From Clostridium sp. Marseille-P2415 (GTDB lineage Bacteria > Bacillota > Clostridia > Lachnospirales > Lachnospiraceae), in contig NZ_LT732526.1 of NCBI RefSeq assembly GCF_900155545.1, positions 57,068 through 121,067 on the forward strand: DNA of 64,000 nucleotides, read 5' to 3'. A program made the translations under genes and the position numbers. The notes below the pieces were generated by a model. The model saw only the letters and a program-made list of their open reading frames with translations, searched no databases and was not told the origin of the DNA. Of this stretch, positions 1 to 64,000 are shown piece by piece (position 1 is the stretch's first letter; every line of letters begins with the position of its first letter).

Positions 1-53
1 AGCTATGCTGGGGAGAATAGTGTAAGTGGAAACGGTGAGGATATAACGAAAAA

Positions 54-108
54 GCCTCCTATGATAAAATGAGAATGGTGTCGCAAGCCAAACTCAAAAA
101 TAGGAGGC
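54..108 (+). promoter_or_regulatory. Shine-Dalgarno-sequestering stem in the tnpA 5' leader
   Basis: GCCTCCTA at 54-61 is the exact reverse complement of TAGGAGGC at 101-108, which contains the whole AGGAGG ribosome site of tnpA. In a transcript that starts upstream of 54 this 8-bp stem would hide the ribosome site. A similar translational block by leader structure is known for Salmonella IS200. Whether such a transcript is made here is inference. Confidence 0.65.
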
Positions 109-115
109 AGTCCCA

Positions 116-544
116 ATGGACAATAAAAGTTTATCACACAGTAGATGGAAATGCCAGTACCACATAGTATTTATTCCAAAGTATCGGAAAAAGCAACTAT
201 ACGGACAAATAAAAGAAGATGTACGAGAAATACTTGGTACGCTATGCAAGTATAAAAATGTAGAAATAATAGCAGGAGCAGTATGCGTAGATCATGTACA
301 TTTAAGCTTAGCAATTCCGCCGAAGCTTAGTATATCAAGTTTCATGGGCTATTTGAAAGGAAAAAGTACGCTGATGATTTATGATAGACATCCAGAATTG
401 CAGAGTAAGTGGAATAAAGCGTTTTGGTCGCGAGGATATTATGTAGAAACCATTGGTAATATAACCGATGAAGCAGTACAGAAATACATTAAAGAGCAAG
501 CAGAAGAGTCGCGCAAGGAAGATATGAGAAGTACCGCTTTTTAG
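116..544 (+). CDS. tnpA: IS200/IS605 family transposase TnpA (Y1 HUH)
   Basis: A 142-residue Y1 transposase, which cuts and rejoins single-stranded DNA at the element's ends. The metal-binding HUH motif is His60-Val-His62 and the likely nucleophile is Tyr124 in the C-terminal helix (KYIKEQ). Length and the N-terminal strand (YHIVFIPKYRK) fit the family (about 140-155 residues). The start is the ATG at 116, eight bases after AGGAGG at 102-107. No accessory tnpB follows, so this is an IS200-like rather than an IS605-like arrangement. The reading frame is intact, so the element may still be active. Confidence 0.93.
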   Translation: MDNKSLSHSRWKCQYHIVFIPKYRKKQLYGQIKEDVREILGTLCKYKNVEIIAGAVCVDHVHLSLAIPPKLSISSFMGYLKGKSTLMIYDRHPELQSKWNKAFWSRGYYVETIGNITDEAVQKYIKEQAEESRKEDMRSTAF

Positions 545-570
545 CGGACCAGTAAGGATGCTTGCGACAC

Positions 571-641
571 CGCCCTATTGGGCGAGCAGTAAGAAAGCCC
601 TTATTAGGGCTAATATCAAACCACCAGTTGAACTGGTGGTT
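571..641 (+). repeat. Three consecutive hairpins at the IS right end
   Basis: Three perfect stems follow tnpA. CGCCC/GGGCG pairs 571-575 with 580-584. AGCCCT/AGGGCT pairs 596-601 with 606-611. An 11-bp stem pairs 619-629 with 631-641 around a single G; such a loop cannot close, so the real stem will be shorter. The last can serve as the TnpA-recognised right-end hairpin and the middle one may help stop transcription of tnpA. Which of them the transposase binds cannot be decided from sequence alone. Confidence 0.6.
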
Positions 642-644
642 GCT

Positions 645-831
645 GACTTAAAATTTGCTAGGTGCGAACTGGAAGTGAACATGAAAAGTCTGGGAGATTC
701 GCACTTTATTTTATTATAAAATAGAGTTGTTTATATGTTAAGAGTTTGAATTAGTTAAAAAATAATAGTGTAATTTGTACAAAGATAACAAAAATGTATT
801 TTGGATGATTTTAATATTGGTTATTTTTGCT
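645..831 (+). promoter_or_regulatory. CRISPR leader
   Basis: A gene-free, AT-rich stretch leads into the first repeat. The degenerate repeat is at the far end of the array, so this is the leader side where new spacers enter and from which the array is transcribed. It holds GTGCGAA at 662-668 and its inverted copy TTCGCAC at 698-704. I recall a similar GTGCGAA...TTCGCAC element between cas2 and the array at type I-C loci, but this is from memory and unchecked. The part from about 705 is strongly AT-rich. Confidence 0.7.
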
Positions 832-2480
832 GTCGAGGGTCGTGAGACCCTTGGGGATTGAAATACTTGCATCTGGGGCTCCTGTATTTGCAGAGGGGTC
901 GAGGGTCGTGAGACCCTTGGGGATTGAAATTTTCAAATAGACCATATATTGAAGTTGTTGACTTTGTCGAGGGTCGTGAGACCCTTGGGGATTGAAATTG
1001 TGGTCACCCGGCTGAATGCAAGCACCATTTAATGTCGAGGGTCGTGAGACCCTTGGGGATTGAAATCTGTAAGGGGACAAGATATATGGCAAACGGGATA
1101 GTCGAGGGTCGTGAGACCCTTGGGGATTGAAATAGTTATCCCGGATCCATGTCCAGCCGAGCCACCTGTCGAGGGTCGTGAGACCCTTGGGGATTGAAAT
1201 GATAGAATATACTGGAATCTTATCTGTAGTATAACGTCGAGGGTCGTGAGACCCTTGGGGATTGAAATCCGGAGGAATCCGTCAGGGACTACATAGCCGA
1301 GAGTCGAGGGTCGTGAGACCCTTGGGGATTGAAATGGGTTTACAATGGACGGTTCAAACGTGATTCACAGTCGAGGGTCGTGAGACCCTTGGGGATTGAA
1401 ATCATCAGAATCACGTCAGGCAGAATGGCTTTTGCATGTCGAGGGTCGTGAGACCCTTGGGGATTGAAATCTTCTACTCCGCCCTCTGCTGCCTTTTCTG
1501 CAATGTCGAGGGTCGTGAGACCCTTGGGGATTGAAATGTACTATTTGGGGAATTGCTAAGTCCCCGGAGCTTGTCGAGGGTCGTGAGACCCTTGGGGATT
1601 GAAATCTGCAGCTCCTGACAGCTTTCCGGATCTCTAATGTCGAGGGTCGTGAGACCCTTGGGGATTGAAATGAATCCATGTGTGTCCGCATCATCCACAA
1701 TTACAGTCGAGGGTCGTGAGACCCTTGGGGATTGAAATTTGACCGGTACAGCCTCGACGGGGTTTGTATTTGTCGAGGGTCGTGAGACCCTTGGGGATTG
1801 AAATTTGTGCTTGCCGGTGACGAGGAAGCACCACCATGTGTCGAGGGTCGTGAGACCCTTGGGGATTGAAATCAATCAGTTCTGATTTAAAACCATCATA
1901 GGTACGTCGAGGGTCGTGAGACCCTTGGGGATTGAAATAAATTCCTGGTAAACAGTAATCCAGTCTTTTAGTGTCGAGGGTCGTGAGACCCTTGGGGATT
2001 GAAATCAGTCCAGGGCCGTCCCTGCATCGTAAGGTGGGGGTCGAGGGTCGTGAGACCCTTGGGGATTGAAATTGCATCGTAAAATCCCTTTACTTTATTA
2101 AAATTTTGTCGAGGGTCGTGAGACCCTTGGGGATTGAAATCAACAAAGGGGAGGCACTTAGGACAGGGGTTTCCACGTCGAGGGTCGTGAGACCCTTGGG
2201 GATTGAAATTGGCTTAATAAGTATCCCATCTGTGCGGCTGTGAAGTCGAGGGTCGTGAGACCCTTGGGGATTGAAATTTTGCTCTGTCCTTCGTGAACAT
2301 TACCCGGTGCTTGTCGAGGGTCGTGAGACCCTTGGGGATTGAAATATGCAATGGAATGACAGGAGCCGCCCCGGCATCGTGTCGAGGGTCGTGAGACCCT
2401 TGGGGATTGAAATCCGAATCATTCAACTGGAAACGGTACTTACCACTGTCGAGTGCCGCAAGACCCTTGTAGGTCAAAAT
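832..2480 (+). CRISPR. CRISPR array, 25 repeats and 24 spacers, type I-C-like repeat
   Basis: The 33-nt repeat begins GTCGAGGGTC and ends GGGGATTGAAAT. Twenty-four copies look identical (first at 832-864, last intact at 2381-2413). The 25th, at 2448-2480, is degenerate with nine mismatches and marks the leader-distal end. Spacers are 33-36 nt. Each repeat can fold a 6-bp hairpin, AGGGTC / GACCCT around GTGA. The GTCG start, the ATTGAAAT 3' end and the 33-nt length resemble subtype I-C, in which Cas5 processes the crRNA. No cas gene is in the window; they would be expected to the left, beyond the IS200 element. Open frames on the minus strand here only translate the repeats. Confidence 0.97.
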
Positions 2481-2995
2481 CAATAGGAAAAGGAGAATAT
2501 GGGAACGTACTTTTGTCTAGGGACTGTGGACTTGTATCAGCAGCTTTATATATGAAAAAAGGAAACGGATAAGTTTTAGAATGTCAACCAGTCTACTGGT
2601 GATTAACGTGAAAAAGGCGGCACCAGCAGATTATTTCATTGATGCAGGGCTGCAAGCAGCCCTGCAGGATATTGAGGTGAATATGATGTTATTCTGGTAG
2701 ATCTGCAGGTATGTTTTAGATACAATGATATAAAAGTAATCTGTACCCTCCATTGAAAACGGTGCGCATTGATTGATATGAGGGTTTATCGCAATATGGA
2801 TGGTAAGAAAACACTTGTACTGCAGAACATGCAGATTGAAGCTGGTGAGCTATTATTCCATTTACATACAAAAGGGCATACCTTCCATCAGGGGGACATG
2901 TCTTTTTTTCTGTCACAAAGTATGCTATGATTAACCGTAGTGATCATAGTGACTGTTCCTGTTTAAGGAACCCGGAAAGGAGATTTAAAGACCCT
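2481..2995. other. Gene-poor stretch with coding debris and a hairpin
   Basis: No convincing gene. A 39-codon frame from ATG 2581 to TAG 2700 (...KKAAPADYFIDAGLQAALQD...) reads like protein, as does a 50-codon frame from ATG 2778 to TGA 2930 (GKKTLVLQNMQIEAGELLF). Neither has a ribosome site, so both may be fragments of lost genes. A perfect 10-bp inverted repeat with a 2-nt spacer lies inside the first fragment: GCAGGGCTGC at 2644-2653 and GCAGCCCTGC at 2656-2665. No T-tract follows it, so it is not an obvious terminator. Confidence 0.4.
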
Positions 2996-3472
2996 ATGAA
3001 ACTTATGTTTAAACAACGCTTTTTCTCTTGGTTTGACAGTTATGATATCTACGATGAAAACGGCACCGCCGTATACACGGTGAACGGCAAGCCCGCTTGG
3101 GGGCATAAACTGGAAATTTATGACCGCAGCGGCAATCATCTGGCCACCCTGCGTGAGCAGATACTGACTTTCCTGCCCCGGTTTGACATTCAGATCAACG
3201 GACAGACGGTTGGGACTATTACCAAGGAGTTTACGTTCTTCAAGCCCTCATTTTCCGTTGACTGCAACGACTGGCAGGTGGAAGGCAGCTTTTTGGAATG
3301 GGATTACCGTATCCTTACCCAAAATGGCATGGCCGTGGCACGGATCGAAAAGCAGCTTTTCAATTTTACCGACACCTATATCATAGATGTGGCTGATGAA
3401 CAGGACGGTCTTCTGGTACTTATGGTAGTGTTAGCCATAGATGCAGTCAAATGCAATCAGGATAAGTTCTGA
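2996..3472 (+). CDS. LURP-one-related (LOR/YxjI-like) family protein
   Basis: A 158-residue protein of the LURP-one-related / Tubby-like C-terminal fold. Typical features are the start MKLMFKQRFFSW, the repeated short strands (YDIYDENGTAVYTVNGK, LEIYDRSGNHLATLREQ) and the later 'FSVDCNDWQVEG' and 'DTYIIDV' strands. The family is a small 12-stranded barrel; a phospholipid-binding role has been proposed for some members, and none is established here. The start at 2996 is chosen over an upstream ATG at 2927 because GGAAAGGAG precedes it and the extra residues do not match the family. It is followed by a MerR gene on the same strand. Confidence 0.8.
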   Translation: MKLMFKQRFFSWFDSYDIYDENGTAVYTVNGKPAWGHKLEIYDRSGNHLATLREQILTFLPRFDIQINGQTVGTITKEFTFFKPSFSVDCNDWQVEGSFLEWDYRILTQNGMAVARIEKQLFNFTDTYIIDVADEQDGLLVLMVVLAIDAVKCNQDKF

Positions 3473-3565
3473 TTAGCATCTGGTCCGCAATAAAAACTCA
3501 AAAAAACATTTGACTACAACGCAACGTCATACCCTATGATAGATTATGCAAGGAGGATGATGCCC

Positions 3566-4309
3566 ATGAACACAAATCAAGTTGCCGGTTTGGCAGGTGT
3601 AAGTGTGAGAACGCTGCACCACTATGATGAGATAGGACTTTTGTGCCCGGACCGTAATCCGGATAACGGTTACAGGGAATACTCCGACAAAGATCTGGAT
3701 CTGCTGCAGCAGATTTTGTTTTTTAAGGAGTGCGGATTTTCTCTTGCGGAAATTGGAAAGCTGCTTGGCAGCCCGGCCTATGATCGGGATAAGGCATTTG
3801 TATTGCAGAAAAAATATCTTTTACATGAAAGAAAGCGCATTGATGCCATGCTGGAGACGCTGGACAAAACGATGAAATCATGGAAAGGAGAATGTAATAT
3901 GACACAAAAAGAAAAGTTCGGCGGTTTTGATATGACCCATAATCCATATGAAGAGGAAGCCCGCCGTCTTTGGGGAGATGAAGCGGTAGACAGGAGCAAT
4001 GCGAAGATCCGGTCCATGTCTGCCCATGAGCAGAATGCCATTGCAAAAGGTATGGACGAATTGTTCATGGAACTGGCAAAGATCCGCAGCGAATTACCGG
4101 ATTCTGATAAGGTTCAAAAAGCGATGGATAAGATGTACCATTATTTTAACAGCAACTTTGGCTGTCACTATACTCTGGAGGCCTTTGCGGGACTGGGACA
4201 AATGTACGTAAACGACAGCCGTTTCACCCGGAATATAGACAAATATGGAGATGGACTGTCAGCCTTTCTCGCCAGGGCCATGGGCATTTATGCAGAAAAA
4301 CAGGTTTAA
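3566..4309 (+). CDS. MerR-family regulator with TipAS-like ligand domain
   Basis: A 248-residue TipAL-type regulator. The N-terminal MerR winged helix (about residues 1-70) has the usual 'VSVRTLHHYDEIGLL' and 'NGYREYS' segments, followed by a coiled coil and then a TipAS domain (about 115-245) that in relatives binds thiopeptides or other compounds and activates efflux or self-sequestering responses. AAGGAGG at 3550-3556 places the start at ATG 3566, ahead of which two ATGs lie too close to the site. The upstream LURP-one gene could be its target, but no operator was identified. The ligand is unknown. Confidence 0.88.
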   Translation: MNTNQVAGLAGVSVRTLHHYDEIGLLCPDRNPDNGYREYSDKDLDLLQQILFFKECGFSLAEIGKLLGSPAYDRDKAFVLQKKYLLHERKRIDAMLETLDKTMKSWKGECNMTQKEKFGGFDMTHNPYEEEARRLWGDEAVDRSNAKIRSMSAHEQNAIAKGMDELFMELAKIRSELPDSDKVQKAMDKMYHYFNSNFGCHYTLEAFAGLGQMYVNDSRFTRNIDKYGDGLSAFLARAMGIYAEKQV

Positions 4310-4363
4310 GCCTGAACATGTCAGTTTTACCGCCACCGGAGGGTAAACGATGGAAGAAGATAT

Positions 4364-5218
4364 TTACAATTTTTTCAGATATCTCCCTGGGGTACAGTTC
4401 TTGACTTTTTTAAAAACCCGTATGAAGTAGTTGATATCATTATATCCACAGTTAAAAGCGATTTCCGTCACGGTATGAGTTGTAGAAGTCAGCTGTTCGC
4501 AGGCAGCTTCAATCCGGTATACATTTAAGTACTCCATGGGTGTCTGACCGGTAAACTCTTTAAAAAAGCGGCAGAAGTATCGGCTATTCATGTGGACACT
4601 TCCAGCCAGATCATTAAGAGTAATATCTTCAGAATAATGATCCGCAATATAAGAAAGAACAGTCTTATATTGCGTGATCTTTTTTTTATTGTGGGCAGAG
4701 ATGATGGGAGGCTGGGTATAGTAGTGGCATTTAAGGATGCAGCCAAGGGCAGAAAACAGATTGCCAAGCACACATAGCTGATAGCCCTCAAACTGGCTGG
4801 CTGCAGCTTCGAAAGAAAGGCGCAGACTGTCCAGAAGATCCGGATGGCTCTCCTGTGTAAAAAGGTTTAGGAAGGTCAAATTTTTTTCTGTAAATGACCG
4901 GCAGATGGCTCTGGTGATATTGGAGTCACTGTATAATCTTTCAAAATGAAAGACAAGGCATTCATAATGGCAGTTTTCCGGGAAACCTCCATGTAGGACT
5001 CCGCTGGGAACCAGCAGCCAGTCACCGGCGTTCAGCCTGTATTCTTTATTATCAAGGAGGATCGGAAAACTTCCCTCCAGAACCCGTATGATTTCTGTTT
5101 CCTTATGCCAGTGGTAAGTCATTACATAGCGGGGATGGCGGGGGCTTACATTGTAGAAAGCGAAAGGGAAGCTAAAGGTTCCGTGCTCTCTTTTTTCCTG
5201 ATATTCAATATACCGCAT
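4364..5218 (-). CDS. AraC-family regulator, likely of the fucose operon
   Basis: A 284-residue one-component regulator with an N-terminal cupin-like sensor (HWHKETEIIRVLEGSF, then 'LLVPSGVLHGG') and two C-terminal AraC helix-turn-helices (about 185-284: 'DITLNDLAGSVHMNSRYFCRFFKEFTG' and 'VTEIAFNCGYNDINYFIRVFKK'). It is transcribed away from fucI with 125 bp between the starts, the usual arrangement for a sugar-responsive activator and its operon. A CGAGGT ribosome site precedes the ATG. The likely effector is L-fucose or a catabolic intermediate; that is inference from context. Confidence 0.88.
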   Translation of the reverse strand: MRYIEYQEKREHGTFSFPFAFYNVSPRHPRYVMTYHWHKETEIIRVLEGSFPILLDNKEYRLNAGDWLLVPSGVLHGGFPENCHYECLVFHFERLYSDSNITRAICRSFTEKNLTFLNLFTQESHPDLLDSLRLSFEAAASQFEGYQLCVLGNLFSALGCILKCHYYTQPPIISAHNKKKITQYKTVLSYIADHYSEDITLNDLAGSVHMNSRYFCRFFKEFTGQTPMEYLNVYRIEAACEQLTSTTHTVTEIAFNCGYNDINYFIRVFKKVKNCTPGRYLKKL

Positions 5219-5343
5219 AGATACCTCGAAAAAGTGAATATAATACTATTACGTGTGATTATAACACGAGAATTAACAATAGAGAAGTGTTAATATTAGA
5301 TAAAACAAAAAATAAAGAGAGTGAATGAAAGGAGAAAATAGTA
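5219..5343. promoter_or_regulatory. Divergent promoter region between the AraC gene and fucI
   Basis: This 125-bp AT-rich gap must contain both promoters. TATAAT is present at 5239-5244 on the plus strand. A small inverted repeat, CGTGT at 5252-5256 and ACACG at 5264-5268, lies where an activator or repressor could act. No clear -35 element and no cre-like site were found. AAGGAG precedes the fucI start. Confidence 0.5.
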
Positions 5344-7155
5344 ATGAATAAAAAGAACAGGTTTGTAGGTTCCTATCCGGCAATAGGCATCCGTCCGGCC
5401 ATTGACGGACGCCGTGGTTATCTGGATGTGCGCGGCGCTCTGGAAGGGCAGACTATGAATATGGCTAAGGCTGCAGCAGAGCTTTTAAGAAGCAGCCTTT
5501 ATTATTCAGACGGGAATCCGGTAAAGGTGGTTGTTGCCGATACGACGATCGGCGGTGTGGCAGAAGCATCCGCCTGTGCGGATAAATTTAAAAAAGAAGG
5601 TGTGGAGATTACGCTGACCGTAACACCCTGCTGGTGTTACGGGGCGGAAACCATGGATATGGATCCGATGACTGTAAAAGGCGTATGGGGATTTAACGGT
5701 ACGGAACGTCCGGGTGCGGTTTATCTGGCTTCTGTTTTGGCTACCCACGCACAGAAAGGGCTTCCGGCATTCGGCATTTACGGACATGATGTTAAAGAAG
5801 CAGATGACAGTACGATTCCTGCAGATGTCCGGGAGAAAATACTGCGTTTTGCCAGGGCGGCGGTTGCTGTAACGACCATGCGCGGTAAATCTTATCTGCA
5901 GATCGGTTCCATCTGTATGGGGATCGGCGGTTCTATCATTGATCCGGCATTTATCGAAGAATACCTGGGAATGCGGGTGGAATCCGTTGACGAGGTGGAG
6001 ATCATACGCCGCATGGCAGAGGGAATTTACGATGAGAATGAATTTAACAGGGCCCTAAAATGGACAAAAGAAAAGTGTAATGTCGGTTTTGATAAAAATC
6101 CGGAAGAAGTACAGAAATCAGAAAAAGAAAAAGCGAAAGACTGGGAATTTCTTGTTAAGATGATGTGCATCATCAAGGATCTGATGAATGGAAATGAGAA
6201 TCTGCCCGATGGATGTGAGGAAGAAAAGCTTGGGCACAATGCCATTGCTGCCGGTTTCCAGGGGCAGAGACAGTGGACCGATTTCTATCCGAACTGCGAT
6301 TTCCCGGAAGCAATGCTCAATTCTTCCTTTGATTGGGACGGAGCGAGAGAGCCGTACATACTTGCAACGGAAAACGACGTATTAAATGGCCTTGGCATGA
6401 TGTTTATGAAACTTCTGACGAATCGGGCACAGATATTTGCAGATGTTCGCACCTACTGGTCGCCGGAAGCGGTGAAGAAAGCAACGGGATATGAGCTGGA
6501 AGGCATTGCAAAAGAAGCAGGCGGCTTTATCCATCTGATTAATTCAGGTGCAGCGTGTCTGGATGCGTGCGGACAGGTAACGGATGAAAATGGTGATCCT
6601 GTTATGAAGCCATGGTATGAGATGACAGAGAAAGATCAGGATGCAGTCATGAAAACAATAACCTGGAATGCTGCTGATTTCGGATATTTCAGAGGAGGCG
6701 GTTATTCCTCCAGATTTTTGACTGATGCCCGGATGCCATGTACCATGATCCGCTTGAATCTGGTAAAGGGGTTGGGACCAATGCTCCAGATCGCTGAAGG
6801 ATGGACATTGAAACTTCCGGAAGAGGTATCTGATAAGCTGTGGAAGAGAACGGATTATACATGGCCGTGTACCTGGTTTGTGCCGCGGGTAACCGGAAAA
6901 GGAGCATTCCGGACTGCCTATGATGTGATGAATAACTGGGGTGCGAACCATGGTGCGATCAGCTATGGACATTTGGGAGCAGACTTAATTACCATGTGTT
7001 CCATGCTCCGCATTCCGGTCAGCATGCATAATGTACCGGAAGAAGATATTTTCCGTCCTGCATGCTGGAATGCATATGGAATGGACAAAGAAGGACAGGA
7101 TTTCAGGGCGTGCCGCCAGTACGGCCCCCTGTATAAAAATATTCGGTCAATCTGA
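5344..7155 (+). CDS. fucI: L-fucose isomerase
   Basis: A 603-residue cytoplasmic aldose-ketose isomerase that converts L-fucose to L-fuculose (some members also D-arabinose). Length matches the family (about 590-605). Typical segments are the N-terminal '[18 protein letters not shown]', '[14 protein letters not shown]', '[16 protein letters not shown]' and the C-terminal '[20 protein letters not shown]'. These carry the Mn-binding Glu/Asp/His residues of the family, though they were not aligned individually here. It opens an operon with the kinase 18 bp downstream. Confidence 0.96.
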
Positions 7156-7173
7156 TAAAGGAGAATGTATTTG

Positions 7174-8637
7174 ATGAAGGTATTGGCAATTGACATCGGT
7201 GCATCCGGTGGAAGGGCGATGATCGGCAGCCTCCATGGCAGAAGAATTGAAATACAGGAAATCCACCGCTTTTCCAATGATCCGGTTATGGTGGGGGATA
7301 CGATGTACTGGGATATACTCAGGCTGTTTCATGAGATTAAGCAGAGTCTTATTAAGTCCAAACAATATGGAAAAGTGGACAGCATTGCGGTGGACACCTG
7401 GGGGGTGGATTTCGGGCTTCTGGACAAGAGCGGCAGTCTGTTGGAGAATCCGGTTCATTATCGGGATAAAAGAACGAAAGGAATGCTGGAAAGGAGTTTT
7501 GAGTTTCTTAATAAAGAAGAATTTTATCAGATAACAGGAAATCAGTTTATGGAGATTAATACGGCATTTCAGCTGCTTGCATTAAAGGAAAAAAGAGGAG
7601 AGGTTTTAAACAGGGCAGGTCACATGCTGCTGATTCCTGATTTGATTCATTATTTTCTTACAGGAAAAATAAAATCGGAAATGTCCATAGCATCGACGAC
7701 ACAGCTTTTTGATATGAATAAGAAGACATGGGCATATCCGGTGATTGAAAAGCTGGGGCTTCCTGCCGGGATATTCCCGGAACTGGTGCCCAGCGGTACT
7801 GTGGTCGGAAATCTGTCAAAAGCTATCTGCACGGAACTTGGAATGGATCCGGTCAAAGTGACGGCAGTCTGTGGGCATGATACCCAGAGCGCCCTTGCAG
7901 CGACGCCGGCGAAAGAGAAAGATTTTATCTTTTTAAGCTGCGGTACATGGTCACTGATGGGAACGGAGCTGGAACAGCCGCTTTTAAACCAGAAGGCGGA
8001 GCGGTTAAATCTCACCAACGAAGCAGGGTATGACGGAAAGATTTCTCTCATGAAAAACATGATAGGTCTCTGGCTGGTACAGGAAAGCCGGCGCCAATGG
8101 ATGCGTGAAGGAAAGGAATTAAACTTTGGTGATCTGGAACAGCTGGCTGCAGAAGCAGAGCCTTTCCGTTTTTTTATCGATCCTGATGATCCGGTATTTA
8201 CTCCGGCAGGAAATATGCCTGAGAGAATCAGGAATTACTGCCGCAGGACCGGACAGCAGGTGCCGGAAAGTGAAGGAGAAATTGTCCGTTGCATAAATGA
8301 AAGCCTTGCAATGAAATACCGCAGTGCCAGGGAACAGATTGAAGAGGCAGCCGGGAAGAAATATGGAACTATCTACATGACAGGAGGAGGTACCAAAAGC
8401 AGGCTTCTGTGTGCAATGACAGCCAATGCCTGCGGGTGTCTTCTATCGGCCGGACCTGCAGAAGCAACGGTGCTTGGCAATGTTGCGGTCCAACTGATTG
8501 CAAATGGTGGGATTTCCAGTGTGAAAGATGCAAGAGAGATGATCGCGCATTCATTTTTTCCGGAGCATTATATACCTGCGGAAGAAAATCATTGGAATAC
8601 CGCTTATAAACGGTTTAAGGAGGTAATGATATGCTGA
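7174..8637 (+). CDS. fucK: FGGY-family L-fuculokinase (rhamnulokinase-like)
   Basis: A 487-residue FGGY carbohydrate kinase. 'DIGASGGRAMIGSL' is the N-terminal phosphate loop, 'DTWGVDFGLLD' the substrate domain and 'SCGTWSLMGTELE' plus 'MTGGGTKSRLLC' the ATP domain. By these motifs it is closer to RhaB than to E. coli FucK. Its place between fucI and fucU implies L-fuculose as the substrate, giving L-fuculose-1-phosphate. The start is ATG 7174, ten bases after AAAGGAG; an ATG at 7165 is too close to that site. It overlaps fucU by seven bases. Confidence 0.85.
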   Translation: MKVLAIDIGASGGRAMIGSLHGRRIEIQEIHRFSNDPVMVGDTMYWDILRLFHEIKQSLIKSKQYGKVDSIAVDTWGVDFGLLDKSGSLLENPVHYRDKRTKGMLERSFEFLNKEEFYQITGNQFMEINTAFQLLALKEKRGEVLNRAGHMLLIPDLIHYFLTGKIKSEMSIASTTQLFDMNKKTWAYPVIEKLGLPAGIFPELVPSGTVVGNLSKAICTELGMDPVKVTAVCGHDTQSALAATPAKEKDFIFLSCGTWSLMGTELEQPLLNQKAERLNLTNEAGYDGKISLMKNMIGLWLVQESRRQWMREGKELNFGDLEQLAAEAEPFRFFIDPDDPVFTPAGNMPERIRNYCRRTGQQVPESEGEIVRCINESLAMKYRSAREQIEEAAGKKYGTIYMTGGGTKSRLLCAMTANACGCLLSAGPAEATVLGNVAVQLIANGGISSVKDAREMIAHSFFPEHYIPAEENHWNTAYKRFKEVMIC

Positions 8638-9068
8638 AAGGAATCCCCCCGGTTCTGTCGCCGGAACTGTTAAAAACATTGTGTGAAATGGGGCACAGTG
8701 ACCGGCTGGTCATTGCAGACGGGAATTTCCCGTCAGAGAGCATAGGAAAGAATGCGAAGGTCATCCGGTGTGATGGTCATGGAGTTCCGGAAATACTGAA
8801 AGCGGTATTGTGTGTCTTTCCGCTGGATACTTACGTGGAACATCCGGTTACTTTGATGGAGGTTGTGGAAGGGGATCCGGTTGAAACTCCTGTCTGGGAT
8901 GTCTATAAAAGCGAGATTCACGCAGCAGATGGCAGAGAGGGAAACATTGTGCAGAATATAGACCGATTTAAGTTCTATGAAGAAGCGCGTAATGCTTATT
9001 GCATCATTGTTACCTCGGAAACGGCGTTGTATGGAAATATTATGCTGCAGAAGGGGGTAGTAGTATAA
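8631..9068 (+). CDS. fucU: L-fucose mutarotase (RbsD/FucU family)
   Basis: A 145-residue FucU-type mutarotase that interconverts alpha and beta anomers of L-fucose for the isomerase. Family marks are 'MLKGIPPVLSPELLKTLCEMGHSDRLVIADGNFP' near the start, with the catalytic His in GHSD, and the C-terminal 'ETALYGNIMLQKG'. It starts within the end of fucK (ATGCTGA overlap), with AAGGAGG ahead, so translation is probably coupled. A 92-bp gap to the aldolase holds no gene. Confidence 0.93.
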   Translation: MLKGIPPVLSPELLKTLCEMGHSDRLVIADGNFPSESIGKNAKVIRCDGHGVPEILKAVLCVFPLDTYVEHPVTLMEVVEGDPVETPVWDVYKSEIHAADGREGNIVQNIDRFKFYEEARNAYCIIVTSETALYGNIMLQKGVVV

Positions 9069-9160
9069 GAGGAAGAGACCTTAATGCATACGGGTATTTC
9101 AGTGCAGATAAGGGTCCGGTATCAGTAATGGCAAAAGCCGGATGCAGAAAAGGAGAAAAT

Positions 9161-9850
9161 ATGGAATTAAGTGATATGAAGTTGAGAGAAGAGATCTGTG
9201 ATGTATGTCACAAAATGTGGCAGCTCGGCTGGGTGGCGGCCAATGATGGCAATATCAGTGTGAAACTGGCGGATGGGACATTCTTAACAACGCCCACAGG
9301 CATCAGTAAAAGCTTTATTACACCGGAGAAGCTGGTACATATTGATGGAGAAGGTAAAATTCTGGAAGCGGAAGAAGGATACCGTCCGTCTTCTGAGATC
9401 AAAATGCATCTGCGCTGTTATAAGGAAAGAGAAGATGTGGGTGCGGTAGTGCATGCCCATCCTCCGGCAGCGACAGGATATGCCGTAGCGCACAAGGCCC
9501 TGGATGAATATTCCATGATCGAAACTGTTGTGGCATTGGGTTCTATTCCGGTAACACCTTACGGAACACCATCTACTTATGAAGTTCCGGAGGCCATTGC
9601 ACCCTATCTGGGCATCCATGATGCAGTTCTTCTCATGAATCATGGGGCCCTGACAGTAGGTGCAGATCTGTTTACTGCATACTACAGAATGGAAACTCTG
9701 GAACTGTTTGCAAAGATCAGTTTGAATGCCCATCTGCTTGGGGGAGCGGTGGAAATTTCCCGGGAAAACATTGAACGTCTCATTGAGATGAGGAAGGACT
9801 ACAAAGTGACAGGAAGGCATCCGGGGTATAAGAAATATAATCAGGAATGA
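9161..9850 (+). CDS. fucA: L-fuculose-1-phosphate aldolase (class II)
   Basis: A 229-residue zinc-dependent aldolase that splits L-fuculose-1-phosphate into DHAP and L-lactaldehyde. The family's 'NDGNISVKL', 'VVHAHPPAATGYA' (zinc His pair) and 'LLMNHGALTVG' (third zinc His) are all present; the catalytic Glu is likely in 'RPSSEIKMHL'. The start at 9161 follows AAAAGGAG; the frame is open to 8999 but that part is not family-like. No fucO-type lactaldehyde reductase or microcompartment gene is nearby. Confidence 0.92.
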   Translation: MELSDMKLREEICDVCHKMWQLGWVAANDGNISVKLADGTFLTTPTGISKSFITPEKLVHIDGEGKILEAEEGYRPSSEIKMHLRCYKEREDVGAVVHAHPPAATGYAVAHKALDEYSMIETVVALGSIPVTPYGTPSTYEVPEAIAPYLGIHDAVLLMNHGALTVGADLFTAYYRMETLELFAKISLNAHLLGGAVEISRENIERLIEMRKDYKVTGRHPGYKKYNQE

Positions 9851-9896
9851 TGATTGAGAGAAGGCAGTCTTAAAAATTTCGATATGGAGGATACAT

Positions 9897-11225
9897 ATGA
9901 GGGAAAATGTGAATAAACAGACAGAAGCAGCAGTTCCGGCAGCATACCGGATTCATTTTGCAATGCTGGTGTCCTGCTTTGTCCTGTGGGGGTTACTGAA
10001 CAATATGACTGACAATCTGGTGCCGGCTTTCGGAAAGATCTTCATGATGAAATCAGTCGATTCATCCTATGTTCAGGTTGCATTTTATGGGGCATATGCA
10101 GTGCTGGCAGTTCCTGCGGCGCTCCTGATCAGGAAATATTCATACAGAACAGGTGTATTGGCAGGGCTTGGATTATACATTACAGGTGCCCTCGGTTATA
10201 TTCCGTCAGCAATATTGCAGAACTATAAACTGTTTCTTGTTTCCATTTTTACACTGGCAAGCGGTCTTTCTATTCTTGAGACGACCTGCAACCCATTTGT
10301 TATATCGATCGGAAGCCCACAGACCAGTGTAAGGCGTCTGAATCTGGCTCAGGCATTTAATCCTCTGGGATCATTATTGGGAATTATGATGGCAAAGTTT
10401 TTGATCCTGTCCCATTTAAATCCGGCAGGATATGAGGAAAGGCTCGATATGCTTCCCGAGCAGCTGGCCAAGGTCAGAGCGGGTGAACTGGTATGGGTAT
10501 GTGTGCCATATGTAGGGCTGATCGCAGTAGCTGTAATTATATGGGTTTTCTTTTTGAAAAAGAAAAGCAGTGAAAAGGATAACAGCGGAGAACTGCATAT
10601 TCTTCAAAGTGTGAAAAAGCTGTTTGAATCGCCGCGGTATTTAAGCGGTGTTGTTACACAGTTCTTCTATGTAGGCATGCAGATCGCAGTGTGGACATGG
10701 ACGATCAAATATGTCATGGTGACAAAGCATGTAGATGAAGCAGAGGGGGCAGAGGTTTATCTGGCTGCCATAATTGTGTTCATCATGTGCAGGTGGCTGT
10801 GTACAGCACTGATGAAAAAGATAAAGCCGGTATGGATCATGCTGGTTATGGCGGTTATCGGAGTCATTGTAACGTTGGGAACCATCTATCTTCCGACAAA
10901 TATTTCCGTGATCTGTCTGATCTGTATATCCGGCTGTATGTCGCTGATGTTCCCGACAATCTATGGGATAGCACTGGATGGCATGGGGGAAGAAGTGAAA
11001 TTTGGTGCGGCAGGTCTGGTCATGGCGATCCTTGGCGGGGCAGTGATTACCCCTATTATGGGAAAAACCATCGATATGGGAACGTTTGCAAACAGCCTCC
11101 ATAATTTTGCGGAGGAAGCAGCAGCAGTGAGATCTGCCTTCTGGATACCAGTGGTCTGCTTTGCGATGATTTTCCTGTATGCGCTGGTGTTTAGAAATTA
11201 TGATAAAAAAGAAATTTTCAGATAA
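9897..11225 (+). CDS. fucP: L-fucose:proton symporter-like MFS permease
   Basis: A 442-residue inner-membrane protein with about 12 hydrophobic helices and FucP-family marks: 'SCFVLWGLLNNMTDNLVP' in helix 1, 'YGAYAVLAVPAALLIRKYSY', and 'ETTCNPFV' followed by 'NLAQAFNPLGSLLG'. It would import L-fucose with protons. It is the last operon gene, 46 bp after fucA, with GGAGG ahead of its start, and is followed by a hairpin at 11230-11262. Confidence 0.92.
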   Translation: MRENVNKQTEAAVPAAYRIHFAMLVSCFVLWGLLNNMTDNLVPAFGKIFMMKSVDSSYVQVAFYGAYAVLAVPAALLIRKYSYRTGVLAGLGLYITGALGYIPSAILQNYKLFLVSIFTLASGLSILETTCNPFVISIGSPQTSVRRLNLAQAFNPLGSLLGIMMAKFLILSHLNPAGYEERLDMLPEQLAKVRAGELVWVCVPYVGLIAVAVIIWVFFLKKKSSEKDNSGELHILQSVKKLFESPRYLSGVVTQFFYVGMQIAVWTWTIKYVMVTKHVDEAEGAEVYLAAIIVFIMCRWLCTALMKKIKPVWIMLVMAVIGVIVTLGTIYLPTNISVICLICISGCMSLMFPTIYGIALDGMGEEVKFGAAGLVMAILGGAVITPIMGKTIDMGTFANSLHNFAEEAAAVRSAFWIPVVCFAMIFLYALVFRNYDKKEIFR

Positions 11226-11229
11226 CCAT

Positions 11230-11268
11230 GATCCCCGGTATAAAGTGAATGTACCGGGGATCAATTAT
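11230..11268 (+). terminator. Probable terminator of the fucose operon
   Basis: An 11-bp perfect stem (GATCCCCGGTA at 11230-11240 with TACCGGGGATC at 11252-11262, 11-nt loop), followed by AATTATTTA. The T-tract is weak, so termination may be partial. Confidence 0.65.
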
Positions 11269-11319
11269 TTAGCACAAAATTTTCCATCTCTAATTTTGAT
11301 GTCTGCCTAATAGAATATA

Positions 11320-11559
11320 TTATTCAACCAATTCCCATTTTCCTATCCACTTGTTTGTTGTACAATTATATTGTCTTCTATATAATTTCCCATCCACGAC
11401 TTTGTAACGCCATTCGATTATATCCGATTGAAGCCAAGCTGATTTCGTATGAAAAGAACTTGATGCGGAAGAGCTTGCAAATACTTGAATATTATAGATG
11501 CTCCCAAATAGGATAACACACATGATTAATACAGCAGGATATCTGAATTTTTTCTTCAT
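11320..11559 (-). CDS. Small secreted protein of unknown function
   Basis: A 79-residue protein with a clear signal peptide (basic MKKKFR, a hydrophobic core, and 'VFASSSASS' near the likely cleavage). The mature part, about 50 residues, ends in 'WRYKVVDGKLYRRQYN' and 'NKWIGKWELVE', a short Tyr/Trp-rich unit that I have seen in small exported proteins of Firmicutes but cannot name. It lies 43 bp downstream of the BlaR1-like gene on the same strand and may be cotranscribed. No enzymatic motif is visible. Confidence 0.7.
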   Translation of the reverse strand: MKKKFRYPAVLIMCVILFGSIYNIQVFASSSASSSFHTKSAWLQSDIIEWRYKVVDGKLYRRQYNCTTNKWIGKWELVE

Positions 11560-11602
11560 TACAATTATAATTCCTTTCTTTTAAACTTTATTTTAGAGAT
11601 GT

Positions 11603-12736
11603 TCATTTGGCTAATATAATTTTTGATCTGTGTACTGGCAGGTTAATAAGACAACTGGGGATTTCTTGCATAGTCACAACATATTTTCCTTTTATATATA
11701 AATCATAGGAATTATCTTCACGTGCAATAAAATAATCCGTTTTATTGTTAACAGTAAAAGTTCCTTCAACATTTGTTTGATCTATATGATACGATTCAAA
11801 TGTATATATAAATGAAAATAATAATAAGGAAGCCGTAAAAATCAGAGGACATAATTTATATTTTATTAATTTTAACTTCTTGTTATTGCAATTGAACTTT
11901 AAAGCTGATTGAATTCGATATTCAAGCATGCTATTATGTAACGAAAACGAGAGAGTTAAAATAGAATTTTGTCTTCGGAACATGATTCGCGTTAAATTAA
12001 TTAAGGTTTCCAAATAAGATAGTCTGGAATCATTTGAAAGATTCTGAATCACTTGTATATCTGCCTGCAGTTCCAAAGCTCGTATCACTTCTCTGCGAAA
12101 TATCCACATAACCGGATTCCACCAGTATATTGCAGTTGCTGCTTCTATAAAATATTTAATAATCATATGGAAATTATTCAGATGTTCCAGCTCGTGCATT
12201 AGTACAAATTTCATTTCACTTTTAGATAGATTATAATATGGAAATACAATAATTGGGTTTCGGAATCCCACGATAAATGGTCCTGTATTTACATTCAATT
12301 GAATTAGCTTTGGCTTTTTAGTCAGTTGTTTAAGACTGCATAACTCTGATAATATTTGCTTGAGTTCTTCATTTTCTGTTTCTTGAACCAGGGATAATAC
12401 TTGAATTAGTTTTCGATGTTTCATTGTAATAGAAGTCAGTAAAAGCAATGCAATAACGAACCAAACTACTATTAGGAGATTACCAAGCAGCAGATTATTA
12501 TATATTGGATATGCTTCTATGTTCTTTAAGACTGGAAGTATATTTCTGGAAGCTAAAGTATGTGTAAATGAAAATTCATGAGGAAAGAGAGTTTTTATAA
12601 AAACTATGAGTACAATAATAAAAAGAGGAACCCCTTTTTTGTAGATTAAAAGATTTGGAACTCTTAAAAGAGGAATTAATGACATTGCTGCTAATCCACA
12701 GAATAAACAATTAGTTAATATCAGGGAAGATGACAT
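11603..12736 (-). CDS. BlaR1/MecR1-like M56 membrane metalloprotease without a penicillin-sensor domain
   Basis: A 377-residue membrane protein with several N-terminal helices and the cytoplasmic M56 zinc motif 'HELEHLNNFH', followed by 'ALELQADIQVI', which supplies the third ligand in the family. In BlaR1 this protease leads to cleavage of the BlaI repressor. BlaR1 is about 600 residues with an extracellular penicillin-binding domain; here only about 65 residues follow the last membrane helix, so beta-lactam sensing is unlikely. GAGGGGGGAAAATAGT within the end of the repressor gene points to ATG 12736 as start, one base after that gene's stop. Confidence 0.85.
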   Translation of the reverse strand: MSSSLILTNCLFCGLAAMSLIPLLRVPNLLIYKKGVPLFIIVLIVFIKTLFPHEFSFTHTLASRNILPVLKNIEAYPIYNNLLLGNLLIVVWFVIALLLLTSITMKHRKLIQVLSLVQETENEELKQILSELCSLKQLTKKPKLIQLNVNTGPFIVGFRNPIIVFPYYNLSKSEMKFVLMHELEHLNNFHMIIKYFIEAATAIYWWNPVMWIFRREVIRALELQADIQVIQNLSNDSRLSYLETLINLTRIMFRRQNSILTLSFSLHNSMLEYRIQSALKFNCNNKKLKLIKYKLCPLIFTASLLLFSFIYTFESYHIDQTNVEGTFTVNNKTDYFIAREDNSYDLYIKGKYVVTMQEIPSCLINLPVHRSKIILAK

Positions 12737-12737
12737 A

Positions 12738-13130
12738 CTATTTTCCCCCCTCATCCCTTTTGATTTTTATTGTTTTTTCTAATTCATCTAATATATCCGG
12801 ACTGCTGTTTTTGACTAAATGATCCAGAAAGCTTAAAGTTGAAAAATTCAAGGTATTTACTCTCATAGACTGTAATTGTTCAGCAGCATATTGTTCGGCA
12901 CTGATAATTGATTGATATTCCCGGGCTAATACGGTACCGCTATATGTTATACCGGAAATATCAATATATCCCTTTTTCAACAAACTGCGTAACATAGCCT
13001 GAACCGTATTTATACTTATACCTCCCCCTTTTTCCACAATATCTGAAGCAGTCAAAGGCTTTCCAATGCACCAGAAAACTGACATGATATCTTTTTCTCT
13101 GCCGCTCAATTTAGGTAAAAAGTTTTTCAT
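12738..13130 (-). CDS. BlaI/MecI/CopY-family repressor
   Basis: A 130-residue winged-helix repressor. 'LSGREKDIMSVFWCIGKPLTASDIVE' and 'SINTVQAMLRSLLKKGYIDIS' form the DNA-binding half (about residues 7-70), and the C-terminal helices (about 85-130) give dimerisation. It is first in a minus-strand operon with the M56 protease and diverges from the folate operon across a 229-bp gap. Known BlaI proteins bind TACA/TGTA-type palindromes and autoregulate; a matching palindrome lies at 13157-13175. The inducing signal is unknown. Confidence 0.88.
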   Translation of the reverse strand: MKNFLPKLSGREKDIMSVFWCIGKPLTASDIVEKGGGISINTVQAMLRSLLKKGYIDISGITYSGTVLAREYQSIISAEQYAAEQLQSMRVNTLNFSTLSFLDHLVKNSSPDILDELEKTIKIKRDEGGK

Positions 13131-13359
13131 TATAATTCTCCTGGTTTCGTGAAGTATACTAATATTTTATCAGTATAAAAATGAAGTGTCAATATTTTAT
13201 ATAATAAAATATAAAATAACAGTAAATGATTGTTGACATGTCTTAGAAAGTGTATTATTGTTAAGGCAGTAAAAAAATACATTATCAGTAAAAAAATACA
13301 TGCCATTAGAATAATTTCGGATGTTCATAAGTCACTAAAGATGATAGGAAGTGTAAACA
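13131..13359. promoter_or_regulatory. Divergent control region of the BlaI-like and folate operons
   Basis: An imperfect 19-bp palindrome, TACTAATA-TTT-TATCAGTA, covers 13157-13175 just upstream of the repressor gene. Rightward, TTGACA at 13233-13238 and TATTGT at 13256-13261 (17-bp spacing) form a plausible promoter for the folate operon. Two direct copies of CAGTAAAAAAATACAT at 13267-13282 and 13286-13301 lie at its expected transcription start. The short box CAGTAWA also occurs at 13171 and 13220. These are candidate BlaI-family operators; no THF riboswitch pattern was recognised. Confidence 0.55.
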
Positions 13360-13851
13360 GTGAAAGAATGTGAGTGGAATGCCATCGCTGCAATGGACTC
13401 TAACAGAGTGATAGGAAATGGATATAAGCTGCCCTGGAATATGCCTAAAGATATGGAATGGTTTCATGCTGCTACAAAGGGGCACATATTGGTGGTTGGA
13501 AGGAAAACCTTTGAGTCTATTAAAAAAATTTATCCGGAAAACGTGTACTATATATTAACACGAAATAGAAATTACGTCGTAGATAAAGCGAATGTAAGGA
13601 TCATACACCAGGTTAGCGAAATACCGCAAACTGGCATGGATGGAAAGAAAGTGTGGATTTGTGGTGGAAGTGAAATATATGCCGCTACGATTGCAAAATG
13701 CAGACATGTTTACATAACACAAATAAAAAGAGCTTATGAAGGGAATAAATATTTTCCGGCATTTGAAAGAGATTTTAATTTAGACCAGGTAATATATGAA
13801 GATGATGAAATTAGCATTATGAAGTATAAAAAGGTTGCGAGGAGGCTTTAA
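13360..13851 (+). CDS. folA: Dihydrofolate reductase
   Basis: A 163-residue cytoplasmic enzyme that reduces dihydrofolate to tetrahydrofolate with NADPH. '[29 protein letters not shown]' gives the Met20-like loop and the catalytic acid (Asp in PKDMEWF), '[13 protein letters not shown]' the NADPH site and '[11 protein letters not shown]' the GG motif. The start is GTG at 13360, eight bases after AGGAAG. It opens the AT-rich folate operon, two bases ahead of folE. Whether it tolerates trimethoprim cannot be judged from motifs. Confidence 0.93.
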
Positions 13852-13853
13852 GC

Positions 13854-14420
13854 ATGGATAAAGAACGAATTAAATTTGCTGTAAGAGAGTTGCTGATTGC
13901 AATAGGCGAAGATCCTGACAGGGAAGGATTAAGAGAAACACCTGAAAGAGTATCTAATATGTATGGTGAAATATTTGCAGGATTAGAAACATCTCCCCAA
14001 AGTGTCCTGAAGTTTTTCGGCGAGAGTTATAATGAAGAGATGGTAGTGGTAAAAGACATACCCTTTTATTCAATGTGTGAACACCATTTATTGCCTTTCT
14101 ACGGAACCGCAAGTATATGTTACATTCCAGCGTCAGGCAAACTGTTAGGATTAAGTAAAATAGCCCGTTTAGTAGATATATGTGCAAAAAGACCACAGTT
14201 ACAGGAACGGTTAGGGACAGAAATTATTGAGATATTAGAAAATGATGCACAGGCACTTGGCGCAGCAATACTAATAAAGGCTGAGCATTTGTGTATGAAT
14301 ATGAGAGGAATAAAAAAGCCGGGTACCAAAACGGTAACCACTTCATTTTCAGGAATTTTAAAAACGGATGATAAAGCAAGAAAAGAGGCACTACAATTGT
14401 TAACTCTTCAATCGGATTGA
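13854..14420 (+). CDS. folE: GTP cyclohydrolase I
   Basis: A 188-residue enzyme making 7,8-dihydroneopterin triphosphate from GTP, the first pterin step. Marks are '[16 protein letters not shown]', the zinc Cys-His segment '[15 protein letters not shown]', '[22 protein letters not shown]' and '[15 protein letters not shown]' (second zinc Cys). AGGAGG lies in the end of folA. Type I zinc enzyme; no type IB motif. Confidence 0.96.
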
Positions 14421-14444
14421 TTATTATCAGATTCTAAAAGATTT

Positions 14445-14939
14445 TTGGAGGGAATAGTTATAGAACGTATAACAAATATTTTAAATAATGAAGTTTTTAA
14501 AGAAAATTTAGAAAGAAATAAGACTGCTGAAAGAGAAAGGATGTTCTGCAAGCATGATTTAAACCATTCTATAGATGTAGCAAGAATCGCATATATTCTA
14601 AACCTTGAAGATCAGTTGGATTATGACAAAGAATTAATTTATGCAGTTGCATTGCTTCACGATATAACAAAGTGGCGGCAGTATGAGGATGGGACACCTC
14701 ATAACATTTCGGCAGCTGAAGTATCTGATATCATATTGGGTTCATGCGGGTTTCATGGAAAGGAAAAAGAAATGTGCAAGAATGCGATTTCTAAGCATCG
14801 TAAATTAGAAAGTGAGAATGATTCCTTTGCAGAATTAATGTATAAGGCAGATAAATTATCTCGTTTTTGCTTTTTCTGCAAAGCGAAAAATATATGTAAT
14901 TGGAGCCCGGAAAAGATGAATAAAAACTTAATTTATTGA
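14445..14939 (+). CDS. HD-domain hydrolase in the folate operon (candidate pterin phosphohydrolase)
   Basis: About 160 residues. The HD-superfamily metal ligands are visible: His in 'KHDLNHSIDVAR', the 'LLHDITKW' HD pair, and a C-terminal Asp in 'MYKADKLSRF'. It lies between folE and folP, where the operon otherwise lacks an enzyme to dephosphorylate dihydroneopterin triphosphate (FolQ), so that role is plausible but only inferred. The start is odd: the only standard codon near the GGAGGG site is a TTG at 14445 that overlaps it; the codons at a normal distance are ATA (14454 and 14460). The true initiation codon is uncertain. Confidence 0.75.
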   Translation: MEGIVIERITNILNNEVFKENLERNKTAERERMFCKHDLNHSIDVARIAYILNLEDQLDYDKELIYAVALLHDITKWRQYEDGTPHNISAAEVSDIILGSCGFHGKEKEMCKNAISKHRKLESENDSFAELMYKADKLSRFCFFCKAKNICNWSPEKMNKNLIY

Positions 14940-14957
14940 ATTTAAGGAGGAGAAAAA

Positions 14958-15770
14958 ATGTATATTGGAAACACTAAATTTGATATTGGAGAAAGAACCT
15001 ATATTGTCGGTATTGTAAACTTCACTCCTGATTCTTTTTATGACGGCGGTAAATACAATACAATAGATAAAGCAATTTCTTATGCTGAAAAATTGACTAG
15101 TGAAGGTGCAGATATCATAGAAATAGGAGGAGAATCTACACGTCCAGGAGCAATTCCAGTGGAAGAGGAAGAGGAATTGTCAAGAGTGCTGCCAATTTTA
15201 AAAGAATTGAAAAAACATATTAATGTACCGATTTCTATTGACACAAGAAGAGCTTCTGTAGCAGAACGGGCTATTTGTTTAGGAGCATCTATGATAAACG
15301 ATATTGGCTGTCTGAAGAAAGATGAAAATATGGCGGCATTATGCTCTAAATATAATGTAACATGCTGCATCATGCATAATAGAAACAATATGGATTATAA
15401 CAATTTCATTATAGACGTTATATCTGATTTGAAAGAGAGCATAGAAATAGCGCTCAATGCAGGTATATCTCATGAGAATATTATTATAGACCCGGGAATT
15501 GGTTTTGCAAAAACAGTTTCACAAAATGTAGCCGTCATGAAAAATCTGGAAGAGTTCTCAAAATTAAAATATCCGGTTTTACTAGGGACTTCAAGAAAAT
15601 CTTTTATCGGTAATATACTTAATTTACCACAAGAGGAAAGACTGGAGGGTACCCTGGCAACAACTGCATTAGCAATATCCAAACACTGTGATTTTATAAG
15701 GGTTCACGATGTAAAGGCTAATAAAAGGGTTTGCATGATAACTGATGAGATTGTGAGAGGACGCCATTAG
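14958..15770 (+). CDS. folP: Dihydropteroate synthase
   Basis: A 270-residue TIM-barrel enzyme joining the pterin diphosphate with p-aminobenzoate, the target of sulfonamides. Motifs: 'IVNFTPDSFYDGG' (loop 1), 'EIGGESTRPGA' (loop 2), 'SIDTRRASVAE', 'INDIGCL', 'DPGIGFAKT', 'GTSRKSFIG' and 'RVHDV'. All catalytic loops are present, so it should be active. AAGGAGG precedes the ATG. It follows the HD gene by 18 bp. Confidence 0.95.
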   Translation: MYIGNTKFDIGERTYIVGIVNFTPDSFYDGGKYNTIDKAISYAEKLTSEGADIIEIGGESTRPGAIPVEEEEELSRVLPILKELKKHINVPISIDTRRASVAERAICLGASMINDIGCLKKDENMAALCSKYNVTCCIMHNRNNMDYNNFIIDVISDLKESIEIALNAGISHENIIIDPGIGFAKTVSQNVAVMKNLEEFSKLKYPVLLGTSRKSFIGNILNLPQEERLEGTLATTALAISKHCDFIRVHDVKANKRVCMITDEIVRGRH

Positions 15771-15781
15771 GAGGTGGGTGT

Positions 15782-16645
15782 TTGGATACTATAAATATAA
15801 CAGATTTAGAAATATATGCACATCATGGAGTTTTTGAAGAAGAAAAAAAGATGGGGCAGAAGTTCTTAATATCATTGCAATTGTCTTTGTGTGTGCGGAA
15901 AGCCGGTCTGAATGATCAAATAAACGCTACTGTAAATTATGCAGAAATTTGTAAATTTGTTTCTGATGCATTTACTTGTAAATCATATGATTTAATTGAA
16001 AGCTGTGCAGAAGCAATTGCGGAAGAAATCCTTCTAAAATATCAAATGGTGAGGGAGGTTATTATAGAAATAAAAAAACCCTGGGCACCCATAGGATGCA
16101 TTGTGGATTATGTATCAGTGAAAATAAAAAGAGGGTGGAACACGGCATTCTTAGGACTGGGGTCCAACATGGGAAACAAGAATGAGAATATAGGTAATGC
16201 ACTGGAATTGATTGAAGATTCAAAGAATGTAATTGTGAATCGATCTTCTTTTTATATAACATCTCCTGTCGGAGGTGTTGAACAAGACGATTTCCTTAAT
16301 TGTTGTATTGAACTTAAAACCTTACTTACAGCTGAAGAATTATTAAAACATGTATTGACTGTTGAAAATAAATTAAAACGTATAAGAGCCATCCACTGGG
16401 GACCCAGGACAATCGATATTGATATTCTTTTATTTAATCACGATATACATGAAGACGAAGACTTAATAATTCCCCATCCCAGATTGCACGAAAGAATGTT
16501 TGTTTTGACACCTCTCTGTGAAATTAGAGCTAATTATGTACATCCAATTTTACAAAAACGATTGCAGGAAATAAAAGACAGGTTGGAGAAAGAGCAGCTG
16601 GAGGGTATTAAGCCGATGGAAGCTGTCACTGCATGGACTGAATAG
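15782..16645 (+). CDS. folBK: Dihydroneopterin aldolase / HPPK fusion
   Basis: A 287-residue bifunctional protein. Residues 1-118 are dihydroneopterin aldolase ('ITDLEIYAHHGVFEEEKKMGQKF', 'YAEICKFV', 'IEIKKPWAP'), which releases glycolaldehyde. Residues about 122-280 are 6-hydroxymethyl-dihydropterin pyrophosphokinase ('FLGLGSNMGNKNENIGNAL' and 'HWGPRTIDIDILLFNH'). FolB-FolK fusions are common in Firmicutes. The start is TTG at 15782, seven bases after AGGAGG. It provides the two steps before FolP. Confidence 0.94.
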   Translation: MDTINITDLEIYAHHGVFEEEKKMGQKFLISLQLSLCVRKAGLNDQINATVNYAEICKFVSDAFTCKSYDLIESCAEAIAEEILLKYQMVREVIIEIKKPWAPIGCIVDYVSVKIKRGWNTAFLGLGSNMGNKNENIGNALELIEDSKNVIVNRSSFYITSPVGGVEQDDFLNCCIELKTLLTAEELLKHVLTVENKLKRIRAIHWGPRTIDIDILLFNHDIHEDEDLIIPHPRLHERMFVLTPLCEIRANYVHPILQKRLQEIKDRLEKEQLEGIKPMEAVTAWTE

Positions 16646-16668
16646 AAGGAGGGCAATAAAAAGCGATT

Positions 16669-17448
16669 ATGGATATATATAATATCTTAAATGCAAATAG
16701 CAAAAGCCCTATTATTGTAAGTTTTCCGCACAGTGGCACATATGTACCTGATTTTATAAAAAACAGTATGCGTAAATCCGTTGTACTGACCAATATGGAC
16801 TGGTTCTTACCGGAATTGTTTGATTTCTTAAATGCAAAGGGGATAACACAGATTATTTCCAATGTCAGCCGATATGTAGTTGATTTAAATAGAGATTCCG
16901 GCAATTTAAATCCGGATAATTATAAACAGTCAGTTATTTATGAAACCAATACATTTGGTACTCCATTATATGAAAATTCTTTAAACAAAATGGAAATAGC
17001 GAAGCGGATCGAAACATTCTATAAGCCTTATCATGAGGAATTAAGAAGACAGTTAGAATCAAAAATATTACAATTTGAAAAGGTTTATTTGATAGATATG
17101 CATAGCTTTTTTCAGCAATATAATGAGGACATTTGCCTTGGAAATTCAGATGGAGCCACATCAGGTAAGGATACCATGGAAGTGTTAAAAAAGAATTTGC
17201 AGGCAAATGGATTTTCTACTAATACAAATTCAATTTTTAAAGGTGGAAATACAATTAAATATTATCGCAAATTATTTGGCAATGCATTTCAAGGATTGAT
17301 TTTAGAAATAAATTATAGGGCATATATAGACAACAGGTATTTTGGAGAAGAGGAAGTTGTTGCTTACAATAAGGAACTATTTAAAGACTCAAAAGGCCGT
17401 TTAGAGAAAACCTTGGAAAAAACGTTTGATATTTGGACTAAAATATGA
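16669..17448 (+). CDS. N-formylglutamate amidohydrolase-family protein
   Basis: A 259-residue member of the FGase/HutG-type metal amidohydrolases. 'PIIVSFPHSGTYVPDFI' and 'VYLIDMHSFFQQY' carry the expected His/Asp metal ligands, and 'RDSGNLNPDNY' and 'ILEINYRAYID' follow. The classic reaction frees formate from N-formylglutamate in histidine breakdown, but no hut gene is near. Its place between folBK and folC suggests action on a glutamate-bearing folate compound or on a formyl adduct; the substrate is not known. AAGGAGGG precedes the start by a rather long spacer. Confidence 0.85.
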   Translation: MDIYNILNANSKSPIIVSFPHSGTYVPDFIKNSMRKSVVLTNMDWFLPELFDFLNAKGITQIISNVSRYVVDLNRDSGNLNPDNYKQSVIYETNTFGTPLYENSLNKMEIAKRIETFYKPYHEELRRQLESKILQFEKVYLIDMHSFFQQYNEDICLGNSDGATSGKDTMEVLKKNLQANGFSTNTNSIFKGGNTIKYYRKLFGNAFQGLILEINYRAYIDNRYFGEEEVVAYNKELFKDSKGRLEKTLEKTFDIWTKI

Positions 17449-17461
17449 GAGGTAAATAAAG

Positions 17462-18727
17462 ATGACTTATGATGAAGCAATAAAATTTATACATAACAAA
17501 TCCTGGAAAGGAACCAAACTGGGATTAGATAGAATGATAGAACTTAATGAATTAATTGGCAATCCCCAAAAACAATTAAAATTTGTTCATATTGCAGGAA
17601 CGAATGGAAAGGGCTCAACCTCCAGAATGCTTGCGAATATATTAATTGATTCTGGCTATCGTGTAGGTTTGTTTACCTCTCCATTTATATCGAAATTTAA
17701 TGAATATTTTCAGGTTAACGATAGTTGTATTATGGATTCCGAATTAATTGATCTGACCGAATTTATAAAACCTTATGTGGATAAGATGAAAGAAGGTCCA
17801 ACCGAGTTTGAACTGATTACAATGCTTGCAGTAGAATATTTCAAACGAAAGTACTGTGATATCGTAGTATTTGAAGTAGGAATGGGCGGAAGACTTGATT
17901 GTACGAATTTTATAGAGAATACAGAGGTGGCAGTAATAACATCAATTGGTCTGGATCATATGGAACAGCTTGGAAATACGATTTCTGAAATCGCCAAAGA
18001 AAAAGCAGGAATTATAAAAAAGAATTGCCAGGTTGTTTTGTATCAGCAAGGAGAAGAAGTTGTTCATATTGTGGAAGAAACCTGTAAAAAAGTAAATGTA
18101 GAATTATTTCTTACGGATTTTTCTAAATTAACCCTTGTGCGTTCTAATCTGGATGGTCAATTATTTCATTATAAAAACATTCAAAATATTTTTATTGAGC
18201 TTTTAGGAAGCCATCAGCTTAAAAATACAGCAGTAGCCATAGAAACAGCGTGTGTATTACAAAAACGAGGCTGGAGAATCAGTGAAGCTAATATTAAGGA
18301 AGGTTTGAAAAGAACAAAGTGGCCGGCGAGATTCGAAGTGCTGCAGCAGGATCCGGTTGTAATTTTGGACGGCGGACATAATCCACAATGTTTTCAGGCA
18401 CTGAAGGAAGGACTCGTGCAATATTTTCCTGGAAAAAAAATATCATTTGTAATCGGTGTTTTCGCGGATAAAGATTATATTTCAATGATTGATATAATCG
18501 CTCCCTATGCAAAAGAATTCTTTACCATAACTCCCGATAATCCCAGAGCTTTCAATGCGGAAGATTTAACTGAATGTTTAAAAAAATATAATTTACCAAT
18601 AGTAAATTGCGGGAGTCCCTTAAATGGATTAAAAAGAGCGGTTGATGGTGCACAAAAAGAAGATATTATTTGTGTAGCAGGTTCTTTTTCAATAGCAAGT
18701 GAAATACGTTCATTTTATGGACTTTAG
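17462..18727 (+). CDS. folC: Folylpolyglutamate synthase / dihydrofolate synthase
   Basis: A 421-residue Mur-ligase-family enzyme that adds glutamate to dihydropteroate and/or extends the gamma-glutamyl tail. ATP site 'HIAGTNGKGSTSRMLANIL', folate loop 'FTSPFISKFNEYFQVND', 'EVGMGGRLDCTNF', and the C-domain 'VILDGGHNPQCFQALKEGL'. Length is standard (420-430). Whether it has the dihydrofolate synthase activity as well as the polyglutamylating one cannot be told by eye, though a lone FolC in a complete operon usually does both. Confidence 0.95.
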   Translation: MTYDEAIKFIHNKSWKGTKLGLDRMIELNELIGNPQKQLKFVHIAGTNGKGSTSRMLANILIDSGYRVGLFTSPFISKFNEYFQVNDSCIMDSELIDLTEFIKPYVDKMKEGPTEFELITMLAVEYFKRKYCDIVVFEVGMGGRLDCTNFIENTEVAVITSIGLDHMEQLGNTISEIAKEKAGIIKKNCQVVLYQQGEEVVHIVEETCKKVNVELFLTDFSKLTLVRSNLDGQLFHYKNIQNIFIELLGSHQLKNTAVAIETACVLQKRGWRISEANIKEGLKRTKWPARFEVLQQDPVVILDGGHNPQCFQALKEGLVQYFPGKKISFVIGVFADKDYISMIDIIAPYAKEFFTITPDNPRAFNAEDLTECLKKYNLPIVNCGSPLNGLKRAVDGAQKEDIICVAGSFSIASEIRSFYGL

Positions 18728-18766
18728 TTTTTATGTTAAAAACTGTATAAATGCGGGGTGAAAAGT

Positions 18767-20524
18767 GTGAAAATAAATCTCACGAAACATCCATTCAGGG
18801 TGTTTCTGTTAGCTGTAATATTATTAATTTTTAATATTGTTACGGTGTTTGCCAATGAGGATCGTGAAGTTGTTCGAAACGGAGGTGTCGTTTCCAGTGC
18901 AAGTGAGTATTCATCGCAAATAGGAGTGGATATATTAAAAAAGGGAGGGAATGCGGTGGATGCTGCCGTGGCAGCAATCTTTGCAATTGGAGTTGTCGAG
19001 CCCAACTTAAGTTCCATTGGGGGAAGCGGCATTATGACAATTTATACAAAGGAAAATGATCAATGTATAGTCATTGAATATATGGAGACCGTTCCATTAA
19101 ATATGACAGCCGGATGGTTTGATCCGGATACAGACAAAAATACTGCTAAAAATGCTGCTGTACCCGGACAGGTGTACGGAATATTAACGGCACTTGATCA
19201 GTATGGAACAATGAGCAGAGAAGAAGTAATGGCACCTGCTATTGAGCTGGCGCGAAATGGATTCAGAGCTGATAAAAGATTAGCAGATTCCATCGGCAAA
19301 AACTATGAGATATTAGTTCAAAACCCTGACTTTGCAAATGTATATTTAAATAATGGAAAGCTAATAAAAGAAGGAGATATAATAAAAAATGAATTGTTGG
19401 CTAATACATTGCAAAAAATTGCAGAACAAGGTATTGATGGTTTTTATAATGGTGAATTAGCACGCAATATTGTAAATGGATTACAGGCAGAAAACAATTT
19501 AATTACTTTAAATGACATGTCAAATTATCGTTCTATTGAACGAGAACCTATTCAGACTTCATATCATGGTTATAACATTATAGTTCCTTCTATGCCATCC
19601 AATGGGGGAGAGTGGCTGTTAGAATCTCTTAATATATTGGAAAACTATGATTTAAAATCAATGGGAGTCCATTCATCTGAATATTTATTTACTTTAAATG
19701 AGGCATTGCGGTTAGGAATGGCAGATGCATTCACTTTTCTGGGAGATCCGGCTTTTTATGATATTCCGGTAGACACTATCATATCGAAAGACTATGCAAA
19801 GAAAAGACTTGAAAATATGCCTGCAGATAAAGCTATGATTAATCCGCCCCACGGAGACTTAAAATCGAATCCCCAAAAATCAAGCAGAGAAGATAGTAAG
19901 GAAACAAGCCACATCTCCGTGATGGATCAATTTGGCAATGTAGTATCAACTACCAATACCATCGGAAATGCCTGGGGCTGTAAATATATGGCTCCTGGTC
20001 TGGGCTTTTTTTACAATAGCCATATAAGTAATTTAGAACATGATCCTCAAAAAAGTGATAGCCCGGATTATGTTATACCAGGTAAACGCGTTAGAAGCAC
20101 TATTACACCAGCCATTGTTTCAAAAGACGGTGAACCAATTATGGCAATCGGTTCACCAGGCAGCAGTTCCATACCTCCGGCTATATTAACAGTATTAAAT
20201 AATGTATTAATTTTTGATATGGACATTCAGCAGGCTATTGATATGCCTCGTGCATTCGTCCTGGATTTATATAACCCGATATTAACAATAGAAGGAAGCT
20301 ATTTCTCATTAACGGTAAAAAATGAGTTATTAAGTTTGGGATATGAGTTTAATGATGTAAGCACGTATAATTCTGCGTTAGGAGGCATTGCGGCTGTATT
20401 TTATGATACAAAAACACAAAAATACAATGGCGGTGCAGATCCGAGAAGGAATTATAAATCAATTTCATATGAAGATGAATCAAAAGAAATTAGTGAAAAT
20501 AAGGAACTACAGCCTGCAGCATAG
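18767..20524 (+). CDS. ggt: Secreted gamma-glutamyltransferase / hydrolase
   Basis: A 585-residue Ntn hydrolase with an N-terminal signal or anchor segment (PFRVFLLAVILLIFNIVTVFA). 'VVSSASEYSSQIGVDILKKGGNAVDAAVAA' opens the large subunit. The autocleavage site and nucleophile is Thr of 'KETSHISVMDQFGNVVS' (about residue 380), and 'GSPGSSSIPPAIL' is the oxyanion region. Outside the cell it would hydrolyse or transfer gamma-glutamyl bonds, classically glutathione but also poly-gamma-glutamyl chains. The GTG at 18767 is preferred (GGGG eight bases ahead) over GTG 18758. Placement after folC suggests trimming of folate polyglutamates before uptake, which is inference. Confidence 0.92.
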   Translation: MKINLTKHPFRVFLLAVILLIFNIVTVFANEDREVVRNGGVVSSASEYSSQIGVDILKKGGNAVDAAVAAIFAIGVVEPNLSSIGGSGIMTIYTKENDQCIVIEYMETVPLNMTAGWFDPDTDKNTAKNAAVPGQVYGILTALDQYGTMSREEVMAPAIELARNGFRADKRLADSIGKNYEILVQNPDFANVYLNNGKLIKEGDIIKNELLANTLQKIAEQGIDGFYNGELARNIVNGLQAENNLITLNDMSNYRSIEREPIQTSYHGYNIIVPSMPSNGGEWLLESLNILENYDLKSMGVHSSEYLFTLNEALRLGMADAFTFLGDPAFYDIPVDTIISKDYAKKRLENMPADKAMINPPHGDLKSNPQKSSREDSKETSHISVMDQFGNVVSTTNTIGNAWGCKYMAPGLGFFYNSHISNLEHDPQKSDSPDYVIPGKRVRSTITPAIVSKDGEPIMAIGSPGSSSIPPAILTVLNNVLIFDMDIQQAIDMPRAFVLDLYNPILTIEGSYFSLTVKNELLSLGYEFNDVSTYNSALGGIAAVFYDTKTQKYNGGADPRRNYKSISYEDESKEISENKELQPAA

Positions 20525-20540
20525 AAAGTGAGGGAATGAA

Positions 20541-21053
20541 ATGCGAAATAAAATAGCAGTAACAGCAATGCTGACAGCACTGCTCATTGTTTTAAAGAGT
20601 TATTTAGCAATTACAACTCCTATCATGAGAATAAGCTTTGCCTTTTTTCCTCTGGCTCTGGCAGGGATATTGTATGGTCCGTTGTGGGCGGGTATATCCG
20701 GAGGTGTAGGAGATGTAGTTGGGCTATTGCTGTATCCTGTCGCTGGCTTTCATCCAGGACTTACCCTATCGGCAATTCTATCGGGAATCGTTTATGGAGT
20801 CTTTTTACATAACAAAACCAGGCAATTATGGAGGGTAGTTTGTGTGGTTTTCATTAACAATTTTATAATAAGCTGTGGCTTGAGTACAATATGGGTTTAT
20901 CAAATGACAGGTCAGGCAATACGGGCTCTTCTGCCGGTTCGATTGATTCAGAATATTCTTATGGCACCAATCATGATTCTTATGATATGGGTGCTGGGAT
21001 ATAAAATAATTGCATTAAGAAATAATAAAAAAATGATCAGTGGGGATGAATAG
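20541..21053 (+). CDS. folT: ECF transporter S component, FolT family (first copy)
   Basis: A 170-residue membrane protein with about six helices and the FolT-type segment 'RISFAFFPLALAGILYGPLWAGISGGVGDVVGLLLYP', then 'FHPGLTLSAILSGIVYG' and 'LLPVRLIQNILMAPI'. S components bind the vitamin; FolT family members bind folates. It lies next to ggt (16 bp) and just ahead of the energising module ecfA1-ecfA2-ecfT. A second, related S component ends the operon at 25510. The names folT1/folT2 are positional. Confidence 0.9.
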   Translation: MRNKIAVTAMLTALLIVLKSYLAITTPIMRISFAFFPLALAGILYGPLWAGISGGVGDVVGLLLYPVAGFHPGLTLSAILSGIVYGVFLHNKTRQLWRVVCVVFINNFIISCGLSTIWVYQMTGQAIRALLPVRLIQNILMAPIMILMIWVLGYKIIALRNNKKMISGDE

Positions 21054-21909
21054 AATCGTGGGAAGTGCAAAGGAAAACCTTTTATTATGTGATGATGTTT
21101 CATTCTATTATAAGAATTCAGAACAACAGGAAAATATTTTAAATCATATCAATTTGGAGATAATTCCTGGAAGCATAATAGCTATTTTAGGACATAATGG
21201 TTCTGGTAAGTCTACACTGGCCAAACATTTTAATGGTATTTTAGTATCAAAATCCGGAGAAATATATTTTAAGGATACGAAAATCAGAGATATGCGTATA
21301 GAAATAAAAAAGCATATTGGAATGGTGTTTCAGAATCCGGACAATCAGATAGTCGCATCAACAGTTCAGGAAGATGTAGCATTTGGCTTACAAAATTTAG
21401 AAATGGCATCGGAAGAAATACGTATTCGCATTGATGAAGCACTGGAAGCAGTTTCTATGAAAGATTACATATACTGGGACACACATAAATTATCAGGCGG
21501 ACAAAAGCAGCGGGTTGCAATCGCAGGTATCTTGGCTATGAAACCAGAATGTATTGTATTGGATGAGCCGACCTCTATGCTGGATCCGCAAGGCAGAAAA
21601 GAAGTAATGGATGTCATACAGCAGTTACGTAAAGAATATGGCATTACTATCGTTTTAATTACGCATTTTATGGAAGAAGCAGTAGCGTGTGACAGAGTAA
21701 TAGTGATGAAAAACGGAGTGGTGTTAATGGATGACATTCCGGCAAAAGTTTTCAATAGAGTGAAAGAACTTAAAAATGCAGGCTTGAAAGTTCCGCAGTC
21801 AATCGAATTAATGCAATCATTGAGAGCGGAAGGAATTGAAGTTTCTTCCGAATGCCTTACAGAAGAACAATGTATTGATGAAATATACAGGCTTTTGGAG
21901 GAACGGTAA
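21046..21909 (+). CDS. ecfA1: ECF transporter ATPase, EcfA1-like
   Basis: About 287 residues. Walker A 'GHNGSGKST', Q-loop 'MVFQNPDNQIVASTVQEDVAFG', signature 'LSGGQKQRVAIAG', Walker B 'CIVLDEPTSMLD' and switch His in 'LITHFMEEAVACD'. The start is uncertain: ATG 21046 overlaps the S-component stop, and GTG 21058 is better spaced from GGGGATG. It pairs with the second ATPase, one base downstream, as the usual asymmetric EcfA1-EcfA2 dimer. Confidence 0.94.
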   Translation: MNRIVGSAKENLLLCDDVSFYYKNSEQQENILNHINLEIIPGSIIAILGHNGSGKSTLAKHFNGILVSKSGEIYFKDTKIRDMRIEIKKHIGMVFQNPDNQIVASTVQEDVAFGLQNLEMASEEIRIRIDEALEAVSMKDYIYWDTHKLSGGQKQRVAIAGILAMKPECIVLDEPTSMLDPQGRKEVMDVIQQLRKEYGITIVLITHFMEEAVACDRVIVMKNGVVLMDDIPAKVFNRVKELKNAGLKVPQSIELMQSLRAEGIEVSSECLTEEQCIDEIYRLLEER

Positions 21910-21910
21910 T

Positions 21911-22786
21911 ATGCCTATAATAAAGACAAAAAATTTAAATTTTGAATATTCATCAGGAAGTGTTTTTCATAAGACTGCAATTTCAGATATTAATATGGAA
22001 ATTGAACAAGATGAATTTGTTGCATTAATTGGACATACAGGTTCTGGAAAATCAACATTAATAAAACATTTAAACGGACTGTTAAAACCTACATCCGGGA
22101 AAGTTATAATTGATGGACAAGATATTTGGTCCCATCCAAAGAATCTGCAAAAATATAGATTTATGGTAGGAATGGTTTTTCAATATCCGGAATATCAGCT
22201 ATTTGGAGAAACCGTGTATAAAGATATCTCTTATGGTCCAATGAATATTGGAGTATCGGAATCAGAAATCAATGAACGAGTGATGAAATCTATTTCTATT
22301 GTTGGATTGGATAGAACAATTTTATCAAAATCGCCTTTTGAGCTGTCGGGAGGAGAAAAAAGAAGGGCAGCTATCGCTGGTGTAATTGCAATGAATCCGA
22401 AAGTTCTTATTCTGGATGAGCCTACTGCAGGTTTGGACCCACTGGGAAGGGATAAAATATTAAAGGAAATATATCGTTATCATTTAGAAAATAATGTTTC
22501 AGTAATATTGGTATCGCACAATATGGAAGAAGTTGCGAATTATGCGGATAAAATATTTGTCATGAATGATACAAAAATCGTATTAAGCGGAAATGTTCCA
22601 GAAATATATAGTCATGCAAAAAAACTAAAAGAAATAGGATTATCTATACCACAGATTATGGAGATTTGCCTGGGATTAAATGAAAAAGGAATTTCGATAG
22701 ATCCGGTAACAACTTCAGTTGAAAGCGCAAAATGTCAGATAATTAATCTGTTAAAACACAGAAAAAGGGATGAACAAGAATGCTAA
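21911..22786 (+). CDS. ecfA2: ECF transporter ATPase, EcfA2-like
   Basis: A 291-residue ABC ATPase: Walker A 'GHTGSGKSTLIKHLNGL', 'MVFQYPEYQLFGETVYKDISYG', signature 'LSGGEKRRAAIAG', Walker B 'VLILDEPTAGLDP' and switch 'LVSHNMEEVANYAD'. The 'EYQLF' sequence after the Q-loop is typical of EcfA2. ATG 21911 follows GGAGGAACGG; the frame extends upstream to 21836 but this lies in ecfA1. It overlaps ecfT by seven bases. Confidence 0.94.
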   Translation: MPIIKTKNLNFEYSSGSVFHKTAISDINMEIEQDEFVALIGHTGSGKSTLIKHLNGLLKPTSGKVIIDGQDIWSHPKNLQKYRFMVGMVFQYPEYQLFGETVYKDISYGPMNIGVSESEINERVMKSISIVGLDRTILSKSPFELSGGEKRRAAIAGVIAMNPKVLILDEPTAGLDPLGRDKILKEIYRYHLENNVSVILVSHNMEEVANYADKIFVMNDTKIVLSGNVPEIYSHAKKLKEIGLSIPQIMEICLGLNEKGISIDPVTTSVESAKCQIINLLKHRKRDEQEC

Positions 22787-23595
22787 GAGATATTACTGTC
22801 GGTCAATATTTTCCGGGAAATTCGATCGTCCACAAAATGGATCCGAGAACCAAGATTATAGTTGGTCTTATATATATCTTTGTTTTATTTATAGCATCAA
22901 ATTTTTTTTCACTGTTATTAGGTGTAATTTTTATTTTTGGCACTGTGATATTATCAGGGGTATCATTAACTTTATTAAAAAAGAGTATAGACCCTGTCAT
23001 ACCATTAGTAGGTATTTCGTTAATTTTTAATATTTTTTTTACAGATGGCGATGTTCTATGGAAACTTGGTATTTTAAAAATAACCGACAGAGGAGTTTGG
23101 GCGGCTGTTTTCATGTGTATTCGGCTTATTTGTTTGGTGATTGGTACATATATTTTTACTTATACAACATCTATCATGCAAATAACTCATGGATTAGAAC
23201 AGCTTCTGAATCCTCTGAATAAAATAAATTTTCCTGTTCAGGAGATTGCTATGACAATGACAATAGCTTTACGGTTTATCCCTACCCTGATAGAAGAAGC
23301 AGACAAAATAATATCTGCTCAAAAATCGAGAGGAGCAGATATGGATTCAGGCAGCGTAATCAAACGGGTAAAGAGCCGCATTCCTATATTGATCCCTTTA
23401 TTTATGGCATCCTTCCAACGGGCGGATGAACTTACATTAGCAATGAGCTGCCGTTGTTATGACAGTGGAAATCCACGAACTTATTTAGAAAAATTGGAGT
23501 ATAAAAGATATGACTTTTTTGCTTTTTTTTGTATCGCAATAATTGGAATTTTGGTTATTTATATAGATACAAGAATACCTAAAGTTTTTTATTGA
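22780..23595 (+). CDS. ecfT: ECF transporter transmembrane component EcfT
   Basis: A 271-residue membrane protein linking the ATPases to the S component. 'VHKMDPRTKIIVGLIYIF' begins the first helix. The two coupling motifs are 'AQKSRGAD' and 'ELTLAMSCRCYDSG', which contact the ATPase grooves. With the ATPases it forms one full ECF module, and the two FolT-like S components could share it. Confidence 0.93.
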   Translation: MLRDITVGQYFPGNSIVHKMDPRTKIIVGLIYIFVLFIASNFFSLLLGVIFIFGTVILSGVSLTLLKKSIDPVIPLVGISLIFNIFFTDGDVLWKLGILKITDRGVWAAVFMCIRLICLVIGTYIFTYTTSIMQITHGLEQLLNPLNKINFPVQEIAMTMTIALRFIPTLIEEADKIISAQKSRGADMDSGSVIKRVKSRIPILIPLFMASFQRADELTLAMSCRCYDSGNPRTYLEKLEYKRYDFFAFFCIAIIGILVIYIDTRIPKVFY

Positions 23596-23644
23596 TTATC
23601 AGATAAGGAGGAATAGGCATTGTTCAATTGCCTTAATTTTAGAT

Positions 23645-25513
23645 ATGACAAAGGAACCAAAAAGAATTACTTCGATTTTTTCTGAGGGCCGGGCAATTAT
23701 TTTTATGGAAAATTTTAATGATTACTTAGTTTTGGGATTTTCAGATAATAGGTTAGAGATATATAATCCCGAATCTTTTCATAAAGAATATTTAGGATTT
23801 TTTGATAATAAAAATTTTGCTGGGATTCGTAAAGAAAATCAAAAATTAGTTCTATTTTTTAAAGATTATGAAATTAATATTTTATATGAAAACAATTGTT
23901 TAACCATACAGCAAAATGTAGAAAAAATAGCTGGATCTCAAAAAGACATTTTAAAGAATCAAGTTACATATTTTGAGACGAAAATAAGAAAAGATATATA
24001 TATTATAGAAAATACATTTATGAGAGTCTATTTTGGAAATACATTTGATATTTATGTTAAGAGAGAAGGCGGCGAAGAAAAAGTTCTTACAGGAAATCAC
24101 ACAAATTGGGTAACGGATGCCTGTATAGTCAGAGACAGTCTATATACAGCCGGATATGATGGATATATTAGAAAGTGGGATTTAAAAACTGGAAATTGTG
24201 AAGATGCTTATCCATTGAAAAGAGGCTGGATATTGTCATTAACTTTTATAAAAGATAATTTCTATGTTGGTACAGAGTTTGGTGAGTTATATCTAATTCC
24301 GTACAATGAATTTAAAAATATTAAAATTAACGGCGGTGCTATATGGAATCTTTATGCATACCAGGATAAGTTATATTCTGTATCGGAGAATGGTGAGATC
24401 GTTGGATACAGCATGAATGAAAAAAAATCAAGTTACCTGAAATGTTCTGCAGGCTGGATTAATGCGATAGGAGCATTTTCCAATGAACACTTAATTGCAG
24501 TTACCAGTAGAGGAGAGATTATTAAGGTAGATCATAATTTATTAAGGTCTGAGTTATTGGAAAGATTAAAATTGTGGTTCAATAATCTGTGCATAATAAA
24601 TGAAATTGTCTATGCAGTAACTGCTGAAGGCATGGTTGTTAAATTTGATCTAAATACCGGAAAATCAGAAACATTTAAAATCAGCAGTAACCAGCTGATA
24701 GATATATGTTATTTGGAATCACAGCAAAAAATAGGGATTCTAAGTGTTGAAGGAGAATTTATAATCTGGAACCATTATAAGAACTTTATAGACAAGATTA
24801 TCAAATGTAACGGTTATCATTTCACATCCATGACTTTTAACCATGCAAAAGGGTATATTTATATTTCTACATTTGAGGGTGCTATTGTATTTATTAATAC
24901 TAACATGGATTATGAAATAAGTTATAGAAAGATAACAGGTGGCCGTATTTGGAAAGTATCTTATTGTTCAGACAATAGTAGCGTTGCATATATTTCTACG
25001 AGTTTGGAGATTGGAATTTGTGATGAGTCAATTCAAAAAAACATAGCTAAAATATCGGTAAATGAATTGGTAACTACCTGTCTTTTGTTAAATGATTCAT
25101 TATATACAGGAAATGAGAGAGGAGAGGTAAAAAGCTATCCGGTGGTTATGGAAGAAGATGAAAAAATATTAACAATGGAAAGCGGGTCAGAAGATTCTAA
25201 GGAAAATGATTTTTTTGAGAAAAATGTAATTTTATTCATAGATAACAGTATAGAATGTTCCCGGTATTATATTGAGAGAGATTGCAAGCTATTAGAAAGA
25301 TATAATCTGCCATATGTTAAGCTTGATCTCTCAAATAATGAAGAAATGAAAAGTATGGTAATCAAAAGAACTGGCTGGAGCAGATTTCCGCAGATTTTAC
25401 TGTGGGGAGATTTTATTGCTTCCGGAAGTGTATTGCCGGAAATGTTGGATTCAGGTACTTTAGATAATATTGTTAAAGAAAAACAGCGTATGAAAGGAGA
25501 TAAAATAAAATGA
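23645..25513 (+). CDS. Beta-propeller (WD40/PQQ-like) protein with C-terminal glutaredoxin-like domain
   Basis: A 622-residue protein with no signal peptide. Residues about 1-510 are a beta-propeller of repeated blades ('NDYLVLGFSDNRLEIYN', 'DSLYTAGYDGYIRKWDLKTGN', 'EIVYAVTAEGMVVKFDLNTGK'). Residues about 525-615 resemble monothiol glutaredoxins: 'VILFIDNSIECSRYY' in place of the CGFS loop, 'LPYVKLDL', and 'WSRFPQILLWGDFIASGSVLPEMLDSGTL' like the WP-FPQ-GE-GG-EM-SG-L pattern. The expected first Cys of CGFS is Ile and a Cys sits two residues later. It lies between ecfT and the second FolT gene. AAGGAGG at 23605-23611 is 33 bases ahead of this ATG; see findings. Function unknown. Confidence 0.8.
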   Translation: MTKEPKRITSIFSEGRAIIFMENFNDYLVLGFSDNRLEIYNPESFHKEYLGFFDNKNFAGIRKENQKLVLFFKDYEINILYENNCLTIQQNVEKIAGSQKDILKNQVTYFETKIRKDIYIIENTFMRVYFGNTFDIYVKREGGEEKVLTGNHTNWVTDACIVRDSLYTAGYDGYIRKWDLKTGNCEDAYPLKRGWILSLTFIKDNFYVGTEFGELYLIPYNEFKNIKINGGAIWNLYAYQDKLYSVSENGEIVGYSMNEKKSSYLKCSAGWINAIGAFSNEHLIAVTSRGEIIKVDHNLLRSELLERLKLWFNNLCIINEIVYAVTAEGMVVKFDLNTGKSETFKISSNQLIDICYLESQQKIGILSVEGEFIIWNHYKNFIDKIIKCNGYHFTSMTFNHAKGYIYISTFEGAIVFINTNMDYEISYRKITGGRIWKVSYCSDNSSVAYISTSLEIGICDESIQKNIAKISVNELVTTCLLLNDSLYTGNERGEVKSYPVVMEEDEKILTMESGSEDSKENDFFEKNVILFIDNSIECSRYYIERDCKLLERYNLPYVKLDLSNNEEMKSMVIKRTGWSRFPQILLWGDFIASGSVLPEMLDSGTLDNIVKEKQRMKGDKIK

Positions 25514-26031
25514 AAGAAAAGTTTGGTCAAAAAATAGCGGTTTTAGGTGTGTTATTAGCACTGCAGATAATTGCAGGCAGATTTTTAACTATATCGACAT
25601 TGTATTTAAAGATTGGATTTGCATTCGTTCCTCTCGCGCTGACTGCAATTCTGTATGGTCCCTTGTATGCATCAATAAATGCAGCTTTAGGAGATATAAT
25701 AATTGCGATGCTTAATCCTTTTGGATATTTTCCGGGATTTACAGTATCTGCAATATTAAAAGGCGCTTTGTACGGATTATTTTTATATAATAAGCCCAAA
25801 AAGACTTGGCGCGTATTAGGGGTAGTAGCTATCGCAAATATTGCTGTTAGTATCTTTTTAAATTCATATTGGCTATATATGTTAACAGGACAAGGATACA
25901 TGGCTGTATTACCAACAAGAGTATTTCAAAATGTAGTCATGATACCAATAGAAGTTTTCGTGATAAGACTGGTTGTTTATCCCATTGCTGAATTGCGGCA
26001 AAAGGCTGCAGCCAATCGGTTGGAAGAATAG
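25510..26031 (+). CDS. ECF transporter S component, FolT family (second copy)
   Basis: A 173-residue, six-helix protein similar to the S component at 20541: 'KIGFAFVPLALTAILYGPLYASINAALGDIIIAMLNPFG', 'YFPGFTVSAILKGALYGLFLYNKPKKTWR' and 'VLPTRVFQNVVMIPI'. Same family, different substrate-facing residues, so it may bind another folate or pterin form. It starts in the ATGA overlap with the propeller gene and ends the operon. Confidence 0.88.
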   Translation: MKEKFGQKIAVLGVLLALQIIAGRFLTISTLYLKIGFAFVPLALTAILYGPLYASINAALGDIIIAMLNPFGYFPGFTVSAILKGALYGLFLYNKPKKTWRVLGVVAIANIAVSIFLNSYWLYMLTGQGYMAVLPTRVFQNVVMIPIEVFVIRLVVYPIAELRQKAAANRLEE

Positions 26032-26071
26032 TCCGGTAAACGATGCCAATCAATACCATGGTTAACAGGAA

Positions 26072-26107
26072 ACAGGCTGCGAAACGATTTTCACAGCCTG
26101 TGCTTTT
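26072..26107. terminator. Terminator between the folate operon and azlD
   Basis: ACAGGCTG (26072-26079) pairs with CAGCCTGT (26094-26101), with an inner GAAA/TTTC extension, followed by CTTTTTAT. It serves the rightward operon; the convergent azlD gene ends at the same place. Confidence 0.75.
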
Positions 26108-26412
26108 TATAAGAATAATTCAATCACAAATACAACCGCACAGGCAGTGAGGGAAACCTTAAACAGGCTTTTCTCTTTGTATGCCAGAAATACGGCCGCT
26201 GCCAGTGCGGCACCGGCGGACCATATACTTTTTGTGGCTGTGAGAATAGCAGGAAAGGTCATCACCGACAAGGTCACATACGGAACATAGTAAAGAAAAG
26301 ACCGGATAAAAGGACTTTTGATTTCCCACCGGATAAACGTCAGCGGAAGGACTCGGATCAAGTAGGTGACAGCGGCCATGACAAGTATGTAGAGATAGAG
26401 CCGGTTATTCAT
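26107..26412 (-). CDS. azlD: AzlD-family branched-chain amino acid export subunit
   Basis: A 101-residue membrane protein with four short helices ('VMAAVTYLIRVLPLTFIR', 'YYVPYVTLSVMTFPAILTATKS'). AzlD works with AzlC to export branched-chain amino acids or their analogues. It overlaps azlC by eight bases (its ATG lies in the azlC stop), so it is translationally coupled. Confidence 0.88.
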   Translation of the reverse strand: MNNRLYLYILVMAAVTYLIRVLPLTFIRWEIKSPFIRSFLYYVPYVTLSVMTFPAILTATKSIWSAGAALAAAVFLAYKEKSLFKVSLTACAVVFVIELFL

Positions 26413-27127
26413 TTGTCACCTCCCCCTCCCCCGGAACCGGGAACAGGATAGCAGCGCCTCCTGCGGTCACGACGGTCAGAGTCATTAATCTGATGCCGGA
26501 TGATATGGACTGCAGGGCCGGAATCAGGGAAAAAATAAGGCTTAATGCCATAGAAACGGCGATTACCCCAGCCAGTATCCGGTTCTTTTTAGCAGGAGGA
26601 ATGATGACTGCCAGAAACATGCCGTACAGGGATACGCTTAAGGCGCTTAAAACCCTTTCCGGCAGCAGGCCCTTTAAGACCGCTCCGGCAGCGGTGCCAA
26701 GCGTCCAGCCCGGAACGGCTGCCATAAGCAGGCCATAGCTGTACCATGGATTTAACGCGCCGGGTCTTAAGACGGAGACCCCGAATATTTCATCCGTCAC
26801 TCCGTACCCGATCAGGAGACGGTGAAAAAAAGGGGTTGCTGTCTCCAGTTTCTGGGACAGAGAGCAGGACATGAGGCAATAACGCAGATTGATGATGAAC
26901 TGGGCGGCCGCCATTTCCGTAAAAGATGCCCCTGCTGCGATGATGCCAAGACCTGCAAACTGCCCTGCGGACGTCAGATTGGTTAAGGACATTACCGTGG
27001 ACTGCCATAAAGTAAGCCCTGTCCCTGCCGCCATGATACCGAAGGTGAAGGAAACGGCAAAATAACCGAGGCCGATGGGAATTCCATCCTTTAATCCGCA
27101 TGTTAATTGTTCTCTGTTGTTATTCAT
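26405..27127 (-). CDS. azlC: AzlC-family amino acid export protein
   Basis: A 240-residue inner-membrane protein. 'GLKDGIPIGLGYFAVSFTFGIMA' at the N-terminus and 'TSAGQFAGLGIIAAGASFTEMAAAQFIINLRYCLMS' are family marks. It is the larger subunit of the AzlCD exporter. A GGAGGATCATT site precedes the ATG. A LysR regulator is divergent 127 bp upstream. Confidence 0.92.
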   Translation of the reverse strand: MNNNREQLTCGLKDGIPIGLGYFAVSFTFGIMAAGTGLTLWQSTVMSLTNLTSAGQFAGLGIIAAGASFTEMAAAQFIINLRYCLMSCSLSQKLETATPFFHRLLIGYGVTDEIFGVSVLRPGALNPWYSYGLLMAAVPGWTLGTAAGAVLKGLLPERVLSALSVSLYGMFLAVIIPPAKKNRILAGVIAVSMALSLIFSLIPALQSISSGIRLMTLTVVTAGGAAILFPVPGEGEVTNE

Positions 27128-27254
27128 AATGATCCTCCGTCATAGAGCGCGACCGCCTTTTATAAAACTAACAAAAATATACCATGATTCTTTACATCAG
27201 TAAAACAAATGTTTATAATGAAAAGATAAGAGAATCTAATGGTAAGGAGATGAA

Positions 27255-28184
27255 TTGATGAACCGGTACCGGGCAGTTGTTAAGATTGTGGAAACAGGGG
27301 GATTCACCAGGGCGGCAGAGGAACTGGGATATACCCAGCCGGCCGTCAGCCAGATGGTACAGTCCTTAGAGGAAGAACTGGATACGGTTCTTTTTATCCG
27401 TTCCAAAAAGGGTGTGACGCTGACTCCTGATGGTACAGAGCTTCTGCCCTATATTAAAAACATATACCACGCCCACAGGGAGCTGATGGAAAAGCGAAGC
27501 GAAATGGAAGGAATCCAGAACGCCACCATCCGGATCGGCACCTTTGCCAGTGTATCCTGTCACTGGCTTCCGGGCTTAATAAAGGATTTTAAGGAAAAAC
27601 ACCCGTCGGTCAGCTTTGAACTCTATCAGGGAGACTATTCGGCCATAGAGCATCTGGTAAAGGACGGAAGCGTGGATTTTGGCCTCATTAACCCGCGGGC
27701 GGTAGCTGATCCGGAGCTTAAGACCATTCCATTAAGGAAGGACCCCATGCTGGCTGTACTGCCCCCTTCCCATCGCCTTGCGGCACAAAAGAAGATCGTA
27801 TTAAAGGAGCTGGCAGCGGAACCATTTATCCTTTTAGAGGAGGGGAGCTTAAGTGAGCCTATGGAGTGCTTCCGGGAGCATGAAATCCAGCCGAACATCC
27901 AGTACATCGTTCACGATGACTATACGATTATGGCTATGATAGAAAAAGGACTGGGCGTTGGGATATTATCTGAGCTTATATTAAACCGGGTGGATTATAA
28001 GATTGCGGTGAAAGAGACAGAACCGCCTTTGGCCCGGAACATAGGAGTTACATTCAAGGATAAAAAGATCCTGCCAATAGCCAGCAGGCAATTCCTGGAT
28101 TTTCTGACAGAGGTCTATAAAGAACTGCCCGGTTTGAACTGCCCCGGTGTAAACGGCAATGCCGCAATAACAGGCATAAAATAA
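27255..28184 (+). CDS. LysR-family regulator, probably of azlCD
   Basis: A 309-residue LTTR: N-terminal winged helix ('VETGGFTRAAEELGYTQPAVSQMVQSLEEELDTVLF') and a periplasmic-binding-like effector domain ('IRIGTFASVSCHWLPGLIKDFKEKHPSVSFELYQGDY'). It diverges from azlCD, the usual layout for a regulator and its target. The effector, perhaps an amino acid, is inferred only from this. The NUDIX gene follows at once and may be cotranscribed. Confidence 0.88.
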   Translation: MMNRYRAVVKIVETGGFTRAAEELGYTQPAVSQMVQSLEEELDTVLFIRSKKGVTLTPDGTELLPYIKNIYHAHRELMEKRSEMEGIQNATIRIGTFASVSCHWLPGLIKDFKEKHPSVSFELYQGDYSAIEHLVKDGSVDFGLINPRAVADPELKTIPLRKDPMLAVLPPSHRLAAQKKIVLKELAAEPFILLEEGSLSEPMECFREHEIQPNIQYIVHDDYTIMAMIEKGLGVGILSELILNRVDYKIAVKETEPPLARNIGVTFKDKKILPIASRQFLDFLTEVYKELPGLNCPGVNGNAAITGIK

Positions 28185-28199
28185 ATGGAGGATAAGGTT

Positions 28200-28736
28200 A
28201 TGGCGCACAAGAATTTAACGACACTTTGTTATATAGAGCAGGAAGACAGTTATCTGATGCTGCACCGGATTAAGAAGAAGGGCGATATGAACCAGGATAA
28301 GTGGCTGGGAGTGGGAGGCCATTTCGAAGATGGGGAGAGCCCGGAAGAATGCCTTCTGCGGGAGGTTAAGGAAGAGACCGGCCTGTTCTTAACCTCCTAT
28401 AAACTTCGGGGAGTGGTTACCTTTGTGTCCGACCGGTTTCCGGATGAATATATGTTTCTGTTTACGGCGGACGGATATGAAGGGACTATGATTGATTGTG
28501 CGGAAGGGCAGCTTTTATGGGTGGAAAAGGAAAAGACCGGGGAACTGTCCCTCTGGGAAGGGGACCGTATTTTCTTTGGGCTTTTAAAAGATAACATTCC
28601 TTTTTTCTCTTTAAAGCTTGCCTATAAGGGGGAGTGCCTGTCATACGCCTCTTTAAACGGAGCGCCGTTGGAGCTGCCCCACTCACAGGGGGCACGCAAG
28701 CCGGCGCTTAATGCTCGTCAGGGCCCTTACGGGTAG
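28200..28736 (+). CDS. NUDIX hydrolase (MutT/YtkD-like)
   Basis: A 178-residue phosphohydrolase with the Nudix box 'GGHFEDGESPEECLLREVKEETGL' (two parts of GX5EX7REUXEEXGU visible). 'MNQDKWLGVGGHFEDGE' resembles 8-oxo-dGTP diphosphatases. GGAGGATAAGG fixes the start at 28200; the ATG 15 bases upstream overlaps the site. The C-terminal 20 residues are longer than usual and low in conservation to my eye. Confidence 0.85.
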   Translation: MAHKNLTTLCYIEQEDSYLMLHRIKKKGDMNQDKWLGVGGHFEDGESPEECLLREVKEETGLFLTSYKLRGVVTFVSDRFPDEYMFLFTADGYEGTMIDCAEGQLLWVEKEKTGELSLWEGDRIFFGLLKDNIPFFSLKLAYKGECLSYASLNGAPLELPHSQGARKPALNARQGPYG

Positions 28737-28823
28737 TAATCAAAAAAGATAGACGGAATTTCTTCAACCTGGCAAAAGCATAATGTAGTCACAGTATAAT
28801 TATCTAAAATGGGGGAAACTAAT

Positions 28824-29084
28824 GTGGTATTTATGGATTTTATGAATATATTAGCATTCGGATTTCTTTTTTTTACGATTATTAGACGAATACTAAATGA
28901 TAGCGATAAAAAAGCACACTTCAAGAGTTTTAGGATTTTAAGTGATAAAGAAAAAGATAATTATGATAGAAAGAAAGTTAAGATTTCTGAAATATTGTTA
29001 ATAATTTTTGTGTATTTTTTTATGTTATTGGTGTCATTACCAGATCAGCACTTATTACCTACAGAACAATCATTTGTATTGTGA
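28824..29084 (+). CDS. Small hypothetical membrane protein
   Basis: About 86 residues, AT-rich, with two hydrophobic segments ('ILAFGFLFFTIIRRIL' and 'ILLIIFVYFFMLLVSL') separated by a charged linker. GTG 28824 follows GGGGGAAACTA by a normal distance; an in-frame ATG at 28809 is part of that site. No family recognised. Neither neighbour suggests a role, and the base composition differs from flanking genes. Confidence 0.45.
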   Translation: MVFMDFMNILAFGFLFFTIIRRILNDSDKKAHFKSFRILSDKEKDNYDRKKVKISEILLIIFVYFFMLLVSLPDQHLLPTEQSFVL

Positions 29085-29270
29085 TAATAGTTATTTTATT
29101 TCTAATATTTGATCGAACCAAAATAATATGGAATTTGTTATGTAAAAAAAAGCATAGATAAATTTTAGGAAACTCAAGAAGAGCCCGAAGGATTGACTTA
29201 GCAGCCTTTCTATGCTATATTGGAAATATATTAAATGTTAGGATGTGTGTGTTTGTTAATTGTATCGAAA
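29085..29270. repeat. Gene-free AT-rich stretch with a terminator- or MITE-like inverted repeat
   Basis: No gene. AGCATAG at 29151-29157 pairs with CTATGCT at 29210-29216. Between them TCAA (29174-29177) and TTGA (29193-29196) can also pair. Read on the minus strand the structure is followed by eight T residues, like a terminator, although no minus-strand gene lies there. It may equally be the remnant of a small transposon. Confidence 0.35.
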
Positions 29271-29436
29271 CATGGAGCATAAAGCAGTCGAATATTGAGA
29301 ACAGGAACCGGGTAAGGAAAGCCAGTAGGCTTATCCTTTGTTTTGCGTACCTGTTATGCCCATAAAGATACAAACAGACAGATTAGGGTTTAAAACCTGT
29401 GAGACGTCGATTTGTTGTCTTACAGGTTTTTTGTTG
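29271..29436 (+). ncRNA. Structured leader ending in a terminator upstream of the mutS2-like gene
   Basis: Non-coding stretch with nested pairing. CATGGAGCAT (29271-29280) has its exact inverse ATGCTCCATG at 29459-29468. AACAGG (29300-29305) pairs with CCTGTT (29350-29355) and encloses a 10-bp hairpin (29314-29323 with 29328-29338, one bulge). A strong intrinsic terminator follows: AAAACCTGTGAGAC (29392-29405) with GTCTTACAGGTTTT (29417-29430) and then T residues. AACAGG could alternatively pair with CCTGT in the terminator arm. It looks like an attenuator or a small RNA. It matches no riboswitch class I know by eye. Confidence 0.45.
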
Positions 29437-29515
29437 TACGAAAACCAGCCCGGCTGCCATGCTCCATGGATCTTGCGGAATCCCATTGATTGACGATAGG
29501 AACGAGGAGAATTTA

Positions 29516-31432
29516 ATGAACCATACATTTCAGATTTTAGAATTTAATCTTATTTTGGAGAAGCTTGAAGAATTTGCCCATACAGAAGCGGCGAAGGAAA
29601 GGATACGAAACCTTACACCCTGCTTAAAGGAAAGAGAAGTGCGAAAAAGCCTTCGTGACACCACGGAAGCCAGGATCATACTTGACCGAATGGGCCTTCC
29701 GCCTGCGGTCAGCATGAGCGGCCTGTCCGTGATAATAAATACGACAAAGCAGGGCGGCTGTCTTTCCGCAGAGGAGCTGGAAAGCATGGGAGTTATGCTC
29801 ACCGGAGTGAAACGGTTTAAGGACTTTTTAAACCGGTGCAAATACCTGGAGCTGGGCCTGCCCTATTATGAGCAGGACTTGAACCCGTTGGAGGACCTGG
29901 CGAGGGAAATCTATGAAAGTGTCAGAAACGGAAGGGTAGAGGATACCGCCAGTAAATATTTAAAAAACATTCGCCAGGACATGGTCAGGATGGAAGAAAA
30001 GCTGCGGACAAAAGCGGAAACCATACTCAGAGGGAATAAAAAATATTTTTCGGATTCTTATGTGACCATCCGAAACGGCAGGATCTGCCTTCCTGTGAAA
30101 AGGGATTACCGGACATCGGTTCCAGGCAGTGTTATCGACCAGTCCGCCACCGGTTCCACTCTGTTCATTGAACCGGCTGCTATTATGGGACTAAATGAGG
30201 AATTGGAACGTCTGAGGATAGAGGAAGAAAACGAGACAAGAAGAATTCTTTATACCCTGACTGCATCCGTGGAGGAGAACTTGGAGGTGCTGGAAGCAGA
30301 TAAAAGCCTTCTTGAAAAACTGGATTTCCTGTTTGCCAAGGGAAGCTTAAGTGCCTCTATGGCAGGAATAGAGCCAGGTGTGAATACGGACCGGTTCATA
30401 CGGATTACAGGCGGCCGCCATCCCTTTATGAATCCGGAAACCGTGGTGCCCCTTGAATTTGAACTGGGGAAGACCGGAAGGGGGATCGTCATCACAGGAC
30501 CCAATACAGGAGGGAAAACCGTATCCATTAAGACGGTGGGCCTTTTCTGTCTCATGGCCCAATGCGGGCTTCATGTCCCCTGCAGGGAAGCGGACCTTTG
30601 TATGAACAATCAGGTCCTCTGTGATATTGGGGATGGGCAGAACATTACGGAAAACCTGTCCACCTTTTCCGCCCACATCACAAATGTAATGAAAATCCTT
30701 GATATGGCCGGTCCGGAGAGCCTGGTCATTATGGATGAGCTGGGTTCCGGAACGGATCCGGCGGAAGGTATGGGAATCGCCATTGCCATACTGGAAGAGC
30801 TGCGGACCAATGGCTGTCTTTTTCTGGCGACCACACATTATCCGGAGGTAAAAACCTATGCCAGAGAAGCAGAGGGAATTACCAATGCACGCATGGCTTT
30901 TGACAAGGAGACATTAAGGCCCCTTTACCGCATGGAGATCGGAGAAGCGGGAGAGAGCTGTGCCCTTTTTATCGCCAAACGGCTTGGAATGCCGGAGGAA
31001 ATGATCGCAAGAGCCAGAATGTACGCTTATGGAGAAAGGGAAACCATACGGGACAATGGACCGGATTCCCTCAAAGAGAAGGATAACGGCAGAAAAGCCG
31101 GCAGCCCCAGAATTGAGAAGCAGATAAAAACGGCAGGAAATAAAAACACCATGGAAGAAAAATTTACCGTCGGAGACAGTGTTCTCGTTTACCCGGATAA
31201 GAAAAAGGGAATCGTGTGCAGGCCGGTCAATGAGAAAGGGGTATTGCAGGTTCAGATGCCGGACCGGAAAATCTGGATCAACCAGAAGCGGGTGAAGCGA
31301 TTGGTAGCGGCGGCTGAACTATATCCGGAAGATTATGATTTCTCCATTATTTTTGATACGGTGGAAAACAGAAAAGCGAGACATAAAATGGAAAAAGGAC
31401 ATCAGGAAGATCTGGAGATCCGCATGGAATAA
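29516..31432 (+). CDS. MutS2-like ATPase without Smr domain
   Basis: A 638-residue MutS-family protein. The N-terminal core and clamp helices are followed by the ATPase: Walker A 'GPNTGGKTVSIKTVG' (about residue 327), 'ENLSTFSAHITNV', and Walker B 'LVIMDELGSGTDPAEGMG'. MutS2 proteins are about 780-790 residues and end in an Smr nuclease domain; here the tail after about residue 540 is short and has no Smr signature, placing it in the shorter MutS2-like group. These act on recombination intermediates or stalled ribosomes in relatives. The start follows GAGGAG; the upstream frame back to 29399 crosses the terminator. Confidence 0.88.
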   Translation: MNHTFQILEFNLILEKLEEFAHTEAAKERIRNLTPCLKEREVRKSLRDTTEARIILDRMGLPPAVSMSGLSVIINTTKQGGCLSAEELESMGVMLTGVKRFKDFLNRCKYLELGLPYYEQDLNPLEDLAREIYESVRNGRVEDTASKYLKNIRQDMVRMEEKLRTKAETILRGNKKYFSDSYVTIRNGRICLPVKRDYRTSVPGSVIDQSATGSTLFIEPAAIMGLNEELERLRIEEENETRRILYTLTASVEENLEVLEADKSLLEKLDFLFAKGSLSASMAGIEPGVNTDRFIRITGGRHPFMNPETVVPLEFELGKTGRGIVITGPNTGGKTVSIKTVGLFCLMAQCGLHVPCREADLCMNNQVLCDIGDGQNITENLSTFSAHITNVMKILDMAGPESLVIMDELGSGTDPAEGMGIAIAILEELRTNGCLFLATTHYPEVKTYAREAEGITNARMAFDKETLRPLYRMEIGEAGESCALFIAKRLGMPEEMIARARMYAYGERETIRDNGPDSLKEKDNGRKAGSPRIEKQIKTAGNKNTMEEKFTVGDSVLVYPDKKKGIVCRPVNEKGVLQVQMPDRKIWINQKRVKRLVAAAELYPEDYDFSIIFDTVENRKARHKMEKGHQEDLEIRME

Positions 31433-31440
31433 GTTCATTT

Positions 31441-31484
31441 CCCGGACCGGCGGGCCTGTCGGGAGCAGGATCCGCCGGTTCGGG
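31441..31484. terminator. GC-rich hairpin between convergent genes
   Basis: CCCG-g-ACCGGCGG (31441-31453) pairs with CCGCCGGT-t-CGGG (31472-31484). It stands between the stop of the mutS2-like gene and that of the convergent ferritin-like gene. T-tracts are poor on both sides, so its strength is uncertain. Confidence 0.55.
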
Positions 31485-31496
31485 CCGGAATATGTT

Positions 31497-32090
31497 TTAT
31501 GCAGGTTCCGGATTAATGCACGGCTCTGCTATGCTGTCCTTTGGAATCTCATGTTCCAGAGGCGGGATAAAGGGCTCATCGTTAAGTTCTGCCAGTATGA
31601 GGCGGAAAATCTTCACATGGCATTGTTCATCCGCTATGATGCGGTTTAAAATGGTCTTGATCCGGTAATCGTCGATCCACTTGGCCTGGGCCTCATATTT
31701 CTTGATCGCTTCCAGTTCCCCGGCCAGTGCGTTGGAGACGATGGCTCCGATCCGGGTGGGGTAGCGGTTGCAGGCAGGAGACCAGTACCGCATGCGCCCT
31801 TTTTGACGGCTCCACAGCCTGGGATCCGTGCCCAGCATTAGGGCCAGTTCTCCAAAGGTGTTTAAATGATGCATTTCAACAATGCTTATCTTATGAAAGC
31901 ACTCCGCTATGTCAAAAAAGTAACTCCGTGTAATCATGCTGTTGTAGATATAAAGACTGATTGCCGACATTTCAGAGTTATTGGAGCCGACGTTGGACAG
32001 CATGGCGGCCGCATACCGTGGGTTTTGCTCCGTAATCTCTATGGGAGGCCAGGGAGAGGGGGCGGAGAAGACAAGAGAAGATAAATCCAT
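31497..32090 (-). CDS. Ferritin-like diiron protein
   Basis: A 197-residue four-helix protein of the ferritin-like superfamily (rubrerythrin / manganese-catalase relatives). Candidate metal ligands are Glu in 'NSEMSAIS', the ExxH of 'VEMHHL', Glu in 'GELEAIKKYE' and the second ExxH in 'DEQCHVKIF'. Similar proteins are found with spore coats or oxidative stress genes in Clostridia, but nothing in the context fixes its role. The start at 32090 has GAGGTG ahead; the frame runs upstream to 32183 without family-like sequence. Confidence 0.75.
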   Translation of the reverse strand: MDLSSLVFSAPSPWPPIEITEQNPRYAAAMLSNVGSNNSEMSAISLYIYNSMITRSYFFDIAECFHKISIVEMHHLNTFGELALMLGTDPRLWSRQKGRMRYWSPACNRYPTRIGAIVSNALAGELEAIKKYEAQAKWIDDYRIKTILNRIIADEQCHVKIFRLILAELNDEPFIPPLEHEIPKDSIAEPCINPEPA

Positions 32091-32181
32091 ATGGCACCTC
32101 GTTTCAGTTATTCTATTTATATATATCCGCCAGATTATGGAGTATGACTGAAAAACACAAGAAAATGGAGGCAGAAAGGAC

Positions 32182-32760
32182 ATGAATGGAGAAAATAAAT
32201 TAAAGGAAATGATCCGGGCTTTTTTGCCGTATAACGAACAGGAGGAAAGGGATAAGGGGCTGGTGCTTCATTATCTGTCCTCAGGGGATTCCATATTTTA
32301 CCGGGAAAGTGCGGGAGCCCATATGTCGGCGTCGGCCTGGGTGGTAAATCAGACGCATGATAGGGTTCTTATGGCGTATCATAACATTTATGATTCCTGG
32401 GCATGGACCGGAGGCCATGCGGACGGAGAAACGGATCTGCTTCAGGTTGCCCTCCGGGAAGCCATGGAGGAAACAGGGATTACAAAGGCGGTGCCGGTTA
32501 TGGAGGACATTTTCTCCCTGGAGGTTCTGACCGTAGACGGACATGAGAAGAAAGGGGCCTATGTTTCTTCCCACCTTCATCTGAATGTGACCTACCTTTT
32601 GGAAGCGGATGACCGGCAGGTTCTTCGTAAGAAGGCGGATGAAAACAGCGCCGTGGGATGGTTCGGCCTGGATCAATGCCTGGAAGTCATAAACGAGCCG
32701 TGGATGAGAGATCGGATTTACCGGAAATTGCTCGATAAAATGCGTGATATGAAATATTAA
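32182..32760 (+). CDS. NUDIX hydrolase
   Basis: A 192-residue protein with the Nudix box 'GGHADGETDLLQVALREAMEETGI'. The preceding 'SASAWVVNQTHDRVLMAYHNIYDSWAWTGGHADGE' matches the start of the Nudix fold; the first 50 residues form an extra helical region seen in several clostridial members. The nucleotide substrate is unknown. GGAGG precedes the ATG. It diverges from the ferritin-like gene. Confidence 0.88.
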   Translation: MNGENKLKEMIRAFLPYNEQEERDKGLVLHYLSSGDSIFYRESAGAHMSASAWVVNQTHDRVLMAYHNIYDSWAWTGGHADGETDLLQVALREAMEETGITKAVPVMEDIFSLEVLTVDGHEKKGAYVSSHLHLNVTYLLEADDRQVLRKKADENSAVGWFGLDQCLEVINEPWMRDRIYRKLLDKMRDMKY

Positions 32761-32873
32761 CAGAAAATTGATATTTATTTTCCAATTTGCTGTTTTATTT
32801 TTTTGGATTATGCTTTATAATAGAAGCAGCTTATCGATGAAGTTTTGCCAAATAAGACAGCGAGGTGGTAAAT

Positions 32874-33209
32874 ATGAAGATTATTTATGCGATCGTCAGC
32901 TCCGATGATGGAAACCGGGTGACCGATGTGCTGAATGAACACCAGTTCAGCGTAACAAAGCTTGCCACGACCGGTGGTTTCTTAAAAAAGGGCAACTCTA
33001 CATTAATGATTGGTACCGATGACGGACAGGTAGAAGAAGTCATCACCCTGATTAAAGATACTTGTGGAAAACGCCAGAAAATTACATGCAATGTTCCGGC
33101 ACCCAATATTGCTTCTGTTTCGGCCGGATATATGATGATGCCGATGACAGTCGAGCTTGGCGGAGCTACCATATTTGTAACAGATGTAGAAAGATTTGAG
33201 AAGATTTGA
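32874..33209 (+). CDS. darA: Cyclic-di-AMP receptor, DarA/PstA family
   Basis: A 111-residue PII-like trimer-forming protein that binds c-di-AMP. The family's 'TKLATTGGFLKKGNSTLMIGTDD' loop and 'TVELGGATIFVTDVERFEKI' end are present. The ATG at 32874 follows GAGGTGG; a GTG at 32865 lies inside that site. Its partner in signalling is not known in most species. It has its own terminator hairpin (33219-33243) and a TATAAT at 32816-32821. Confidence 0.95.
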   Translation: MKIIYAIVSSDDGNRVTDVLNEHQFSVTKLATTGGFLKKGNSTLMIGTDDGQVEEVITLIKDTCGKRQKITCNVPAPNIASVSAGYMMMPMTVELGGATIFVTDVERFEKI

Positions 33210-33218
33210 CGGACCGAC

Positions 33219-33245
33219 AAAGGGATTGCAGAGCAATCCCTTTTC
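33219..33245 (+). terminator. Terminator after the c-di-AMP receptor gene
   Basis: An 11-bp perfect stem (AAAGGGATTGC 33219-33229 with GCAATCCCTTT 33233-33243, loop AGA), followed by only one more T. It can act as a weak terminator separating darA from deoB. Confidence 0.65.
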
Positions 33246-33263
33246 GTAACAGGAGGAATGAAC

Positions 33264-34439
33264 ATGTCAGAAACAAAAAGAGTATTTTTAATTGTACTGG
33301 ACAGCTTTGGAATCGGGGAAGCACCCGATGCGGCCAGGTTCCATGATGAGGGAAGCGATACCCTGGGCACGATCGCGAAGGCGGAGGAATACTTTACGCC
33401 GAATTTAAAAAAGCTGGGCTTATTTAATATTGATGGGGTAACGGCCGGAGAGAAAGAAAAAGAGCCTGCAGGGTCCTTTGGACGCATGACAGAACGCTCC
33501 CAGGGAAAGGACACCACCATCGGACACTGGGAAATCGCCGGAATTATTTCAGAAAAACCCCTCCCCACCTATCCGGAAGGATTTCCGGAGGAGGTTCTTG
33601 ACGAATTCAAGAAACAGACCGGCCGCGGGGTCCTGTGCAACAAGCCGTATTCCGGCACAGATGTGATCCGGGATTATGGGAAACAGCATGTGGAGACCGG
33701 AGATCTGATCGTCTATACCTCTGCGGACAGTGTGTTTCAGATTGCAGCCCATGAAGAGGTGGTCCCGTTGGAGGAACTGTACCGTGATTGCCGGATCGCA
33801 AGAGAAATCTTAACAGGAAAACATGGAGTCGGCCGCGTCATTGCAAGACCGTTTGAAGGGGAATATCCGGACTATAAGAGAACGCCCCACCGCCATGATT
33901 TTTCTCTGCTTCCTCCGAATACCACGATGCTGGACTGCCTTGATAATGCTGGCTACGATACCATTGGAATCGGTAAAATCTACGATATTTTCGCAGGAAA
34001 GAGCATTGGGAAAACCACATCCATTGTTAATAATACCGATGGAATGGAAAAGACCCTGGAAGCCCAGAAGGAAGATTTTAATGGGATCTGCTTTGTGAAT
34101 CTGGTGGATTTCGATATGGTTTACGGACACCGGAATGATGTGAAAGGATATGCAAAGGCAGCTACGGATTTTGATGTGCAGCTGGGACAGTTCATGGAAG
34201 TCATGAGGCCGGAGGATGTGCTGATCATCACGGCGGACCATGGCTGCGACCCGGGAACTCCAAGCACGGACCATTCCAGAGAGTATACTCCGATGCTCAT
34301 TTATGGTCAGGGGATCAAGGCCGGAGTTTCCATCGGAACAAGAGAGACCTTTGCGGATATTGCGGCTACGGTATTGGATTTATTCGGTGTAAAGGGCCAT
34401 ATTGCAGGAAAAAGCTTTCTGAATGAAGTGGCAGGATAA
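33264..34439 (+). CDS. deoB: Phosphopentomutase
   Basis: A 391-residue alkaline-phosphatase-fold mutase interconverting (deoxy)ribose 1- and 5-phosphate. 'LIVLDSFGIGEAPDAARFHDEGSDTLG' (metal Asp and catalytic Thr region), 'DTTIGHWEIAG', 'VNLVDFDMVYGHRNDV' and 'LIITADHGCDPGTPSTDHSREYTPML' are family motifs. ATG 33264 is seven bases from AGGAGG; ATG 33258 is too close. It opens a nucleoside salvage operon with cdd, pdp and deoC. Confidence 0.96.
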   Translation: MSETKRVFLIVLDSFGIGEAPDAARFHDEGSDTLGTIAKAEEYFTPNLKKLGLFNIDGVTAGEKEKEPAGSFGRMTERSQGKDTTIGHWEIAGIISEKPLPTYPEGFPEEVLDEFKKQTGRGVLCNKPYSGTDVIRDYGKQHVETGDLIVYTSADSVFQIAAHEEVVPLEELYRDCRIAREILTGKHGVGRVIARPFEGEYPDYKRTPHRHDFSLLPPNTTMLDCLDNAGYDTIGIGKIYDIFAGKSIGKTTSIVNNTDGMEKTLEAQKEDFNGICFVNLVDFDMVYGHRNDVKGYAKAATDFDVQLGQFMEVMRPEDVLIITADHGCDPGTPSTDHSREYTPMLIYGQGIKAGVSIGTRETFADIAATVLDLFGVKGHIAGKSFLNEVAG

Positions 34440-34453
34440 CAGGAGGTGTGTGT

Positions 34454-34912
34454 TTGAAACTGGAAGAGGCAACAAGAAACATGCTGGTGGCAGAGGCCTA
34501 TGAGGCTCAGAAGATGGCCTATGTTCCTTACTCGGATTTTTGCGTTGGGGCCGCCCTGCTTGCGAAAAACGGCAAAGTATACCGGGGCTGCAACATTGAA
34601 AATGCATCGTTTACGCCTACCAACTGTGCGGAGCGGACCGCATTTTTCAAGGCGGTTTCCGAGGGGGTCAGGTCATTTGATGCCATTGCCATTGTGGGAA
34701 ATAAAAGGGGAGAAAAGGGAGAAATCTGCGCTCCCTGCGGTGTATGCCGGCAGGTGATGGCAGAATTCTGCGATCCTGAGGATTTTGAGATCATTCTGGG
34801 AGCGGGAGAAGAGATTTCCGTATATACCTTAAAGGAACTGTTTCCCCTGGGATTTACAAAAAAGAATTTAACAGGCGAACTGCACAGCAGGCTGCCTGAT
34901 GTGAGCGGGTAG
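34454..34912 (+). CDS. cdd: Cytidine deaminase
   Basis: A 152-residue zinc enzyme converting (deoxy)cytidine to (deoxy)uridine. 'NIENASFTPTNCAERTAFFKAV' carries the Cys ligand and catalytic Glu; 'CAPCGVCRQVM' has the other two Cys ligands. The start is most likely TTG at 34454, seven bases after AGGAGG; GTG 34448 overlaps the site. It feeds the pyrimidine phosphorylase next door. Confidence 0.95.
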   Translation: MKLEEATRNMLVAEAYEAQKMAYVPYSDFCVGAALLAKNGKVYRGCNIENASFTPTNCAERTAFFKAVSEGVRSFDAIAIVGNKRGEKGEICAPCGVCRQVMAEFCDPEDFEIILGAGEEISVYTLKELFPLGFTKKNLTGELHSRLPDVSG

Positions 34913-34975
34913 CCAGGGCGGATTGCGGGTATCCGGCATCACAAGTAAGGGAACAAGGGAGGTTTTAGGTATATC

Positions 34976-36301
34976 ATGAGGATGTACGATGTTATTACGA
35001 AGAAACGGAATGGGGAGGCTCTGACAGGGGAAGAGATCCGCGCCATGATTAACGGTTATGTAACGGGAGAGATTCCGGACTACCAGATGTCTGCCATGCT
35101 GATGGCTATTTATTTAAAAGGAATGAGCGATACGGAAACCGCGATTCTTACCGACGCAGTGGCTCATTCCGGCGATATGGTGGATCTTTCCCCGATTCAG
35201 GGCGTTAAAGTGGATAAGCATTCCACCGGAGGGGTCGGGGATAAGACCACCCTGGTTGTAGCTCCCATTGTGGCGGCATGCGGCGTCAAGGTCGCCAAAA
35301 TGTCGGGCCGGGGGCTGGGCCATACCGGAGGAACCGTGGATAAATTGGAATCCATACCGGGCATGAGGACTACTCTGACGGAAGAGGAGTTCTTTCAGGT
35401 GGTCAATACGGCAGGGCTTTCGGTGATCGGACAGTCCGGAAATCTGGCGCCGGCTGATAAAAAGCTTTATGCCCTCCGGGATGTGACGGCCACGGTGGAC
35501 AGCATTCCCCTGATCGCTGCTTCTATTATGAGTAAGAAGCTGGCGGCGGGAAATGACTGCATTCTTCTTGACGTAAAGACGGGAAGCGGCGCATTTATGA
35601 AGACCCTGGAAGATTCCATTACCCTTGCGGAAAAGATGGTGGCGATCGGCGAGCATGCGGGAAAGAAAACCATGGCTCTTATTACCAATATGGATATACC
35701 GTTAGGAAGTCTCATTGGAAACAGCCTGGAGGTCATGGAAGCGGTGGAAACCCTTCACGGAAGAGGACCCGGGGACCTGACAGAGGTCTGCTTAAGCCTG
35801 GCTGCCGGCATGCTTTCCCTGGCCGGCAAGGGCGGTATGGAGAAATGCAGGAAGCTGACAGAGCAGGCGGTTGCGGACGGAAGCGCTCTGGAACGCCTCA
35901 TTGCCATGGTGGAAGCCCAGGGCGGGGATTCCTCTGTCATTAAGGATCCATCCCTTTTAGCCATGGCGCCATTCCAAAAAGAAGTAAGGGCTTTAAAGAG
36001 CGGCTATATTACCCACATGAACACGGAGCAGTGTGGAATTGCCTCCTCTCTTTTAGGAGCCGGCAGGCTTACCAAGGAGAGCCGGATTGATTATACGGCC
36101 GGCATTGCCCTTAAGAAAAAAGCGGGCCAGAAGGTGGAAGAGGGAGAGACCATTGCAGTGCTTTACACCTCAAAGGAAGAGCTGTTTCAGGCATCTGAGG
36201 AAGAATTCTTAAAGGCGGTCACCATTTGCGGGCAGAAGCCGGAACCAGAGCCTCTTATTTATGCCAGAGTCACCCGGGAGGGCGTAGAGCGTCTGGTATA
36301 A
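34976..36301 (+). CDS. pdp: Pyrimidine-nucleoside phosphorylase
   Basis: A 441-residue phosphorylase cleaving uridine/thymidine with phosphate. 'MRMYDVITKKRNGEALTGEEI' start, 'VDKHSTGGVGDKTTLVVAPIVAACG' phosphate loop and 'KMSGRGLGHTGGTVDKLESI' are diagnostic of the family, and length (about 435) is standard. The product sugar phosphate goes to DeoB then DeoC. Confidence 0.95.
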   Translation: MRMYDVITKKRNGEALTGEEIRAMINGYVTGEIPDYQMSAMLMAIYLKGMSDTETAILTDAVAHSGDMVDLSPIQGVKVDKHSTGGVGDKTTLVVAPIVAACGVKVAKMSGRGLGHTGGTVDKLESIPGMRTTLTEEEFFQVVNTAGLSVIGQSGNLAPADKKLYALRDVTATVDSIPLIAASIMSKKLAAGNDCILLDVKTGSGAFMKTLEDSITLAEKMVAIGEHAGKKTMALITNMDIPLGSLIGNSLEVMEAVETLHGRGPGDLTEVCLSLAAGMLSLAGKGGMEKCRKLTEQAVADGSALERLIAMVEAQGGDSSVIKDPSLLAMAPFQKEVRALKSGYITHMNTEQCGIASSLLGAGRLTKESRIDYTAGIALKKKAGQKVEEGETIAVLYTSKEELFQASEEEFLKAVTICGQKPEPEPLIYARVTREGVERLV

Positions 36302-36341
36302 ACGGGATAAAGTGATAAAAAAGAAAGGAAGAAGAAAACCA

Positions 36342-37010
36342 ATGACAGATTTAGAAATGTTACGTTATGTAGACCACACCCAGTTAAAGGCGTTTGCCAC
36401 ATGGGAAGACATAGAAGAGCTGTGCAAAGAGGCAGTGGAATATAAAACTGCTTCGGTCTGCATCCCGCCCTGTTATATCAGCCGGGTCCATAAGGAGTTC
36501 CCGACCCTTAATATCTGCACTGTGGTTGGCTTCCCTCTGGGATACAGCGTGACGGAGGCCAAGGTTCTGGAAACAAAGAAAGCCATTGAGGATGGGGCCT
36601 CCGAAGTGGATATGGTGGTAAACATCAGTGACGTGAAAAACGGCGATTACGGTAAGGTGGAAAAAGAAATAGCGGAGCTTAAAAAAGCGGCCGGCCGGAA
36701 TATTCTAAAGGTCATCATTGAAACCTGCTATCTGACCGGGGATGAGAAAATTGCCATGTGCAAGGCAGTGACAGCAGCAGGAGCCGATTACATCAAAACC
36801 TCCACCGGGTTCGGAACCGGAGGAGCAGCTCTTAGTGATATAGAATTATTTAAAAAGCACATCGGTCCTGATGTAAAGATAAAAGCAGCCGGCGGAGTCA
36901 GGACCCTGGAAGATTTGAGAGCTTATATTGAAGCGGGATGCAGCCGTGTGGGAGCGAGTGCAGCCGTTAAGCTGGCGGCACAAAAGAAGGAATCGATTCC
37001 CGGAAAATAA
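36342..37010 (+). CDS. deoC: Deoxyribose-phosphate aldolase
   Basis: A 222-residue class I aldolase splitting deoxyribose-5-phosphate into acetaldehyde and glyceraldehyde-3-phosphate. 'YVDHTQLKAFAT', 'VVGFPLGYSV', 'EVDMVVNISDVK', 'KVIIETCYLT', the Schiff-base Lys in 'ADYIKTSTGFGTGGA', and 'IKAAGGVRTLEDL'. ATG 36342 follows AAGGAAG; a GTG at 36312 extends the frame without family residues. It is the last gene of the operon. Confidence 0.95.
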   Translation: MTDLEMLRYVDHTQLKAFATWEDIEELCKEAVEYKTASVCIPPCYISRVHKEFPTLNICTVVGFPLGYSVTEAKVLETKKAIEDGASEVDMVVNISDVKNGDYGKVEKEIAELKKAAGRNILKVIIETCYLTGDEKIAMCKAVTAAGADYIKTSTGFGTGGAALSDIELFKKHIGPDVKIKAAGGVRTLEDLRAYIEAGCSRVGASAAVKLAAQKKESIPGK

Positions 37011-37023
37011 GATTTGCTTTGAG

Positions 37024-37077
37024 CGCTTCAAAAGGCGGCAGCTTTATAAGTGTCGGCCTTTTGGAGCGTTTTTCTTT
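37024..37077 (+). terminator. Strong terminator of the deo operon
   Basis: CGCTTCAAAAGGC (37024-37036) pairs with GCCTTTTGGAGCG (37056-37068) with a single T-G wobble, followed by TTTTTCTTTTTTTC. A classic intrinsic terminator. Confidence 0.88.
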
Positions 37078-37253
37078 TTTTCTTCATTCAATTTGCACAA
37101 ATCATATTAAGGATCTGTCTGGCTATATTTCACGAAAATGTGTAAAAACAGAAAAAAACACTAACAAAAAGGTTTTTAAGGTGTTAGACTTAAGATATGG
37201 AAATTGAAACTTTTATGTATCAACGTGTTGGCATTCAGGCAGGAGGAATGATT

Positions 37254-37808
37254 ATGTTTCAGGTAAATGATCTGGTAGTGTTCGGAACCCATGGGATCTG
37301 CAGGGTAGAGGTGATAGGAAGTCTGCAAATGTCTGCAGCAGATGAGGACCGCCTTTACTATACGCTGAAGCCTCTTTATGAGGCACAGCAATGCGCCGTT
37401 TACACGCCCGTGGACAATTTAAAGGCGCCCATGAGAGCTGCATCTACCAGAGAAGAGGCCGTAAAACTGATTGGCCGGATTCCTGATACCCCGGCCATGT
37501 GGGTGCCTGATGAAAGACAGCGGGAAGGAATGTATAAGGAAATCATGATGAGAAATGAGTGCATCGGCTGGCTTCAGATCATCAAAACAATTTATTTAAA
37601 GAAACAGAAGCGGCTGGCAGAAGGCAAGAAAAATACGTCAAAAGATGACTTTTATTTTAAAATGGCGGAAGACTTACTTTACGGGGAACTGGCGGCGGCT
37701 CTGGAACTGGAACAGACAGCCGTAAAGGATATGGTGATAGAGCGTATAAAGGATGAGGAAAAACAGGTGATGGAATCCGAAGGGCCTGATCCGTTCCTGC
37801 AGGAATAA
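37254..37808 (+). CDS. CarD-family transcription regulator
   Basis: A 184-residue protein with an N-terminal CarD/TRCF RNA-polymerase-interacting Tudor-like domain ('MFQVNDLVVFGTHGICRVEVIG', 'YYTLKPLY', 'YTPVDNL') and a helical C-terminal domain that binds promoter DNA in relatives. ATG 37254 follows AGGAGGAATGATT. The 240-bp gap upstream holds the deo terminator and an AT-rich promoter region. A growth- or stress-related role is usual for the family but unproved here. Confidence 0.88.
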   Translation: MFQVNDLVVFGTHGICRVEVIGSLQMSAADEDRLYYTLKPLYEAQQCAVYTPVDNLKAPMRAASTREEAVKLIGRIPDTPAMWVPDERQREGMYKEIMMRNECIGWLQIIKTIYLKKQKRLAEGKKNTSKDDFYFKMAEDLLYGELAAALELEQTAVKDMVIERIKDEEKQVMESEGPDPFLQE

Positions 37809-37856
37809 ATAACTCTCCGGCCCTGACCGGCAGGGTCGGAGAGGAGCATGAACGAA

Positions 37857-39335
37857 TCAATGATAAATTTTCTTTTCTTCATAAATGGGCTCACAGGTCA
37901 GATTAACGCCCAGTTTCTTAAATATCTTAACATCCACATCGGAAAGCAGTACTGAAGTATGCGCCTCACACCCCTTTAATTTCGGAAGCTGTTCCAGCGC
38001 GATCTGGGCATTGGGATCGGTAGCTGCGCTGGCGGACAGTGCAATTAAAATCTCATCCGTATGGAGTCTGGGATTTTTGCTGCCGAGATACTTTACCTTT
38101 AATTTCTGGATCGGTTCAATGGCAGATGGAGAAATCAGGTGGATGTCATGGGGAATATTTCCCAGAACCTTTACTGCATTTAATAGGAGGGCGGCAGAAG
38201 CACCCAATAGGTTGGTGGTCTTTCCCGTAATAACGGTCTTATCGTCCAGCTTCATTGCGGCAGCCGGGGAGCCTTTCCGTTCGGCCAGTTCATTGGCTGC
38301 ATTCACGACCATTCTCATATCGGTGGTGATCTTGGCCTGCTTCATAAGCAGTTCGATCTTATATACCTCATCCTTGGAACCCATATCCCTTGCAAGACGG
38401 GAAAGCGCCTGGTAATAACGCCTTATGATTTCCTGCATGGAAGCTTCCCGGCAGACTTCATCATCCACGATGCAGAAGCCGGCCATATTCACTCCCATAT
38501 CGGTGGGGGATTTATAAGGGCATTCTCCGTAGATTCCTTCAAAAATTGCGCTTAAAACCGGGAAAATTTCCACATCACGGTTGTAATTGACCGTGGTCTT
38601 ACCATAAGCATCCAGATGGAAGGGATCGATCATATTTACATCGTTCAAATCTGCGGTTGCAGCCTCGTAAGCTAAATTGACCGGATGCTTTAAGGGGATA
38701 TTCCAGATGGGGAATGTCTCAAATTTTGCATATCCGGCCTTGATGCCCCGCTTGTTTTCGTGATAGAGCTGGGAAAGACAAGTGGCCATCTTTCCGCTTC
38801 CGGGCCCGGGAGCCGTAATGATGACAAGGGGCTTCGTGGTTTCGATATAATCATTTCTGCCATATCCCTCGTCACTGACGATGATGGGGATGTTGCTGGG
38901 ATAACCGTCAATGATATAGTGGCGGTATACCCGGATTCCCATTTTTTCAAGCTTGCTCTTAAATAGATCAGCTGCCTTCTGGCCGGAGTACTGCGTGATA
39001 ACAACACTGCCTACATAGAGTCCCTTATCCGTAAAGGACTGGATCAGGCGGAACACATCCACGTCATAAGTGATGCCAAGATCATGCCGGATCTTGTTCT
39101 TTTCGATATCAGCTGCGTTGATGGCAATCACGATCTCAGCCTGGTCTGCCAGCTGCATCAGCATGCGGAGCTTGCTGTCAGGCTCAAATCCGGGAAGCAC
39201 TCTGGAAGCGTGATAATCGTCAAACAATTTCCCTCCGAATTCCAGATAAAGCTTGTCACCGAACTGGCCGATCCGCTCCTTGATGTGCTCTGACTGCATG
39301 GTTAAATACTTGTTGTTATCAAATCCGAATTTCAT
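37857..39335 (-). CDS. DUF1846 family protein
   Basis: A 492-residue protein of the DUF1846 (UPF0371) family, common in Firmicutes and of unknown function. Typical sequence: 'MKFGFDNNKYLTMQSEHIKERI', 'ITAPGPGSGKMATCLSQLYHENKRGIKAGYAKFETFPIWNIPL'-type segment, and 'DVEIFPVLSAIFEGI'. The 'GPGSGK' loop resembles a nucleotide-binding turn, but no Walker B was picked out. The start follows GGAGGGACAA; an ATG four codons upstream lies before that site. Confidence 0.85.
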   Translation of the reverse strand: MKFGFDNNKYLTMQSEHIKERIGQFGDKLYLEFGGKLFDDYHASRVLPGFEPDSKLRMLMQLADQAEIVIAINAADIEKNKIRHDLGITYDVDVFRLIQSFTDKGLYVGSVVITQYSGQKAADLFKSKLEKMGIRVYRHYIIDGYPSNIPIIVSDEGYGRNDYIETTKPLVIITAPGPGSGKMATCLSQLYHENKRGIKAGYAKFETFPIWNIPLKHPVNLAYEAATADLNDVNMIDPFHLDAYGKTTVNYNRDVEIFPVLSAIFEGIYGECPYKSPTDMGVNMAGFCIVDDEVCREASMQEIIRRYYQALSRLARDMGSKDEVYKIELLMKQAKITTDMRMVVNAANELAERKGSPAAAMKLDDKTVITGKTTNLLGASAALLLNAVKVLGNIPHDIHLISPSAIEPIQKLKVKYLGSKNPRLHTDEILIALSASAATDPNAQIALEQLPKLKGCEAHTSVLLSDVDVKIFKKLGVNLTCEPIYEEKKIYH

Positions 39336-39435
39336 TTGTCCCTCCATGACGTGTGCGCCTTTGACGCATGCACGAACTTTTTGCCCGTAATATCCATAGA
39401 TTGTAACATAAAAATGATGAAAATGCCATGGATTT

Positions 39436-39460
39436 TTTCGGGTCCTTTATTTACCCGAAA
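39436..39460. promoter_or_regulatory. Perfect inverted repeat ahead of the aminopeptidase gene
   Basis: TTTCGGGT (39436-39443) and ACCCGAAA (39453-39460), 9-nt loop, lie about 60 bp upstream of the methionine aminopeptidase start in a 169-bp divergent gap. No T-tract follows, so an operator is more likely than a terminator. No regulator can be named. Confidence 0.35.
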
Positions 39461-39516
39461 CTCTTTACAACCGGCGTCAAACGTGTTAAAACGTTGTAGA
39501 GAGAAGGAGGAGAGAA

Positions 39517-40389
39517 ATGTTTAAAATAGGAAGAAATGATGCGTGCTGGTGCGGCAGCGGAAAGAAATATAAAAACTGCCATCTGGCTTTTGACCGAAAA
39601 ATTGAAAATTATGCGATCATGGGAGATGAAGTGCCGGAGCACTATATGATAAAAACCCCGGCACAGATCGAAGGGATCCGCCATGCCGGAGTTATTAACA
39701 ACCAGATCCTTGATCTGGTGGATGAGTTCATGAAACCGGGCATCAGTACGGAGGATATCAACACACTGGTGCATGAGAATACCATCAGGCTGGGAGGCAT
39801 TCCTGCGACTCTTAATTTTGAGGGATATCCCAAGAGTGTATGTACTTCGGTCAATGAGGTAGTATGCCACGGTATCCCGGACCCCAAGCGGATATTGCAG
39901 GAGGGAGACATCATCAATGTGGATACGACCACCATTGTAAACGGCTTTTATGCCGATGCATCCAGAATGTATTGCATCGGAGAGGTTTCCCCTGAGGCTT
40001 TAAAGCTTGTCCGGGTCACAAAGGAAAGTGTGGAACTGGCGCTTAAGGAAGCCCGCGCATGGGGCCACCTCGGCGATATCGGAGCAGCTATTTCCGAATA
40101 TATCTATGACAATGGCTTTACGGTAGTCCGGGAAATCGGCGGACATGGCGTAGGCCTGGATATTCATGAGGAACCATGGGTCAGCCACATCGGTACAAGG
40201 GGTACGGATATGCTTCTTGTTCCGGGAATGGTATTTACCATTGAGCCCATGGTAAATGCCGGAAAGCCGGATGTGGTCCAGGACGACGAAGATGGCTGGA
40301 CCATTTACACAAAAGACGGAAGCTTGTCGGCCCAGTGGGAACATACCATTTTAATTACAGAAGAGGGTCCGGAGGTGCTGGCAAGATAA
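39517..40389 (+). CDS. map: Methionine aminopeptidase with N-terminal SEC-C zinc motif
   Basis: A 290-residue type I methionine aminopeptidase. Residues 1-25 hold a SEC-C-type zinc motif ('NDACWCGSGKKYKNCH'), also known at the end of SecA. The catalytic domain has the five metal ligands in 'INVDTTTIVNGFYADAS', 'GGHGVGLDIHEEP' and 'FTIEPMVNAG', and the final Glu in 'SAQWEHTILITEEG'. SEC-C-containing MetAPs are usual in Clostridia. It is not in a ribosomal operon here, so a second MetAP elsewhere is likely. Confidence 0.95.
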   Translation: MFKIGRNDACWCGSGKKYKNCHLAFDRKIENYAIMGDEVPEHYMIKTPAQIEGIRHAGVINNQILDLVDEFMKPGISTEDINTLVHENTIRLGGIPATLNFEGYPKSVCTSVNEVVCHGIPDPKRILQEGDIINVDTTTIVNGFYADASRMYCIGEVSPEALKLVRVTKESVELALKEARAWGHLGDIGAAISEYIYDNGFTVVREIGGHGVGLDIHEEPWVSHIGTRGTDMLLVPGMVFTIEPMVNAGKPDVVQDDEDGWTIYTKDGSLSAQWEHTILITEEGPEVLAR

Positions 40390-40956
40390 ATGGAGAAAAA
40401 ACGTTGTTTTTGGGTGGATGAATCCTCTCTCATCTATGTGAAATACCACGATGAAGAGTGGGGAGTGCCGGTTTATGATGATAAGAAACTCTATGAAATG
40501 CTTCTTCTGGAAACATTTCAGGCCGGGCTTTCCTGGATCACCATACTGAGAAAGAGGGAGGCGTTCCGGAAAGCCTTTGATGATTTTACGGTAGAAAAGG
40601 TGGCTTCCTATGGGGAAGAAAAAATTGAGGAGCTGATGCAGAACGCTGACATCATAAGGAACCGGAAAAAGCTGGAGGCCGCGGTGAAAAATGCCCGGGT
40701 GTTTCTGGATATTCAGCAGGAGTCCGGCTCATTTTCCCGGTATTTATGGGGATTTACCAATGGTGAAATCATAAGGAACCGGGATGATTGCTTTCCGGTA
40801 AAGACGGAACTGTCCGACCGGGTTTCCGGGGACTTAAAAAAGCGGGGAATGGCCTTTGTGGGTTCCGTTACCATCTATTCCTATCTTCAGGCGGTAGGAG
40901 TAGTCAATGACCATGAGCTTTCCTGCTTTTGCCGCAGGCGCGGCCAGGAAAAATGA
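40390..40956 (+). CDS. tag: DNA-3-methyladenine glycosylase I
   Basis: A 188-residue base-excision enzyme. 'YHDEEWGVPVYDDKKLYEMLLLETFQAGLSWITILRKR' is the diagnostic N-terminal run of the family and 'MAFVGSVTIYSYLQAVGVVNDHELSC' the C-terminal helical region. The ATG directly follows the map stop. It removes 3-methyladenine from alkylated DNA. Confidence 0.94.
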   Translation: MEKKRCFWVDESSLIYVKYHDEEWGVPVYDDKKLYEMLLLETFQAGLSWITILRKREAFRKAFDDFTVEKVASYGEEKIEELMQNADIIRNRKKLEAAVKNARVFLDIQQESGSFSRYLWGFTNGEIIRNRDDCFPVKTELSDRVSGDLKKRGMAFVGSVTIYSYLQAVGVVNDHELSCFCRRRGQEK

Positions 40957-40972
40957 GTAAGAGGGGACTAAA

Positions 40973-41743
40973 ATGGGTATAGTTGAAATCATAGAAAAAT
41001 CCTCAATTGCCCCCCTTTTTGAAGGCTGGCAGGAAACCATGATCTGGTCCTGCCTGCAGGGCGTTATGGGCAGAGCTTATGCTGATAGGGAAGAAAACCC
41101 GGAGTCCGCACAGATTGTGGTGGCGGACTTTTGCTTTTTTGCAGGAACACCCAACCGGGAACTGATTAAGAACAAGCCCTCCGGCCGGGATTCTGATTTC
41201 ATCATCATGGTCCCGCCCGATGAGAAATGGGCTGCTGCCATTGAAGCTGTATGGCAGTCCTCCGCAAAACGGGTGGTCCGGTATGCCATTAAAAAGGAAC
41301 CGGATGGATTCGATCCGGAACGGCTTCGGGAAATAGCCGGCGGGCTTCCTGCTCCCTTTTCACTCCGCATGATTGATAAAGAAATCTATGGACAGATCAT
41401 GGAGCATTCCTGGTGTGAGGATCTGTGTTCCCAGTTTGCCGGTTACGGGGACTATGAAAAACGGGGATTGGGTGTGGCTGCGCTGGTGGATGGTCAGGTG
41501 GTTTCCGGCGCGTCATCCTATACGGTTTACCGGGGCGGCATTGAAATAGAAATCGACACAAGAGCGGATTACCGCCGCAGGGGAGCTGCCCTGGCCTGCG
41601 GGGCAAGGCTGATATTGGAGTGCTTAAAAAGAGGGCTGTATCCCAGCTGGGATGCCCAGAATCCAGGGTCAGTGTCACTGGCTGAAAAGCTGGGATATCA
41701 TTTGGATAAAGAGTACATGGCTTATGAAATAAGCGGCTATTAA
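40973..41743 (+). CDS. GNAT-family N-acetyltransferase
   Basis: A 256-residue protein. The C-terminal half has the acetyl-CoA fold: 'VAALVDGQVVSGASSYTVYRGGIEIEIDTRADYRRRGAALACGARLILECL' (the Q/RxxGxG/A-type loop is RRRGAA), then 'YPSWDAQNPGSVSLAEKLGY'. The N-terminal 130 residues form an accessory domain typical of the clostridial GNAT_acetyltr_2-like group. Substrate unknown. GAGGGG lies upstream of the ATG. Confidence 0.8.
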   Translation: MGIVEIIEKSSIAPLFEGWQETMIWSCLQGVMGRAYADREENPESAQIVVADFCFFAGTPNRELIKNKPSGRDSDFIIMVPPDEKWAAAIEAVWQSSAKRVVRYAIKKEPDGFDPERLREIAGGLPAPFSLRMIDKEIYGQIMEHSWCEDLCSQFAGYGDYEKRGLGVAALVDGQVVSGASSYTVYRGGIEIEIDTRADYRRRGAALACGARLILECLKRGLYPSWDAQNPGSVSLAEKLGYHLDKEYMAYEISGY

Positions 41744-41861
41744 AAATGGCTGCATCCGGAAATTTTAAATTTTATTGGAAAATTTTACAAAATGTGGTAA
41801 AATGTTAAATATTTATTACAATGAGACACCTGAAACCATAAAGGAAGTGAATGGGAGTATT

Positions 41862-43319
41862 ATGAAAAGATGGCTTTTGGCAGTAATTGTATGCTCATTG
41901 GTGGCATCCGGATGCAGCAGATATAAAAGGATTTCCGAAGTACCGGAGACAGATCCCGCAACAGGAGAAACCGGGCAGGAAACAAATGAAAATGATCTTA
42001 AGGCTACCCTGGAGGCTTCGGCTGTACCGGAGAAAAAGCCGGTGAAGGTAAAGGGAATCTATATTTCCGGTTATATGGCCGGCTCAGAAGGGTTCCAGGC
42101 AATTTTGGACAAGATCGAAGGTACGGAGATCAATACGGTTGTCATTGATGTGAAGAATGATGATGGGCGCATAACCTTTGCCATGGATGATGCGCCTACG
42201 GTAAATGAGATCGGTGCAACGGAAAAATATATCAGGGATATAGACAGTCTGATGGCCCAGTTAAAGGCCAGAGGGCTTTATACCATTGCCCGGGTAGTTG
42301 CTTTCCGCGATCCATATCTTGCAGAGAAGAAGCCGGAGTGGAGCCTTAAAAACAAGGATGGCAGTCTGCACCGGGATAATAAGGGACTTGCCTGGGTCAA
42401 TCCTTACCGGACGGAAGTATGGGACTACCTGGTGGAGGTCGGAGCCGAGGCCAAGAGGGCCGGGTTTGATGAAATCCAGTTTGACTATATCCGGTTCGCT
42501 ACGGACAGCTCCATGAAACAGGTGGCTTTCGACGAAGCGGATACCAGGGGCCGTTCCAAAACCGATATCATTACGGAATTTATCGAATATGCATATGATA
42601 AGCTGTCGGCCCGGGATTTTTATGTGTCTGCCGATGTCTTTGGTACCATTATTGGAAGCAGGGTGGACGCAGAAGCGGTGGGGCAGCTCTATAATGAGAT
42701 GGCATCCCACCTGGACTATATCTGCCCTATGATATACCCTTCCCATTACGGAGACGGTAATTTTGGCATCGAACATCCCGATACGGAGCCTTACCGCACC
42801 ATTCGCGCGGCCCTTGAGCTGTCCGCTAAGGATCTGGAAGCTGTCAGGGAGGATGGAAAGCATCAGGCAATCGTCCGCCCCTGGCTTCAGGACTTTACGG
42901 CTTCCTATCTGGACCATTACATTCCCTATGGGGCCAAGGAAATCAGGGACCAGATTCAGGCGGTCTATGATGCTGGGTATGATGAGTGGATATTATGGAG
43001 CGCGTCAAACCGTTATACCTGGGATGGCCTTCTGACTGAGGAAGCGGCCAAAGAAGAAGCGGATAAGATTGCCCGGTCCCGGGAAGCGTCAGAAGCGCTT
43101 ACAGAGGCTTCCTCTGAAACAAAAGAGCTTCAGCCGGGGACACAACCGGGGACGCAGCCGGAGACACAGCCGGAAAGCGGGAAAGAGACTGCAGAAAAGA
43201 GCCTGGAGGGAAATACCGCTGCTGTGGAAACCACGCCGGAGACGAAAAATGAGAATAAAAAGGAAACCAGGACCAAGCCGAATGTAGTGATCGTGACAAC
43301 AGGAGGCTCAAGAGAATAG
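41862..43319 (+). CDS. Glycosidase-like lipoprotein (DUF4015 / YngK-like TIM barrel)
   Basis: A 485-residue surface lipoprotein. Signal peptide and lipobox 'CSLVASGC' at residues about 11-18. The GH13-like DUF4015 barrel begins at 'VKGIYISGYMAGSEG' and contains 'VVIDVKNDDGRITF', 'RVVAFRDPYLAEKKPEWSL', 'GFDEIQFDYIRFATD' and 'YVSADVFGTI'. The C-terminal 60 residues are low-complexity with repeated GTQP/ETQP units, probably a linker. It may cut a cell-wall or secondary polysaccharide; the substrate is not known. The start has GGGAG ahead; the frame extends to 41775. Confidence 0.85.
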   Translation: MKRWLLAVIVCSLVASGCSRYKRISEVPETDPATGETGQETNENDLKATLEASAVPEKKPVKVKGIYISGYMAGSEGFQAILDKIEGTEINTVVIDVKNDDGRITFAMDDAPTVNEIGATEKYIRDIDSLMAQLKARGLYTIARVVAFRDPYLAEKKPEWSLKNKDGSLHRDNKGLAWVNPYRTEVWDYLVEVGAEAKRAGFDEIQFDYIRFATDSSMKQVAFDEADTRGRSKTDIITEFIEYAYDKLSARDFYVSADVFGTIIGSRVDAEAVGQLYNEMASHLDYICPMIYPSHYGDGNFGIEHPDTEPYRTIRAALELSAKDLEAVREDGKHQAIVRPWLQDFTASYLDHYIPYGAKEIRDQIQAVYDAGYDEWILWSASNRYTWDGLLTEEAAKEEADKIARSREASEALTEASSETKELQPGTQPGTQPETQPESGKETAEKSLEGNTAAVETTPETKNENKKETRTKPNVVIVTTGGSRE

Positions 43320-43334
43320 GAAGTGAGGGAAGCG

Positions 43335-43853
43335 ATGGACAGAACACCCAGACCAGGAGAATTTTACAGACATTTTAAAGATAAGCTGTATCAGGTGATA
43401 ACCGTTGCGGTTCACTCGGAAACCGGAGAAGAAATGGTGGTATACCAGGCTTTGTATGGAACATTCGGAACCTATGTGCGTCCTTTGTCCATGTTTACCA
43501 GCGAGGTGGATCACGGGAAATATCCGGATGTGAAGCAGAAATACCGGTTTGAGAAGGTGGATCTCATAAATGCGCAGCCTGCTGCGGAAAACACGGAGCG
43601 GAAACAGGAAGAGAAAAAAGAGGAAAATCAGGGTCCCAATAAAAATCTTCTTGCATTTCTTGACGCCAGGACGTATCATGAGAAGTTAGAGGTTCTCCGG
43701 GAGCGGAAGGATCAGTTTTCCGCGGAAGAGCTTCTGGCCATCTGCGAGATCATGGAAATCGGAAGAGCCGATTCGGAACCGGAAGAGAAATATTACGCAG
43801 TGGAACGGTTTCTGGAACTGCAGGTTAAATACGATGGAGCAAGACTGAGGTGA
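43335..43853 (+). CDS. DUF1653 domain protein
   Basis: A 172-residue protein. Residues 1-70 form the DUF1653 domain ('PRPGEFYRHFKDKLYQVITVAVHSETGEEMVVYQALYGT', 'VRPLSMFTSEVD'). A charged linker and a C-terminal helical domain follow. Function unknown. ATG 43335 is preferred over GTG 43323 by spacing to the AGGAAG/GAGGGA region. It lies nine bases ahead of uvrC. Confidence 0.8.
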   Translation: MDRTPRPGEFYRHFKDKLYQVITVAVHSETGEEMVVYQALYGTFGTYVRPLSMFTSEVDHGKYPDVKQKYRFEKVDLINAQPAAENTERKQEEKKEENQGPNKNLLAFLDARTYHEKLEVLRERKDQFSAEELLAICEIMEIGRADSEPEEKYYAVERFLELQVKYDGARLR

Positions 43854-43862
43854 TAAGTTTAA

Positions 43863-45734
43863 GTGGACCACACCGAATTTAATATAGAAGAGGAATTAAA
43901 AAAACTGCCGTCCCAGCCTGGCGTGTATATCATGCACGACAAGTGGGACGAAATCATCTATGTAGGAAAAGCGATCAGCTTAAAAAACAGGGTCAGGCAG
44001 TACTTTCAGAGCAGCAGGAACAAGACGGCAAAAATCGAACAGATGGTATCGAGAATCGCCCGGTTTGAATACATTATAACAGACTCTGAGCTGGAAGCCC
44101 TGGTATTGGAATGCAATCTGATCAAGGAACACCGCCCCCGCTATAACACCATGTTAAAGGACGATAAGACCTATCCCTATATCAAGGTGACGGTGTACGA
44201 GGATTATCCCAGAATTTTATTTTCCAGGGATATGAAAAAGGATAAAAGCAAGTATTTCGGGCCATACACAAGCGCCGGAGCGGTAAAAGATACCATAGAG
44301 CTGATTCATAAGCTTTACAGGATCCGGACCTGCAGCCGGAATCTGCCCAGGGACATCGGAAAAGAACGTCCCTGTCTGAATTACCATATCAAACAGTGCT
44401 CTGCTCCCTGCCAGGACTATATCAGCAAGGAAGAATACTGGAAATCCATTGACCAGGCTCTGGATTTTCTCGGAGGAAAATACGCTCCGGTCATTAAGCT
44501 GCTGGAAGAAAAAATGCAGGCAGCTTCGGAAGAAATGGATTATGAAAAGGCCATTGAATACCGGGATTTATTAAACAGCGTAAAGCAGATCGCACAGAAA
44601 CAGAAGATCACGGACAGCGGCATGGAAGACCGGGATATCATAGCCATGGCAAAGGATGAAAAGGATGCTGTGGTTCAGGTATTTTTTGTCCGGGAGGGCC
44701 GGCTGATCGGCCGGGAACATTTCCATGTAAGCATTGCTACGGCTGAGGATAATAAACAGATACTTACCAGCTTTGTGAAACAGTTTTATGCAGGTACCCC
44801 TTTTGTACCGAGAGAGCTATGGATACAGACCGGGCTGGAGGATGAGGGCGTCATTGGAGACTGGCTTTCCACGAAACGGGGCCAGAAAGTCAGGATTGTG
44901 GTTCCACAAAAGGGGCAGAAGGAGCGTCTGGTGGAGCTGGCAGAAAAAAATGCCGCGCTGGTGCTTTCCCAGGATAAGGAGAAGATAAAGCGGGAGGAGC
45001 TTCGGACCATCGGAGCCATGAATGAAGTAGGCGGTTTGATGGGCCTTTCCGGAATAAAGCGGATTGAGGCTTATGACATTTCCAACATAAGCGGTTTTGA
45101 GTCGGTAGGCTCCATGATCGTTTATGAAAATGGAAAGCCCAGACGGAATGATTACCGGAAGTTTAAAATCAAATGGGTCAAGGGAGCCAACGATTATGCT
45201 TCCATGAACGAGGTTTTGACAAGAAGATTTTCCCATGGGCTGAAAGAAGCGGAGACCTTAAGGGAAAAGGGCGTGGATGAAGAGTTTGGCAGCTTCACCC
45301 GGTTTCCGGATCTGATCATGATGGATGGCGGGCGGGGCCAGGTTAACATTGCCCTGGAAGTTCTGAAGGAATTAAAGCTTTCCATTCCTGTCTGCGGCAT
45401 GGTAAAGGATGACAACCACAGGACCAGGGGACTTTACTATAACAACGTGGAAATTCCCATTGACAGGCATTCCGAAGGGTTTAAGCTGATCACCAGAATC
45501 CAGGATGAAGCCCACCGGTTTGCCATTGAGTACCACAGGAGCTTAAGAAGCAAGGGACAGGTGAAATCCATTCTTGATGACATTCCGGATATCGGCCCCA
45601 ACCGGAGAAAGGCGCTGATGCGCCAATTTAAATCCATAGAGGCCATAAAGGAAGCAGCCGAGGCGGAACTGGAACGTGCGCCGGGCATGAATGCACGGGC
45701 AGCAAAAAGCGTTTATGAATTTTTTCATCTATAG
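43863..45734 (+). CDS. uvrC: Excinuclease ABC subunit C
   Basis: A 623-residue nucleotide excision repair nuclease. The N-terminal GIY-YIG domain ('[29 protein letters not shown]'), the UVR motif around residues 205-240, the RNase H-like 3'-5' incision part ('[24 protein letters not shown]', '[11 protein letters not shown]') and C-terminal HhH pair ('[17 protein letters not shown]') are all present. The start is GTG 43863, with GAGGTGA eight bases ahead. Confidence 0.97.
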
Positions 45735-45816
45735 AAGCCCATGCTATTATAGCTTTTCAAAATACGAAATGTGTGTTAGTATGAAGAAAACAGAAAGAAA
45801 AAAGGAGCGTTTAGCC

Positions 45817-46749
45817 ATGCATGGAGTAGCCATAACAGATTTGATTGAGAAGATGAATCTTCGGAACATGACGCCGGAGATTGATGCGGAAAAAGTTGTG
45901 CTTGAGCATCCGGATGTAAATCGTCCGGCTTTGCAGTTGGCCGGCTTTTTCGCCCACTTTGACAATGAACGGGTACAGATCATCGGTTACGTGGAGCAGG
46001 AATACATCAATCAGATGAATCAGGAAAGAAAGCTTGAGATGTACCATAAGCTGCTGTCCTGTCAGATCCCGTGCCTGGTATACAGCCGGAGCCAGAATCC
46101 GGATGAGGATATGCTGGCTCTCTGCAACCATTACGGGGTCCCATGCCTTGTGTCGGATAAGACCACCTCTGATCTGATGGCAGAGATCATCCGCTGGTTA
46201 AAGGTCAAGCTGGCTCCCTGCATCAGCATTCACGGAGTTCTGGTTGACGTATTCGGCGAAGGCGTACTGATCATGGGAGAAAGCGGCATCGGAAAAAGCG
46301 AGGCAGCTCTGGAACTCATTAAGAGAGGCCACCGTCTTGTGACTGATGACGTGGTGGAGATCCGCAAGGTAAGCGATGAGACCATAATCGGAAGCGCCCC
46401 GGAGATTACCAGGCATTTTATCGAATTAAGGGGCATCGGTATCATCGATGTCAAGACCCTGTTCGGTGTGGAAAGTGTTAAGGATACCCAGGCCATTGAT
46501 ATGGTCATCAAACTGGAGGACTGGGATAAGGATAAGGAATACGACAGGCTGGGACTTGAGGATCAGTATACGGAATTTTTGGGCAACCGGGTGGTATGCC
46601 ATTCCATCCCGGTGCGCCCGGGACGTAATCTGGCCATCATTGTCGAATCGGCTGCTGTCAATTACAGACAAAAGAAGATGGGGTACAACGCGGCTCAGGA
46701 ATTATATAACCGCGTCCAGGCAAACCTTTCAAGAAAACAGGATGATTGA
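45817..46749 (+). CDS. hprK: HPr kinase/phosphorylase
   Basis: A 310-residue enzyme that phosphorylates Ser46 of HPr and Crh when glycolytic intermediates are high and reverses it at high phosphate. Walker A 'GESGIGKSEAALELI' (about residue 154), 'RLVTDDVVEI' and the signature 'ELRGIGIIDVKTLFGVESV'. ATG 45817 follows AAAGGAG; the frame runs upstream into the uvrC end. Its partner Crh is in the same cluster (49574). Confidence 0.97.
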   Translation: MHGVAITDLIEKMNLRNMTPEIDAEKVVLEHPDVNRPALQLAGFFAHFDNERVQIIGYVEQEYINQMNQERKLEMYHKLLSCQIPCLVYSRSQNPDEDMLALCNHYGVPCLVSDKTTSDLMAEIIRWLKVKLAPCISIHGVLVDVFGEGVLIMGESGIGKSEAALELIKRGHRLVTDDVVEIRKVSDETIIGSAPEITRHFIELRGIGIIDVKTLFGVESVKDTQAIDMVIKLEDWDKDKEYDRLGLEDQYTEFLGNRVVCHSIPVRPGRNLAIIVESAAVNYRQKKMGYNAAQELYNRVQANLSRKQDD

Positions 46750-46757
46750 GGTGTCTG

Positions 46758-47669
46758 ATGACTGGATTTTATGAAAAACTTCTTGGTGCAGCCGATAAAG
46801 ACCATGTAAAGATAGGGGAAGAGATGCGGAAGCATACCTCATTCCGGGTTGGCGGGCCTGCCGCCTGGTTTGTGACTCCGGGGGATGAAAAAGAGCTTGT
46901 GGAGACAATCGCTCTCTGCCGCCGGGAAGAGGTACCTTTTTTTATACTAGGCAATGGAAGCAATCTTCTGGTCGGGGATCAGGGGTTTGACGGAGTGGTT
47001 GTTTCCATGGACGGCTTTTCCGGCTGTCAGGCAGAGAAGGAGACGGGGATCATCAGGGCCGGGGCCGGTGTATCCCTGGCGCGGGCCGCACAGGAAGCAT
47101 ATAAGGCTTCATTAACCGGCTTTGAATTCGCAGCCGGTATACCGGGGAGCCTTGGGGGGGCTGTGGTAATGAATGCCGGTGCATATGGTTCGGAGATGAA
47201 GGAAGTTCTTCAGTCTGTCAGGGTTCTGACACCTGAGGGAGAAGGAAAGGAGATACCTGCTTCCGGGCTTTCCCTGGGATACCGGACCAGCTGCATCATT
47301 CCAAAGCAGTATGTTGTGCTGGAAGCCATGATCCGTCTGGAAACAGGAGATGAGGGCGCCATTAAAAGCCAGATGGATGAACTGGCCCGCAGGAGAAAAG
47401 AAAAACAGCCTTTGGAATATCCCAGTGCCGGAAGCACCTTCAAACGGCCCAAGGGACATTTTGCCGGAAAGCTGATAGAGGAAGCCGGCCTTCGGGGATT
47501 TTCCGTAGGCGGAGCTCAGGTTTCAGAAAAGCACTGTGGGTTTGTGATCAATAAAGATCATGCCACTGCGGCGGATATCAGAGCTTTATGTGAAGAAGTA
47601 AAAGAAAGGGTACTGGTCCATTCCGGGGTGGAGCTTGAGATGGAAGTAAAGACGCTGGGAAAGTTTTAA
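46758..47669 (+). CDS. murB: UDP-N-acetylenolpyruvoylglucosamine reductase
   Basis: A 303-residue FAD enzyme finishing UDP-MurNAc synthesis. 'HTSFRVGGPAAWFV', 'FILGNGSNLLVGDQGFDGVVV', 'EFAAGIPGSLGGAVVMNAGAYGSEM', the catalytic Ser in 'YPSAGSTFKRP' and the C-terminal Glu in 'VELEMEVKTLG' fit the type II family. ATG 46758 with GAGGTG ahead; it starts eight bases after the hprK stop. Confidence 0.96.
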   Translation: MTGFYEKLLGAADKDHVKIGEEMRKHTSFRVGGPAAWFVTPGDEKELVETIALCRREEVPFFILGNGSNLLVGDQGFDGVVVSMDGFSGCQAEKETGIIRAGAGVSLARAAQEAYKASLTGFEFAAGIPGSLGGAVVMNAGAYGSEMKEVLQSVRVLTPEGEGKEIPASGLSLGYRTSCIIPKQYVVLEAMIRLETGDEGAIKSQMDELARRRKEKQPLEYPSAGSTFKRPKGHFAGKLIEEAGLRGFSVGGAQVSEKHCGFVINKDHATAADIRALCEEVKERVLVHSGVELEMEVKTLGKF

Positions 47670-47691
47670 CAGTGCAAAGGAGAACAACAAA

Positions 47692-48573
47692 GTGAGGCTT
47701 GTAATTGTTACGGGCATGTCGGGCGCAGGAAAGACTCAGGCGCTTAAAATGCTGGAGGACATGGGATTCTATTGCGCGGATAACCTTCCTATTCCCCTGA
47801 TTGAAAAATTTGCGGAACTGACCCTGAGCAATCAGGAGGGGATCCGGAACGCAGCTTTGGGGATCGATATCCGCAGCGGGGAAGATTTATCCGTTTTAAA
47901 CAGGATTTTTGATGAATGGTCAAGAAAACGGCTGCCGTTTGAGATTCTGTTCCTTGATGCCGGTGATGAAACACTGGTCAAGCGTTATAAGGAAACCAGA
48001 AGGGCCCATCCCCTTGCGGCAGGAGGAAGGATCGACAGCGGGATCCAAAAGGAGCGGGGGAAGCTGGCATTTCTGAAGGAAGAGGCAGATTACATCATCG
48101 ACACCAGCAAGCTTCTTACAAAGGAGCTTAAGCAGGAGCTGGAAAAGATTTTTGTAAATCATGAATCCTACCGGAATTTATACATTACCATCCTTTCCTT
48201 TGGATTCAAATATGGGATTCCGTCGGATGCGGATCTGGTATTTGATGTCCGGTTTCTTCCGAATCCCTACTATGTAGAGGAACTGCGGCCGAAAACCGGA
48301 GAGGATAAGGCAGTGCGGGACTATGTGATGCAGCATGGTACCGCAGGCCTGTTTTTAGACAAGCTTTATGATATGCTGGAATTTCTGTTCCCCAATTATG
48401 TTCTGGAGGGGAAGAACCAACTGGTAGTTGCCATTGGATGTACGGGGGGCAAGCATCGGTCGGTTACCCTTGCCAACTCTGTTTATGACAGGTTTAAGCC
48501 CAGGGAAGAATTTGGGCTCAGGCTGGAGCATCGGGATATCGACAAGGACAATATACGGAAAAGGATGGTCTAG
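47692..48573 (+). CDS. rapZ: RNase adapter / nucleotide-binding protein RapZ (YvcJ)
   Basis: A 293-residue P-loop protein ('TGMSGAGKTQALKMLEDMGFYCADNLP') with the conserved C-terminal 'IGCTGGKHRSVTLANSVYDRF'. In E. coli RapZ controls GlmY/GlmZ decay; in Firmicutes its role is less clear, though linked to envelope and competence. GTG start with AAAGGAG ahead. Cluster rapZ-whiA-crh is conserved in Firmicutes; yvcK, often between rapZ and whiA, is absent here. Confidence 0.94.
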   Translation: MRLVIVTGMSGAGKTQALKMLEDMGFYCADNLPIPLIEKFAELTLSNQEGIRNAALGIDIRSGEDLSVLNRIFDEWSRKRLPFEILFLDAGDETLVKRYKETRRAHPLAAGGRIDSGIQKERGKLAFLKEEADYIIDTSKLLTKELKQELEKIFVNHESYRNLYITILSFGFKYGIPSDADLVFDVRFLPNPYYVEELRPKTGEDKAVRDYVMQHGTAGLFLDKLYDMLEFLFPNYVLEGKNQLVVAIGCTGGKHRSVTLANSVYDRFKPREEFGLRLEHRDIDKDNIRKRMV

Positions 48574-48575
48574 AT

Positions 48576-49544
48576 ATGTCATTTTCTTCCAAATTAAAAG
48601 AAGAGCTTTCCAGGCAGATAAGCCCGGCAAGGCATTGCCAGATTGCGGAAATGGCCGCAATTATCAGCCTTTGCGGGAAAATAATAATATCGGAAGAAGA
48701 CCGCTATACCATTAAAATTCACACGGAAAATGTAGCTGTTGCAAGAAAGTACTTTACATTATTGAAAAAAACATTTAATATTAGTACTGATGTCTCCATT
48801 AGAAGAAATGCCTATTTAAATAAGAACCGTACTTACACGGTGACGATCCGGGAGCATGAGGAGGCGATCCGGGTTTTGCATGCTACGAAGCTTCTTAATG
48901 AAAACGGAGAAGTTGGGGAAAACTTAAGTGTAGTACAGAATGTGGTCATCCAGCAGTTCTGCTGCAGAAGAGCTTTTATCCGGGGGGCATTTTTATCTTC
49001 GGGTTCCTTAAGCGATCCTGAAAAATTCTATCATTTTGAAATCGTATGTGCAACAGAAGAAAAGGCCGAACAGCTAAAGTCCATCATTGCTACCTTTGAT
49101 CTGGAAGCAAAGATCGTGAAAAGAAAGCGCTACTTCGTGGTTTATATAAAAGAAGGAAGCCAGATTGTGGACATCTTAAATGTGATGGAAGCGCCGGTCT
49201 CTTTAATGGAACTTGAGAACATCAGGATTTTAAAGGACATGCGCAATAGTGTGAACCGGCAGGTTAATTGTGAGACTGCTAACATTAATAAAACGGTATC
49301 AGCTGCGGTTAAGCAGATAGAAGATATAGAATATATCAGAGATACGATCGGTCTGGATCATCTGCCGGACAATCTAAGTGAGATTGCCAGGGAAAGACTG
49401 GAGAGGCCGGAAGCAACATTAAAAGAGCTTGGAGAAGCTCTGGACCCTCCTGTAGGGAAATCAGGAGTGAACCACCGACTTAGAAAGCTTTGCGACCTGG
49501 CAGGCCGGCTTCGCGGCACAGGCGCAGACAGCAGAATGGAATAG
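48576..49544 (+). CDS. whiA: WhiA family protein
   Basis: A 322-residue protein: N-terminal LAGLIDADG-like homing-endonuclease fold without nuclease activity and C-terminal helix-turn-helix ('LSEIARERLERPEATLKELGEALDPPVGKSGVNHRLRKL' region). In Bacillus it affects cell division and chromosome segregation. It starts three bases after rapZ. Confidence 0.94.
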   Translation: MSFSSKLKEELSRQISPARHCQIAEMAAIISLCGKIIISEEDRYTIKIHTENVAVARKYFTLLKKTFNISTDVSIRRNAYLNKNRTYTVTIREHEEAIRVLHATKLLNENGEVGENLSVVQNVVIQQFCCRRAFIRGAFLSSGSLSDPEKFYHFEIVCATEEKAEQLKSIIATFDLEAKIVKRKRYFVVYIKEGSQIVDILNVMEAPVSLMELENIRILKDMRNSVNRQVNCETANINKTVSAAVKQIEDIEYIRDTIGLDHLPDNLSEIARERLERPEATLKELGEALDPPVGKSGVNHRLRKLCDLAGRLRGTGADSRME

Positions 49545-49573
49545 GTCCGTTCATAGGAATGAGGAGGATAATT

Positions 49574-49831
49574 ATGGTAAGAAGAACAGTCACCGTTGAA
49601 CTCGCATCAGGCTTAGAGGCAAGACCAGTTGCTATGCTGGTTCAGGTTGCCAGCCAGTATGAAAGCAACATCTATGTTGAAATCGAATCCAAGAGAGTGA
49701 ATGCCAAGAGCATTATGGGCATGATGACTTTGGGGCTTGCAGCGGGAGAGCATATCACGATCACTGCAGATGGTACGGATGAAGAACAGGCGATTACCGA
49801 TATCGAGAAATACTTAAGCAATCATGAGTAA
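49574..49831 (+). CDS. crh: Crh-type catabolite-repression HPr (Glu15, Ser46)
   Basis: An 85-residue HPr-like protein. The phosphotransfer His15 of HPr is replaced by Glu15 ('ASGLEARPVAML'), while the regulatory Ser46 is kept ('VNAKSIMGMMTLG'). It therefore cannot pass phosphate in the PTS but can be phosphorylated by HprK and act with CcpA. B. subtilis Crh has Gln15 and the same neighbour (whiA). A true PTS HPr must be elsewhere. Confidence 0.9.
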   Translation: MVRRTVTVELASGLEARPVAMLVQVASQYESNIYVEIESKRVNAKSIMGMMTLGLAAGEHITITADGTDEEQAITDIEKYLSNHE

Positions 49832-49856
49832 GTCTGAAGTATAATAGAATGTTTAC

Positions 49857-49898
49857 GAGGCGGAGACTGCCATTGGCTGACAATGGAGGCTCCGCCTC
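49857..49898 (+). terminator. Hairpin after crh
   Basis: GAGGCGGAG (49857-49865) pairs with CTCCGCCTC (49890-49898), with an inner CCATTG/CAATGG stem (49870-49875 and 49881-49886). The T-tract is short (TTGT), so it may only attenuate. Confidence 0.6.
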
Positions 49899-49960
49899 TT
49901 GTACGCCCCGGTATAGAGGACGAAACCAAATTTGGGATAAAAGGTTCCCCTTGCATGCTG

Positions 49961-50086
49961 ATTTATGATATAATGAGCTTAAGCGAAAAAGATGTGCCCG
50001 CACATCTGGCGAGCGGCGAATGACGATCATGATTTGCAATATCATGATATAATAGAAGAAATGAGTACAGAAGGAGATAGGAGCAG
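49961..50086 (+). promoter_or_regulatory. dnaE promoters with an operator-like palindrome
   Basis: Two extended -10 elements of the form TGATATAAT occur, with hexamers at 49969-49974 and 50048-50053. ATCATGAT (50026-50033) is repeated at 50041-50048 around TTGCAAT; since each copy is itself a palindrome, the 23-bp block is nearly symmetrical and touches the second -10. A small GATGTG-CCCG-CACATC hairpin lies at 49991-50006. No known factor is assigned. Confidence 0.5.
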
Positions 50087-53000
50087 ATGGCATTTACACA
50101 TTTACACGTCCATACGGAATACAGTCTGTTAGATGGTTCCTGTAAGATTGAGGAGCTTGCGGCCAGGGCAAAGGAGCTGGGAATGGACAGCATGGCGATC
50201 ACAGACCATGGTGTGATGTATGGCGTTATTGATTTTTACAGAGCGGCCAGAGAGGTGGGAGTGAAGCCCATCATCGGGTGCGAGGTGTATGTGACATCCG
50301 GATCAAGATTTGACAGAGAAATCGCGGGCGGAGAGGACCGGTATTATCATCTGGTTCTGCTGGCAGAAAACAACCGGGGATACCAGAACCTGATGAAGAT
50401 CGTCTCCAAGGGATTTGTGGATGGATTTTATTATAAACCCAGGGTGGATTATGAAATTCTTGAGGAATACCATGAGGGGATCATCGCTTTAAGTGCCTGT
50501 CTGGCGGGAGAGGTGCAGCGTTTTATCAGCCGTGGGATGTACGAGCAGGGGAAAGAGGCGGCACTTCGTTACCAGGAGATATTCGGCAAGGGGAATTTCT
50601 TCCTGGAACTTCAGGACCACGGCATACCGGCCCAGAAGACCGTTAACCAGGGACTTCTTCGTATGAGCGCCGAGACCGGGATCGAGCTGGTGGCTACCAA
50701 TGATATCCATTATACTTTTGCGGAGGACGCCACGCCTCACGACATCCTGCTGTGCATCCAGACCGGAAAAAAAGTGGCCGATGAGAACCGCATGCGCTAC
50801 GAGGGCGGCCAGTATTACTGCAAGTCCGAAGAGGAGATGCGTGAGCTTTTCCCCTATGCGTCAGAGGCCATTGACAACACCCATAAGATCGCTATGCGCT
50901 GCAATGTGGAGATCGAGTTCGGTGTGACCAAGCTGCCAAAATATGATGTGCCGGAAGGGTATGACTCCTGGTCTTACTTAAACAAGCTGTGTCTGGAGGG
51001 ATTTGAGCACCATTACCCGGAGGATGACGGGACCTTAAGGGACAGGCTTAATTATGAGCTGGATGTCATCCATTCCATGGGATATGTGGATTATTTCCTG
51101 ATCGTATGGGATTTCATTCATTATGCAAGGTCCCAGGATATCATGGTGGGACCCGGGCGGGGTTCTGCTGCGGGAAGCATTGTATCGTACTGTCTGGGAA
51201 TCACTAACATTGATCCTAACCGTTATAACCTGCTGTTTGAGCGTTTTCTGAATCCGGAACGTGTTTCCATGCCCGATATTGATGTGGATTTCTGCTTTGA
51301 ACGGCGGCAGGAGGTGATCGATTACGTGGTCCGGAAGTACGGCAAGGACCAGGTGGTGCAGATCGTGACCTTCGGTACTCTGGCTGCCAAAGGTGTGGTC
51401 CGCGATGTGGGGCGGGTCCTGGACATGCCCTACGCGCGCTGTGACACCATAGCAAAGATGATACCGGGGGATCCGGGAATAACTCTGGAAAAGGCCTTAA
51501 AACAGAGCCCGGACCTGCGCAATGCCTACAATGAGGACCCTGAGGTCAAATACCTCATTGATATGTCCATGCGTCTGGAAGGCCTGCCGCGTCATACTTC
51601 CATGCATGCGGCCGGTGTCGTGATCAGCCGGACCTCCGTGGATGAATACGTCCCTCTTTCCAGAGCTACCGACGGAACCATTACCACCCAGTTCACCATG
51701 ACCACCCTGGAGGAGCTGGGGCTTCTGAAAATGGACTTTTTGGGGCTGCGTACCCTGACCGTCATTCAGAACGCAGTGAATGCGGTGGAGAAAAACCGGA
51801 ATCTTGCCATTGATATGGACCAAATTGATTACAATGATAAGGCAGTGCTGGATTCCATCGGCACCGGAAAGGACGATGGGGTGTTCCAGCTGGAAAGTTC
51901 CGGCATGAAGAGCTTCATGAAGGAGTTAAAGCCGGAAAGCCTGGAAGATATCATAGCCGGAATTTCCCTTTACCGTCCGGGTCCCATGGATTTTATCCCC
52001 AAATATTTAAAGGGAAAGAACGACCGCAGCTCCATTACCTATGACTGCTCCCAGCTGGAGCCGATTTTAAACCCTACCCATGGCTGTATCGTGTACCAGG
52101 AGCAGGTAATGCAGATCGTAAGGGATTTGGCCGGATATACCATGGGCCGCAGCGACCTGGTCCGCAGAGCCATGTCAAAGAAAAAGACCTATGTCATGGA
52201 GAAGGAGCGCCAGAACTTTGTCTATGGAAACCTGGAAGAAGGCGTGACGGGCTGCATATCCAACGGGATTGAAGAACAGACTGCAAACCGCATTTATGAC
52301 GAGATGATTGATTTCGCCAAGTATGCTTTTAATAAATCCCACGCGGCCGCTTATGCGGTAGTATCCTATCAGACAGCTTATTTAAAATATTATTACCCGC
52401 AGGAGTTTATGGCAGCTCTTTTAACCTCGGTCATGGATAATGTAACAAAGGTATCGGAATATATTTTAAGCTGCAGACAGATGGGGATTCCCATTCTCCC
52501 CCCGGACATCAACGAAGGAGAAAGCGGTTTCTCGGTTTCAGGTAAATCCATCCGGTATGGCCTCTCTGCCATTAAGAGCGTTGGAAAGTCTGTTGTAGAG
52601 CTGATCGTGGCGGAACGGGAACAAAACGGGCTGTTTCATGATATAGAGGATTTTATTGACCGGATGAGCAACAAGGAGGTCAACAAACGGACTCTGGAAA
52701 ATTTCATAAAATCCGGAGCTTTGGATACCCTTCCCGGTACAAGGAAGCAGAAGCTTTTAATCGCGCCGGAGCTTTTGGAGCAGAGGAGCAAGGAGCGGAA
52801 GAATACCATGGAGGGGCAGATGACGCTGTTCGATATAGCCGGCGAAGAAGAGAAAAGCCGGTTCCAGGTAACCTTCCCTGATGTAGGAGAATTTTTAAAA
52901 GAGGATCTGCTGGCCTTTGAAAAGGAAACCCTTGGCATTTATTTAAGCGGCCACCCCATGGAAGCCTACGAAGGCACATGGAGGAATAATATTACCGCAT

Positions 53001-53569
53001 TATCCATAGATTTTATCGTGGACGAGGAGACGCAGAAAACCAATGTGCCCGACGGCTCTCATGTGACCATCGGAGGAATGATTACGGGCAAGACGGTGAA
53101 AACTACCAGAAACAACAAAATGATGGCGTTCATCACCCTGGAAGACCTGGTAGGTTCTGTCGAGGTGATCGTATTCCCGAAGGACTATGAGAACAAAAGG
53201 GAGCTCTTTACCGAGGATTCCAAGGTATTCATACAGGGCAGAGCTTCCATCGGAGACGATCCGGTCGGAAAACTGATCTGTGAGCGGGTGATTCCGTTTT
53301 CCTCCCTTCCGAAGGAGCTTTGGCTGAAGTTTCCGGATAAGGAATGTTATCTGGAGAAAGAAAGGGAAATTTTTGATGATTTAAAGGATTCGGAGGGCAA
53401 TGATTCCGTCATCATCTATCTGGAAAAGGAACGGGCCAGAAAGGTTCTGCCCGTTAACCGGAATGTAAATGCGGATCACGATCTCATTGAAATTTTGGCC
53501 AAAAAACTTGGTGAAAAAAATGTCAGGCTTGTGGAAAAAAAACTTGAAAAGATTGAGAAAATGAATTAG
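50087..53569 (+). CDS. dnaE: DNA polymerase III alpha subunit (DnaE)
   Basis: An 1160-residue replicative polymerase of the DnaE1 type. N-terminal PHP domain ('FTHLHVHTEYSLLDGSCKIEEL', 'MAITDHGVMYGVIDFYRAA'), polymerase active site 'GPGRGSAAGSIVSYCLGIT' and 'MPDIDVDFCFERRQEVIDYV', the HhH region, and a C-terminal OB fold ('VTIGGMITGKTVKTTRNNKMMAFITLEDL'). Firmicutes also use PolC; this enzyme would extend primers in that setting. AAGGAGATAGGAGC precedes the start. Confidence 0.97.
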   Translation: MAFTHLHVHTEYSLLDGSCKIEELAARAKELGMDSMAITDHGVMYGVIDFYRAAREVGVKPIIGCEVYVTSGSRFDREIAGGEDRYYHLVLLAENNRGYQNLMKIVSKGFVDGFYYKPRVDYEILEEYHEGIIALSACLAGEVQRFISRGMYEQGKEAALRYQEIFGKGNFFLELQDHGIPAQKTVNQGLLRMSAETGIELVATNDIHYTFAEDATPHDILLCIQTGKKVADENRMRYEGGQYYCKSEEEMRELFPYASEAIDNTHKIAMRCNVEIEFGVTKLPKYDVPEGYDSWSYLNKLCLEGFEHHYPEDDGTLRDRLNYELDVIHSMGYVDYFLIVWDFIHYARSQDIMVGPGRGSAAGSIVSYCLGITNIDPNRYNLLFERFLNPERVSMPDIDVDFCFERRQEVIDYVVRKYGKDQVVQIVTFGTLAAKGVVRDVGRVLDMPYARCDTIAKMIPGDPGITLEKALKQSPDLRNAYNEDPEVKYLIDMSMRLEGLPRHTSMHAAGVVISRTSVDEYVPLSRATDGTITTQFTMTTLEELGLLKMDFLGLRTLTVIQNAVNAVEKNRNLAIDMDQIDYNDKAVLDSIGTGKDDGVFQLESSGMKSFMKELKPESLEDIIAGISLYRPGPMDFIPKYLKGKNDRSSITYDCSQLEPILNPTHGCIVYQEQVMQIVRDLAGYTMGRSDLVRRAMSKKKTYVMEKERQNFVYGNLEEGVTGCISNGIEEQTANRIYDEMIDFAKYAFNKSHAAAYAVVSYQTAYLKYYYPQEFMAALLTSVMDNVTKVSEYILSCRQMGIPILPPDINEGESGFSVSGKSIRYGLSAIKSVGKSVVELIVAEREQNGLFHDIEDFIDRMSNKEVNKRTLENFIKSGALDTLPGTRKQKLLIAPELLEQRSKERKNTMEGQMTLFDIAGEEEKSRFQVTFPDVGEFLKEDLLAFEKETLGIYLSGHPMEAYEGTWRNNITALSIDFIVDEETQKTNVPDGSHVTIGGMITGKTVKTTRNNKMMAFITLEDLVGSVEVIVFPKDYENKRELFTEDSKVFIQGRASIGDDPVGKLICERVIPFSSLPKELWLKFPDKECYLEKEREIFDDLKDSEGNDSVIIYLEKERARKVLPVNRNVNADHDLIEILAKKLGEKNVRLVEKKLEKIEKMN

Positions 53570-53634
53570 AATACAACATGTACGAAATGAAATACTTACA
53601 AAAACAGATATCCGTGAATCAGGAGGAAGTTACT

Positions 53635-54609
53635 ATGGCAAAACAAGTAAAAACCATCGGCGTATTAACCAGCGGCGGTGACGCACCAGGTATGAATGCT
53701 GCGATCCGTGCTGTTGTCAGGACTGCAATCCATAAAGGATTGGAAGTAAAGGGTATCATGAGAGGATACGCTGGCCTTCTGCAGGAAGAGATCGTTGATA
53801 TGACCAGCACAAGCGTGTCTGATATCATCCATCGCGGCGGAACCATTCTTTATACGGCCAGATGCCAGGAGTTTACGACTGCGGAGGGGCAGAAAAAAGG
53901 TGCTGAGATCTGCAGAAAGCATAACATTGACGGCATTGTGGTCATCGGCGGAGATGGTTCCTTCCGTGGAGCCGGGAAGCTTTCTGCACTTGGAATCAAT
54001 ACCATTGGACTTCCGGGAACCATTGATCTGGATATTGCCTGTACCGATTATACCATTGGCTTTGATACGGCTGTCAATACAGCGATGGAAGCCATTGATA
54101 AGGTACGTGATACATCCACCTCTCACGAACGCTGCAGCATCATTGAGGTTATGGGGCGCAATGCAGGTTACATTGCCCTTTGGTGCGGCTTTGCGAACGG
54201 TGCGGAGGATATTCTGCTTCCGGAGCGCTATGACGGCGATGAGCAGTCGCTGATCAACCGCATCATTGAGAACAGGAAGCGGGGAAAGAAGCATCATATC
54301 ATCATCAATGCGGAAGGGATCGGACATTCTGCTTCCATGGCGAAGCGGATCGAAGCGGCTACCGGCATTGAGACAAGAGCCACCATACTGGGCCATATGC
54401 AGCGAGGCGGTGCGCCTACCTGCAAAGACCGTGTTTATGCGTCGATTATGGGAGCCAGGGCTGTAGAACTTCTCTGCGACGGGAAAAGCAACCGTGTGGT
54501 AGGCTACCGGCATGGAGAGTTCGTGGATTACGATATCCAGGAAGCTCTTGATATGACCAAGGACATTCCTGAGGATCAGTATCAGATCAGCAGAATGCTT
54601 GTAAGATAA
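53635..54609 (+). CDS. pfkA: 6-phosphofructokinase
   Basis: A 324-residue ATP-type PFK, the committing step of glycolysis. 'LTSGGDAPGMNAAIRA', 'VVIGGDGSFRGA', 'HERCSIIEVMGRNAGYIAL' and 'LGHMQRGGAPTCKDR' are standard. The usual TIDND motif reads 'PGTIDLDIACTDYTIG': both Asp residues stay and Asn is replaced by Leu. The Gly in GGDGS indicates ATP rather than PPi use. ATG 53635 follows CAGGAGGAAG; the dnaE-pfkA order is typical of Lachnospiraceae. Confidence 0.96.
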   Translation: MAKQVKTIGVLTSGGDAPGMNAAIRAVVRTAIHKGLEVKGIMRGYAGLLQEEIVDMTSTSVSDIIHRGGTILYTARCQEFTTAEGQKKGAEICRKHNIDGIVVIGGDGSFRGAGKLSALGINTIGLPGTIDLDIACTDYTIGFDTAVNTAMEAIDKVRDTSTSHERCSIIEVMGRNAGYIALWCGFANGAEDILLPERYDGDEQSLINRIIENRKRGKKHHIIINAEGIGHSASMAKRIEAATGIETRATILGHMQRGGAPTCKDRVYASIMGARAVELLCDGKSNRVVGYRHGEFVDYDIQEALDMTKDIPEDQYQISRMLVR

Positions 54610-54621
54610 GAACGGGAAAGA

Positions 54622-54670
54622 AAAAGCGCGTCAGCCTTGAGAATGGAATCGCTCAGGCTGCCGCGCTTTT
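54622..54670. terminator. Bidirectional terminator between pfkA and the esterase gene
   Basis: AAAAGCGCG-t-CAGCCTtGAG (54622-54641) pairs with CTCAGGCTG-c-CGCGCTTTT (54652-54670), one bulge and one mismatch. An A-tract precedes and a T-tract follows it, so it can stop transcription from both sides. Confidence 0.88.
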
Positions 54671-54680
54671 TATGTGCTTG

Positions 54681-55517
54681 TTAGAAATATTCCAGCCAGG
54701 TTTTGGCCAGCGGTAACCAGCTCTGGCACTGGGGCTGTACATACCGGCCGTCAGCTCCGGAAACCTCTTTGGTAGCCAGGGATAAGCCGTGGCAGCCTGC
54801 AGGGTAAATGTGCATTTCCACGCTGACCCCATGTGCCGTCAGGGCATCAGCCAGCAGCAAACTGTTTTTCACCGGTACCGCATCGTCTGTGGAGGTGTGC
54901 CACAAAAAGGTTTTCGGTGTATGCGCGCCTACCTGGTACTCCAATGAAACCAGATGCCGCATGGCTTCATCATCAGCCCTGGTTCCTAACAGATTCTTAA
55001 AGGAGCCGGCGTGGCAGTACGGCCCTGCCGTAATGACCGGATATCCCAGAATCATGCCGTCAGGGCGTATTGCTTCCGGATCCAGCTTCAGAGGGGCGTA
55101 AAGAAATTCCCGGTTCCAGAAAGCTCCAAGGCTGCATGCCAGGTGACCTCCGGCTGAAAAGCCGGATACAATGATTCGTTCAGGGTCAACCAGCCATTCC
55201 GAAGCGTGAGAGCGGATATAGGATATGGCCATGGCCAGTTCCAGCTGGGGAAAAGGGAAACCATCCGGTGCCAGACTGTAATGGAAAACAAAGGCATGGC
55301 ATCCCATAGACAGAAGCTGCGTGGCCACAGGCTCGCCCTCCCGGTCGGATAAGTGCCCATAACCGCCGCCCGGACAGATGATGACTGCAGGGCGCTTGCG
55401 GTCAGGAGCAATGGTTAACGGATCCAGGATATAAGCATGAAGGCTGGCCGGAGCAGTTAATTTTTTCTGGCCTGCCTGTTCTTCTGTAATAAAAATACGC
55501 TGTGTAAACTGTTTCAT
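54681..55517 (-). CDS. Alpha/beta-hydrolase, carbohydrate (acetyl)esterase-like
   Basis: A 278-residue cytoplasmic esterase of the BD-FAE/acetylxylan-esterase-like group. Oxyanion loop 'CPGGGYGHLSDREGEP', nucleophile elbow 'VSGFSAGGHLAC', acid in 'DDAVPVKNSLLLADAL', and His in 'AGCHGLSLA'. It lies 31 bp after a sugar-binding protein gene on the same strand, so it probably removes acetyl groups from imported plant oligosaccharides. The start at 55517 is weakly supported by a GGAAGGA site; the frame extends to 55580. Confidence 0.82.
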   Translation of the reverse strand: MKQFTQRIFITEEQAGQKKLTAPASLHAYILDPLTIAPDRKRPAVIICPGGGYGHLSDREGEPVATQLLSMGCHAFVFHYSLAPDGFPFPQLELAMAISYIRSHASEWLVDPERIIVSGFSAGGHLACSLGAFWNREFLYAPLKLDPEAIRPDGMILGYPVITAGPYCHAGSFKNLLGTRADDEAMRHLVSLEYQVGAHTPKTFLWHTSTDDAVPVKNSLLLADALTAHGVSVEMHIYPAGCHGLSLATKEVSGADGRYVQPQCQSWLPLAKTWLEYF

Positions 55518-55548
55518 GATCTTGCCCCAATCCTTCCATATAAATCTA

Positions 55549-56928
55549 TCAATTCTCCTCCATAACCTCTGCGATGCCATCGTATAAAGCTTTGGCAGCT
55601 TCCTCCGGGGTAATATCCCCGGCGCTTAATTTACCGAAAACCTTATAGTATAAACCGTCCGGGTTAGCCTTTAATTCGCTGTTGTCGAACTGGGGATCCT
55701 GAATGAACTTGCAATAATCCAGGACTTTTGCATTTGCTTCTTTGGTCATTTCATCGCCAATGCCTTTTTCATTAAGGTGCTTGATCGCGAAAGCCGAACA
55801 TGGGATTCCGCGCTCGGTGGAGCAGATTTCTACGCCTTCCGGATCATTTAACAGGAAGTTCATCAGCATAGCTGCTTCCTTTGGGTGCTGGGTAGAAGCT
55901 TTGATCGCAAAATCCATGGAAACTTTTGTTGAGCCTCCCTGATAATCGCCGAATTTGAGGAAATCGCCAATGACAAATTCCTGGCCAGGTTTGTTAACAC
56001 TTCCTTCCAAAGCAGCTTTTACCTTGGAAACGCCGGAATCCCATTCCATAATTCCTGCATACTTGCCGTCGATCCATTTGGAGTTTTTGTCAAGAGAGTC
56101 GGCCATGTCACCATTGATGGTAGCGATGGAGGGAATCGCATGGGCTTCTTCCAGCCTGGTCATGAATTCCATACCTTCTTTGATCTCATCTTCTGTATAA
56201 TTTAATTTTCCGTCAACGATCCAATCCTTTCCGTATTTGGATTCCAGATAATATACCATGAAAATGGCACGGTCATATTCACCCAGAGCCAGAGGATAGC
56301 AGTCTTCGTTAAATGCCTTGAAGGCAGCACCGGCAGCCAGAAGGGAAGCTTCGTCTGTCGGGATCTCACAGCCCACTTCCTCAAATGTGGTCTTGTTCCA
56401 GTAGAAAAGGCGGCCTGTCAGAGAAATCGGGATAGCCATCAGTTTTCCGTTCACTTCGTTTAATTTTAACTTGTCTTCCGGAAACTGGCTTAAATCAATG
56501 ACATCAGAATACTGGTAAAGGTCCAGATAGGATTCTCCGCCCTTACTGTAATCAGTAACCCAGTTAGAACCGATTTGGATAACATCGGCACATTCCCCGC
56601 TTAAAATACTGAGGGACTGCTTTTCTTCCCAGCCGGTCCATGCGCCGTATTCGGTATCAACAGTAATATCAGGATACTTCTTCATAAAGGCTTTAACAGC
56701 TTTCTCTGTTGCCTCATGTCTGGAATCTCCTCCCCACCAGGAAAGGCGAAGGGTAACAGGCTCGCCTGATGTTTCCGCCCGGGAATTTTCTCCAGCTTTT
56801 GCTTCTGATTGAGCTGCGTTCTCCGGTTTAGAAGCCGTAGTGCTTTGGGAGCCGCCGCAGGCTGTTAAGGATAACCCCATAGCGGAGGATAATGCGATTG
56901 CCATAAGTCTGGCCAGCTTTTTTTTCAT
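55549..56928 (-). CDS. ABC transporter sugar-binding lipoprotein (first paralogue)
   Basis: A 459-residue extracellular solute-binding protein. Lipobox 'LSLTACGG' near residue 22, then a Ser/Ala-rich linker and the type 1 binding fold ('RLSWWGGDSRHEATEKAVKAFMKKYPDITV'). It is clearly paralogous to the protein at 60685 ('AVPISLTGRLFYWNKT', 'LALGEYDR', 'SKWIDGKYAGI', 'STERGIPCSA' shared or nearly so). No permease follows it; it may share those downstream at 62842 and beyond. A 16-of-18-bp palindrome (57001-57018) covers its promoter region. Confidence 0.92.
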   Translation of the reverse strand: MKKKLARLMAIALSSAMGLSLTACGGSQSTTASKPENAAQSEAKAGENSRAETSGEPVTLRLSWWGGDSRHEATEKAVKAFMKKYPDITVDTEYGAWTGWEEKQSLSILSGECADVIQIGSNWVTDYSKGGESYLDLYQYSDVIDLSQFPEDKLKLNEVNGKLMAIPISLTGRLFYWNKTTFEEVGCEIPTDEASLLAAGAAFKAFNEDCYPLALGEYDRAIFMVYYLESKYGKDWIVDGKLNYTEDEIKEGMEFMTRLEEAHAIPSIATINGDMADSLDKNSKWIDGKYAGIMEWDSGVSKVKAALEGSVNKPGQEFVIGDFLKFGDYQGGSTKVSMDFAIKASTQHPKEAAMLMNFLLNDPEGVEICSTERGIPCSAFAIKHLNEKGIGDEMTKEANAKVLDYCKFIQDPQFDNSELKANPDGLYYKVFGKLSAGDITPEEAAKALYDGIAEVMEEN

Positions 56929-57000
56929 ATTTCTTTCCTCTCTTTCTTTCCATCCCCTGTCAGGGAAATAAGGCGGCAGCATGCCGCAACAGGTAAGTAC

Positions 57001-57029
57001 TGTGTAAGCACTTACACACCTCAATTATA
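57001..57029 (-). promoter_or_regulatory. Promoter and LacI-type operator of the first sugar-binding protein gene
   Basis: On the minus strand a TATAAT (57029-57024) is followed at once by TGTGTAAG-TG-CTTACACA (57018-57001), a near-perfect palindrome. It resembles a cre site but has TG, not CG, at the centre. It could bind the LacI-type regulator encoded 330 bp away or CcpA. Confidence 0.65.
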
Positions 57030-57217
57030 TTACCATAAGTATGGAAAGAATAAAGATTAAAAATGAATAAAATTGTAATAAAAAATTATATAAAATATCC
57101 AAAAATATCTTTCTGATATCAGGTTAAAATTTTAACTTTATGCATAATAATAAAAAATGGATAATAAGAGTAAGCATAGATGAAGGTATATTATACATAA
57201 TAAACGAAAAGTGAGAA

Positions 57218-57239
57218 TATAATTGCAAACCTTTGCAAT
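57218..57239 (+). promoter_or_regulatory. Probable lacI promoter with overlapping operator
   Basis: TATAAT at 57218-57223 overlaps the perfect 18-bp inverted repeat ATTGCAAA-CC-TTTGCAAT (57222-57239), about 110 bp upstream of the LacI-family gene. The position suggests autorepression. The rest of the 57030-57347 gap is AT-rich and shows nothing else recognisable. Confidence 0.6.
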
Positions 57240-57347
57240 AAAGCACCGGCAATGGGAAAAGGGATTTTACATGGTGGGTGACAAGGAAACAAAAGAATGA
57301 TATGATAGCAGAAAAGGGGAAGCATATGGGAATTGGAGGGAATCGGT

Positions 57348-58349
57348 ATGGCAGTTACCATAAAAGATATTGCAGCACGGGCAGGAGTTTCTTATTCTAT
57401 GGTCTCCCGGGCTTTAAACGGAACCGGTGCAGTTGATCAAAAGAAAAAGGAACGGATTTTGGAGATTGCCCGCGTGATGGGGTATGTGCCGAACCAGGCT
57501 GCAGTTACTTTAAGAAAGTCCAAGTCTCATATCATCGGACTTTACTTTTCTACGATCAGCAAATCCACATCACCGTTTGTACTTCATGATGTGCTCACCG
57601 GGGTATACAGCGTCATAGGGAGTAAGTACAATATCATAGTAAAAGGAATTGACATGCATGAACCGGAGACATTGAATCCCAGCTATTTTGACGGACTTTT
57701 GATCATGTCCCAGGGAGACTGGGATGAGGATTTTCTTGAGGAAGCATGGGAAAAAGGGATTCCCATGGTGGCGATCAGCCGCCGGCTTCCTTTGGATATT
57801 CCGGTTGTGATTACCGATGAAGCCGGCGGCATGGAAAAGGCCATGGATCATCTTTTAAGGAACGGTCACCGGCGCATCGGCGTAATCGAGGGCCCCCGGA
57901 ACCTGGAGGCAACCGTTTTAAGACATGAAGGCTGGTACCGGGCGGCAGAGAAATGGGGATTGGAGCCGGAGAGCCTTCCGGTGGAATATGGAAATTACCG
58001 CTATAACAGCGGCAGACTGGCAGCGGGCAGGCTGTTGGATGCCCGGAAAGATTTGACCGCTCTTTTGTGTTTTAATGATGAAATGGCTTTTGGTGCCAGG
58101 AGCGCGGCATATGAGAGAGGATTAAGGATTCCAGAGGATATTTCTTTAACAGGATTTGACAACTGGGATATTTCCGGTTATGCTGATATGAGGCTGACCA
58201 CGGTGGAGCGGAATGCCACAAGGATTGCGGTGGAAGGAACCAGAATGCTCCTTACGTATATGGAGGAAGGGATAAGGCCCGGGGATGTATGGCTGGAAAA
58301 CCGCCTGATCGTGCGGGAAACCGTAAGGAATATAAAGGGTACCTCTTAA
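57348..58349 (+). CDS. LacI-family repressor
   Basis: A 333-residue regulator: N-terminal HTH and hinge ('VTIKDIAARAGVSYSMVSRALNGTGAVDQKKKERILEIARVMGYVPNQAA') and a periplasmic-binding-like effector domain ('FDGLLIMSQGDW', 'TALLCFNDEMAFGARSAAYERGLRIPEDISLTGFDNWDIS'). Divergent from the first sugar-binding protein and upstream of the GH105 gene, it probably controls this locus in response to an unsaturated galacturonyl disaccharide. GGAGGGAATCGGT fixes the start. Confidence 0.9.
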   Translation: MAVTIKDIAARAGVSYSMVSRALNGTGAVDQKKKERILEIARVMGYVPNQAAVTLRKSKSHIIGLYFSTISKSTSPFVLHDVLTGVYSVIGSKYNIIVKGIDMHEPETLNPSYFDGLLIMSQGDWDEDFLEEAWEKGIPMVAISRRLPLDIPVVITDEAGGMEKAMDHLLRNGHRRIGVIEGPRNLEATVLRHEGWYRAAEKWGLEPESLPVEYGNYRYNSGRLAAGRLLDARKDLTALLCFNDEMAFGARSAAYERGLRIPEDISLTGFDNWDISGYADMRLTTVERNATRIAVEGTRMLLTYMEEGIRPGDVWLENRLIVRETVRNIKGTS

Positions 58350-58393
58350 CAGCAGGGGTAAGACAGAGACAGGAAGCAAGGAGAGGAAAAAGC

Positions 58394-59530
58394 ATGGATG
58401 TAATTGAAACGTATATCAATGAACTGATGGAAAAGAGCACGCCGGACCGGCCGGTATGGAACATTGAGAAGATTCTTCAGGGAGAGAAGGCCGGATGGAA
58501 TTACATTGACGGCTGTATGATCAAGTCTGTTTTGGAAATGTACGCCATAACCGGGGATTTCAAATATCTGGAATTTGCTGACACATTTATCGATCACCGG
58601 GTGAGAGAGGATGGGACTATTGACGGCTATGACGTGGAAGAGCGGAACATTGATAATATCAATGCCGGAAAAACCCTGTTCGAGCTCTATGATCTGACCG
58701 GAAAGGAAAAGTACAGAAAAGCCATTGATCTGGTTTACAGCCAGATTGAGAGGATGCCGCGGACGAAAGAGGGAAACTTCTGGCATAAGAACATTTATCC
58801 GAACCAGGTATGGCTTGACGGTCTTTATATGTGCCAGCCATTTTACATGGAATATGAGACCCGGTTCAATAATAAGAAAAACTGCGGGGATATCTACAGC
58901 CAGTTTGCCAATGTGGGGAAGATTATGAAGGATACGGAAACAGGCCTTTACTACCATGCGTACGATTCCTCCAGAGAGATGTTCTGGTGTGATAAGGTGA
59001 CCGGACTGTCCCAGAATTTCTGGCTGAGAGCTTTGGGCTGGTATTCCATGGCTCTTCTGGATACCATGGATAAATCGGATCAGTCAGATGCGGAAAGCTT
59101 AAAGCAGATGGAAGAAGCATTCCGCGATCTGATTGATTCCATGTTAAAATACCAGGATGAAAGCGGTATGTGGTATCAGGTGGTGAACTTAGGCGGCATG
59201 GACCGGAACTATCTGGAAACCAGCGGAAGCGCCATCTTCTCCTATGCCATTTTAAAGGGAGTTCGTCTGGGCTATCTTCCGGAAACCTACGCCCGGTATG
59301 GCAAAAAGGCCTTCCAGGGAATCTGCGATACCTATCTTCACATGGAAAAGGGCAATATGAGCCTTGGAGGAATCTGCCTGGTAGCCGGTCTTGGAGGCAA
59401 GGACAGGAGAAGCGGAACCTATGACTATTACATGTCAGAACCCATTGTAAAGGATGATGCCAAAGGGGTAGGGCCTTTCCTTCTCGCCTATACGGAAATG
59501 AGAAGGACCGGCTGGTCATATAACAAATAA
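58394..59530 (+). CDS. Unsaturated rhamnogalacturonyl hydrolase (GH105, YteR-like)
   Basis: A 378-residue (alpha/alpha)6-barrel hydrolase with no signal peptide, acting in the cytoplasm on unsaturated uronic-acid disaccharides released by rhamnogalacturonan lyases. 'WNYIDGCMIKSVLEMYAITGD' and 'NQVWLDGLYMCQPFYMEYETRF' (catalytic Asp in WLDGLYM) and 'WYQVVNLGGMDRNYLETSGSAIFSYAILKGV' are family marks. Length matches YteR (about 373). It sets the substrate of the locus. ATG 58394 follows GAGAGGAAAAAGC. Confidence 0.92.
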   Translation: MDVIETYINELMEKSTPDRPVWNIEKILQGEKAGWNYIDGCMIKSVLEMYAITGDFKYLEFADTFIDHRVREDGTIDGYDVEERNIDNINAGKTLFELYDLTGKEKYRKAIDLVYSQIERMPRTKEGNFWHKNIYPNQVWLDGLYMCQPFYMEYETRFNNKKNCGDIYSQFANVGKIMKDTETGLYYHAYDSSREMFWCDKVTGLSQNFWLRALGWYSMALLDTMDKSDQSDAESLKQMEEAFRDLIDSMLKYQDESGMWYQVVNLGGMDRNYLETSGSAIFSYAILKGVRLGYLPETYARYGKKAFQGICDTYLHMEKGNMSLGGICLVAGLGGKDRRSGTYDYYMSEPIVKDDAKGVGPFLLAYTEMRRTGWSYNK

Positions 59531-59540
59531 GAAAACATAT

Positions 59541-59577
59541 GGGGATTGCGGCGCCGGTTTATAGGGCTGCAATCCCC
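59541..59577. terminator. Hairpin between convergent GH105 and AraC genes
   Basis: GGGGATTGC (59541-59549) pairs with GCAATCCCC (59569-59577), a 9-bp perfect stem. T-tracts are weak on both strands. Confidence 0.55.
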
Positions 59578-59585
59578 AAAACATT

Positions 59586-60452
59586 TTAGCTTAAGCTGTT
59601 CTGAGCATATTTCTTCGGTGAGATCCCCACTTTTTTTGTAAATGCTTTAAAAAAATTGCTGTAATCATTAAAACCGCACATGCTGTAAACTTCATTGACG
59701 CTGTAGCCGCCCGACAGGAGTGTCCGGGCCAGCTCGATGCGGCGGGAAGTTATGTAGGAATTGATGGTGGTGCCGGTGCCTTTTTTAAAAAGCCTGCAAA
59801 GGTAAGAGGTACTTAAATAAAAATGGGCCGCAATTTCCCCGATGCTTAACTGGGAGTCAATGTTGTGATGGATATAAGTAATGATATCAGCTACCTTACT
59901 GTTAAAATACTGTCTCTGTTCTTCCGATTCTGCCCCCCAAAAGGCCTCCGTGGACAGCTTTGTCATAAAAACCATGAATTCGGCGAAGGCAGAGCGTTCT
60001 TCCACATCCTGACCGAATCCTTCTTCTACAGCCAGCTTGTTAAAATAATAAGTGAAACGCCGCTGCTGTCCCTGGCTCAGAGCGATGCGGTGGGAAAATT
60101 TCTCCGGCCTGTGGGTAAAACAGTAGGTCAGATCCGTCTTCGGGGTGGAAATGCTTTCCAAATAGGATGGGTCTATAAATATGGCAAATCTTTCATGGGG
60201 GATGGAGGTATCCATCTGCAGCACCTGATGTTTTTCATATTGGTTGATCATGAATAAATTCCCCGGTTCTATCCTGTAATTTTTATCATCGATCAGAAAT
60301 GTGCGCCCTCCGCTGATGGAAAAGTAAAATTCGTAGCAGCGGTGGCTGTGCATACTTAATATCCCGGATTCCTTATGGAGATGTGCAATGGAGAAGTAGT
60401 GGGAGGCCATGCAGTGGTCAATTCCGTCCGAATATGAGGTAAGTACTTTCAT
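59586..60452 (-). CDS. AraC-family regulator of the pectin-type locus
   Basis: A 288-residue regulator with an N-terminal cupin ('HMHSHRCYEFYFSISGGRTFLIDDKNYRIEPGNLFMINQYEKHQ'-type, His ligands visible) and C-terminal AraC HTH pair ('LSIGEIAAHFYLSTSYLCRLFKKGTGTTINSYI', 'SVNEVYSMCGFNDYSNFFKAF'). Divergent from the sugar-binding protein operon at 60685, so probably its activator. AAGGAG precedes the ATG. Confidence 0.88.
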   Translation of the reverse strand: MKVLTSYSDGIDHCMASHYFSIAHLHKESGILSMHSHRCYEFYFSISGGRTFLIDDKNYRIEPGNLFMINQYEKHQVLQMDTSIPHERFAIFIDPSYLESISTPKTDLTYCFTHRPEKFSHRIALSQGQQRRFTYYFNKLAVEEGFGQDVEERSAFAEFMVFMTKLSTEAFWGAESEEQRQYFNSKVADIITYIHHNIDSQLSIGEIAAHFYLSTSYLCRLFKKGTGTTINSYITSRRIELARTLLSGGYSVNEVYSMCGFNDYSNFFKAFTKKVGISPKKYAQNSLS

Positions 60453-60556
60453 AAATCGTAATCTCCTTGGCTAATTTTACTAAAATCATACCATATGATG
60501 TCAGTATTTGCAATGTTTTGTGCTGTATTTGAAATGAATTATCAAGGGATAGGTGC

Positions 60557-60591
60557 TATAATAAAGAAAAAGCACAGTGTAAGCGCTTACG
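60557..60591 (+). promoter_or_regulatory. Promoter and cre site of the second sugar-binding protein operon
   Basis: An extended -10 (TGCTATAAT; hexamer 60557-60562) is followed by TGTAAGCGCTTACG at 60578-60591, an excellent CcpA cre match located just after the expected transcription start. This is the roadblock position for carbon catabolite repression. Confidence 0.82.
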
Positions 60592-60684
60592 CAAATGTGT
60601 AGAATATTGTCGAAAAAGTGAAAATACTTACATAGGGCTTTTAAGAACTCAGTTATGAGGGATAAGAAAAAAGGAGAGAGAAAT

Positions 60685-62070
60685 ATGAGAAAAATCAAAC
60701 AGTGGACAGCGATGGGGTTAGCGGCTGTTATGGCAATGTCTTTAAGTGCTTGCGGCGGAAGCAAAAGCGCCAGCAGTGAGACAACTTCTGCAGCAGCAGG
60801 TGAGACGACTTCTGCAGCGGCAGGTGAGACGACAAAAGCTGCAGCCACTACTTCCGGAGAGCCGGTAGAGCTTAGGTTTTCCTGGTGGGGCGGCGATTCC
60901 AGACATGCTGCGACCGAAGAAGCGATCAAAGCATTTGAAGCGAAATATCCGAACATAACGGTAACTCCCGAGTATGGCGCGTGGACCGGCTGGGAAGAGA
61001 AGCAGTCCTTAAATATTGTAGGCGGAAACGCTGCAGACGTAATGCAGATCAACTGGAACTGGATCGAATCCTACAGCCAGGGCGGAACGTCTTTTGCAAA
61101 TCTGGAAGATTACTCCGATGCTCTTGACTTAACACAGTTTTCACCGGAAAGCCTTGATCTCTGCAAGGTTGATAATAAATTGATGGCTGTTCCGATTTCC
61201 TTAACAGGACGTCTGTTCTACTGGAACAAGACAGCATTTGATGAGGTTGGATGCGACATTCCTACGGACCTTGATTCTCTGTATGCGGCAGGTGAAGCGT
61301 TTAAGGCAAAGGATCCTGATATGTATCCGTTGGCACTTGGTGAATATGACCGCATGATCTTAATGGTATATTATCTGGAATCCAAGTACGGCAAGAACTG
61401 GGTCGAGGATGGCCAGGTTAATTATACGGAAGATGAAGTCAAAGACGGCATGGATTTCATCACCGGATTGGAAACAAAGCATGTCATTCCTAAACTGGCA
61501 ACCATCCAGGGGGATATGGCTGATTCCCTTGACAAGAACGCAAAATGGATCGATGGAAAGTACGCAGGTATCTTTGAGTGGGATTCCTCCGCTTCTAAGT
61601 TCAAGAGCGCACTGGAAGGCAGCGTAAACAAGCCGGGTCAGGAATTCGTAGTCGGCGAGTTCGTTAAAATGGGCAATAATGACGGAGGCTTCACAAAAAT
61701 TTCCATGGCATATGCAGTTGCCGGTAATTCCAAGCATCCAAAGGAAGCAGCTATGCTGATCAACTTCCTGTTAAATGAAGAGGAAGGCGTTAAGATCATC
61801 TCCACGGAGAGAGGAATTCCCTGCTCTGCAGAGGGCTTAAAGATTCTTGAGGACAACAAACTTGGCGATTCTCTGACCATCGAGGCTAACACAAAGGTTA
61901 TGAACTACAGCAAATTCAGCCTGGACAGCAAGTTTGAGCACAACGACTTAAAGGCTAACCCAGACGGTGTTTACTATAAGGTATTTGGTAAATTAAGTTC
62001 AGGAGAAATTGATTCCAAGCAGGCAGCAAGCGAGCTGATTAAGGGCATTACCGAGACTCTTGAGGGCTGA
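60685..62070 (+). CDS. ABC transporter sugar-binding lipoprotein (second paralogue)
   Basis: A 461-residue solute-binding lipoprotein. Lipobox 'MSLSACGG' at about residues 17-24, an Ala/Thr/Ser-rich linker with two GETTSAAA repeats, then 'LRFSWWGGDSRHAATEEAIKAFEAKYPNITV'. It heads an operon with the degenerate GH105-like gene and two permeases, so it is the binding protein of that importer; the ligand is probably a rhamnogalacturonan oligosaccharide. AAGGAGAG precedes ATG 60685. Confidence 0.93.
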   Translation: MRKIKQWTAMGLAAVMAMSLSACGGSKSASSETTSAAAGETTSAAAGETTKAAATTSGEPVELRFSWWGGDSRHAATEEAIKAFEAKYPNITVTPEYGAWTGWEEKQSLNIVGGNAADVMQINWNWIESYSQGGTSFANLEDYSDALDLTQFSPESLDLCKVDNKLMAVPISLTGRLFYWNKTAFDEVGCDIPTDLDSLYAAGEAFKAKDPDMYPLALGEYDRMILMVYYLESKYGKNWVEDGQVNYTEDEVKDGMDFITGLETKHVIPKLATIQGDMADSLDKNAKWIDGKYAGIFEWDSSASKFKSALEGSVNKPGQEFVVGEFVKMGNNDGGFTKISMAYAVAGNSKHPKEAAMLINFLLNEEEGVKIISTERGIPCSAEGLKILEDNKLGDSLTIEANTKVMNYSKFSLDSKFEHNDLKANPDGVYYKVFGKLSSGEIDSKQAASELIKGITETLEG

Positions 62071-62114
62071 TAAGGAATTTAAGACAGTTTGAATAAGTGA
62101 TACATATTTCATAC

Positions 62115-62140
62115 GAGCCGCCATAGATATATGGCGGCTC
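62115..62140 (+). other. Stable hairpin after the binding-protein gene
   Basis: GAGCCGCCATA (62115-62125) and TATGGCGGCTC (62130-62140) form an 11-bp stem with a GATA loop and no T-tract. Such hairpins after binding-protein genes protect the upstream mRNA, giving more binding protein than permease; that role is inference. Confidence 0.6.
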
Positions 62141-62167
62141 CCATAAAGAAAAGGGCAGACAAAAGTC

Positions 62168-62836
62168 ATGGAATGCAGAAATGAGACATGGAAACCATAC
62201 CAGCTGACGGGAGCAATACAGATGTATGAGGCTACCGGAAAAGAGGTCTACCGGGATTTTGTAATGACCCGCTTAAACAGGCTGGAAGCCCCGGAAGGGA
62301 CGGCAGAAAGTCTGCCGATACAGGATGATCCGGCTTATTTTTTTGCTTTGGATCAGACAGGAAATGAGAAATACAGACAGAAGATTGAATCACTGATCGG
62401 TCAGAATGATTGGACATTGGATTTTATGCCGTTTGTAACGGCTTACGAGACAAGGTATAAAAGAAAAGAACATTACAATGAGATTGTGGCTTTGTTTCGG
62501 GAGAAAGAGCGGTTTACAGGAAGTGACCTGGTCTCTCTCATAGAAACAATCGGTCAGATGTCAGAAGAAATCTATGAATATTACAGGGAACTAAGGGATT
62601 TGTTTAAGGCTGTACTCAAGGAGAGGATGAATGAACTCCCGGATTCTTCTGAAAACTTGGAAATCGGTTATTCCATCCTGAAGGCATGTAATATGGGCGT
62701 GCTTCAAACGGAGAAATACAGCGATTTCGGGGAACTTGTATGGAAAACTATCGCGGGGAACGATAAAGATACATGCGCGGGCTTACAGGAAATGCTCAGA
62801 GCGCAATATACAATACTTAGAAAACAGGAGGTATAA
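62168..62836 (+). CDS. Degenerate GH105-like (alpha/alpha)-barrel protein
   Basis: A 222-residue protein that resembles part of the GH105 hydrolase at 58394: 'LTGAIQMYEATGKEVYRDFVMTRL' compares with its N-terminal helix pair, and 'WTLDFMPFVTAYETRYKRKEHYNEI' with 'VWLDGLYMCQPFYMEYETRF'. Here the WLDGLYM sequence with the catalytic Asp is lost and the protein is 156 residues shorter, so hydrolysis is unlikely. It lies between the binding protein and permease genes, six bases ahead of the permease. The frame is intact, which argues for a retained non-catalytic role. The start site is weakly supported. Confidence 0.6.
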   Translation: MECRNETWKPYQLTGAIQMYEATGKEVYRDFVMTRLNRLEAPEGTAESLPIQDDPAYFFALDQTGNEKYRQKIESLIGQNDWTLDFMPFVTAYETRYKRKEHYNEIVALFREKERFTGSDLVSLIETIGQMSEEIYEYYRELRDLFKAVLKERMNELPDSSENLEIGYSILKACNMGVLQTEKYSDFGELVWKTIAGNDKDTCAGLQEMLRAQYTILRKQEV

Positions 62837-62841
62837 GCAGT

Positions 62842-63741
62842 ATGAAGTCAAAGGGTATCCGTAAGGTCCTGGCAGACAATGCAGGGTTCTTTTTCATCTT
62901 ACCATGGCTGGTTGGATTTATACTTTTCAAAGTTTATCCGTTCGCCTCTTCACTGTACTATAGCTTTACGAACTATGACCTGTTTAACGGCGTTTCAAAG
63001 ACAGGTATCATGAACTATAATAAGATTTTCACAGATTCCGATATTACAAAAGCGTTTCTTGTTACCTTTAAATATGCAATTTTTGATGTTCCGTTAAAGC
63101 TGACGTTTGCATTGTTCATCGCATACATACTGAACTTCAAATTAAAAGGTGTTAATTTCTTCCGGACCGCATATTACATCCCGTCTATTCTGGGCGGATC
63201 CATTGCGATCGCGATCCTGTGGAGAGCCGTATTTAATACGGATGGCCTGATTAATACAGTTCTGGGCGTTTTCGGTGCGGAAAAGATCAACTGGATGGCA
63301 AGCGCGGGCGGCGCACTGACCGTTATCGTACTCTTAAGAGTATGGCAGTTCGGTTCTGCTATGGTAATTTTCCTTGCGGCCTTAAAGGGTGTTTCCGAGG
63401 ATTTATACGAAGCGGCTTCCATAGACGGAGCTGGAAAGTGGACACAGTTCTTCAAAATCACCGTTCCTTTAATTACGCCGGTTATTTTCTATAACCTGAT
63501 TACACAGTTATGCCAGGCGTTCCAGGAATTCAACGGGCCATTCCTTGTAACAAAGGGAGGACCAAACGGGGCGACCACTTTAATCTCCATTTTAATTTAC
63601 AACAACGCGTTCTTACGTCATAAGATGGGTATGGCAAGTGCACAGGCCTGGATTCTGTTCCTCATTGTCATGACTTTTACGGCAGTAGCGTTTGTAAGCC
63701 AGAAGAAATGGGTTTACTATTCAGATGAGGACGGGAGGTAG
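62842..63741 (+). CDS. ABC sugar transporter permease (MalF/UgpA-like)
   Basis: A 299-residue membrane protein with six helices. 'AGFFFILPWLVGFILFKVYPFASSLYYSFTNYDL' at the start and the EAA loop 'LYEAASIDGAGKWTQFFKITVPLITPVIFYNLI' that contacts the ATPase. First of the permease pair of a CUT1-type importer. An AGGAGGTATAAGCAGT site precedes it. No ATPase is seen; CUT1 systems often share MsmX-like ATPases. Confidence 0.94.
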   Translation: MKSKGIRKVLADNAGFFFILPWLVGFILFKVYPFASSLYYSFTNYDLFNGVSKTGIMNYNKIFTDSDITKAFLVTFKYAIFDVPLKLTFALFIAYILNFKLKGVNFFRTAYYIPSILGGSIAIAILWRAVFNTDGLINTVLGVFGAEKINWMASAGGALTVIVLLRVWQFGSAMVIFLAALKGVSEDLYEAASIDGAGKWTQFFKITVPLITPVIFYNLITQLCQAFQEFNGPFLVTKGGPNGATTLISILIYNNAFLRHKMGMASAQAWILFLIVMTFTAVAFVSQKKWVYYSDEDGR

Positions 63742-63746
63742 ATGAC

Positions 63747-64000
63747 ATGACGAAAGAGACTAAAAGAAAGATCAGCACAATAATCCGCTATGCATTACTG
63801 GTTTTTGTCGGCTTCATTATGGTATACCCGTTGATCTGGATGGTGGGTGCTACCTTTAAGACGAACTCGGAGATTTTTACCAGCGCGTGGTTCTGGCCCC
63901 AAAAGCCTGTAACCGACGGTTATGCCAATGCATTTGTAGATTACGGCGGAAAGATCAACCTGATCAAATCCATGCTGAATACCTATAAAATCGTTGTACC
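63747..64000 (+). CDS. ABC sugar transporter permease (MalG/UgpE-like), cut by window end
   Basis: The first 84 codons are seen: a basic N-terminus (MTKETKRKIST), a helix ('ALLVFVGFIMVYPLIWMVGATFK') and the 'EIFTSAWFWPQKPVTDGYANAF' segment typical of the second CUT1 permease. GGGAGGT lies upstream of ATG 63747; the frame is open to the end of the window. Confidence 0.9.
   Translation, partial: MTKETKRKISTIIRYALLVFVGFIMVYPLIWMVGATFKTNSEIFTSAWFWPQKPVTDGYANAFVDYGGKINLIKSMLNTYKIVV

Follow-up and report, generated by a model that had tools for sequence, protein, structure and literature searches.

Gene content of the folate locus

The DNA analysed here, referred to as the window, is a stretch of 64,000 nucleotides from Clostridium sp. 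Marseille-P2415. It carries an operon of 14 genes on the forward strand (13360-26031), from which the genes for a BlaI-family repressor and an M56 metalloprotease diverge (Table 1). Open reading frames and family searches agree with the gene families and the divergent pair described in an earlier note on this DNA; the operon is as compact as was stated there, with spacings, in ORF coordinates, from small overlaps up to 49 bp, although the thirteen genes that it counted are fourteen.

Table 1. Features of the regulatory cassette, the promoter region and the folate operon (positions in the window).
Feature	Position	Strand	Basis
ssp, 79-aa secreted protein, third cassette gene	11320..11559	-	translation, co-occurrence, model
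M56 metalloprotease, 383 aa	11603..12754	-	PF05569, 1.4e-27
BlaI/Penicillinase_R-family repressor, 130 aa, overlaps M56 start	12738..13130	-	PF03965, 3.5e-10
Predicted blaI promoter, TTGACA-17-TAAAAT	13164..13192	-	highest-scoring of 81 promoter-like sites, 11 of 12
Weak operator-like site CAGTATAAAAATGA, 3 mismatches, inside blaI promoter	13171..13184	+	by eye
Predicted folA operon promoter, TTGACA-17-TATTGT	13233..13261	+	10 of 12; region aligned among four carriers
Putative BlaI operator 1, CAGTAAAAAAATAC, begins 5 nt past -10	13267..13280	+	alignment, shared-site searches
Putative BlaI operator 2, CAGTAAAAAAATAC	13286..13299	+	alignment, shared-site searches
folA, dihydrofolate reductase	13360..13851	+	PF00186
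folE, GTP cyclohydrolase I	13854..14420	+	PF01227
HD-domain hydrolase, FolQ2-like candidate (dihydroneopterin triphosphate dephosphorylation)	14445..14939	+	PF01966, HDIG
folP, dihydropteroate synthase	14958..15770	+	PF00809
folBK fusion	15782..16645	+	PF02152 + PF01288
N-formylglutamate amidohydrolase superfamily enzyme (FGase-like)	16669..17448	+	PF05013
folC	17462..18727	+	Mur ligase middle and C domains; name by context
Gamma-glutamyltransferase (GGT), probably secreted	18758..20524	+	PF01019; TIGR00066
FolT-family ECF S component 1	20541..21053	+	TIGR04518, 122 bits
EcfA ATPase	21040..21909	+	PF00005
EcfA' ATPase	21911..22786	+	PF00005
EcfT transmembrane component	22780..23595	+	PF02361
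Beta-propeller protein with C-terminal glutaredoxin-like domain	23645..25513	+	family searches
FolT-family ECF S component 2	25510..26031	+	TIGR04518, 124.6 bits

The folA product scored below the cut-off of all 25 trimethoprim/DHFR models among the matches listed, and folP is the sole dihydropteroate synthase gene found in a search of the window's own genome. The HD-domain hydrolase is named a candidate on the basis of the FolQ2 proposal (PMC1971073). Clostridial clusters with the same folE-HD-folP-folBK core are the nearest known counterparts of this gene set. Since the FGase-like protein reached 119.4 bits against the HutG model TIGR02017, whose cut-off is 278.75, it is regarded as a superfamily member and not as HutG proper. 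The GGT scored 412 bits against TIGR00066 (cut-off 358) and has an N-terminal hydrophobic segment at residues 13-31. Both FolT proteins pass the NCBIfam model ECF_S_folT_fam (cut-off 60 bits) and, with EcfA, EcfA' and EcfT encoded alongside, are predicted to form folate transporters.

Between 11.0 and 26.0 kb the GC content, calculated per 1-kb segment, is 0.30-0.38; elsewhere it is 0.41-0.54, the first segment (0.387) excepted. Cassette and operon therefore coincide with an AT-rich island. No tRNA was found in the window, and no Rfam RNA at gathering score. In the operon region no THF riboswitch was matched in Rfam, a search of 11200-26200 up to an E value of 5 returning four irrelevant matches; riboswitch control of the operon was consequently discarded, as no described folate riboswitch accounts for it.

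A third gene in the BlaI-M56 cassette

BlaI scored 40.7 bits against Pfam Penicillinase_R (gathering cut-off 22.6) and M56 97 bits against PF05569 (cut-off 31), the latter protein carrying an HELEH motif (HExxH) at residue 187 in addition to transmembrane-like segments. Compared with the BlaR1 structure 8exp, only residues 88-316 of M56 align, and they do so with the membrane-protease core of the 602-aa BlaR1; the C-terminal penicillin-binding sensor domain of BlaR1 is absent, the protein stopping at residue 383.

The earlier note named BlaI and M56 and overlooked a third conserved cassette gene, ssp. Its product (SSP) is modelled with a signal peptide-like helix and a Trp- and Tyr-rich beta domain of three predicted strands. 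A WW-like fold was considered, the model being three-stranded and the Trp spacing resembling that of WW domains, but no WW chain was among the matches listed in two structural comparisons. Searches of Pfam, NCBIfam, PHROGs and PDB sequences matched no described family, the weak isolated scores, each obtained by one of 17 members, having best E values of 0.0037 (Pfam) and 0.0071 (NCBIfam), with 0.054 in PHROGs (window protein only) and 1.2 in PDB sequences.

Within the genus, SSP follows the short, sensor-less M56 gene in 21 of 21 cases (in one of them as a 53-aa remnant without the core) and comes after none of the 14 long, BlaR1-like M56 genes. When searched alone, it matched in 32 of 299 Lachnospiraceae genomes, and 27 of the 30 loci fetched from this set have M56 just upstream, the remainder comprising one SSP inside an M56 ORF and two at contig ends. 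At one locus the two form a fusion, with SSP at the C-terminal end of M56 (E 2.6e-8). The window's genome has a second cassette (C9, 3.02 Mb), whose M56 is broken. The secreted SSP may be the missing sensor of the BlaI-M56 pair; the role of an inhibitor, of a substrate or of an effector acting independently is just as conceivable.

Putative operators at the folA promoter

Two identical 14-bp copies of CAGTAAAAAAATAC lie at the predicted transcription start of the folA operon. Promoter-like hexamer pairs as such are hardly above expectation in this region (81 against a shuffled mean of 73.8). In a comparison of four intergenic regions, that of the window and those of three other cassettes whose BlaI proteins are 60-62% identical to the one here, the best common 14-mer is again CAGTAAAAAAATAC, the other three regions totalling 2 mismatches; none of 100 dinucleotide shuffles reached this value, the best having 5, a statistic that comes from only four cassettes and retains the kinship among their promoters. 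Each shared site lies downstream of a TTGACA hexamer, on the side of the divergent gene and, by eye, 5-10 bases after the -10, and precedes a different gene: the folA operon, DUF6765 with radical SAM, or a secreted protein with VanZ. At five cassettes with BlaI only 27-35% identical, the 300 bp preceding blaI hold no such site, the best matches there having 4-5 mismatches.

In the window's genome the pattern CAGTAAWAAAATAY has three matches, all beside cassettes of the same BlaI subtype. Across 25 genus genomes the site pattern, which is A-rich, gave 40 matches against 4 for a backward control pattern; of the 32 matches examined, 7 are at cassettes and 25 away from them. Among the operon carriers, G321, in which the cassette is present, keeps CAGTAAAAAAATAC once, and the two that have lost blaI (G301 and G300) show drifted versions. 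The putative operators are conserved at the target promoter, with only a weak one at the cassette's own. The proposal of the earlier note that this BlaI controls the operon gains support from the paired sites and from their counterparts at three other cassettes, and is well supported but unproven.

Distribution and origin of the operon

The operon is present in four of the 25 genus genomes, and a strong FolP match was not found in 20 of them. At the 20 closest FolP loci outside the genus (five regions cut by contig ends), all with the folE-HD-folP-folBK core in whole or in part, BlaI-M56-SSP was found in none, nor did BLAST (1e-6, up to 10 kb from folP) reveal folA, folC, the FGase, GGT or the propeller gene in any of them; a single match of the FolT or Ecf kind is present at each of three loci, and at one the BlaI profile gave a weak hit (6e-4) with neither M56 nor SSP. 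A single other family of the class accounts for all of the nine best outside FolP matches (58-61%).

A search for the propeller-glutaredoxin protein gave one hit among 299 family genomes (that of the window), none in the plasmid records searched, and three loci in the genome contig collection, all from the same clade; the contig search used two strict N-terminal patterns that distant relatives may escape. With the FGase profile, 6 of 392 order genomes gave a match, weak in all but the window's own, as did 5 of 391 class genomes. Of the four class matches from outside, three were inspected (G956, G788 and G854), and none lies in a folate locus; a 44% identical FGase in a congener (G309) lies outside any folate operon. 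In these searches, covering family, order and class genomes, plasmids and contigs, the operon was not found beyond its clade, and it was probably acquired.

Of the four carriers, the window's genome has an intact cassette beside the operon and G321 a frameshifted one; in the other two it is deleted to remnants, although the operon genes remain open. The G321 frameshifts were dropped as evidence of decay, neighbouring genes in that assembly being split as well. The earlier note had held that a pair not conserved beside the operon would speak against its reading; with the cassette absent at outside folP loci and lost in some carriers, this is partly the case. Low GC was rejected as proof of a joint transfer of cassette and operon, because four other cassettes of the same genome also have 29-32% GC. 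Likewise, a shared insertion site does not prove a single acquisition, since the azlCD side alone is shared; the other flank in the window (aldolase, MFS) differs from that of the three relatives.

Comparison with known systems

As here, the bla and mec regulators diverge from the operon that they regulate, and the BlaI operator is a TACA/TGTA dyad. As in the BlaI/BlaR1 and MecI/MecR1 systems of the staphylococcal beta-lactam response, outlined in PMC7593790, a repressor gene here adjoins one for an HExxH membrane M56 protease; unlike BlaR1 and MecR1, this M56 has no penicillin-binding sensor domain and a small secreted protein gene is found instead, and the target is a folate operon with the putative site CAGTAAAAAAATAC. 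A precedent for such a pair controlling metabolism rather than beta-lactam resistance is PetR/PetP of Synechocystis, which acts on photosynthesis genes; it differs in responding to copper, and the excerpt of its description (PMC7896320) mentions no small secreted partner. In the pCD6-like Clostridioides plasmids, as excerpted from PMC6807378, a short M56 (27.5% identical to that of the window over 68% of M56) stands beside BlaI with a further gene downstream, as here; the downstream gene there is annotated as peptidoglycan-binding (561 bp). Among the matches listed from titles and abstract starts of the open-access literature, no paper dealt with BlaI control of a folate operon, with a small secreted protein linked to M56 or with folate regulation in Lacrimispora.

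Proposed regulation and alternatives

We consider it likely that an acquired folate operon is repressed at its folA promoter by BlaI, acting within a blaI-M56-ssp switch that receives its input through SSP. BlaI would bind the two CAGTAAAAAAATAC sites at the folA transcription start; M56 would provide the BlaR1 membrane-protease core in a form devoid of the BlaR1 sensor domain, and SSP, encoded just after it, would supply or govern the extracellular input in trans. A signal acting on SSP, on M56 or on both would lead M56 to cleave BlaI and thereby turn the operon on. The working model of the earlier note names an envelope or antifolate signal; nothing in the present data speaks for an antifolate one. 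Of 20 proteins encoded near other cassettes and scanned with Pfam, none is a folate synthesis enzyme, and several belong to other classes (peptide exporters, radical SAM enzymes, VanZ, a bacteriocin-like protein). Folate would then be made by the products of folE, the HD/FolQ2 gene, folBK, folP, folC and folA, and scavenged as well, the secreted GGT trimming glutamyl tails and the ECF transporters importing the product; the roles of the HD, GGT and FGase-like enzymes are putative. The wider proposition, that blaI-M56-ssp is a three-component system across Lachnospiraceae, with SSP as a detachable sensor (or ligand) in trans and the whole as a portable regulator placed before diverse operons, is evenly balanced.

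A less probable but serious alternative, compatible with BlaI binding, is regulatory capture, in which the operon landed beside a self-contained cassette and came under incidental control that has no adaptive meaning and is being lost. The spread of SSP over the family, with cassettes adjoining varied genes, agrees with this, as do the remnant cassettes beside open operon genes in two of the four carriers and the absence of the cassette from outside folP loci; but two perfect sites stand at the folA promoter against one at each of the three other divergent promoters, which suggests selection for tight control here.

It is rather unlikely that SSP is a cargo effector outside signal transduction, for instance an adhesion protein or a small bacteriocin-like one, whose expression is coupled to that of the regulator. 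Its signal peptide-like helix would suit such a role, and so would the surroundings of some cassettes, where radical SAM genes, C39 peptidase-ABC exporters and a lactococcin-972-like gene occur. Exclusive association with the sensor-less M56 form and the fusion to an M56 C-terminal end speak against it.

Improbable, too, is that BlaI controls its own cassette only, leaving the folate operon constitutive and the shared sequence with another function: the pattern is A-rich and also found away from cassettes in the genus, but its position after the -10 on the divergent-gene side, its absence beside the five distant BlaI types and its drift in carriers that lack blaI weigh against this. That the pair is a true BlaR1/BlaI beta-lactam sensor lying here by chance is very improbable, family membership of both proteins notwithstanding, and beta-lactam sensing by M56 was rejected, as the sensor domain is missing and the protein scores 90.9 bits against the BlaR1 equivalog cut-off of 400.

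If the three-gene switch is correct, the textbook two-gene regulator gains a third, secreted component, and it becomes directly testable what is sensed by M56 proteins that lack a sensor domain; a predicted operator is now given for one BlaI subtype. A cofactor pathway that is rare in the genus would sit under a membrane-protease switch and, since most genus genomes gave no strong FolP match, possession of the operon may settle whether a strain depends on folate or is independent of it.

A folate operon and a three-gene cassette

The window carries a folate synthesis and salvage operon, and genes for BlaI, a repressor of the Penicillinase_R family, and for an M56 membrane metalloprotease lie opposite in strand to it, as an earlier note had said. 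The gene set and gene families which that note assigned to the operon were borne out, its count being corrected to 14 genes, not 13, with intergenic spacing from overlap up to 49 bp; both genes of its regulatory pair were likewise recovered, and a third had been overlooked, ssp, coding for a small secreted protein (SSP). GC content is 30-38% across the 1-kb windows of 11.0-26.0 kb and 41-54% elsewhere, except in the first window (38.7%). No tRNA, and no Rfam RNA at the gathering score, was found in the window. In the collections searched, the propeller-glutaredoxin gene, which places a glutaredoxin-like domain inside a folate operon, was found solely in the operon's clade.

Features of the operon, the cassette and the region between them (window positions)
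Feature	Position	Strand	Remark
ssp	11320-11559	-	79-codon ORF, signal peptide-like start, 43 bases downstream of M56
M56	11603-12754	-	family assignment
blaI (BlaI)	12738-13130	-	family assignment
Promoter-like TTGACA-17-TATTGT before folA	13233-13261	+	promoter-site scan
CAGTAAAAAAATAC, two copies downstream of the folA -10	starts 13267, 13286	+	putative operator
Folate operon, folA to second FolT gene (folT2)	13360-26031	+	14 genes
Propeller-glutaredoxin gene	23645-25513		within the operon

Association of SSP with sensor-less M56 proteins

An SSP match follows M56 in all 21 loci with a short M56 (under 450 aa when pieces are added together) and in none of the 14 with a long one (470-600 aa), in a set of 35 distinct genus loci that is a sample after removal of duplicate places rather than all M56 genes in the genus, that includes some almost identical near relatives, and whose own SSPs went into the SSP profile; one of the 21 matches (locus L048) is a 53-aa remnant lacking the core. 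A more independent test is the SSP-first search, in which the profile matched 32 of 299 family genomes, a set with roughly one genome for each genus. M56 lies upstream on the same strand at 27 of the 30 SSP loci fetched, one of them from the window's own genome and another (L107) with M56 in two pieces; the other matches fall inside a 540-aa M56 ORF (L114) or at contig ends (L100, L105). Among seven additional places, M56 precedes SSP in three, another three, weak in score and lacking M56, appear spurious, and one (L123, G201:C8, 898-2223) is a natural fusion in which an SSP domain (E 2.6e-8) forms the C-terminal 40 residues of a 441-aa M56. In this fusion SSP stands at the same end of M56 as the sensor domain does in BlaR1, and the alignment of the window M56 with BlaR1 is limited to residues 88-316.

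SSP relatives share a Trp/Tyr-rich core of ~30 residues (alignment A3, 17 sequences), and a one-sequence model of the window protein predicts a helix (residues 8-28) and three strands (48-78); from residue 51 onward the block mean pLDDT is at least 90. Pfam, NCBIfam and PHROGs gave isolated weak scores and no convincing match, and PDB sequences nothing below E 1. On plasmid pCd18_5 (L261, 2163-4127), BlaI and short M56 genes are followed by a gene annotated as peptidoglycan-binding, possibly a third component of a different type.

A putative operator shared by cassettes with similar BlaI

Opposite in direction to the folA promoter, TTGACA-17-TAAAAT before blaI is the best-scoring promoter-like site in the 15-kb region, such sites as a class being hardly more numerous than in shuffled sequence. 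Three other cassettes, in the window's own genome, in G308 and in G314 (near copy in G322), encode BlaI 60-62% identical to that of the window; all three divergent promoters contain the CAGTAAAAAAATAC site, the G308 copy with two mismatches, and in cassette promoters it stands, as judged by eye, 5-10 bases past the -10. The scanned proteins encoded divergently differ, those at G314 being DUF6765 and two radical SAM proteins, and those at the second cassette of the window's genome (C9, ~3.02 Mb; L075, 7550-10948), which belongs to the same BlaI subtype and has its M56 in two parts, a 166-aa secreted-like protein and a VanZ-like one. The best 14-mer common to the four promoters is CAGTAAAAAAATAC, with 2 mismatches in total, the best of 100 shuffled sets having 5; at five cassettes with more distant BlaI the site was not found (best 4-5 mismatches). 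Across the 25 genus genomes the pattern CAGTAAWAAAATAY has 40 matches and its backward control 4; of the 32 looked at, seven are at cassettes, among them each of the 3 from the window's genome, and 25 have no cassette gene within 1.5 kb, so that the pattern by itself lacks specificity.

The operon is present in 4 of the 25 genus genomes (the window's, G300, G301 and G321), with azlCD on the folT2 side in all four, directly or two or three genes off; the opposite flank in the window's genome differs from that in the other three, and in G313 and G318 azlCD is present with no operon beside it. The window's genome has an intact cassette. All three genes are kept in G321; blaI and M56 are frameshifted there, and further genes of that assembly are also split. 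What G301 retains is the beginning of blaI run together with the M56 end and the beginning of ssp, and G300 retains no more than a fragment of blaI. One perfect site copy is retained in G321, and the site has drifted to TAGTAAATAAATACAG in G301 and CAGTAAAAATAATAAAT in G300, two cases that fit an operator no longer under selection after blaI loss. The pairing of cassette and folate operon is local and partly decayed.

Proposed mechanism

Most likely, BlaI would occupy the two putative operator sites and block folA transcription, and M56, once given input, would most likely cleave BlaI. For the extracellular part of this input SSP is the leading candidate, because gene order and one fusion match the sensor-domain position; it may activate, inhibit or carry a ligand. 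The derepressed operon would then provide folate by synthesis and uptake. Its HD protein is a FolQ2 candidate, following a proposal put forward in PMC1971073, and the FGase-like enzyme, judging from superfamily chemistry, could release pABA from pABA-glutamate, which is an N-acyl-glutamate. An FGase-like gene 42-44% identical lies outside any folate synthesis operon in G309 (L019, 9551-11294), adjoining an ORF weakly similar to FolT (25%).

Origin of the operon

Of the 25 genus genomes, three of the 25 being below 90% complete, 5 have a strong FolP match (>200 bits), namely the four operon carriers and, at 44% identity, G318; 11 have weak matches (<=24 bits) in long ORFs, which we infer to be methionine synthase, and 9 have none. 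The window's genome has one FolP by own-genome search. Among 391 class genomes, a single other family, f64, accounts for the nine best matches from outside (58-61%), and Lachnospiraceae has eight matches over threshold, at 45-51%. Acquisition of the operon from outside is favoured because of these FolP matches and their distribution, together with the GC drop. Cassette genes are AT-rich at other genomic places as well, and their GC is therefore no proof of travelling with the operon. The 20 top-ranking FolP regions from outside, of which five are cut by contig ends, contain the folE-HD-folP-folBK core, whole or in part; FGase, GGT, folA, folC, the propeller gene and BlaI-M56-SSP were found in none of them, one region having a weak BlaI-profile match without M56. 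G318 has a different, plainer folE-HD-folP-folBK-folC cluster (L077, 8496-12605), which may be the genus's older folate locus.

Wider occurrence of the cassette

On contig C8 of the window's genome (L076, 8327-14084), blaI-M56-ssp is divergent from genes for a lactococcin-972-like protein, a DUF1430 protein (just under cut-off) and an ABC ATPase. The neighbours of the cassettes at L164, L169, L179 and L073 are radical SAM genes, C39 peptidase-ABC exporters or a further ABC exporter, which hints at a connection with peptides that are secreted or modified; the cassettes at L167, L170 and L176, among others, are without such neighbours.

Repressor and M56 pairs beyond beta-lactam resistance are already known, PetR/PetP being an example (PMC7896320). 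No earlier account of the SSP component, the operator or the folate-operon link was found among the open-access literature matches listed, and all three are new as far as the literature searched shows. The cassette is a more general finding than its pairing with folate.
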